The notes beneath the pieces were generated by a model. That model had not been told where the DNA came from. It worked only from the letters and a program-made list of their open reading frames with translations, and did no database searches. Below are positions 1-25,857 of a DNA stretch of 25,857 nt, in pieces. The translations under genes were made by a program, and so were the position numbers. The stretch lies in the IMG/VR virus record IMGVR_UViG_3300014720_000166, positions 1-25,857 of that record, one strand, 5' to 3'. Source of the DNA: a virus. How positions within the stretch are numbered: the first letter of the stretch is position 1; every line of letters begins with the position of its first letter.

Positions 1-1
1 G

Positions 2-529
2 TTTCCAAACAAGGTAAACATATATCAGTATTTGGGCCAATGTTACTTCAAAACCGAAAATCTTTCCGAAGATCAGTTGAAGAAGTCGAAAACGTTAACG
101 TTTCAACAATTGTACGGTTCTATTTCGGAAGAATATCTGAAAATACCGTATTTTGCGAAGATTTCCGAATATCTTGATCATCGGTGGAAGTTTTTCAACG
201 AATATGGATATATTGAAACGCCAATTTTCAAACGGCGTATTACCAACAAGCATTTGGTGAATGCAAATCCGGCAAAATTGTTCAATTACATACTTCAAGC
301 GTCTGAAACTGAGTATTCGATGGAAAGTTTGATTGATGTAAACAAGTATTTGAAGAACAAAGAATCAAAAGCCATTTTGTACACGTATGATTCGGTATTA
401 TTTGATGTAAAAAGGTCAGAAGGCAAGAGTTTGGTGTTGAATATCAAACAAATTATGGAAAGTCGTGGATTTCCCACCAAATGTTACTTTGGCAACAATT
501 ATCACGACATGAATTCTATTAGTATTTAA
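2..529 (+). CDS. Family A DNA polymerase, C-terminal part (5' truncated by window edge)
   Basis: The open frame runs in from the window edge; the first in-frame TTG at 32 is not a real start. The visible part fits the end of a phage family A DNA polymerase. A motif B-like stretch (K...TFQQLYG) comes first. It is followed by NPAKLFNYILQASETE, typical of the helix before motif C, then the motif C-like strand LYTYDSVLFDV, where Asp-Ser replaces the usual HDE. It ends with a short helical tail and GNNYHDM. The enzyme would replicate phage DNA together with the ssDNA-binding protein and helicase encoded downstream. The identification comes from motif recognition in a partial protein. T4 itself uses a family B polymerase, so the replisome would be a mixed type. 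The stop at 527-529 is directly followed by the leader ORF of the next gene. Confidence 0.72.
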   Translation, partial: FPNKVNIYQYLGQCYFKTENLSEDQLKKSKTLTFQQLYGSISEEYLKIPYFAKISEYLDHRWKFFNEYGYIETPIFKRRITNKHLVNANPAKLFNYILQASETEYSMESLIDVNKYLKNKESKAILYTYDSVLFDVKRSEGKSLVLNIKQIMESRGFPTKCYFGNNYHDMNSISI

Positions 530-542
530 ACGAGGGTTTTGT

Positions 543-581
543 ATGAACACACAATATTTATTGTATATTGTGTCGTCATGA
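543..581 (+). CDS. 12-residue leader ORF upstream of the 578 gene
   Basis: An ATG at 543 follows a GAGGG sequence (532-536) at good Shine-Dalgarno spacing. It opens a 12-codon frame reading MNTQYLLYIVSS. Its TGA stop (579-581) overlaps the ATG (578-580) of the next gene as ATGA. The downstream ATG has no Shine-Dalgarno sequence of its own, so translation of the leader could deliver ribosomes to it. The ORF contains the hairpin at 549-573, which translating ribosomes would melt. Short ORFs arise by chance. The support is the combination of the SD, the exact stop/start overlap and the hairpin inside the frame; no homologue is known to me. Confidence 0.4.
   Translation: MNTQYLLYIVSS
549..573 (+). 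promoter_or_regulatory. Perfect 9-bp hairpin just before the start of the 578 gene
   Basis: The arms acacaatat (549-557) and atattgtgt (565-573) are exact reverse complements around a 7-nt loop. The stem ends 4 nt before the ATG at 578. There is no following T-tract, so it does not look like an intrinsic terminator. Its position suggests a translational operator, an mRNA-processing site or control of coupling from the leader ORF. Confidence 0.45.
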
Positions 582-2206
582 ATAAAGAAAAAATCATCGA
601 AGAGGTTTTAAAAGAATACTCTTTTTTAATGGAAGACGGTGGTATAAGTGATCAAATAGATCAAGATGTATTGCTTACTGCGATAGAAAATCTTGGATAT
701 GATGATTATTTTGTCGCTGAAAAGTTGTGTGAAGAAACATCAACCAGCAACAACAAGTTTATATCGGATCTTAAAAGCAAAAAGAGTTTATCAGATGAAG
801 ATATTGCTATTTTAAAGCAATTAGTTGGTCCTAGATACATGATTATTGATGAAGAACTCAAGTCTGTAAAACTAAACACCGTACACGTTCCTGACAATTT
901 TCCGGGTACAGAATCAGATCCAAGAGAAATTACTATATCTCAAATGGAAGAGTTTTTGGCAAGAGAAAAGGCACAAGGACGTAAACTTCGAATTTCACAA
1001 TCATCGACCAAAGTAAGAATTTATGCGGGTCCAGAAAATTTGTCTATATTTCTTGTAGGAACCGGTCTTAAACTATATGGAAAGAGCAAAGTTCCTGATA
1101 ACTTTTCAATTGAATTCAAAAAGTTTCTAAGATTGTTGGATTTCTATAAAGTGTATTCCAATGATATTGAGTTTAAAGAAAGTGTATCAGCTGGTTTGTC
1201 TTCACAAGATTTGCAAGTAAACAACATCAATCAGTATTTTGCCAAAAACAATCCTGATAAAATACCGTTTCATTTGTATATTCAAGATGGTCCACACGTA
1301 GTTGATTGTAAGGTGATGATTGATGCTGCTCAAAACATATCAGGAAGTGGAAAAGCAGACTTTGCATTGAAAAACAAAAATCTTGAAGCGTTTTGGGTAT
1401 CTTTCAAAGCAGCAAACTTTTTTGACAAACGTGATCGATCAAAGTTAGCACCTCCGGGATTTGAAGAATATGGACCCAGCATGTCGATTGGTGAAAAGTT
1501 GTCTGGAAATCCTACTTGGAACAGATTGATGGTAAAGTTAACAAAAGGAATGATCAAAGTTCTTCAAAACAATTTTATTGATTTGACCAATAAAAAAGTA
1601 ACATTTGGTCCAGATCCATTTGCTCCTAAAGTTCAAATTATAACTCATGTTGATGGTGTTGCTATTGAAACTATTGTAAACAACGATGAAGAAAAACTTC
1701 GTTATATGCGTGCTAAAGCTGCTGCTATTAACAAGTTGGTTGCACGACAAGATTTGAAGAAAAAGTTGGTTTATTTTGCGCCCAAAACCTTTTCGGTTCT
1801 TATGGACTTCTTGGATGGTACTGATGTAACCAAAGAAATTGCTGGTAAAGCCATATATGGTGTAGATTTTGAGTTTGGCAAAGACAAACCATTTGGACGT
1901 GAAAATGTTAACATATTGATGCAGTCCAAAACTCCAATCACTGTAGAAACACATGTATTGAAAAATAAACAAAATGCGTTGTTGATCAAAACAGACGAAC
2001 GTGGCAGTGTATTGTTCAATCCAAATTTGCCTCTTCCAAAAGATATGGACGATCCAATTTTGGCATATAGACCCGTGTTTAATCCTACATTTATTGTGAA
2101 TGAACATCACTTGGAAGTTGTAAATAAAGTAGGAATGTTGTTTTTGGGAGTCAGAATATTTATATTACCCGCTGCCAAAGCCAGTGGTGCTGTTGTGATT
2201 AAATGA
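578..2206 (+). CDS. Conserved phage protein, possible PD-(D/E)XK nuclease-like fold
   Basis: The protein has 542 residues from the ATG at 578. An upstream TTG at 539 would extend it by 13 codons, but the ATG fits the leader overlap and the MNKEKIIEEVLKEY opening, which is typical of such phage proteins. I cannot assign a function. Around residues 255-280 it carries ISGSGKADFALKNK followed by a strand ending SFKA. Asp261 and Lys277 lie as expected for the D...xxK half of a PD-(D/E)XK nuclease core, and related phage proteins with an SGTPKADF...SHK pattern are familiar to me. No other catalytic signature is clear. The C-terminal half is rich in beta-like stretches and ends with FILPAAKASGAVVIK. 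It starts 48 nt after the polymerase and ends 1 nt before the next ATG, so it is probably cotranscribed with them. The nuclease reading is an inference; a structural or accessory DNA role is equally possible. Confidence 0.6.
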   Translation: MNKEKIIEEVLKEYSFLMEDGGISDQIDQDVLLTAIENLGYDDYFVAEKLCEETSTSNNKFISDLKSKKSLSDEDIAILKQLVGPRYMIIDEELKSVKLNTVHVPDNFPGTESDPREITISQMEEFLAREKAQGRKLRISQSSTKVRIYAGPENLSIFLVGTGLKLYGKSKVPDNFSIEFKKFLRLLDFYKVYSNDIEFKESVSAGLSSQDLQVNNINQYFAKNNPDKIPFHLYIQDGPHVVDCKVMIDAAQNISGSGKADFALKNKNLEAFWVSFKAANFFDKRDRSKLAPPGFEEYGPSMSIGEKLSGNPTWNRLMVKLTKGMIKVLQNNFIDLTNKKVTFGPDPFAPKVQIITHVDGVAIETIVNNDEEKLRYMRAKAAAINKLVARQDLKKKLVYFAPKTFSVLMDFLDGTDVTKEIAGKAIYGVDFEFGKDKPFGRENVNILMQSKTPITVETHVLKNKQNALLIKTDERGSVLFNPNLPLPKDMDDPILAYRPVFNPTFIVNEHHLEVVNKVGMLFLGVRIFILPAAKASGAVVIK

Positions 2207-2207
2207 T

Positions 2208-2882
2208 ATGAAGATTTATAAAAATGTCACTCAATTGGTAAATGAAATATGTTTAGATAGTCGTGTTGAAAGCGGCATGTTTGACATGTTTAATGATCAA
2301 CATATGAGTGTGTTGAGAGAGAAGTTGACAGAAATGGGTTTGCCTGAAAACGAAGTGGTTGAAATTGCTAATGCCGTAATTGAAGGCAAGTATCCAGAAC
2401 GTCAGGCATACAACGCAAATGGTATTCTGGTCACATTTCCCAATGCTGACTACAAACAACGTGCAATACGTCGTGGAACTCATTTTGAAGAGGATCCTAC
2501 CAAGGGTCAATCCAACTTGGATTATGACACTTCTACACCTGATCAACCAACTCAAGAACCAACATCAGGCGAAGCACCAGTTCAAGTGGAACCTGCTACA
2601 ACTGCTGTTGCTCAAAGTGATACACAACTACCACAACCTGTTGTGAATGTTCAAAACACGGTTACTACAGACGATTTGAAAACAAGAAGTCCTCAACAAA
2701 AAATCAAAGATGCTGATGAAGTTGAAAAGATTCTTACAACAGAATTTACGTTGGAAGAAGCTGCACAACACAATTGGGTTCGTGGCGAAGGCAACAGTTG
2801 GTACAATTCCGACGGTGCTTTGGTTGGTCATGAATGGTATTGCCTCAACAGCAAATCCAAGAAAATTCTATCATCGAGATGA
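2208..2882 (+). CDS. Conserved phage protein of unknown function
   Basis: The protein has 224 residues and starts 1 nt after the preceding stop. The N-terminal part (about 1-95) looks globular and conserved, with KYPERQAYNANGILVTFPNA and RGTHFEEDPTKGQSNLDY, a pattern I associate with uncharacterised proteins of marine T4-like phages. Residues about 105-165 form a Pro/Thr/Gln/Val-rich, low-complexity linker. The C-terminus (about 175-224) contains NWVRGEGNSWYNSDGALVGHEWYCLNSKSKK, which could be a small separate domain. No catalytic motif was recognised. Its stop overlaps the ATG of the next gene as ATGA (2879-2882), which suggests translational coupling. The linker resembles those that tether a small binding domain, but that is speculation. 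Confidence 0.62.
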   Translation: MKIYKNVTQLVNEICLDSRVESGMFDMFNDQHMSVLREKLTEMGLPENEVVEIANAVIEGKYPERQAYNANGILVTFPNADYKQRAIRRGTHFEEDPTKGQSNLDYDTSTPDQPTQEPTSGEAPVQVEPATTAVAQSDTQLPQPVVNVQNTVTTDDLKTRSPQQKIKDADEVEKILTTEFTLEEAAQHNWVRGEGNSWYNSDGALVGHEWYCLNSKSKKILSSR

Positions 2883-3271
2883 AAGACACCCAATTATTAT
2901 GTACGTTTACAGTTCCTAATGACTATCCAACAGTTGTTGAACAAATTAAATCGTTTTATTTGTTATCCAACAATCGAATTTTTGCATTTTCCAATGAAAA
3001 AAATGTCAACGAACTGTATTTGACATATAATATTGTGATGCGGGATCGATCCATCAAAAAATTGCCCAATACTATATCAATACATCGTAAAAAACAGACC
3101 AATACTTTGTATACTTTGAATGCCATGAATAATCTCATCACCGAGGAGAACAATGGTGTTTTTGATAAAACTTTTCAATTAAATTGGGACTACTATAAAA
3201 ACTCATTGATTATAACAAATGAGGCGTCTGTTAAAATAATATCATTGAAAATTTTTGATATTATAAGTTGA
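2879..3271 (+). CDS. Conserved phage protein of unknown function
   Basis: The protein has 130 residues from the ATG at 2879, chosen because it overlaps the preceding stop as ATGA. An upstream in-frame start at 2834 would lie well inside the previous gene. The sequence reads MKDTQLLCTFTV... and has a central SIHRKKQTNTLYTLNAMNNLI segment followed by NWDYYKNSLIIT. It appears to be a mixed alpha/beta soluble protein without signal peptide or membrane segment. I recognise the pattern from uncharacterised proteins of large tailed phages but know no function. It is the last gene of the cluster that starts upstream of the window. A promoter-like sequence for the next gene overlaps its stop codon. 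Confidence 0.62.
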   Translation: MKDTQLLCTFTVPNDYPTVVEQIKSFYLLSNNRIFAFSNEKNVNELYLTYNIVMRDRSIKKLPNTISIHRKKQTNTLYTLNAMNNLITEENNGVFDKTFQLNWDYYKNSLIITNEASVKIISLKIFDIIS

Positions 3272-3296
3272 AGTTTTGGAGCAGTTGCCCTATAGT
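3268..3296 (+). promoter_or_regulatory. Possible sigma70-type promoter for the ssDNA-binding protein gene
   Basis: TTGAAG (3268-3273) and TATAGT (3291-3296) are separated by 17 nt. The -35 element overlaps the stop of the preceding gene. Transcription would start near 3303, leaving a leader of about 84 nt before the ATG at 3387. That leader contains a 9-bp direct repeat, agttatgtg, at 3294-3302 and 3310-3318, and a long unstructured A/T-rich stretch. Confidence 0.42.
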
Positions 3297-3386
3297 TATG
3301 TGAGTAATAAGTTATGTGTATTCAGTTTCGAGTGAAATTGAATTGATTAACTCATTACTACTTAACAAATTAACAAATAAATAATT

Positions 3387-4262
3387 ATGGCAATTGACCT
3401 ATCTAAGATTAAGAGTCGTTTGAACTCTTTGACAAATACCAATCAAAAATCTTCTATGCTTTGGAAGCCAAAGCCTGGAAAGCAAACGATTCGTATTGTT
3501 CCCTACAAGTATCAACCAGATACTCCATTCATTGAGTTGAAGTTTCACTTCGGCATCAACAACAAGACCTATTTGAGTCCCGATTCCTTTAACCGTCCAG
3601 ATCCTATCGTTGAGTTTAGCAATAGACTCAAGAAGACTGGCTCCAAGGAGGATTGGGTGATGGGCCGCAAGATGGAGCCCAAGATGCGTACTTATGCTCC
3701 TGTGATTGTTCGTGGTGAAGAGGACGAGGGTGTCAAGTTCTGGGGATTCGGAAAGCAGGTATATCAGGAAATTCTATCGATCATGGCAGATCCTGATTAC
3801 GGTGATATCAGTGATCTTGCTTCGGGACGTGATATTGTGGTTGAGTTTCGTACAGCTGAAGACAGTGGAAAGAATTTTCCAGAGACTTCAATTCGTGTGA
3901 AGCCAAACGCAACACTCGCTGTTGATCCGAAGGATGCTGACGCTCTTGAATCAATCAAGAATCAAACTGATATTTTGGATCTATTTCCAGAGCCAAAGTA
4001 CAACGAACTCAAGGAGGTTATGAACGCTTGGTTGCATCCTGAGGAGGCTGCAACAACTACCGAGACCTCTGTTAATACGGTAGTTGATGAAGATGACACA
4101 CAGCCTGTTACCAAAACTGTTATTGTTGAATCTGCTGCACCAGCAGCTGAAGCTAAGACCGTTGCTAACAAGACTGCTGTTAACAAGTCGCCTACCGCAA
4201 CTGCTGCAAAGATCAATACAGATGACCTAAGTAAGGCATTTGATAATCTTTTCAATAGTTAA
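3387..4262 (+). CDS. gp32-like single-stranded DNA-binding protein
   Basis: The protein has 291 residues and matches the T4 gp32 plan. A basic N-terminus (MAIDLSKIKSRLNSL) is followed by LWKPKPGKQTIRIVPY and the OB-fold core with RTYAPVIVRGEEDEGVKFWGFGKQVYQEIL. A low-complexity Thr/Ala/Val-rich linker (about 220-275) leads to the C-terminal tail TDDLSKAFDNLFNS. Proteins of this family coat ssDNA and recruit replication and recombination partners through the tail. The region that carries the zinc ligands in T4 gp32 has no cysteine here (NNKTYLSPDSFNRPDPIVEF), so the zinc ribbon appears to be absent. No Shine-Dalgarno sequence precedes the ATG; the leader is A/T-rich, as at gp32 genes where translation is autoregulated, but autoregulation is not shown. 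A strong terminator follows. Confidence 0.85.
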   Translation: MAIDLSKIKSRLNSLTNTNQKSSMLWKPKPGKQTIRIVPYKYQPDTPFIELKFHFGINNKTYLSPDSFNRPDPIVEFSNRLKKTGSKEDWVMGRKMEPKMRTYAPVIVRGEEDEGVKFWGFGKQVYQEILSIMADPDYGDISDLASGRDIVVEFRTAEDSGKNFPETSIRVKPNATLAVDPKDADALESIKNQTDILDLFPEPKYNELKEVMNAWLHPEEAATTTETSVNTVVDEDDTQPVTKTVIVESAAPAAEAKTVANKTAVNKSPTATAAKINTDDLSKAFDNLFNS

Positions 4263-4274
4263 TAAACCCTATTA

Positions 4275-4310
4275 GGAGAGGTGGTAGGTAAACTGCCACC
4301 TCTCCTTTTT
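4275..4310 (+). terminator. Rho-independent terminator after the ssDNA-binding protein gene
   Basis: A perfect 10-bp GC-rich stem, ggagaggtgg (4275-4284) with ccacctctcc (4296-4305), encloses an 11-nt loop and is followed by TTTTT (4306-4310). It is the strongest terminator in the window and would limit read-through of the highly expressed ssDNA-binding protein gene into the recombinase gene. Confidence 0.92.
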
Positions 4311-4327
4311 CATTTCAATAAAAAGTT

Positions 4328-5518
4328 ATGCCTGAAGATACACCAAAAAAGAAAAAGGTGTCAACTCATGTAACGCATGAAGTTGACTCACAGAGAGACG
4401 ACCTTGTAGAATCACTTGCAGATGTTTTGAATAAAGCAAACAAGGATTCTGGAAAGTGTGCGTTTTTCTTGGACCAAAAGGAAGATCCATCGACAATTAC
4501 AGATTGGATCAGCACAGGTTGCGACATCTTGGATCTCGCAATTTCAAATCGTCCACATGCTGGTATTCCAGTTGGACGTATTACTGAGATTACCGGACTT
4601 GAAGCGTCTGGTAAAAGCTTGTTAGCCGCACATTTATTGGCTGAAACTCAAAAGAAAGGTGGACTTGCAGTATTTATTGATACTGAACAGTCAGTTTCTC
4701 ATGACTTTTTGGCTGCTATTGGTGTTGATATACAAAAGATGTTGTATGTTGCTGCTCATACAGTAGAAGACATCTTTGAAAAGATTGAAACGATGATTGC
4801 TCACGTTCGTAAATCAAGTCGTGATCGATTGGTTACAATTGTTGTTGATAGTGTTGCTGCTGCCTCAACCAAGGCAGAATTGGAAGCGGATCACGGCAAA
4901 GACGGTTTTGCTACTGGAAAGGCCATTATCATTTCCAAGGCGATGCGTAAGATCAACGATATGATTGGTAAACAACGTATTGCTTTGATTTTCACCAATC
5001 AACTACGTGTTAATCTTCAGGCAGCGATGTTTGGAGACAAGTACATTACAAGTGGTGGCAAGGCCATTCAGTATCATGCTAGTGTTCGTCTTCGTTTGAA
5101 GGGTATGGGAGCACTAAAGGTTACTCAAAATGGTGAACCTGCACATATTGGTGTCAAGACACGTGCGGTTGTTGTCAAGAATCGTATGGGACCACCAATG
5201 AGATTTGCTGATTTTAGCATATTCTTTGATAGTGGTATTGATAATTATGGCAACTGGATTGAAGTGTTGAAGAAGCACTCAATTATTACTGGTGCCAAGT
5301 CACCTTACAATTATACCAAGAACAATGGTGAAGCTGTTAAGATTGATATCAAGACGTTTGCTAAAGACATGAAGGTTGATGCAGAACTTCGTGAGGAGTT
5401 GTATCAAAAGATTGTTGAAGTAGCAGTTATGAAGTATAAATCACCAGACAGCGAAATTCGTGAGGATGTAGAAGTTGACGAATCAGAGGATGCAGAAGAA
5501 GTTGGTGGAGAAGAATAA
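4328..5518 (+). CDS. uvsX: UvsX/RecA-type recombinase
   Basis: The protein has 396 residues. The Walker A loop GLEASGKS lies at residues 90-97, followed by LAVFIDTEQSVSHDF and the Walker B-like strand LVTIVVDSVAAAST. The FTNQLRVN segment corresponds to the RecA FINQ... region, and TSGGKAIQYHASVRLRLKG corresponds to the RecA TTGGNALKFYASVRLDIRR region, which includes the DNA-binding loop. These proteins form ATP-dependent filaments on ssDNA and catalyse strand invasion, which in T4-like phages also primes replication. The N-terminus is basic (PKKKKVSTHVTHE). The C-terminus is strongly acidic (DVEVDESEDAEEVGGEE), as in RecA, where it moderates DNA binding. The gene lies after a terminator with only about 17 nt in between, and I see no clear promoter, so it may depend on read-through. 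The 5'-nuclease starts 5 nt after its stop. Confidence 0.92.
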   Translation: MPEDTPKKKKVSTHVTHEVDSQRDDLVESLADVLNKANKDSGKCAFFLDQKEDPSTITDWISTGCDILDLAISNRPHAGIPVGRITEITGLEASGKSLLAAHLLAETQKKGGLAVFIDTEQSVSHDFLAAIGVDIQKMLYVAAHTVEDIFEKIETMIAHVRKSSRDRLVTIVVDSVAAASTKAELEADHGKDGFATGKAIIISKAMRKINDMIGKQRIALIFTNQLRVNLQAAMFGDKYITSGGKAIQYHASVRLRLKGMGALKVTQNGEPAHIGVKTRAVVVKNRMGPPMRFADFSIFFDSGIDNYGNWIEVLKKHSIITGAKSPYNYTKNNGEAVKIDIKTFAKDMKVDAELREELYQKIVEVAVMKYKSPDSEIREDVEVDESEDAEEVGGEE

Positions 5519-5523
5519 TTGTT

Positions 5524-6585
5524 ATGAGTTTCAATCAAGACGAAAAGAAAAGACTGTTCTCTATTTTTGAGAATGTTTCACAAGAAGACAAGAACGCATT
5601 ATCTAACCGAACACAAGATTCGGATGTGCTCTTGGTTGACGGACTCAATGCTTTTATTCGCGCGTACGCGGCCATGCCATCATTGAATGAAGATGGTCTT
5701 CATACAGGTGGTGTGGCTGGGTTTTTAAAGAGTGTGGGTTATGCAATCAAATTGCTTAACCCCACTCGTTGCGTCATTATTTTTGATGGAAACGGCGGCA
5801 GTATGAAACGTCGTAAGATTTATCCACAATACAAGGATAAACGTAGTACAAAAATAAGACTCAACAGAGCATATTCAGAACTTTCAACCGGTGAGTTGGA
5901 AGAAAAGAATATGAAGTCACAACTTTTAAGATCGGTACACTATTTGGATTGCTTGCCAGTATCAACTATGGCAATTGATCATGTAGAAGCGGATGATACT
6001 ATTGCATATGCTGCGCAACAGTATTTTAAATCCAACGTTACCATTATGAGTGCTGATAAAGATTTTTTACAGCTGACCAATGAACGAATCAAAGTTTATA
6101 GTCCCACGAAGAAAAAGCTGTATGGATGTGCAGAAGTTTTTGACGAATACGGTATTAGTTGTAAGAATTTAATTTGGTACAGAGTGTTAGAAGGCGATGT
6201 ATCAGATAACATTGATGGAATACAAGGTTCTGGTTTAAAAACAGTAATCAAATGTTTTCCATTTTTGGCAGAAGAACGTGAAGTTTCTTTAAATGAAATT
6301 TATACTTACTGTGAAAACAACAGTGCCAAGTATAAGCTATATCGTACAATTCTTGAAAATAAAGACATTGTACAAAGAAATTATACATTGATGCAACTCA
6401 AAGAAACTGAAATTCAAAGTTTCTCACAATTGCGTATCAATGAAATATTGGATCAGCCAATAAAGAAGCTGGATCGTATCAGCTTTTCCAAACTGGTAAC
6501 CGAAGATAAAATGTGGAATAATATTCCTAATTACCAAATTTGGCTCAACGAGTGTTTTAACAAACTCACTACGTTGGTACGATAA
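5524..6585 (+). CDS. RNase H / flap 5'-3' exonuclease
   Basis: The protein has 353 residues with the ordered acidic motifs of the FEN/5'-nuclease family. These are LLVDGLNAFIRAY (Asp39), IIFDGNGGSMKRRKIYPQYKDKR, DHVEADDTIAYAA, TIMSADKDFLQL, and VLEGDVSDNIDGIQGSGLKT, which leads into the helix-3-turn-helix. It would remove RNA primers and 5' flaps from lagging strands, the role of T4 RNase H. The length is a little above the 305 residues of the T4 enzyme; the extra part is an N-terminal extension of about 30 residues before the first catalytic motif. It lies 5 nt after the recombinase and before the helicase, consistent with a replication operon. A GGAG sequence is present but about 13 nt from the ATG, so initiation may rely on coupling. 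Confidence 0.9.
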   Translation: MSFNQDEKKRLFSIFENVSQEDKNALSNRTQDSDVLLVDGLNAFIRAYAAMPSLNEDGLHTGGVAGFLKSVGYAIKLLNPTRCVIIFDGNGGSMKRRKIYPQYKDKRSTKIRLNRAYSELSTGELEEKNMKSQLLRSVHYLDCLPVSTMAIDHVEADDTIAYAAQQYFKSNVTIMSADKDFLQLTNERIKVYSPTKKKLYGCAEVFDEYGISCKNLIWYRVLEGDVSDNIDGIQGSGLKTVIKCFPFLAEEREVSLNEIYTYCENNSAKYKLYRTILENKDIVQRNYTLMQLKETEIQSFSQLRINEILDQPIKKLDRISFSKLVTEDKMWNNIPNYQIWLNECFNKLTTLVR

Positions 6586-6657
6586 ATATAAACAATAAAA
6601 ACTATACAGTTTGGTAAACATCACATAACATGTGTATGTCATTGAAGAATTTTATAT

Positions 6658-7470
6658 ATGAACGAAAATAACCAAGTAATTGATAACCTGAAAAAATACG
6701 GAAGCGAATTTCAAATCAAGTGTATATCAGGAATACTAAGCGATAAGTCTTTTCTCGAAAGACTTTCTGATATCATTGATCCAACATCGTTTGAATCGGA
6801 TGCACATCAATGGATTGTTAAAGAAACTGTCGCATACTTTATGCGATACAAAGATACGCCAACACTTAATGTATTCAAAATACAAGTGGATACAATTGTA
6901 AGTGAGGATTTGAAAAAGAACGTCATTGATCAGTTGAGAAATGTGTATCAAAAAATCACAGACAGCGATATCAAGTTTGTAAAAGAACAGTATTTGGAGT
7001 TTTGTAAGAGTCAGAAACTCAAGCATGCTATCTTTGATAGTGTTAAACATCTCAAGACTGGAAATTATGAACAGGTAAAGGCATTGGTTGATAGTGCGTT
7101 AAAGGCTGGTATGGAACGCAACATTGGTCATGACTATATGACAGATGTTGAAAAGCGTATGAGTGTGATGGCACGTAATACAATCAAGACCAACTGGACT
7201 GAAGTTGATACCATCATGGACGGCGGACTCGCTGCTGGTGAACTGGGTATCATTACAGCGTGTGCTGGTAGCGGTAAATGTATAGGTCCGAACACAGAAA
7301 TTGAAATTGAATATCATGAATTCGGAATAGAAACTACGAGTTCATCGGGTAAAGTATTTGTATTGTGGATTAATCCATTTGAAAAATACAAAATAGATGA
7401 AACTGAATTATTTGGATGGCAAGTGGAAAATGTTTTTTATGAAATTGAAAAAATAAAAGATGTTGTTTAA
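6658..7470 (+). CDS. Replicative helicase (gp41/DnaB-like) N-extein fused to N-terminal half of a split intein
   Basis: The product has 270 residues. Residues 1-207 are the N-terminal part of a DnaB/gp41-type hexameric helicase: a helical N-terminal domain, then NWTEVDTIMDGGLAAGELGIITACAGSGK, which runs into the Walker A loop. The loop is interrupted after its Lys207. Cys208 begins a sequence with intein block A character (CIGPNTEIEIEYHEF), and the frame stops 63 residues later without a block B. The missing Ser/Thr of the P-loop is supplied by the gene at 8268, whose C-extein starts with Ser-Trp. Joining the two exteins restores AGSGKSW and gives a helicase of 462 residues, close to T4 gp41. 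The helicase would unwind DNA ahead of the polymerase. I infer that trans-splicing is required, because neither product has a complete ATP-binding loop. Confidence 0.85.
   Translation: MNENNQVIDNLKKYGSEFQIKCISGILSDKSFLERLSDIIDPTSFESDAHQWIVKETVAYFMRYKDTPTLNVFKIQVDTIVSEDLKKNVIDQLRNVYQKITDSDIKFVKEQYLEFCKSQKLKHAIFDSVKHLKTGNYEQVKALVDSALKAGMERNIGHDYMTDVEKRMSVMARNTIKTNWTEVDTIMDGGLAAGELGIITACAGSGKCIGPNTEIEIEYHEFGIETTSSSGKVFVLWINPFEKYKIDETELFGWQVENVFYEIEKIKDVV
7279..7467 (+). other. Split intein, N-terminal fragment (63 residues)
   Basis: The fragment starts with the nucleophilic Cys of block A and carries C-x4-T-x-I (CIGPNTEI), the usual N-terminal splice-junction pattern. It continues with SSSGKVFVLWINPFEKYK and ends at a stop codon. 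The block B pattern normally found about 60-90 residues after the Cys is not here; it is found in the C-terminal fragment. The break therefore lies early in the Hint fold. The exact secondary-structure position of the split cannot be fixed by eye. Confidence 0.75.
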
Positions 7471-7555
7471 ATAAACATATAAATTGTCACTGGTATTGGT
7501 AAATATACATAAAAAATTAAATTTTTATGTTATATGTAACTATTTATTAATAATT

Positions 7556-8284
7556 ATGAATAATAATAAAAAAGAATTTTCAATCTATAGATACCAGTAT
7601 TGGATGCAAAAATATGGGATGACTGAAATTGATGCAAAAAACAAAGTATCTTTAATACAAAAACAAAATGCGAATAAATCGTCAAAAAAAGTTAAATCTG
7701 AATATTCTCATTTCAAAAAAGAATATTGGATAATTAAAAAAGGTTATAATGAATCCGATGCAATAAAAAAAGTATCTGAATTACAATCTAATCTTTCTAA
7801 AAAATCAAAAAAATTTAAAGGAAAGATTAGAACTGATGAAAGCAAAATAAAAATTTCAAATTCAATGAAAGCTAAAATTGCTCAAATTGGAAGTGGAAAT
7901 TGGGTTAGACATTTTGGTGAATTTAATGGTAATTCTAAAATTGAAAGAGAATTTTATTCTTATATTAAAGAAAATTTAAATGAAAATGTTAGAGCAAATA
8001 TTCCTATATTAAATTATGTGGTTGATATTTTACATGATAAAAAAATAATAGAATTTTATGGAGATTTCTGGCATGCAAATCCAAAATTTTATTTTGGCGA
8101 TGAATACATAAAATCGTTTAACATTAACAAAACAGCATATGAAATATGGTTGAATGATAATGTTAGAATTGACTTTTTAAAAAAGTTGGGTTATGATGTT
8201 CTAATAATTTGGGAAAATGATTGGAAAAAAAATAAACAAGAATGTATAGAAAAAATTAAAAAATTTTATGAGATTATTAATTAA
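7556..8284 (+). CDS. Free-standing homing endonuclease, Vsr-like (EDxHD) catalytic domain
   Basis: The protein has 242 residues from the ATG at 7556; the frame is open upstream to 7484 but only with a poor TTG start. The N-terminus has two copies of a YW...G...A...VSxxQ motif, at residues 15-35 and 57-77, exactly 42 residues apart, probably DNA-binding repeats. A lysine-rich segment with TDESKIKISNSMKAK follows, NUMOD3-like in character. The C-terminal half has the Vsr-type nuclease core: IEREFYSYIKENL, VVDILHDKKIIEFYGDFWH (Asp157, Glu166, Asp170, His173) and VRIDFLKKLGYDVLIIWENDW. This family was described in fractured genes with split inteins. It would cut alleles lacking the insertion and promote copying of itself. 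It lies between the helicase halves and overlaps the next start by 17 nt. Its DNA is much more A-rich than the flanking exteins, a sign of separate origin. Confidence 0.82.
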   Translation: MNNNKKEFSIYRYQYWMQKYGMTEIDAKNKVSLIQKQNANKSSKKVKSEYSHFKKEYWIIKKGYNESDAIKKVSELQSNLSKKSKKFKGKIRTDESKIKISNSMKAKIAQIGSGNWVRHFGEFNGNSKIEREFYSYIKENLNENVRANIPILNYVVDILHDKKIIEFYGDFWHANPKFYFGDEYIKSFNINKTAYEIWLNDNVRIDFLKKLGYDVLIIWENDWKKNKQECIEKIKKFYEIIN

Positions 8285-8675
8285 AAATGTTCGTGAAAAA
8301 ATTAAAATCAAAGATTTGTTTGATAAGTTAAATATTAAAAATGAAGAAAATGCTATTGAACAATTAAAATTTCCATTAAGAGTAAATACTCCATTTGGAT
8401 TTAAAAAAATAGTAACGGCATTTCGTACTGAAAAACAAAAAACAATAACTTCATATTTTGGAAACAATAAAACATTGAAAACATCCGGAAAACATAGATT
8501 AAAGGTTAACGGATCTTGGAAATATGTTGATGATATAAATGTAAATGAGTTAGTTGAAACTGAAACCGGACTTACAAAATTGATTTCAAAGAAAACGGGA
8601 AAAGAAGAAATATTATATGATATTTCGGTAGAAGAAGTGCATTGTTATTATAGTAACGGAATTCTTTCTCATAAT
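8268..8675 (+). other. Split intein, C-terminal fragment (136 residues, includes blocks B, F, G)
   Basis: The fragment ends His-Asn (SHN) before Ser137, the standard C-terminal splice junction with penultimate His and cyclising Asn. YDISVEEVHCYYSNGILSHN is a clear block F/G. The fragment also holds the block B-like GKHRLKVNGSWKYVDDI, so it makes up about two thirds of the intein. This is the reverse of common split inteins such as DnaE, gp41-1 and NrdJ-1, where the C-fragment is short. Confidence 0.8.
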
Positions 8676-9443
8676 TCATGGGTACTAAGTAAGTTGGGAG
8701 CTGAAGCAATGAAGCAAGGCAAAAATGTGGTTCATTTTACACTAGAGTTGAATGAAAACTATGTGGGTCTTCGTTACGATAGTTGCTTTACTGGAATTGA
8801 CTTTCAGAATATTCGTAACAACGTTGATGTTATTCGTAACAAAATTCAACAAGTGCCTGGCAAGTTGTTTATCAAGTATTTTCCTATCAAAACTGTTAGT
8901 GCTCATCATTTGAAGATGCATGTGGAACGTATTGCGATGTTGGGAAGCAAGATCGACATGATTATTGTAGATTATGCAGATATTCTACGTCCGTCTCAAA
9001 GTGATCGAAACAGCAACAGTTATAGTGAAGCGGGTGGTATTTACGAAGAACTACGCGGTGTAGCTGGTGAACTACAAGTTCCTATTTGGAGTGCCAGCCA
9101 AAGCAATCGTGGTGCAATGGAAGAAGATATCATTCAAGCCAATAATATCGCCGATAGTTATCGAAAAATTATGACAGCTGATTTTGTTATGTCACTTAGT
9201 CGTAAAGTTACCGATAAAGTAGCCAACACAGCACGTTTTCACGTCATCAAGAATCGTTTCGGTCCTGATGGTATGACTTTTCCAAGTCGAATGAATGCTG
9301 GATGTGGTGATATTCAGATTTTCTCTGAAAACTCTAAAGATGGTATTTCCATTTTGAATGAAATGGGAGATACTGAAAATCTTGTTAAGAAGGCACTATC
9401 TTCTAAGTGGCAAGCTCATAACTCTGACAACGACAACGATTAA
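8268..9443 (+). CDS. C-terminal half of split intein fused to helicase (gp41/DnaB-like) C-extein
   Basis: The product has 391 residues. Residues 1-136 are intein: KIKIKDLFDKLN, then VNTPFGFKKIVTAF. A block B-like segment (LKTSGKHRLKVNGSWKYVDDINVNELVETE) follows, then block F/G (ILYDISVEEVHCYYSNGILSHN). Ser137 is the first C-extein residue and completes the Walker A loop as GK-S. The extein continues with VVHFTLELNE, MIIVDYADILRPS (Walker B), an EELRGVAGELQVPIWSASQSNR segment matching DnaB motif H3, and FHVIKNRFGPDGMTFP. These are the conserved features of the RecA-fold helicase motor domain. The start at 8268 lies inside the endonuclease gene; a later ATG at 8341 is possible but would remove the KIKIKDL segment that belongs to the intein. 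Base composition changes visibly at the intein/extein border near 8676. Confidence 0.85.
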   Translation: MRLLIKNVREKIKIKDLFDKLNIKNEENAIEQLKFPLRVNTPFGFKKIVTAFRTEKQKTITSYFGNNKTLKTSGKHRLKVNGSWKYVDDINVNELVETETGLTKLISKKTGKEEILYDISVEEVHCYYSNGILSHNSWVLSKLGAEAMKQGKNVVHFTLELNENYVGLRYDSCFTGIDFQNIRNNVDVIRNKIQQVPGKLFIKYFPIKTVSAHHLKMHVERIAMLGSKIDMIIVDYADILRPSQSDRNSNSYSEAGGIYEELRGVAGELQVPIWSASQSNRGAMEEDIIQANNIADSYRKIMTADFVMSLSRKVTDKVANTARFHVIKNRFGPDGMTFPSRMNAGCGDIQIFSENSKDGISILNEMGDTENLVKKALSSKWQAHNSDNDND

Positions 9444-9543
9444 ACATAGTTTGTAAATCATAAAAAGCGTTAAAAAAATGTTACAAAATGAACATTAAAC
9501 AAGGTATTTTTTGATATGCAAAATATAGTTATTTTTTACCATT

Positions 9544-11829
9544 ATGAATAAAGAAATTTTTATAAAGAAGCGAAGCGGTGCGTTAGAGAAGTTCAGTGCT
9601 GACAAAATCAACAAAGTTTTGCAATGGGCCACCGACGGTATCAAAGGTGTTAGTTTTGAAGAAGTTGCAATGAATGCGCATTTGTCGTTTTTTGACGGAA
9701 TGACATCCAACGACATACATGCGATGTTGATTGAAGCTGCTGCCAATTTGATTACTGAAGAAAAACCCAATTATCAGTATGTGGCATCAAGATTGTTGAA
9801 TTATCAACTTAGAAAAAAGGTTTGGGGAGGTAAAAATCCACCAAAGTTATATGATCTTGTTAAAACCAACATTGAAAAGTTTGTTTATGATGATAAAATT
9901 TTGGATTGGTATACAAAGAAGGATTTTGACAAGTTGGATGAATATCTAAAACATGATCGTGACTTGGATTTCACATATGCAGGTATCAAACAGTTGTGTG
10001 ATAAGTATTTGATTCAAAATCGTGTTACCAAAGAGATATACGAGACTCCGCAATTCGCTTATATATTGATTGCAATGACGTTTTTCAAGGATTATAAGGA
10101 TAATCGTGTGGAGTATATCAAAAAGGCCTACAACTACTTTAGCAAACACAAGATCAATCTACCCACACCAATTATGGCGGGTGTACGATCTGTAATGAAG
10201 AGTTATGCAAGTTGTTCTTTGTTCACTGTTGATGATACTCTCAAGAGTATTTTCAGCAACAACAGTGCTGTAGGATATGCAACTGCAAGTCGTTATGGTA
10301 TTGGACTCAATTTGTCACGTTTGCGTGCTACAAACGCTCCAATTCGTAACGGTGAAGTGGTTCATACTGGTCCAATTCCTTTTGCCAAGACATTTGAGTC
10401 AACCGTAAAAAGTTGTCATCAAAATGGTATTCGTGGGGGAAGTGCCACAGTTAACTTTGCTTGGTTTCACTACGATATAATGGACATTTTGGTATTGAAA
10501 AACAATGCAGGTACTGATGATAATCGTGTACGTAAGTTGGATTACTGTATTGGATTGGATAAATTGATTTTTGAACGATTCATTCAAGGTAAGGATGTAA
10601 CTCTTTTCAGTTATCATGAGTGTGCTTCATTGTGGAACCGTTTTGGTTTTGCTGATTTCAAGGAAAAGTATGAAAAAGCAGAAGCAAACAAGAACATCAA
10701 GTTTAAGAAAAAGGTTTCGGCCAAAGAACTGATTGGTCTTCTCGCTAAAGAACGTCTTGAAACTGGTCGTATTTACACCATGTTTGTAGATCATGCTAAT
10801 GAACATGGTAGTTGGTTGGATCAAGTTGATACCAGCAATCTTTGCGTTGAGGTAAATCATCCATTAACTCCAATTGAAGATGTCAACGATACAAATGGTG
10901 AAATCGGTGTGTGTATTCTTGCTGCCGTCAATTGGCTTGAAGTTAAAGACGATGATGAAATGAAGAGTGTATGTGATGTTATTGTGAGAATGTTGGATGC
11001 ATTAATCGAACATCAAAATTACTTTGTACCTGCTGCTGAAAACTTTGCCAAAAATCGTCGTAGTCTTGGTGTAGGTGTAAGTAACTTGGCTGCTTTATTG
11101 GCAAGAGAAGGTTTGAAGTATTGGGATGTAGGTGCACCCAATCTTGTTGCCAAATGGATGGAGAAGCAAAGTTACTATTTGATTGAAGCTAGTATGGAAA
11201 TGGCAAAAGAACTTGGTAAGTGTGAAAAGTTTGATCGAACCAAGTTTAGTCAAGGTATTTTGCCAATAGATACATACAAACGAGACATTGATACGTTTAT
11301 TACCGAACCGTTGCATATGGACTGGGAATCTCTTCGTAACAACATTAAACAATATGGAATGCGTCACAGTACGTTGACGGCATGTATGCCTGTTGAATCT
11401 AGTAGTGTAATTCAAAGTAGTACCAATGGCATTGAACCGCCACGTAGTTTGATTAGTTACAAGGGCAGCAAGAGCAACATTTTGCCAGTTGTAGTTCCTG
11501 GCATTGACAAGTACAAGGAAAATTATACTTTTGCGTTTGACATGCCTAACAATGAAGGATATCTTAAAGTGGCTGCTGCCATTCAAAAGTTTACTGATAT
11601 GAGTATCAGTGTCAATACTTATTATATACCTTCTCGTTATGAAAAGAATAAGGTTCCAGTTCAAGACGTTATAAGAGACATGTTGTTGGCATACAAGTAT
11701 GGATTGAAGAATCTGTATTATGCCAACACAGATGATGGTGATAAACAAACAGCCATGGAAGAAACGAAGAAGGTGGAGCCTAAGATTGAACAATCTAGTG
11801 GTTGTGAAAGTGGAGCATGTGTAATGTAA
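9544..11829 (+). CDS. nrdA: Class Ia ribonucleoside-diphosphate reductase, alpha subunit
   Basis: The protein has 761 residues, the same length as E. coli NrdA. It converts NDPs to dNDPs together with NrdB. An ATP-cone-like N-terminus (IKKRSGALEKFSADKINKVL) comes first. Cys224 (YASCSLF) and Cys457 (GVCILAAVN) match the active-site redox pair. Asn432-Leu-Cys434-Val-Glu436 matches the thiyl-radical cysteine motif NLCxE. The C-terminal SSGCESGACVM has Cys754 and Cys759, the residues that shuttle electrons from thioredoxin or glutaredoxin. LYYANTDDGD matches the paired tyrosines of the radical-transfer chain. All catalytic residues are present and no intein or intron is seen. About 100 nt of A/T-rich DNA precede it, with TATAGT at 9524-9529 but no matching -35 element. 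nrdB starts 6 nt after the stop. Confidence 0.96.
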   Translation: MNKEIFIKKRSGALEKFSADKINKVLQWATDGIKGVSFEEVAMNAHLSFFDGMTSNDIHAMLIEAAANLITEEKPNYQYVASRLLNYQLRKKVWGGKNPPKLYDLVKTNIEKFVYDDKILDWYTKKDFDKLDEYLKHDRDLDFTYAGIKQLCDKYLIQNRVTKEIYETPQFAYILIAMTFFKDYKDNRVEYIKKAYNYFSKHKINLPTPIMAGVRSVMKSYASCSLFTVDDTLKSIFSNNSAVGYATASRYGIGLNLSRLRATNAPIRNGEVVHTGPIPFAKTFESTVKSCHQNGIRGGSATVNFAWFHYDIMDILVLKNNAGTDDNRVRKLDYCIGLDKLIFERFIQGKDVTLFSYHECASLWNRFGFADFKEKYEKAEANKNIKFKKKVSAKELIGLLAKERLETGRIYTMFVDHANEHGSWLDQVDTSNLCVEVNHPLTPIEDVNDTNGEIGVCILAAVNWLEVKDDDEMKSVCDVIVRMLDALIEHQNYFVPAAENFAKNRRSLGVGVSNLAALLAREGLKYWDVGAPNLVAKWMEKQSYYLIEASMEMAKELGKCEKFDRTKFSQGILPIDTYKRDIDTFITEPLHMDWESLRNNIKQYGMRHSTLTACMPVESSSVIQSSTNGIEPPRSLISYKGSKSNILPVVVPGIDKYKENYTFAFDMPNNEGYLKVAAAIQKFTDMSISVNTYYIPSRYEKNKVPVQDVIRDMLLAYKYGLKNLYYANTDDGDKQTAMEETKKVEPKIEQSSGCESGACVM

Positions 11830-11835
11830 TAAAAT

Positions 11836-12894
11836 ATGAAAACCGTACTAAATAAAAAGAATATCGATCAACTAAGAAATCCAATGTTTTTTGGTGAGGA
11901 TCTGTCTCTACAGAGATATGATCAAATCAAGTATCAAAAGTTTTATGAACTTTATGATCAACAGTTGAATTTCTTTTGGAGACCACAGGAAGTATCGTTG
12001 ATCAAGGATTTGAGTGACTACAAGGTATTGTCAGATGAAGAACGTTTTGTGTTTGACAGTAATCTCAAGTTTCAAACCATGACAGATAGTATGTTGAGTC
12101 GTAGTATTCATGAGTTGATGAAACATGTTACCAATCCAGAGTTGGAAATTTGTATGAATACTTGGAGCTTCTTTGAAACCATTCATAGCAACAGTTACAC
12201 TTACATCTTGAATAACGTATATCCTGATGCAACCAAGTTTTTTAACAGTATTTTGGAGGATCCTGAGATTGTTAAACGAGCCACTGCTCTATCCAAAAAG
12301 TATGATCAGTTGTTGACTTCATCTGATGATCCTAGACAACAGTTGTTTGATGCTGTATTAGCAACTCAAATTACTGAGGGATTGGTATTTTATGTGAGTT
12401 TTGCATGTAGTTTCTACTTTGGCTATCGTGGAAAGATGGAAGGTAATGCAAAAATCATCAAATTTATCAGTAGAGATGAAAATCTGCATGTTGCCATCAC
12501 TCAAAACATCATGAAAAACTGGGCAAACAACAAAGATGAAGGATTTCAGGACATTGTTGCCAAAAGTGAAGACAAAATTTATGCCACATATGAAATGGCA
12601 GTAAATGCTGAAAAGGAATGGGCTGATTATTTGTTTAGCAAAGGTAACTTGGTTGGTTTGACATCGGATAGTTTGAAGAATTACGTTGAGTGGTTGGCCA
12701 ACAACAGACTTTCGAGTTTGGGTTATCGAAAAATCTATACCAATGCCAAAACAAATCCACTATCTGGATGGTTGGACAGTTATTATGACAGTAAAAAACT
12801 TCAAGTTGCACCTCAGGAAACTGAACTTAGTAGTTATGTAAAAGGAATTGATAATACTATTGCAGCCGGTGCGTTTGATGATTTTAAGTTATAA
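11836..12894 (+). CDS. nrdB: Class Ia ribonucleotide reductase, beta subunit
   Basis: The protein has 352 residues. The di-iron/tyrosyl radical site is complete: Asp84, Glu114 and His117 with radical Tyr121 in ETIHSNSY (E. coli Glu115, His118, Tyr122). Glu181 lies in TEGLVFYVSF, and Glu215 and His218 lie in RDENLHV. The C-terminus (AAGAFDDFKL) has the acidic/hydrophobic tail that docks on NrdA. The subunit generates and stores the tyrosyl radical passed to NrdA for each turnover. The gene follows nrdA by 6 nt without a clear Shine-Dalgarno sequence, and a terminator closes the pair 16 nt after its stop. Confidence 0.96.
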   Translation: MKTVLNKKNIDQLRNPMFFGEDLSLQRYDQIKYQKFYELYDQQLNFFWRPQEVSLIKDLSDYKVLSDEERFVFDSNLKFQTMTDSMLSRSIHELMKHVTNPELEICMNTWSFFETIHSNSYTYILNNVYPDATKFFNSILEDPEIVKRATALSKKYDQLLTSSDDPRQQLFDAVLATQITEGLVFYVSFACSFYFGYRGKMEGNAKIIKFISRDENLHVAITQNIMKNWANNKDEGFQDIVAKSEDKIYATYEMAVNAEKEWADYLFSKGNLVGLTSDSLKNYVEWLANNRLSSLGYRKIYTNAKTNPLSGWLDSYYDSKKLQVAPQETELSSYVKGIDNTIAAGAFDDFKL

Positions 12895-12910
12895 AAATAA
12901 AACAACACGA

Positions 12911-12938
12911 AGAACACCCAAAAGGGTGTTCTTTTTTT
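12911..12938 (+). terminator. Rho-independent terminator after nrdB
   Basis: agaacaccc (12911-12919) and gggtgttct (12924-12932) form a perfect 9-bp stem with an AAAA loop. A run of seven Ts ends at 12938. It separates the nucleotide reductase pair from the next gene. Confidence 0.93.
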
Positions 12939-12977
12939 GTTGTTATATGTAAATTTGACATATTTATACACATATAT

Positions 12978-13640
12978 ATGAAAATTAATCACCTTCAACA
13001 AATCATCACTGAGTGTTTTGAATCGGTTTTGGAAGAGCGTCAAAAGAAACAAAAGGTTGCCACTGCGTTAAAAAAGTTGGTAATGGAAGTGATTGAAGAA
13101 AAGAAAGCGAATTTTGAAAAAACTTGTTTGGAGATTCAAGAAGAGTTGGACAAAGAAGTTAAGAAGATTGACAAAAAGTATTCGGTGGTCAAAAATGATG
13201 CAGGCAATTTTGAAATGTGTGGATGTGACCCACATCATATTTTTGTTCGTCCACGTTGGTACAACAACTTTGAAGTGTTGGCATTCAAGAATAAAACTGA
13301 CAGAACCAAGAAAATTGGTTTGAGTTATGATGAAGTCAAAGAGTTTTTGAAAGCTACGTTGAACAACACTGATCAAAACTACGTCAACAAAGCCTACAAC
13401 AAGGCAGCCGAAAACAGTGTAGACAAAGAAAAGAAAAAGAATCAGGGTGATGGTCCACAAAAAACCGATGTAAAGGTTGAAGATGCTGTGGAAAAGAAAG
13501 AAGATTTGCCAGATCAACCAATGCAAGACGTAAATCTTAAGAAGGTTGAAAAGCAAGTGGATCATTCTGTAAAGGGTGAAAAGCCAAAATACAAGTTTCC
13601 TAAACAAAAGGATGACGATTTGACCGTTAAGTTCAAATGA
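12978..13640 (+). CDS. Charged protein of unknown function
   Basis: The protein has 220 residues with an extreme content of Lys, Glu and Asp. The N-terminus (MKINHLQQIITECFESVLEE) resembles the short helical openings common in T4-like phage proteins. Residues about 20-70 (RQKKQKVATALKKLV... to ...EELDKEVKKIDKK) are likely a coiled coil. A small segment with MCGCDPHHIFVRPRWYNNFEVLAFKNK (about 79-108) contains Cys-x-Cys and His-His and could bind a metal. The last 80 residues are disordered-looking, Lys/Asp/Gln-rich and end FPKQKDDDLTVKFK. No family is recognised. It follows the nrdB terminator by 39 nt, with no convincing promoter. Confidence 0.6.
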   Translation: MKINHLQQIITECFESVLEERQKKQKVATALKKLVMEVIEEKKANFEKTCLEIQEELDKEVKKIDKKYSVVKNDAGNFEMCGCDPHHIFVRPRWYNNFEVLAFKNKTDRTKKIGLSYDEVKEFLKATLNNTDQNYVNKAYNKAAENSVDKEKKKNQGDGPQKTDVKVEDAVEKKEDLPDQPMQDVNLKKVEKQVDHSVKGEKPKYKFPKQKDDDLTVKFK

Positions 13641-13653
13641 GTAAATAAAAACT

Positions 13654-13950
13654 ATGAAAATTAAAGCATTGATTAGTTTAGCACTATTAACATCTATATC
13701 AGCTACTGCTGGTCATTTTAGTTGGGGTATTTCGTTGGGATTTGGTGGAGGATATTGTGCACCGGTATATTGTCCACCACCTGTAGTTTATGTGCCTGTA
13801 GTTTATTCACAGCCAGTAGTAGTTGCACCACCCACGGTGGTATATACTTCTGTAGTTTATTCGCCACAAGTTGTTGTAATGCCACAACCAGTGGTTTATT
13901 ATCCTCAGCCAATTGTTTACGTTGTTGGCAGACATGGACATAGACGTTAA
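13654..13950 (+). CDS. Small exported Pro/Val/Tyr-rich protein
   Basis: The protein has 98 residues. The first 19 form a Sec signal peptide: Lys-x-Lys, a hydrophobic core ALISLALLTSI, and an Ala-Thr-Ala cleavage site before Gly20. The mature part starts HFSWGISLGFGGGYCAPVYCPPP and then consists of imperfect repeats of Pro-Val-Val-Tyr type (PVVYVPVVYSQPVVVAPPTVVY...), ending with a basic GRHGHRR. It is probably placed in the periplasm or outer membrane. Similar low-complexity exported proteins occur in bacteria. In a phage it could act on the envelope or be a gene taken from a host, but no function is established. It follows the charged protein by 13 nt and is closed by its own terminator. Confidence 0.68.
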   Translation: MKIKALISLALLTSISATAGHFSWGISLGFGGGYCAPVYCPPPVVYVPVVYSQPVVVAPPTVVYTSVVYSPQVVVMPQPVVYYPQPIVYVVGRHGHRR

Positions 13951-13974
13951 AATTTTTTCAATACATTGTGAACG

Positions 13975-14005
13975 CCGCTACGAATGAAAATTCTAGCGGT
14001 TTTTT
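13975..14005 (+). terminator. Rho-independent terminator after the exported protein gene
   Basis: ccgcta (13975-13980) pairs with tagcgg (13994-13999) around a 13-nt loop, followed by six Ts (14000-14005). The promoter-like element of the next gene begins 1 nt later, so this is a compact operon border. Confidence 0.8.
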
Positions 14006-14006
14006 G

Positions 14007-14034
14007 TTGACTTTTTCTAGAATGACTATATGAT
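14007..14034 (+). promoter_or_regulatory. Sigma70-like promoter for the AAA+ ATPase gene
   Basis: TTGACT (14007-14012), 16 nt, then TATGAT (14029-14034). Both hexamers, the spacing and the following GT are identical to the element at 15016. Transcription would start near 14041, about 12 nt before the ATG at 14054. The preceding terminator supports a new transcription unit here. Confidence 0.68.
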
Positions 14035-14053
14035 GTTGAAAAATAAAAAACAT

Positions 14054-15007
14054 ATGAGCAAAACCTCCAAGAAAGACATCAACTCAATTCTCGCTGCGTC
14101 TGTTAAGCTTCGTCCTGACGACGTTATTATTTCCGATACCAAGTGGAAGTATTTGGTTCGTTCAATTTTGTGTGGAAAGAACATTTTGATGGTTGGACCC
14201 ACTGGATGCGGCAAGACTTTGGTTGCACAAACTGCTTCCAAGGCTCTGAATCGTCCTTTCTTTTTCTTCAATATGGGTTCTACACAAGATGCACGTAGTG
14301 CTCTGATTGGAAACACGCATTTTGAAAAGGAGACGGGTACCATTTTTAGTGAGTCAACGTTTGTGAAGGCCATTCAGACTCCCAACGCTGTAATTCTTTT
14401 GGACGAAATTAGTCGTTCACATCATGATGCTGCAAATATCATGATGACGGTGCTTGATACACTTCAACGTTATCTTCGTTTGGACGAAAAAAAGGAGAGT
14501 GACGTAATTCGTGTTGCTGATGGAGTGTGTTTTATTGGTACCGCTAATATTGGCAATCAATATACTGCCACCCGTGTTATGGATCGTGCTCTTATGGATC
14601 GTTTTTCCGTAAAGATTGAGATGGATTTTCTGGACAAGCAATCTGAACTCAATTTGTTGGTGAATCGATTCAAAATTGATACTACAAATACGAACGTTTT
14701 CAACACCATCAGTTCAATTTGTGACATTGCGTCACATTGTCGAGATCAATCTCGTATGGAAGACGGTCGTTTGACTAACTTTTTGTCTACTCGAGCGGTG
14801 TGTGAGATGACTGAGTTGGTTTGTGACGGATTTAGCCTCAAGGAAATTGCTGATGTGGCTATTTATCCTGAATTTTCTTATGAGGGCGGTCTTGAGAGTG
14901 AACGTACTTATGTAAAGCAGCTGGTTCAAAAGTATGTTCCTACTGAATCTACCAGTGATCCTTTGATCAAGGGTAACGGTTCGGTCAATGCTACTGTTCC
15001 ATTCTAA
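14054..15007 (+). CDS. MoxR/CobS-type AAA+ ATPase
   Basis: The protein has 317 residues from the ATG at 14054 (MSKTSKKD). ATGs at 14030 and 14033 are in frame but overlap the -10 element of the promoter. Walker A is GPTGCGKT (48-55), Walker B is VILLDE (Asp117-Glu118), sensor 1 is GTANIG (162-167), and RALMDRF is the arginine-finger region. The order and spacing fit MoxR-like or CobS-like AAA+ proteins, of which T4-like cyanophages carry a member annotated cobS. These ATPases usually act with a von Willebrand A partner to remodel or insert metals into target proteins. Exactly such a partner follows at 15050. The target is unknown; cobalt chelation is only one possibility and no other cobalamin gene is present here. 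Confidence 0.88.
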   Translation: MSKTSKKDINSILAASVKLRPDDVIISDTKWKYLVRSILCGKNILMVGPTGCGKTLVAQTASKALNRPFFFFNMGSTQDARSALIGNTHFEKETGTIFSESTFVKAIQTPNAVILLDEISRSHHDAANIMMTVLDTLQRYLRLDEKKESDVIRVADGVCFIGTANIGNQYTATRVMDRALMDRFSVKIEMDFLDKQSELNLLVNRFKIDTTNTNVFNTISSICDIASHCRDQSRMEDGRLTNFLSTRAVCEMTELVCDGFSLKEIADVAIYPEFSYEGGLESERTYVKQLVQKYVPTESTSDPLIKGNGSVNATVPF

Positions 15008-15015
15008 AAAAAGTG

Positions 15016-15043
15016 TTGACTTTGTTATCAAACGTTGTATGAT
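15016..15043 (+). promoter_or_regulatory. Sigma70-like promoter for the VWA protein gene
   Basis: TTGACT (15016-15021), 16 nt, then TATGAT (15038-15043), the same element as at 14007. Transcription would start at or next to the ATG at 15050, so transcripts from it would be leaderless or nearly so. Read-through from the ATPase gene is the alternative source of mRNA. Confidence 0.6.
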
Positions 15044-15049
15044 GTCTAC

Positions 15050-17143
15050 ATGAAATCAAAAACTACATCAACTAGCACACACTCTGACTTTTGGCTTGAC
15101 GAATTTGATTTCGACAGTGGTTCAGAGTTTAAAGATGATGGTCATGCAAGTCGAACAGCCGATATGGTTCGACTCAACATGGCTCGTCGTGCTATTGCCA
15201 ACTTTGTTTCAATTTTGACTGGAAAAACTATTCCGGTGTTGTTCAACGATGGCGGCAAAAATATGACCGATGGTCAAGTTGTGTTTTTATCTGCTGACGT
15301 TTCTCAAAACGAAGATTTTGATGCATCCGTTGGAGTGTCTCTGCATGAAGCTTCTCATATTTTGCTCACTGATTTTCGAGTGGTGGCTGATTTGTGGCAA
15401 AACATTCCACGTGAACTGTATACACTCGCTGAACCACATGGTTTTACTAAACAGGAAGTGGCTGAGTACGTAAAAACTATTCTCAACATTGTTGAAGATC
15501 GGTATATCGATAATTTTGTATATAGAACCGCGCCAGGCTATCGTGGATATTATTTGGCGCTTTATGAAAAGTATTTCAACAATGACCGAATTGGCACCAT
15601 GTTGAAATCTACAATGTATCGTAGTGCTACCGTTGAGTCATATGAAGCACGATTGATTAATTTTACCAACCCAGATACCGTGTTGGATGCACTACCTGAT
15701 TTTCAAAAAATCATTGAGTTGATTGATGTTCACAATATTAATCGTTTGAAGACAACACAGGATCGTTTCGATCTTTCAATCGAAGTGTGCAAGATTATTT
15801 ATTCTAACGTTAATGTCAAAGAGCAGTATGATAACAAAATCAATCAAATTTTGAATCAATCTGTTTCTGGCAGTTCTGAATCATCGGGCAGTGTTGTGTA
15901 TGTTACACCGGCACAAGAAGGTGACACGGGCGGTCAAAATATTGAAGATATTCTTGGCGGACAGTCAACTGTGGTTGTAGTCAACAGTGCTAGTGATGTT
16001 TCCAAGAAAAAAGCCAATGATGAAAATGAAAAATCTGGACTATCAGATACTAAACGTAAGGGTATTGAACGAGCTTTGCAAAAGCAACGTGATTTTGTCA
16101 ACAATCAGTTTAAAAAGAAGAAGGTAACCGCAGTACAAAACAGGCTTTTGTCTGAAATTGAAACTGCTGGAGTAACTATTATTCCTGTTGGCGTTGGACT
16201 AGATACCACGAACCAGATAGTTTCTACCGTGGATTGTATTGTGGTAAAAAATATGACCAAGGAACTTATTTTTTCGGAACAATTTCCTTGTAGTTTGTAT
16301 GATGAACACAACAAACCATCTATTTTGAATGTAAATGCTGTCAATGATGGTCTTCGTCTTGGCAGTATGTTGGGACGAAAGTTGATGATTCGTAATGAGT
16401 TGAACACTACCAAATATATGCGTAAATCGGCGGGTCGTATTGATCGTCGTATTATGTCAGAGTTGGGATTTGACAATGAAAATGTGTTTTATCGTAATGT
16501 AACCGATCAATATAAAAGCGCTGAAATTCATATTAGTGTTGATGCTAGTAGCAGTATGCATGGAAATCCGTGGCGTAAAACTATTACTGCTGTCACTGCT
16601 ATTTGTAAGGCAGCATCAATGATTCGAAATCTCAAAGTTTCGGTGAGTCTTCGTTGTACTTGTAAAGATGGACGTTTGCCGTACATTGTGATGGTATATG
16701 ATTCTTCCAAGGATCATTTTTCCAAGGTTCGTAATTTGTTTCCTTACTTGTCGCCCTGTGGCAGTACACCTGAGGGTCTTTGTTATGAAGCCATCATGGA
16801 TATGTTGGGTGAAAAGTCGAGTGACGAAGACTATTACTTTTTGAATTTTTCAGATGGCGAACCGTGTTTCAGTTTTTTTGGCCAAAAAGGATCGTTTTAT
16901 TATGATTCTAAAATTGGTAGTGTACATACTCGTAAACAAGTAAATAAGATTCGTGAAAGGGGATACAAGGTGTTGTCGTATTTTATTTCACAACGTGAAG
17001 GCGCAATGAAAAATCTGGTTAATGCTGGACCCGAATTTTGTTTTCGAACCATGTATGGTGCTGATGCTAGTTTTATAAACGTATCTAGTATTGTCAGTAT
17101 TGCCAAAACTATGAACAAAATGTTTTTGGACAAAAAGAATTGA
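15050..17143 (+). CDS. VWA-domain protein with N-terminal HExxH (zincin-like) domain, MoxR partner
   Basis: The protein has 697 residues from the ATG at 15050 (MKSKTTSTS); a TTG at 15035 lies inside the -10 region and is rejected. The N-terminal domain holds HEASH (99-103), a zinc-binding HExxH, with Glu149 in NIVEDRYID as a possible third ligand. This is the arrangement of metallopeptidase-like domains found next to VWA domains. A Ser/Gly/Asn-rich linker (about 275-340) follows. The C-terminal VWA domain has a complete MIDAS: Asp498-x-Ser500-x-Ser502, Thr573 in GSTPEG and Asp602 in SDGEP. Such proteins pair with MoxR-family ATPases, as in CobS-CobT and RavA-ViaA. Here the ATPase gene is directly upstream under an identical promoter. 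Whether the HExxH domain is proteolytic is an inference. Confidence 0.82.
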   Translation: MKSKTTSTSTHSDFWLDEFDFDSGSEFKDDGHASRTADMVRLNMARRAIANFVSILTGKTIPVLFNDGGKNMTDGQVVFLSADVSQNEDFDASVGVSLHEASHILLTDFRVVADLWQNIPRELYTLAEPHGFTKQEVAEYVKTILNIVEDRYIDNFVYRTAPGYRGYYLALYEKYFNNDRIGTMLKSTMYRSATVESYEARLINFTNPDTVLDALPDFQKIIELIDVHNINRLKTTQDRFDLSIEVCKIIYSNVNVKEQYDNKINQILNQSVSGSSESSGSVVYVTPAQEGDTGGQNIEDILGGQSTVVVVNSASDVSKKKANDENEKSGLSDTKRKGIERALQKQRDFVNNQFKKKKVTAVQNRLLSEIETAGVTIIPVGVGLDTTNQIVSTVDCIVVKNMTKELIFSEQFPCSLYDEHNKPSILNVNAVNDGLRLGSMLGRKLMIRNELNTTKYMRKSAGRIDRRIMSELGFDNENVFYRNVTDQYKSAEIHISVDASSSMHGNPWRKTITAVTAICKAASMIRNLKVSVSLRCTCKDGRLPYIVMVYDSSKDHFSKVRNLFPYLSPCGSTPEGLCYEAIMDMLGEKSSDEDYYFLNFSDGEPCFSFFGQKGSFYYDSKIGSVHTRKQVNKIRERGYKVLSYFISQREGAMKNLVNAGPEFCFRTMYGADASFINVSSIVSIAKTMNKMFLDKKN

Positions 17144-17167
17144 CATTTATCTAATTTAGTGTTAAAA
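17140..17167 (+). promoter_or_regulatory. Possible promoter for the 17206 gene
   Basis: TTGACA (17140-17145) overlaps the stop of the VWA gene. It is followed after 16 nt by TTAAAA (17162-17167), a weak -10 match. The leader then contains AAAGGA about 9 nt before the ATG at 17206, one of the few good ribosome-binding sites in the window. Confidence 0.4.
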
Positions 17168-17205
17168 CAAATACACAATAAACAAACCAAGAAAGGAATA
17201 AAAAA

Positions 17206-17613
17206 ATGAAAAAGACAAATCGTAAGAACAAGACTAACCTCATTGTGAATTGGCCTACCGGCTTTTTTGTAATGGAGACATCAACTGAACATCCTCATGT
17301 TGAGGCACTTACCACTTATAATCCAGAGTTTGTGCCGATTACGTTGCGTGTTCGTCTCAACATTGCTATTGATGAGAAGCATACCACCAAGATTGGCACT
17401 CTTAAGAATGCCAAGGGTCGTCCCAAGTTGGTGTTTGCTGTTGCTCCTGTTTCTATTGAAACGGTTGAGGCTGCAAAGAATGCAGGTGTGCTGATTGACA
17501 ATGATGTCACCAACGTTGTAAATGTTGTTGACGTTAAGGCCACAGAGTCAACTGATGAGGTTTCTACGTCAGTTGAAGTTGTACATGATGGTGAAGTTGT
17601 GCCCAGTGTATAA
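17206..17613 (+). CDS. Small protein of unknown function
   Basis: The protein has 135 residues. The ATG at 17206 has a clear Shine-Dalgarno sequence (AAAGGA). The N-terminus is basic (MKKTNRKNKTN), followed by a compact segment with NWPTGFFVMETSTEHPHVEALTTYNPEFVPITLRVRLNIAI and GTLKNAKGRPKLVFAVAPVS. The last 35 residues are Val/Thr/Asp-rich low complexity. The NAKGRPK motif suggests nucleic-acid binding, but that is weak. It has no signal peptide or membrane segment. It has its own promoter-like element and ribosome site and lies between the VWA gene and a pair of coupled genes. No family was recognised. Confidence 0.62.
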   Translation: MKKTNRKNKTNLIVNWPTGFFVMETSTEHPHVEALTTYNPEFVPITLRVRLNIAIDEKHTTKIGTLKNAKGRPKLVFAVAPVSIETVEAAKNAGVLIDNDVTNVVNVVDVKATESTDEVSTSVEVVHDGEVVPSV

Positions 17614-17651
17614 AAAAATGGTAATTGTGGTGTTTTACCTATGTATAGGAA

Positions 17652-17921
17652 ATGAAACGATCACATTATCATTATTTTGAAATAGCAGATAAAAAAGCAT
17701 ATCTTCTTTACGATCAGGAGGATCTAGTAAAACTGGATCCTCCTTGTTCTATTGGCGAAGAAAGAGACGTTAAAATCGCTGTAACTAAATTGCCAAAAGA
17801 AACCATTATGTCTTATTATGAAATTACGGATATAAAGTTGACACCAGCGGGTGCTCAATTTACATTTAAAAAGATACTAACAAAAATACCTGAAATAAAA
17901 GATAAAGAAGATAAGAAATGA
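17652..17921 (+). CDS. Small protein of unknown function
   Basis: The protein has 89 residues and begins MKRSHYHYFEIADKKAYLLYDQEDLVKLDPPCSIGEERDVKIAVTKL. An AGGA just before the ATG is too close to be an ideal ribosome site. The sequence looks like a small beta-rich fold followed by a Lys/Asp/Glu tail (KIPEIKDKEDKK). Its stop overlaps the ATG of the next gene as ATGA, so the two are likely made together. A perfect 9-bp inverted repeat lies inside the coding sequence (see 17716). No function is known to me. Confidence 0.6.
   Translation: MKRSHYHYFEIADKKAYLLYDQEDLVKLDPPCSIGEERDVKIAVTKLPKETIMSYYEITDIKLTPAGAQFTFKKILTKIPEIKDKEDKK
17716..17744 (+). repeat. Perfect 9-bp inverted repeat inside the 17652 gene
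   Basis: aggaggatc (17716-17724) and gatcctcct (17736-17744) pair around an 11-nt loop. The left arm contains a perfect Shine-Dalgarno core AGGAGG, but no start codon follows at a useful distance. There is no T-tract, so a terminator is unlikely. Confidence 0.5.
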
Positions 17922-19102
17922 ACGAAGACAATATATTTTTTGATATAGACCCATTTGATTTTGATGCCGAAAAGAAGAAATTCGTTGAAAACATGAATTA
18001 TCTCAAGGCAATGAGTGTAGAAGAAGCTACTTTTTATAAAAAGTGGGAAGAAGTACGTGATTATCGATCACATGCCACACGTTCTGACACTGTAAAAGCT
18101 AAAATTTGGGTTCCAACTGATATAAACGATGAAAATTTGACGTTGCAAGAGTTGGATTGTATCAATCCCACCATTGTTCATGTAGAAACTGAACAACAAG
18201 AGTTGGATTGGTTGATGTTGCGTGTATTTTGTCACACAATGGAGTTTAGTCAGACACCCGGACGGTTTTTAAAGTTTCTTATTACAGATGGTCACGGCGA
18301 GCGCCCACGGTATCTAGGAGCGGTTTCTGTGTCGAGCGACGTTATCACCATTTCTGACCGAGATAGTTATCTAGGATGGACGCCTGCTGATAAATTGGAA
18401 CACAAGAAGCTGTCACACAGTGCGATTGGTAGTTGCATCATGTCAACTCAACCGTTTGGATACAATTTTCTGGGTGGCAAACTGGTTGCGTGTTTGATTA
18501 CGTCAAGTGTAGTACGAAATGTATGGAAAAAGTTGTATGATCAAACGTTAGTGGGTATGACAACTACTAGTTTGTATGGTAGTTATAGCATGTATAACAG
18601 TTTAAAGTGGTGGAACAAGTGTGGATCTAGTACCGGAAAGATTCCTATTAAGCCGGACGATAAGGTGTATGAAACTTGGCATGATTACATCAAAAAAACT
18701 CATCAAGAAGAATATGATAGAAAAATGACACAAAAGGATAATGTATCTGGACCTGTTACTGGTGCCAAACAACGAGTAATTAGCATGATTTTTCAAGAAT
18801 TGAACTTGAAAACACAAGATTATGTTCATGGTTATGAACGTGGTGTATATTACAGTTGTTTTTATGAAAATACCAAAGACTTTTTGTGTAACAGAATAAC
18901 CGAAGATAAATTGGTGATGAAACAGTTGTTTTTGGATGATAAAACCGCTATATTGAACTGGTGGAAACAAAAAGCCAAAGATCGATATTTGAAGTTAAAA
19001 CACGAAAATAACCTAAAACCAAGCATTTTGTACTATAACAAAATGATGGATATGTCATACAATACTGCTAAAAGTAACTTTTTTAATGAAGTTGGTCGAT
19101 AA
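17918..19102 (+). CDS. DUF4338-like protein
   Basis: The protein has 394 residues and is coupled to the preceding gene by ATGA. An acidic N-terminus (DIDPFDFDAEKKKF) is followed by QQELDWLMLRVFCHTMEF. The central domain has RYLGAVSVSSDVITISDRDSYLGWTPADKLEHKKL, QPFGYNFLGGKLVACLITSSVVRNVWKKLYD and TTTSLYGSYSMYN...WWNKCGSSTGK. The order of these elements (RYLG, RD..IGW, NFLG..L, W...YG, then G.S.G.) parallels the DUF4338 family found in bacteria, phages and the Druantia defence protein DruA. The C-terminal third is a helical Lys-rich region with GAKQRVISMIFQELN, HGYERGVYYSCFYENT and LNWWKQKAKDRYL. The biochemical function of DUF4338 is not established to my knowledge. The family link was made by eye and is moderate. 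Confidence 0.55.
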   Translation: MNEDNIFFDIDPFDFDAEKKKFVENMNYLKAMSVEEATFYKKWEEVRDYRSHATRSDTVKAKIWVPTDINDENLTLQELDCINPTIVHVETEQQELDWLMLRVFCHTMEFSQTPGRFLKFLITDGHGERPRYLGAVSVSSDVITISDRDSYLGWTPADKLEHKKLSHSAIGSCIMSTQPFGYNFLGGKLVACLITSSVVRNVWKKLYDQTLVGMTTTSLYGSYSMYNSLKWWNKCGSSTGKIPIKPDDKVYETWHDYIKKTHQEEYDRKMTQKDNVSGPVTGAKQRVISMIFQELNLKTQDYVHGYERGVYYSCFYENTKDFLCNRITEDKLVMKQLFLDDKTAILNWWKQKAKDRYLKLKHENNLKPSILYYNKMMDMSYNTAKSNFFNEVGR

Positions 19103-19107
19103 ATCAA

Positions 19108-19130
19108 TATTTATATGTTAATTATAAATA
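19108..19130 (+). promoter_or_regulatory. A/T inverted repeat containing a T4 late promoter-like TATAAATA
   Basis: tatttata (19108-19115) and tataaata (19123-19130) form a perfect 8-bp inverted repeat with a 7-nt spacer. The right arm is identical to the T4 late promoter core, and it lies before a probable virion gene. However, transcription would start near 19136, after the AGGA (19130-19133) that seems to serve the GTG at 19140. The motif is also common by chance in AT-rich DNA. Confidence 0.25.
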
Positions 19131-19139
19131 GGATTTTTT

Positions 19140-19736
19140 GTGCTAGATTTCATTTCATACAACAGACTGGATTACTTTGTAAAACGGTTGGCGTCAGTTG
19201 CCACAACCAAATCGGCACCTTATGTTGATAATTCCCCTGATGGAATATTCACTTCTCCTAAGGGAACTATTTTACAAAAGCAAGGAAACTTACTATCATA
19301 TAAGTATCCCGGTGATACAAATTTTACAATAATCAACTATTCTACCGAATCAATTCGTGCATTTTTAAACAGTTATTCAACCGTGTTGAATTCTGGTGTA
19401 AACAAAAATGTTGTTTGGATAAAAATAGATGATGATCCGGGTAAAACGTGGAAAAATCGTGGTATTTGTACACAAACATACGAAATATGTGAAATTGTGC
19501 CACCATGCACACCTACACCAACTCCTACACCAACTCCTACACCAACTGCGTATGTATTTGATGAATTGGTTGTGGATAATTTACAGGTAGAAAACTTGAT
19601 TGTTGGTCCTCCAGAAGAGTGTCCACCTACAGAAAGTACCCCAGGCGAAATGGGCGAAATTATGATTTGTGAAAATTATATGTATGTTTATGACGGAATT
19701 GAATGGAAACGCTTCGAACTTTCTATTTATTTTTAA
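19140..19736 (+). CDS. Probable virion-associated protein with PT-repeat linker and C-terminal YVYDG module
   Basis: The protein has 198 residues, starting at a GTG 6 nt after AGGA. No other start exists in the frame: a stop lies at 19125 and no ATG precedes the C-terminal third. The N-terminal domain (about 1-115) is unassigned. A Cys-Thr-Pro-Thr-Pro repeat linker (about 120-138) is encoded by three exact 12-nt repeats. The C-terminal module reads DELVVDNLQVENLIVG...TESTPGEMGEIMICENYMYVYDGIEWKRFELSIYF. A similar module forms almost all of the next gene. Small proteins of this type with a 'G..g.i..c..y.YVYDG..WKR' ending are typical of phage fibre or decoration proteins, so a virion role is inferred. 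The flexible linker would let the tip module move relative to its anchor. Confidence 0.6.
   Translation: MLDFISYNRLDYFVKRLASVATTKSAPYVDNSPDGIFTSPKGTILQKQGNLLSYKYPGDTNFTIINYSTESIRAFLNSYSTVLNSGVNKNVVWIKIDDDPGKTWKNRGICTQTYEICEIVPPCTPTPTPTPTPTPTAYVFDELVVDNLQVENLIVGPPEECPPTESTPGEMGEIMICENYMYVYDGIEWKRFELSIYF
19512..19547 (+). repeat. Three tandem copies of a 12-nt repeat encoding Pro-Thr linker
   Basis: cctacaccaact occurs three times without mismatch at 19512, 19524 and 19536. It encodes Pro-Thr repeats within the linker of the 19140 protein. Tandem coding repeats of this kind can change copy number by slippage. Confidence 0.9.
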
Positions 19737-19746
19737 TCTTTGACGT

Positions 19747-19944
19747 ATGCCATCTACATATTATAGCGAAATTAGTGCCAGTAAAGTAACTGTTGGAAGA
19801 CTGATCATCAGTTCGTCAGCACTGTGCACCCCCGATGAATCCACGCCTGGCACATATGGTCAGATGATAGTGTGTGAAAATTACGTGTATGTTCACGACG
19901 GTACCAAATGGAAACGTGTTGAAATTGCCGTATATTTGCCTTAA
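19747..19944 (+). CDS. Small probable virion protein, paralogous to the C-terminus of the 19140 product
   Basis: The protein has 65 residues. SEISASKVTVGRLIISSSALCTPDESTPGTYGQMIVCENYVYVHDGTKWKRVEIAVYLP aligns residue for residue with the last 60 residues of the preceding protein. Both share the order ESTPG-x-x-G-x-[IM]-x-[IV]-CENY-x-YV-[YH]-DG-x-x-WKR. The gene therefore seems to be a free copy of the tip module, or the ancestor from which the longer protein was built. It starts 10 nt after the preceding stop. Likely role: a component of tail fibres, head decoration or another surface structure, inferred only from the module type. Confidence 0.6.
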   Translation: MPSTYYSEISASKVTVGRLIISSSALCTPDESTPGTYGQMIVCENYVYVHDGTKWKRVEIAVYLP

Positions 19945-19987
19945 AAATAGTCTTTACTTTGGGCACAGTGTATAGTATCGTATTTTC

Positions 19988-20920
19988 ATGCGTAATATAC
20001 GTTTCAGCCTTTGTTGCATTTCTCTCAAACTCCAAGAACAAGGAATCAAGTCGTCAACCATGACGAAAACACGATTTCTTCAATTGGAACGTAAAGATGC
20101 AGAAAAAATTGTTGCGGATCGTACACTCAACAACATTCAAGTTACACGTAAAACACTAGAGTATTGTGTTACCAACAAGTGGAATTATCGTGTAAGTAGT
20201 GGTATGATGCCGTTGGAAACGCTTCCAGAAGCCAATTTGACTATCGAAAACAACTACAATTTTCAAGAAATCAAACGCGAATTTGATTTGTGTGCTGAAA
20301 TCATTCGTAAAAACAATATTCGTTGTTCTACACATCCAGATCAATTTGTTGTGCCCGCTAGTGTCAATCCACAAACTGTTCAAAAGTCCATTCACGAACT
20401 GACTATGCACGGCAAAATGATGGATTATCTGGGTCTTCCTCAAAGTTACGAAGCACCCATCAATATTCATATGAACTGTTTCAAAGGTGCTGATCTAAAA
20501 GACATCGCAAAACGCTTTATTGACGTATACAACGCTCTTCCAATCAATGTGAAGAGTAGACTGGTTTTGGAAAACGAAGACAAGCCCAACAGTTGGAATG
20601 TCGAACAGTTGTATGAACACGTGTATCAACAAACTGGAATTCCAATTACCTATGACAATTTGCATTTTCGTTGTAATCCGGGTCGTCAAACTGCTGATGA
20701 GGCAATTGTTATGGCAAAAAATACATGGCAACATTACGTTCCTGTGTTTCATTTTAGTGACAATGATCCTGCCGAATCTAATATTCGTGCACATGCAAAT
20801 TATGCCACAAATTTTCCAGAAGAGTTTCATAATGTAAACTGTCCATTGGACTTGGAAATGGAGTTTAAAGCTAAAGATTTTGCTATTGAAAAGTTTCAGG
20901 TTGAGTTCAATAAAAAATGA
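19988..20920 (+). CDS. uvdE: UV-damage endonuclease (UvdE/UvsE family)
   Basis: The protein has 310 residues. The N-terminal strand RNIRFSLCCISLKL is followed by LNNIQVTRKTLEYCVTNKWNYRVSSGMMPL. Further TIM-barrel elements follow: RCSTHPDQFVVPASVNPQTVQKSIHELTMHGKMMDYLGL, INIHMNC, SRLVLENEDKPNSWNVEQLYE, ITYDNLHFRCNP and TWQHYVPVFHFSD. The His, Glu and Asp residues of these strands correspond to the metal ligands of the UVDE family. The family nicks DNA 5' of UV photoproducts and starts repair. The length is close to that of bacterial UvsE. In the phage it could repair sunlight damage in infecting DNA, a function supplied in T4 by the unrelated DenV. The start at 19988 is supported by the conserved LCC strand directly after it; no Shine-Dalgarno sequence is visible. 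Confidence 0.85.
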   Translation: MRNIRFSLCCISLKLQEQGIKSSTMTKTRFLQLERKDAEKIVADRTLNNIQVTRKTLEYCVTNKWNYRVSSGMMPLETLPEANLTIENNYNFQEIKREFDLCAEIIRKNNIRCSTHPDQFVVPASVNPQTVQKSIHELTMHGKMMDYLGLPQSYEAPINIHMNCFKGADLKDIAKRFIDVYNALPINVKSRLVLENEDKPNSWNVEQLYEHVYQQTGIPITYDNLHFRCNPGRQTADEAIVMAKNTWQHYVPVFHFSDNDPAESNIRAHANYATNFPEEFHNVNCPLDLEMEFKAKDFAIEKFQVEFNKK

Positions 20921-20926
20921 ATTTTG

Positions 20927-20954
20927 TTGACTGAAACAATATGTATGTTACGAT
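20927..20954 (+). promoter_or_regulatory. Sigma70-like promoter for the 21001 gene
   Basis: TTGACT (20927-20932), 16 nt, then TACGAT (20949-20954), one mismatch from the elements at 14007 and 15016. Transcription would start near 20961. The leader contains gttag and ctaac (5 bp) around an A-rich loop, about 30 nt before the ATG at 21001. Confidence 0.55.
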
Positions 20955-21000
20955 AGAGACCGTTAGGAAAAAACTAACAAAAACCAAAATAAAAGTTATA

Positions 21001-21236
21001 TGAAGATTATTAATGATTCGCGTCGAAAGACGTATTTTGTTCAACGTAAGAATGCGGCCATCAATACATACATTGCTGGTCCCACAAATGGTGCACATCG
21101 TGCGACCCGATTGACTATCCAAGCTGGTAAGACCCGATTGGATCTTGACGGTCGTCAGATTCGTGCACTTCGTGAGGTTCTTGACAAGAGCCGGTCGCTC
21201 GCAGGAACTCGTTCGGCACGTCGAGCAAGCAAGTAA
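21001..21236 (+). CDS. Small very basic protein of unknown function
   Basis: The protein has 78 residues with many Arg and Lys residues and a calculated strongly positive character. The N-terminus is MKIINDSRRKTYFVQRKNAAINTYIAGPTNG. A middle segment (RLTIQAGKTRLDLDGRQIRALREVLDKSR) looks like a strand followed by a helix. It ends SARRASK. It could bind nucleic acid. It has its own promoter-like element, and its GC content is visibly higher than that of the neighbouring genes. A second basic gene follows 20 nt later. No family was recognised. Confidence 0.6.
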
Positions 21237-21256
21237 AAAACTAACAAGGTAAGTAT

Positions 21257-21397
21257 ATGGGTAAAACATTCAAACATAATAAGGACTTCTCTTTCAAGAA
21301 AGACAAGCGAAATCCGAAGAAACAACGTGATGACAAAGGTAAATCGCCACGTTCCAAAAAGCGAAACATTGATTTTCTAGAAATAGAGGAAGAATAA
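21257..21397 (+). CDS. 46-residue basic protein
   Basis: The ATG at 21257 follows AAGG (21245-21248) at acceptable spacing and opens a 46-codon frame. It reads MGKTFKHNKDFSFKKDKRNPKK, continues with QRDDKGKSPRSKKR and ends NIDFLEIEEE. The body is densely Lys/Arg-rich with a short acidic C-terminus, which suggests an unfolded nucleic-acid-binding peptide. It fills the gap between the 21001 and 21402 genes with 4 nt to the next ATG, and this exact packing supports it as a real gene. Confidence 0.6.
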   Translation: MGKTFKHNKDFSFKKDKRNPKKQRDDKGKSPRSKKRNIDFLEIEEE

Positions 21398-21401
21398 AAT
21401 T

Positions 21402-21668
21402 ATGTTGATCAAGACATTACTTGGAATACTAATGGTAGTGTCGTTGTTATCCTATAAATTTACAATTATGATACCACTAGGGTTTGCTCTAGTGGTATTT
21501 TATTTGTATCAAGTACACCGCATATTGGTGATAAACAAAGAAATTATAGAAGAAAACAACGATGCAATTAACAAAAACATAACATCTTTACTAAACAACC
21601 AAAAGGTGTTATCTTCGGACATTAAAAATCTTAAAAAGTGGGTTGACGAAAATGCCAAGAAAAGCTAA
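21402..21668 (+). CDS. Small membrane protein with C-terminal coiled coil
   Basis: The protein has 88 residues. Two hydrophobic segments, LLGILMVVSLLSY (about 6-18) and FTIMIPLGFALVVFYLYQV (about 20-38), would form a membrane hairpin or two transmembrane helices. The remaining 50 residues (NKEIIEENNDAINKNITSLLNNQKVLSSDIKNLKKWVDENAKKS) have a heptad-like pattern and are probably a coiled coil. The topology would suit a spanin- or holin-related protein or a membrane anchor, but no lysis gene is adjacent. A terminator-like hairpin lies inside the second hydrophobic segment. A GAGGA is 11 nt upstream of the ATG. Its last 17 nt overlap the next gene. Confidence 0.65.
   Translation: MLIKTLLGILMVVSLLSYKFTIMIPLGFALVVFYLYQVHRILVINKEIIEENNDAINKNITSLLNNQKVLSSDIKNLKKWVDENAKKS
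21471..21502 (+). terminator. Terminator-like hairpin inside the membrane protein gene
   Basis: ataccactag (21471-21480) and ctagtggtat (21489-21498) are exact complements around an 8-nt loop. They are followed by a T-rich stretch (TTTATTT). The position within a coding sequence suggests premature termination or attenuation between the promoter at 20927 and the clamp-loader and kinase genes. The stem is moderately AT-rich and the T-tract is interrupted. Confidence 0.45.
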
Positions 21669-22149
21669 AAAAATTGAAAATGAAGGTGAAACTCCCATCA
21701 AAAAAGCGTTGGGACTATTTGACCATCTAAAACACATTCGCGGTGTTCAAACCAAAGACTATTACGATAAACTAACAGAAGACGATCAAAAGTCATTTAA
21801 TCAGTTTATGTTGTTAAAGTTGTTGTCTATGGATAGAGATGCCATTGATAACGTTTGTTCTATGGCAAAATACTATGATATTGTGCCAGATAGAAACTTT
21901 TATCAGATGTCAATCGCAATGACACCACGTAAAACTACATACGTACCATATATAAAAAGTAACAACAAATCATACAATGTTGAATTGTTAAAGTTGTTGT
22001 CTAAATGGTATGAATGTTCAACATTGGAAGCCAATGAGTATTGTAAACTACTTTTATCCAGAGAAAGTGGAATCAACGAAATACGTTCAGTATGTAAAGC
22101 ATATGGACTGACAGATAAAGAAGTAACTAAATTGATGAAACATGAATAA
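21652..22149 (+). CDS. Putative clamp-loader small subunit (gp62-like)
   Basis: The protein has 165 residues from the ATG at 21652 (MPRKAKKIENEG), within the 3' end of the preceding gene; a TTG at 21643 is rejected. Its pattern fits T4 gp62. KDYYDKLTEDDQKSFNQFMLLKLLSMDRDAIDNVCSMAKYYDIVPDRNFYQMSIAMTPRKTTY corresponds to the segment 'K.DY..F..FM....LS.....' and 'Y...PD...Y......P+...'. A helical C-terminal part (LLKLLSKWYECSTLEANEYCKLLL...) follows. gp62 joins gp44 to load the sliding clamp onto primed DNA. The clamp and gp44 genes are not in this window. The family is very divergent, so the call is tentative. Its stop overlaps the kinase start by 8 nt. Confidence 0.48.
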   Translation: MPRKAKKIENEGETPIKKALGLFDHLKHIRGVQTKDYYDKLTEDDQKSFNQFMLLKLLSMDRDAIDNVCSMAKYYDIVPDRNFYQMSIAMTPRKTTYVPYIKSNNKSYNVELLKLLSKWYECSTLEANEYCKLLLSRESGINEIRSVCKAYGLTDKEVTKLMKHE

Positions 22150-22807
22150 AAAGTTGTACATAGGAATTTCAGGTGTTGCACGTTCTGGAAAAAACTTGTT
22201 TTGTGATATTTCAAAGAAAATTATTACGCAACAATACAATCTCAGTTGCAATTCTTACGCATTAGCGTGGTATTTGAAAAATGATTGTAGACAATTCATA
22301 CTGGACCGATTGGGATTGGATGTATTTACAGAAGATACCGAACAAAAGAAAGTGTTTCGAGACATGCTTGTTTGGTATGGTGATGTAAAACGCAAACAAA
22401 CCGACGGACGATACTGGACAGAAAAACTTCAATCGGATATAGAAAGAGATGATGCAGATGTAGTTTTTATAACTGATATTCGTTACAACTTTTATCCCAA
22501 AGACGAAGTTTATTGGATACACAACGATCTAAATGGTAAGTTGATTCACATATCAAAGTATACCTATGGATTTCCCACAGATGGTAGACGTATTCGTAGT
22601 GATATTGCCAAAACCAATCAAAAGATTTGGGTAGAACCTGCTAATGATCATGAACGTTGGAATGATCCAAAGGTAAAAGCTGACGCTGATTTTATTGTTG
22701 AATGGCCTCACGTAAAATCTGAGGGTAAAACATATCAAGATATTATTGAAGATACTCAATTAAATGAAATTATATCACCTATATATGAACGTATATTTTC
22801 CAAATGA
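22142..22807 (+). CDS. Deoxynucleoside monophosphate kinase (T4 gp1-like)
   Basis: The protein has 221 residues. The P-loop GVARSGKN (11-18) has Asn where many kinases have Ser/Thr; T4 gp1 has GVKRSGKD, so this variation fits the family. Further family-like elements are RDMLVWYGDVKRKQTDGRYWTEKL and VVFITDIRYNFYPKDEV, corresponding to the 'LG.d..R......WV..L' and 'V.pD.R...E' segments of phage dNMP kinases. The enzyme would phosphorylate dNMPs, complementing the ribonucleotide reductase. It overlaps the preceding gene by 8 nt, and its stop overlaps the rmlA start as ATGA, so nucleotide and sugar genes share a transcript. Confidence 0.75.
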   Translation: MNKKLYIGISGVARSGKNLFCDISKKIITQQYNLSCNSYALAWYLKNDCRQFILDRLGLDVFTEDTEQKKVFRDMLVWYGDVKRKQTDGRYWTEKLQSDIERDDADVVFITDIRYNFYPKDEVYWIHNDLNGKLIHISKYTYGFPTDGRRIRSDIAKTNQKIWVEPANDHERWNDPKVKADADFIVEWPHVKSEGKTYQDIIEDTQLNEIISPIYERIFSK

Positions 22808-23655
22808 AAGGCGTTATATTATCTGGTGGTACGGGGTCTAGGTTATATCCATTGACAACTGTTGTTAACAAACAATTGTTGCCAGTTTTTGATAAACCAA
22901 TGATTTATTATCCGTTGTCAACCTTGATTTCTTGCGGAATCAAGGATATTTGTATTATATCATCCTGTGATTTTCTTCCATCGTATCAAAAACTGTTTGG
23001 CGATGGAAAACATTTGGGATTAAACATAGTATATAAAGTTCAATTTAAACCCGATGGTATTGCACAATCGTTTTTGATTGCGGAAGATTTTATTGGCAAT
23101 GATAATGTCGCTTTGATATTGGGCGACAACGTATTTCATGGATTCAATCGAATGAAGGTTGATTTTACGGGAGCAGTGGTATTTGCGTACAAAGTCAACA
23201 ACCCACAAGAATACGGTGTGGTTGAGTTTGATTCCAACGGCAAGGCATTGTCTATAGAAGAAAAACCAAACATGCCTAAGAGCAAATATGCGATTCCTGG
23301 CCTATATTTCTACGACAACAAAGTTATTGAATATGCAAAAACGTTGAAACCATCCAAACGTGGTGAATATGAAATTACCGATGTAAATCGTAAATACATG
23401 GAAGAAGGTAATTTGAATGTCATAAAAATGCCAAAAGGAACTGTATGGTTGGATGCAGGATCACCTACAACACTGGCACAAGCAAGTAGTTATATACAGA
23501 CGGTACAAGAACGTCAGGGATGTAAGATTGCGTGTATTGAAGAAGACTGTTTAAATCAACAATTTATTGACACTACACAGTTTAATAAATTAATTGAAAA
23601 AACACCAAAATCCGAATATAGAAATTATTTAGAGTCTGTCCAGTCATATATATGA
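22804..23655 (+). CDS. rmlA: Glucose-1-phosphate thymidylyltransferase
   Basis: The protein has 283 residues. It carries the nucleotidyltransferase signature GGTGSRLYPLT (8-18), KQLLPVFDKPMIYYPLSTL, LGDNVFHG, EYGVVEFDSNGKALSIEEKP, YAIPGLYFYD, KRGEYEITDVNRKYME and GTVWLDAGSPTTL. This is the complete series seen in bacterial RmlA. It makes dTDP-glucose from dTTP and glucose-1-phosphate, the first step of dTDP-rhamnose synthesis. The start is fixed by the ATGA overlap with the kinase gene. A 20-bp perfect palindrome spans its stop codon. Confidence 0.95.
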   Translation: MKGVILSGGTGSRLYPLTTVVNKQLLPVFDKPMIYYPLSTLISCGIKDICIISSCDFLPSYQKLFGDGKHLGLNIVYKVQFKPDGIAQSFLIAEDFIGNDNVALILGDNVFHGFNRMKVDFTGAVVFAYKVNNPQEYGVVEFDSNGKALSIEEKPNMPKSKYAIPGLYFYDNKVIEYAKTLKPSKRGEYEITDVNRKYMEEGNLNVIKMPKGTVWLDAGSPTTLAQASSYIQTVQERQGCKIACIEEDCLNQQFIDTTQFNKLIEKTPKSEYRNYLESVQSYI

Positions 23656-23659
23656 CTGG
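23640..23659. promoter_or_regulatory. 20-bp perfect palindrome at the rmlA/epimerase-reductase junction
   Basis: ccagtcatatatatgactgg is identical to its own reverse complement. It contains the rmlA stop codon (23653-23655) and ends 2 nt before the next ATG at 23662. It could be a protein-binding dyad, or in mRNA a hairpin over the ribosome-binding region. No T-tract follows, so it is not an obvious terminator. Confidence 0.5.
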
Positions 23660-23661
23660 TT

Positions 23662-24528
23662 ATGATTTTACTATTAGGTTCATCTGGTTATATTGGTCAA
23701 GAGTTTTACAAACAACTGTTTCAAAAAGGCGTACCAAGTAGATCGTGTTCAGTTCCCACAAAAGAGTTGACATATCGACATTTGGTAGAGCTTCATAAAT
23801 CGTTAAAGTTAACCGCAATTGTTAATTGTGCAGGTTATACTGGCAAACCAAATGTGGATGCCTGTGAAACAGACAAACACAATACCATCTATGGCAATGT
23901 AGTGGTACCCGAAATGTTATCGTCATTTTGTTGCAACAACAAAGTGATATTTGCACATGTATCATCCGGATGTATTTATACCGGAAGACGAGAAGACGGC
24001 AATCCTTTCACTGAAACTGATCGTCCCAATTTCAGTTTTGAACAAAACAATTGTAGTTTTTATAGTGGAACAAAAGCATTGGCCGAAGACGTTATACGAA
24101 AGAATTGTGATAATCACTATATTTGGAGACTTCGTATACCATTTGAGGAAAAAAACAATCCAAGAAACTATCTGTCCAAGATGTTGAATTATCGTAAACT
24201 CTTGGATGCTGAAAATTCTATATCACACAAACAAGAATTTGTAAGTGCATGTATTGAAACAATTACAAAAAAAGTTCCGTATGGAACATACAATGTAACC
24301 AACACTGGATACATTACAACCAAACAGGTGATTGAAAAAATTCAAAATACAATTGCCAAAGATAAGGTATTTGAGTTTTTTGAAAATGAGAATGATTTCT
24401 ATAAGACTGCTGCAAAAACACCACGTTCAAATTGTGTAATGAGCAATCAAAAGTTGTTGAATGTAGGAATTAAAATGAGCGATGTAAATACTGCTCTAGA
24501 TGAATGTTTAAACAATTGGAAAGTATGA
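23662..24528 (+). CDS. Nucleotide-sugar 3,5-epimerase/4-reductase-like enzyme (NRS/ER or RmlD type)
   Basis: The protein has 288 residues and is a short-chain dehydrogenase of the extended type. It has a GSSGYIG (6-12) NAD(P)-binding turn and Tyr134-x3-Lys138 (YSGTK) as catalytic pair. VNCAGYTGKPNVDACE (Gly61 to Glu69), SSGCIY, TETDRPNF, and WRLRIPFEEKNNPRNYLSKMLNYRKLL match plant NRS/ER and mimivirus L780 better than ordinary bacterial RmlD. Those enzymes carry out both the 3,5-epimerisation and 4-reduction that complete dTDP- or UDP-L-rhamnose. Between rmlA and rmlB this would give a three-gene rhamnose pathway without rmlC. The alternative is a reductase only, with rmlC outside the window. 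Its stop overlaps the rmlB start as ATGA. Confidence 0.78.
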   Translation: MILLLGSSGYIGQEFYKQLFQKGVPSRSCSVPTKELTYRHLVELHKSLKLTAIVNCAGYTGKPNVDACETDKHNTIYGNVVVPEMLSSFCCNNKVIFAHVSSGCIYTGRREDGNPFTETDRPNFSFEQNNCSFYSGTKALAEDVIRKNCDNHYIWRLRIPFEEKNNPRNYLSKMLNYRKLLDAENSISHKQEFVSACIETITKKVPYGTYNVTNTGYITTKQVIEKIQNTIAKDKVFEFFENENDFYKTAAKTPRSNCVMSNQKLLNVGIKMSDVNTALDECLNNWKV

Positions 24529-25478
24529 ATATATTAGTTACAGGTGGTTGTGGTTTTATTGGATCACATTTTGTTGAAAAATTATTGAATGATCCTAATG
24601 TCAATGTTGTGGTCAACTTTGATAAAATGACATATGCGGCAAACAAATCGTTGCCGTTTCATAAATACGATAAATACAAACACTATATTGTTGATATTAG
24701 CGATAGCGTTGCAGTGTTTAATGCAATGAAAGAATTTGCTATTACACATGTAGTTCATTTTGCAGCTGAAAGTCATGTTGACAATTCGATTTACTCACCC
24801 GATGCGTTTGTAGAAACAAATGTAGTAGGAACTTTTAATTTGATCAAAGCTGCATATGATTATGATAAACTTGAACGGTTTATTCATATATCTACTGATG
24901 AAGTATATGGATCTTTGAATTCTAAAGAATCTGCGTTTACGGTAGATAGTCCATATAGACCCAACAGTCCGTATTCAGCAACCAAGGCTGGCAGTGATTT
25001 GTTGGTTCGTAGTTACTATCACACATACAAATTTCCAGCAATTATTACAAATTGCAGCAACAATTTTGGACCACGACAACACTTTGAAAAGTTGATACCA
25101 ACCTGTATTAGAAAGTTGAAGAACCGTGAACAAATTCCTGTATATGGAAGCGGTACTAATGTTCGTGATTGGATTTACGTAAAAGATCATGTGAACTGTA
25201 TTTGGGATGTGTTGAATAAAGGCGATGTTGGAAAACAGTATTTGATTGGCGGTAACAACGAAATGACCAATCTTGAATTGATTTCACAACTTGTAACTGC
25301 ATATGAAACTGTTACAAATAGTAAAGTTGATTACAACTATATCAGTTACGTTGCAGATCGTAAAGGACACGATCTACGATATGCTATTGATACATTTGAT
25401 TATGACCAAACGTTTGGTAAAGTTCAATATTATAACTTTACAGAAGCACTACAATCTACTATACTCAGTTATCTATGA
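24525..25478 (+). CDS. rmlB: dTDP-glucose 4,6-dehydratase
   Basis: The protein has 317 residues from the ATG at 24525; an upstream TTG at 24504 would overlap the previous gene without need. It has TGGCGFIGSHF (Gly7, Gly10, Gly13) for NAD binding, HFAAESHVDNSI, and STDEVYG with the catalytic Thr124-Asp125-Glu126 set. Tyr150-x3-Lys154 (YSATK) follows, then NNFGPRQHFEKLIP and GSGTNVRDWIYVKDH. All active-site features of RmlB are intact. It converts dTDP-glucose to dTDP-4-keto-6-deoxyglucose, the substrate of the preceding gene's product. The stop overlaps the next ATG as ATGA, so the glycosyltransferase-like gene belongs to the same operon. Confidence 0.95.
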   Translation: MNILVTGGCGFIGSHFVEKLLNDPNVNVVVNFDKMTYAANKSLPFHKYDKYKHYIVDISDSVAVFNAMKEFAITHVVHFAAESHVDNSIYSPDAFVETNVVGTFNLIKAAYDYDKLERFIHISTDEVYGSLNSKESAFTVDSPYRPNSPYSATKAGSDLLVRSYYHTYKFPAIITNCSNNFGPRQHFEKLIPTCIRKLKNREQIPVYGSGTNVRDWIYVKDHVNCIWDVLNKGDVGKQYLIGGNNEMTNLELISQLVTAYETVTNSKVDYNYISYVADRKGHDLRYAIDTFDYDQTFGKVQYYNFTEALQSTILSYL

Positions 25479-25857
25479 GCGAAACATTTTTTGAAACGGT
25501 TTATTCTGATGCTGATAAAGAATTTAAGCATAAAATTCTTGTTTGGCCTAACATTACTTATGCTGAGAATCTTGAAAAAGATTCGTTTGTGTTTGTCTTG
25601 TCGAATGTCATCAAGAGTTTGAATTCTATTCGGAATGATATCTTTTGGACAATTGTGACTCCAAAACGATGCAAACTTCTTGAATATGAAAATACTGAAC
25701 AGATCATCTATAAGTTACCTACTTATCCGAATTCAATGCGAGTTCATTTTGATGTGGATAAAGTTGCAAGTTTACTTGATTTACATAAACAGGATTTTGA
25801 TGTAATTTATTCACATCTTCCTGAACATACTGTACAACTAGCCAATTATATTTATAA
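25475..25857 (+). CDS. Probable glycosyltransferase, N-terminal part (cut by window edge)
   Basis: The frame opens at the ATG at 25475, coupled to rmlB by ATGA, and stays open to the window end (127 codons visible). The protein begins MSETFFETVYSDADKEFKHKILVWPNITYAENLEKDSF. It later has YKLPTYPNSMRVHFDV and DFDVIYSHLPEHTVQLANYIY. The last segment, a buried strand ending in a loop with Ser-His-Leu-Pro-Glu-His, resembles the N-terminal Rossmann domain of GT-B glycosyltransferases in marine phages. The position directly after the deoxysugar genes fits transfer of the sugar to a virion protein, phage DNA or the host surface. The catalytic part is not visible, so the call is moderate. Confidence 0.5.
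   Translation, partial: MSETFFETVYSDADKEFKHKILVWPNITYAENLEKDSFVFVLSNVIKSLNSIRNDIFWTIVTPKRCKLLEYENTEQIIYKLPTYPNSMRVHFDVDKVASLLDLHKQDFDVIYSHLPEHTVQLANYIY

What the first reader, a model, noticed from the sequence alone, without database searches (positions are those of the whole stretch)
6658..9443. Atypically split intein in the helicase P-loop: break lies between blocks A and B
The N-gene ends 63 residues after the block A Cys and has no block B. The C-gene carries a block B-like segment (GKHRLKVNGSWKYVDDI) as well as blocks F and G, in 136 residues. Common split inteins (DnaE, gp41-1, gp41-8, NrdJ-1) break near the old endonuclease site and leave a short C-fragment. Breaks near the N-terminus are known in a few metagenomic inteins of the AceL-TerL kind, but I am not aware of one in a gp41/DnaB P-loop. 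The N-fragment is longer than in those cases, so the split may be of an intermediate class.
Basis: partly seen in the sequence, partly recalled or inferred. Interest (0 to 1): 0.82.

Follow-up and report, generated by a model that had tools for sequence, protein, structure and literature searches.

The report
Early-split intein interrupts phage helicase P-loop
In this virus the gene for its DNA-unwinding helicase is broken in two, with a DNA-cutting gene in between; each half carries part of a self-splicing protein element that should join the halves into one working enzyme, and its unusual early break point and a family of about 30 relatives show how such split elements gain, lose and perhaps even rejoin their parts.

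Summary
The DnaB/gp41-type helicase is encoded in two genes. IntN has 63 residues (block A only). IntC has 136 residues (blocks B, F and G). A Vsr/EDxHD-type homing-endonuclease gene lies between them. The predicted spliced protein has 462 residues and a restored P-loop, GSGK|S.

The case is not isolated: about 30 distinct inteins at this site were found in viral contigs (23 with endonuclease, 6 split without, 1 contiguous). An AlphaFold model of the contiguous relative is a full Hint fold (pLDDT 91), closest in the PDB to the early-split VidaL intein. The break lies between strands 2 and 3, the known 'S1' site of VidaL and PolB16, not at a new intermediate place. IntN is long because it carries an inserted beta-beta-alpha segment (52-74 residues in most members, against 15-37 reported).

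Intein and helicase trees conflict, which points to homing. The endonuclease was lost at least five times while the split persisted. The contiguous form nests among split ones, so it probably arose by re-fusion. The isolated Vibrio phage vB_VmeM-32 also has an early-split helicase P-loop intein.

Verdict: new variant of a known kind. Trans-splicing is untested.

The parts
6658..7278 (+). helicase N-extein (207 aa), ends at GSGK of the P-loop
   Evidence: (phrog_19 DnaB-like helicase E 1.3e-24)
7279..7470 (+). IntN, 63 aa: Cys1 and block A hairpin, then inserted beta-beta-alpha segment (about residues 20-60), stop codon
7556..8284 (+). free-standing homing endonuclease, Vsr/EDxHD type (242 aa from ATG 7556; a TTG start at 7484 is possible)
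   Evidence: top PDB match I-Bth0305I catalytic domain
8268..8284 (+). 17-nt overlap: end of the endonuclease gene and start codon of the C-gene
8268..8675 (+). IntC, 136 aa: beta3/alpha1, block B, F and G, C-terminal Asn
8676..9443 (+). helicase C-extein (255 aa), Ser+1, restores GSGK|SWVL
   Evidence: (phrog_19 E 9.9e-44)

Best explanation
A mobile fractured-gene element has split the phage's only detected replicative helicase gene at the P-loop (GSGK|S). Splicing (inferred): the two precursors (helicase-N with IntN, and IntC with helicase-C) associate into one Hint fold and splice as a class 1 intein: Cys1 acyl shift, transesterification to Ser+1, Asn cyclisation. The product is a 462-aa helicase with an intact P-loop; before splicing neither half should have ATPase competence. 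Break site (shown by model of a relative and alignment): the S1 site between strands beta2 and beta3; IntN ends in an extra beta-beta-alpha insertion lying between beta2 and beta3, which probably adds interface to IntC (inferred). Mobility (tree conflict shown; cleavage inferred): the endonuclease between the halves cuts intein-less helicase genes, so the whole cassette is copied in by homing. Fate (trees and remnants shown): the endonuclease is repeatedly lost while the split stays, and in one lineage the halves appear to have re-fused into a contiguous intein.
For: Coordinates and motifs. Intein family matches. About 30 distinct relatives with the same insertion and break. The contiguous relative L106 carries the IntN 'tail' within one intein. 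AlphaFold of that intein: pLDDT 91.3, pTM 0.83, strands in the block A part, insertion E26-31/E36-39/E42-45/H46-62, then beta3 E71-81 and alpha1 H82-88. Foldseek top PDB match VidaL 6vgv, TM 0.76 by target, rmsd 1.9, followed by other inteins. Endonuclease model: top PDB match I-Bth0305I catalytic domain, with NGO0050 and Vsr also among the top hits. Purifying selection. Empty alleles GK|SW in close relatives. Extein tree puts the window with intein-less helicases (99/95), while its intein pairs with L002 (97/87); AU test rejects window+L002 as an extein clade, p 7e-5. Window/L002 dS: IntN 0.085 and IntC 0.56, against 1.9-2.7 in the exteins. Single DnaB_C in a 297-kb relative. Endonuclease remnants in L002, L113, L161, L162. 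No Rfam intron in the region.
Against: No splicing or cleavage experiment. The structure model is of a contiguous relative (about 50% identical), not of the window's two chains, which could not be folded together here. The window record is only 25.9 kb, so an unsplit helicase elsewhere in its genome is not excluded. The usual block B Thr is replaced by Ser (SxxH). The role of the IntN insertion is a guess. Endonuclease cleavage site and specificity are unknown.
Confidence: 0.9

Rival explanations
1. The helicase is simply broken: the endonuclease gene inserted into a contiguous intein and the halves no longer splice.
For: The endonuclease gene sits exactly between the halves; a contiguous version exists in L106.
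Against: Both halves are under purifying selection (dN/dS mostly 0.07-0.4), catalytic residues are invariant across the family, the break recurs in about 30 distinct contigs, and it persists after endonuclease loss. A phage with a 297-kb record has no other DnaB_C.
Confidence: 0.05
2. The interruption is an RNA intron that carries the endonuclease; mRNA splicing makes one contiguous precursor with a cis-splicing intein.
For: Phage endonuclease genes often sit in introns (established knowledge).
Against: No group I or II intron match even at a permissive threshold. The C-gene has its own start codon overlapping the endonuclease stop in the window and most members. In L115 and L128 the halves are separated by only 12 and 10 nt, too short for an intron. 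The intein C-fragment starts with Met at the same place in all split members.
Confidence: 0.02
3. The contiguous form (L106) is ancestral and the splits arose from it by endonuclease insertion, rather than L106 being a re-fusion.
For: Contiguous inteins are generally thought to be ancestral; L106 lies on a long branch (0.84), so its place is less sure; the AU test against a clade of its seven split neighbours without it gives only p 0.035.
Against: L106 nests in split clades in the intein tree (96/95 and 95/88) and its helicase is sister to split L100/L102 (98/97). The alternative needs several independent breaks at the same place, each with the C-gene start at the endonuclease end.
Confidence: 0.3

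Closest known systems
VidaL intein (PDB 6vgv/6vgw) and the S1-split UvsX intein of Pseudomonas phages MIJ3/PA5oct
   Same: Same S1 break between beta2 and beta3; P-loop insertion in a RecA-fold ATPase (for MIJ3, seen here: GESG|C...HN|SGKS with IntN 17 aa); an endonuclease gene homologous to the window's between the halves in MIJ3; closest fold in the PDB; MIJ3 IntC matches VidaL at 1.7e-35.
   Different: VidaL IntN is 16 aa (PMC13014065) without the insertion; the MIJ3 host protein is UvsX, not helicase; IntC sequence similarity to the window family is weak (profile E 1.8e-5).
AceL-TerL / GOS-TerL inteins (S2 split)
   Same: Early-split, short N-part, long C-part with blocks B, F and G; phage ATPase host gene.
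   Different: They break after helix alpha1 (S2, PMC13014065); here the alpha1 segment is in IntC, so the break is one element earlier; TerL host.
Fractured genes of Dassa et al. 2009 (gp41-1, gp41-8, NrdJ, IMPDH)
   Same: Enzyme gene broken by a split intein with a free-standing endonuclease between the halves. Some relatives here carry a second, canonical split intein at SQxNR|C in the same helicase.
   Different: Those known to me break at the old endonuclease site with a short IntC; the original paper was not held, so this is from memory and from citing papers.
PolB16 OarG intein
   Same: S1 break, natural early split (PMC10189870, PMC13014065).
   Different: IntN 15 aa, Ser1/Ser+1, PolB host; no insertion in IntN.
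Vibrio phage vB_VmeM-32 gp41 (KU160494, L082)
   Same: Helicase P-loop, early split before the alpha1 segment, endonuclease-like gene between the halves.
   Different: Inserted three residues upstream (GVN|TGKS), IntN about 27 aa without the insertion, +1 Thr; halves not recognised as helicase in the annotation.

Membership tests
Intein (class 1, Hint fold) | Cys1 block A, block B xxH, block F Asp, block G His-Asn, nucleophile +1 | tested here: met
   Cys1, S73xxH76, D118, H135-N136 and Ser+1; invariant in the aligned members
Intein (class 1, Hint fold) | Hint horseshoe fold | tested here: met
   model of the contiguous relative, pLDDT 91.3; the top PDB hits are inteins; the window's own two-chain complex was not modelled
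Intein (class 1, Hint fold) | protein splicing activity | not testable with these tools
   needs expression
Naturally early-split ('atypically split') intein, S1 type | two separate genes, break between blocks A and B | tested here: met
Naturally early-split ('atypically split') intein, S1 type | break after beta2, before beta3 | tested here: met
   break falls in the linker before beta3, but after an inserted beta-beta-alpha segment, so not immediately after beta2
Naturally early-split ('atypically split') intein, S1 type | IntN of 15-37 aa | tested here: not met
   63 aa; 52-74 in most members, 45 and 33 in two. This is the reported range (PMC13014065), not a mechanistic requirement
Fractured gene (Dassa type) | conserved enzyme gene + split intein + free-standing endonuclease gene between | tested here: met
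EDxHD / Vsr-type homing endonuclease | catalytic fold like I-Bth0305I | tested here: met
   3r3p top match, TM 0.79 by target, E 3.6e-3; 3hrl (NGO0050) and Vsr also among the top hits; invariant D157, E166, D170, H173; homologues annotated VSR
EDxHD / Vsr-type homing endonuclease | cuts the intein-less allele | not testable with these tools
   tree conflict is indirect support

The most novel reading that the evidence does not exclude
Splitting is reversible in this family: the contiguous intein of L106/L107 was re-formed by fusion of two previously separate genes after endonuclease loss. The family thus shows the steps endonuclease-bearing split, endonuclease remnant, bare split with a 10-12 nt spacer, and fused. 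The conserved IntN insertion would be an added assembly module that stabilises association of the early-split halves.
Probability: 0.5. Interest if true: 0.68.

Novelty: new variant of a known kind. Interest (0 to 1): 0.55.

Why it matters
Natural early-split inteins are few and valued as ligation tools. This adds about 30 from one site, with a longer N-part and an extra segment that may aid assembly. The family also holds split forms with and without endonuclease and a contiguous form, so the question of how split inteins arise, and whether they can revert, can be tested on real sequences. In several members the helicase needs two separate trans-splicing reactions to be made.

Tried and rejected
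Rfam search for an intron in the gap: one chance hit only. First structure alignment A4 misaligned the C-fragments onto the IntN insertion; hhalign showed no real N/C repeat (0.2% probability), and A5 was rebuilt with fewer N rows. An extein tree that included the second intein in some rows gave false groups and was redone with trimmed exteins. tblastn hits of the C-gene in Bacillus CM1 and BM15 were uninterrupted helicases (CM1 read; BM15 has the same layout). GTDB genome scan with the N-gene found no relative. Direct PDB search with vB_VmeM-32 IntC gave nothing. Dassa 2009 and the PNAS VidaL paper are not held. I recall a 'VidaL T4Lh-1' intein whose name may mean T4-like helicase, which would be a closer precedent; I could not check it. 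Two-chain folding of the window's own halves was not possible with the tool.

Full report
WHAT IS THERE. The N-gene 6658-7470 (270 aa) carries 207 aa of a DnaB/gp41-type helicase ending ITACAGSGK, then Cys208 (codon 7279) and 62 further residues to the stop. The C-gene 8268-9443 (391 aa) starts with 136 aa of intein ending ILSHN, then SWVLSK of the helicase; joined, the exteins give 462 aa with a P-loop GSGKS. Family searches agree: phrog_19 DnaB-like helicase in both (E 1.3e-24 and 9.9e-44), Pfam Intein_splicing (3.9e-8, just under its cut-off) and NCBIfam intein_Cterm in the C-gene. Between them lies an ORF of 242 aa (7556-8284) whose last 17 nt overlap the C-gene start. Only one DnaB_C match exists in this 25.9-kb viral record.

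NOT ALONE. A tblastn-confirmed scan of IMG/VR gave seven close relatives with the same layout (L002-L008; L002 lacks the endonuclease) and 73 loci that match only the helicase part; those read have an uninterrupted helicase, for example GSGK|SWVL. Scans with IntN and IntC alignments extended this to about 30 distinct inteins at the same GK|S site. Of the 30 compared, 23 have an endonuclease gene between the halves, 6 are split without one (L002, L113, L115, L128, L161, L162), and one (L106, identical to L107 over the intein) is contiguous in one ORF. IntN is 33-74 aa (52-74 in all but two); IntC is 135-142 aa. In a 297-kb relative (G011) the split helicase is again the only DnaB_C match.

WHERE THE BREAK IS. 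The contiguous L106 intein (204 aa) contains the whole IntN 'tail', so the tail is an insertion in the intein and not a random extension. AlphaFold with N- and C-fragment rows gave pLDDT 91.3 and pTM 0.83: beta1/beta2 at 7-20, then an insertion of three short strands and a helix (26-62), a low-confidence linker around 61-70, then beta3 (71-81) and alpha1 (82-88), and the rest of a Hint fold. The break in the split members falls in that linker. The best PDB match is the VidaL intein 6vgv (TM 0.76 by target, rmsd 1.9), then other inteins. A 2026 paper states that natural early break sites seen so far are S1 (after beta2: VidaL, PolB16) and S2 (after alpha1: AceL-TerL, GOS-TerL), with IntN of 15-37 aa (PMC13014065). 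The window is therefore S1, with a long IntN because of the insertion. hhalign found no repeat between IntN and IntC.

THE ENDONUCLEASE. The Pfam hits are marginal (DUF559, MTES_1575). The model (pLDDT 84) has the I-Bth0305I catalytic domain as top PDB match (TM 0.79 by target, E 3.6e-3), with NGO0050 and Vsr also among the top hits; homologues in Aeromonas and Tenacibaculum phages are annotated VSR endonuclease. D157, E166, D170 and H173 are invariant in 17 homologues. In many relatives the N-terminus adds a zinc-finger-like CxxC...H...H segment. I-Bth0305I exemplifies the EDxHD family (PMC3943268).

MOBILITY. Inteins of window and L002 are 92-93% identical in aa, with dS of 0.085 (IntN) and 0.56 (IntC), while their exteins have dS of 1.9-2.7. 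The intein tree joins window and L002 (97/87) with L008 (100/99). The extein tree puts the window with intein-less L009/L012/L019/L021 (99/95) and L002 with intein-less L027 (98/90). Holding window and L002 together in the extein tree is rejected (p 7e-5). This supports transfer of the intein between helicase genes; the endonuclease as its agent is inferred.

LOSS AND RE-FUSION. The endonuclease's presence or absence has changed at least five times by well-supported branches, and remnants show these are losses in at least four cases: L002 keeps the last codons of the endonuclease, L162 likewise, L113 about 30 codons and L161 about 84 codons, always next to the C-gene start. This fits the C-gene's translation start being embedded in the endonuclease 3' end, so that part cannot be deleted (inference). 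L128 has a 10-nt spacer and L115 a 12-nt one. L106, contiguous, nests inside a split clade in the intein tree (96/95, 95/88) and is sister to split L100/L102 in the extein tree (98/97). The AU test rejects the other seven as a clade without it only narrowly (p 0.035), and L106 sits on a long branch, so re-fusion is likely but not certain.

FUNCTION. IntN, IntC and endonuclease are under purifying selection: dN/dS mostly 0.07-0.40 between the window and relatives, and 0.05-0.15 among L100, L102 and L104. Catalytic residues are kept: Cys1, SxxH76 (Ser for the usual Thr), D118, H135, N136, Ser+1. Class 1 trans-splicing is therefore very likely; it has not been shown.

PRECEDENTS. Vibrio phage vB_VmeM-32 has an early-split helicase P-loop intein with an endonuclease-like gene between the halves (GVN|C...N|TGKS, IntN about 27 aa) that its annotation does not name as helicase. 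Pseudomonas phages MIJ3/PA5oct have an S1-split UvsX (read here in MIJ3: GESG|C...HN|SGKS, IntN 17 aa, homologous endonuclease between) whose IntC matches VidaL at 1.7e-35. The MIJ3 paper passages found describe only its PolB intein (PMC6892783). So the kind is known; the helicase GK|S family, the IntN insertion and the mix of states are, as far as I could check, new. Dassa 2009 and the VidaL papers could not be read.

Noticed in passing
L008, L092, L098, L113, L115, L124-L127: The same helicase carries a second, canonically split intein at SQxNR|C, so the enzyme is encoded in three pieces and needs two trans-splicing reactions.
   Followed up: partly
L171 (Pseudomonas phage MIJ3) 1540-4546: UvsX/RecA is S1-split in its P-loop with IntN of 17 aa, a Vsr-type endonuclease, and an IntC close to VidaL; not among the intein passages found in the MIJ3 paper.
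   Followed up: partly
L082 (Vibrio phage vB_VmeM-32) 1089-4164: Helicase gp41 split in the P-loop with an endonuclease-like gene between; the halves are not recognised as helicase in the public record. The UvsX-like gene at 203-754 begins with a Hint C-part too.
   Followed up: partly
L003:5275-6891: Ribonucleotide reductase NrdA ends in an intein N-part (DTSNLC LHPDTLVSTIIDN), a further split intein in the same phage.
   Followed up: no
L106:161-2197: RecA-like gene holds at least one contiguous P-loop intein (GLEA|C...HN|SGKS) and the start of another (YGDKF|C).
   Followed up: no
L089 (Delftia phage phiW-14) 2400-3000: TerL N-half with intein N-part appears unannotated upstream of the annotated TerL C-half; break after the first helix.
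   Followed up: no
window 539-6585 and 9544-17921: Several long ORFs of a T4-like gene set around the helicase (RecA-like, exonuclease, NrdA/NrdB, MoxR-type ATPase, VWA-type protein; names by eye) appear uninterrupted in the window.
   Followed up: no
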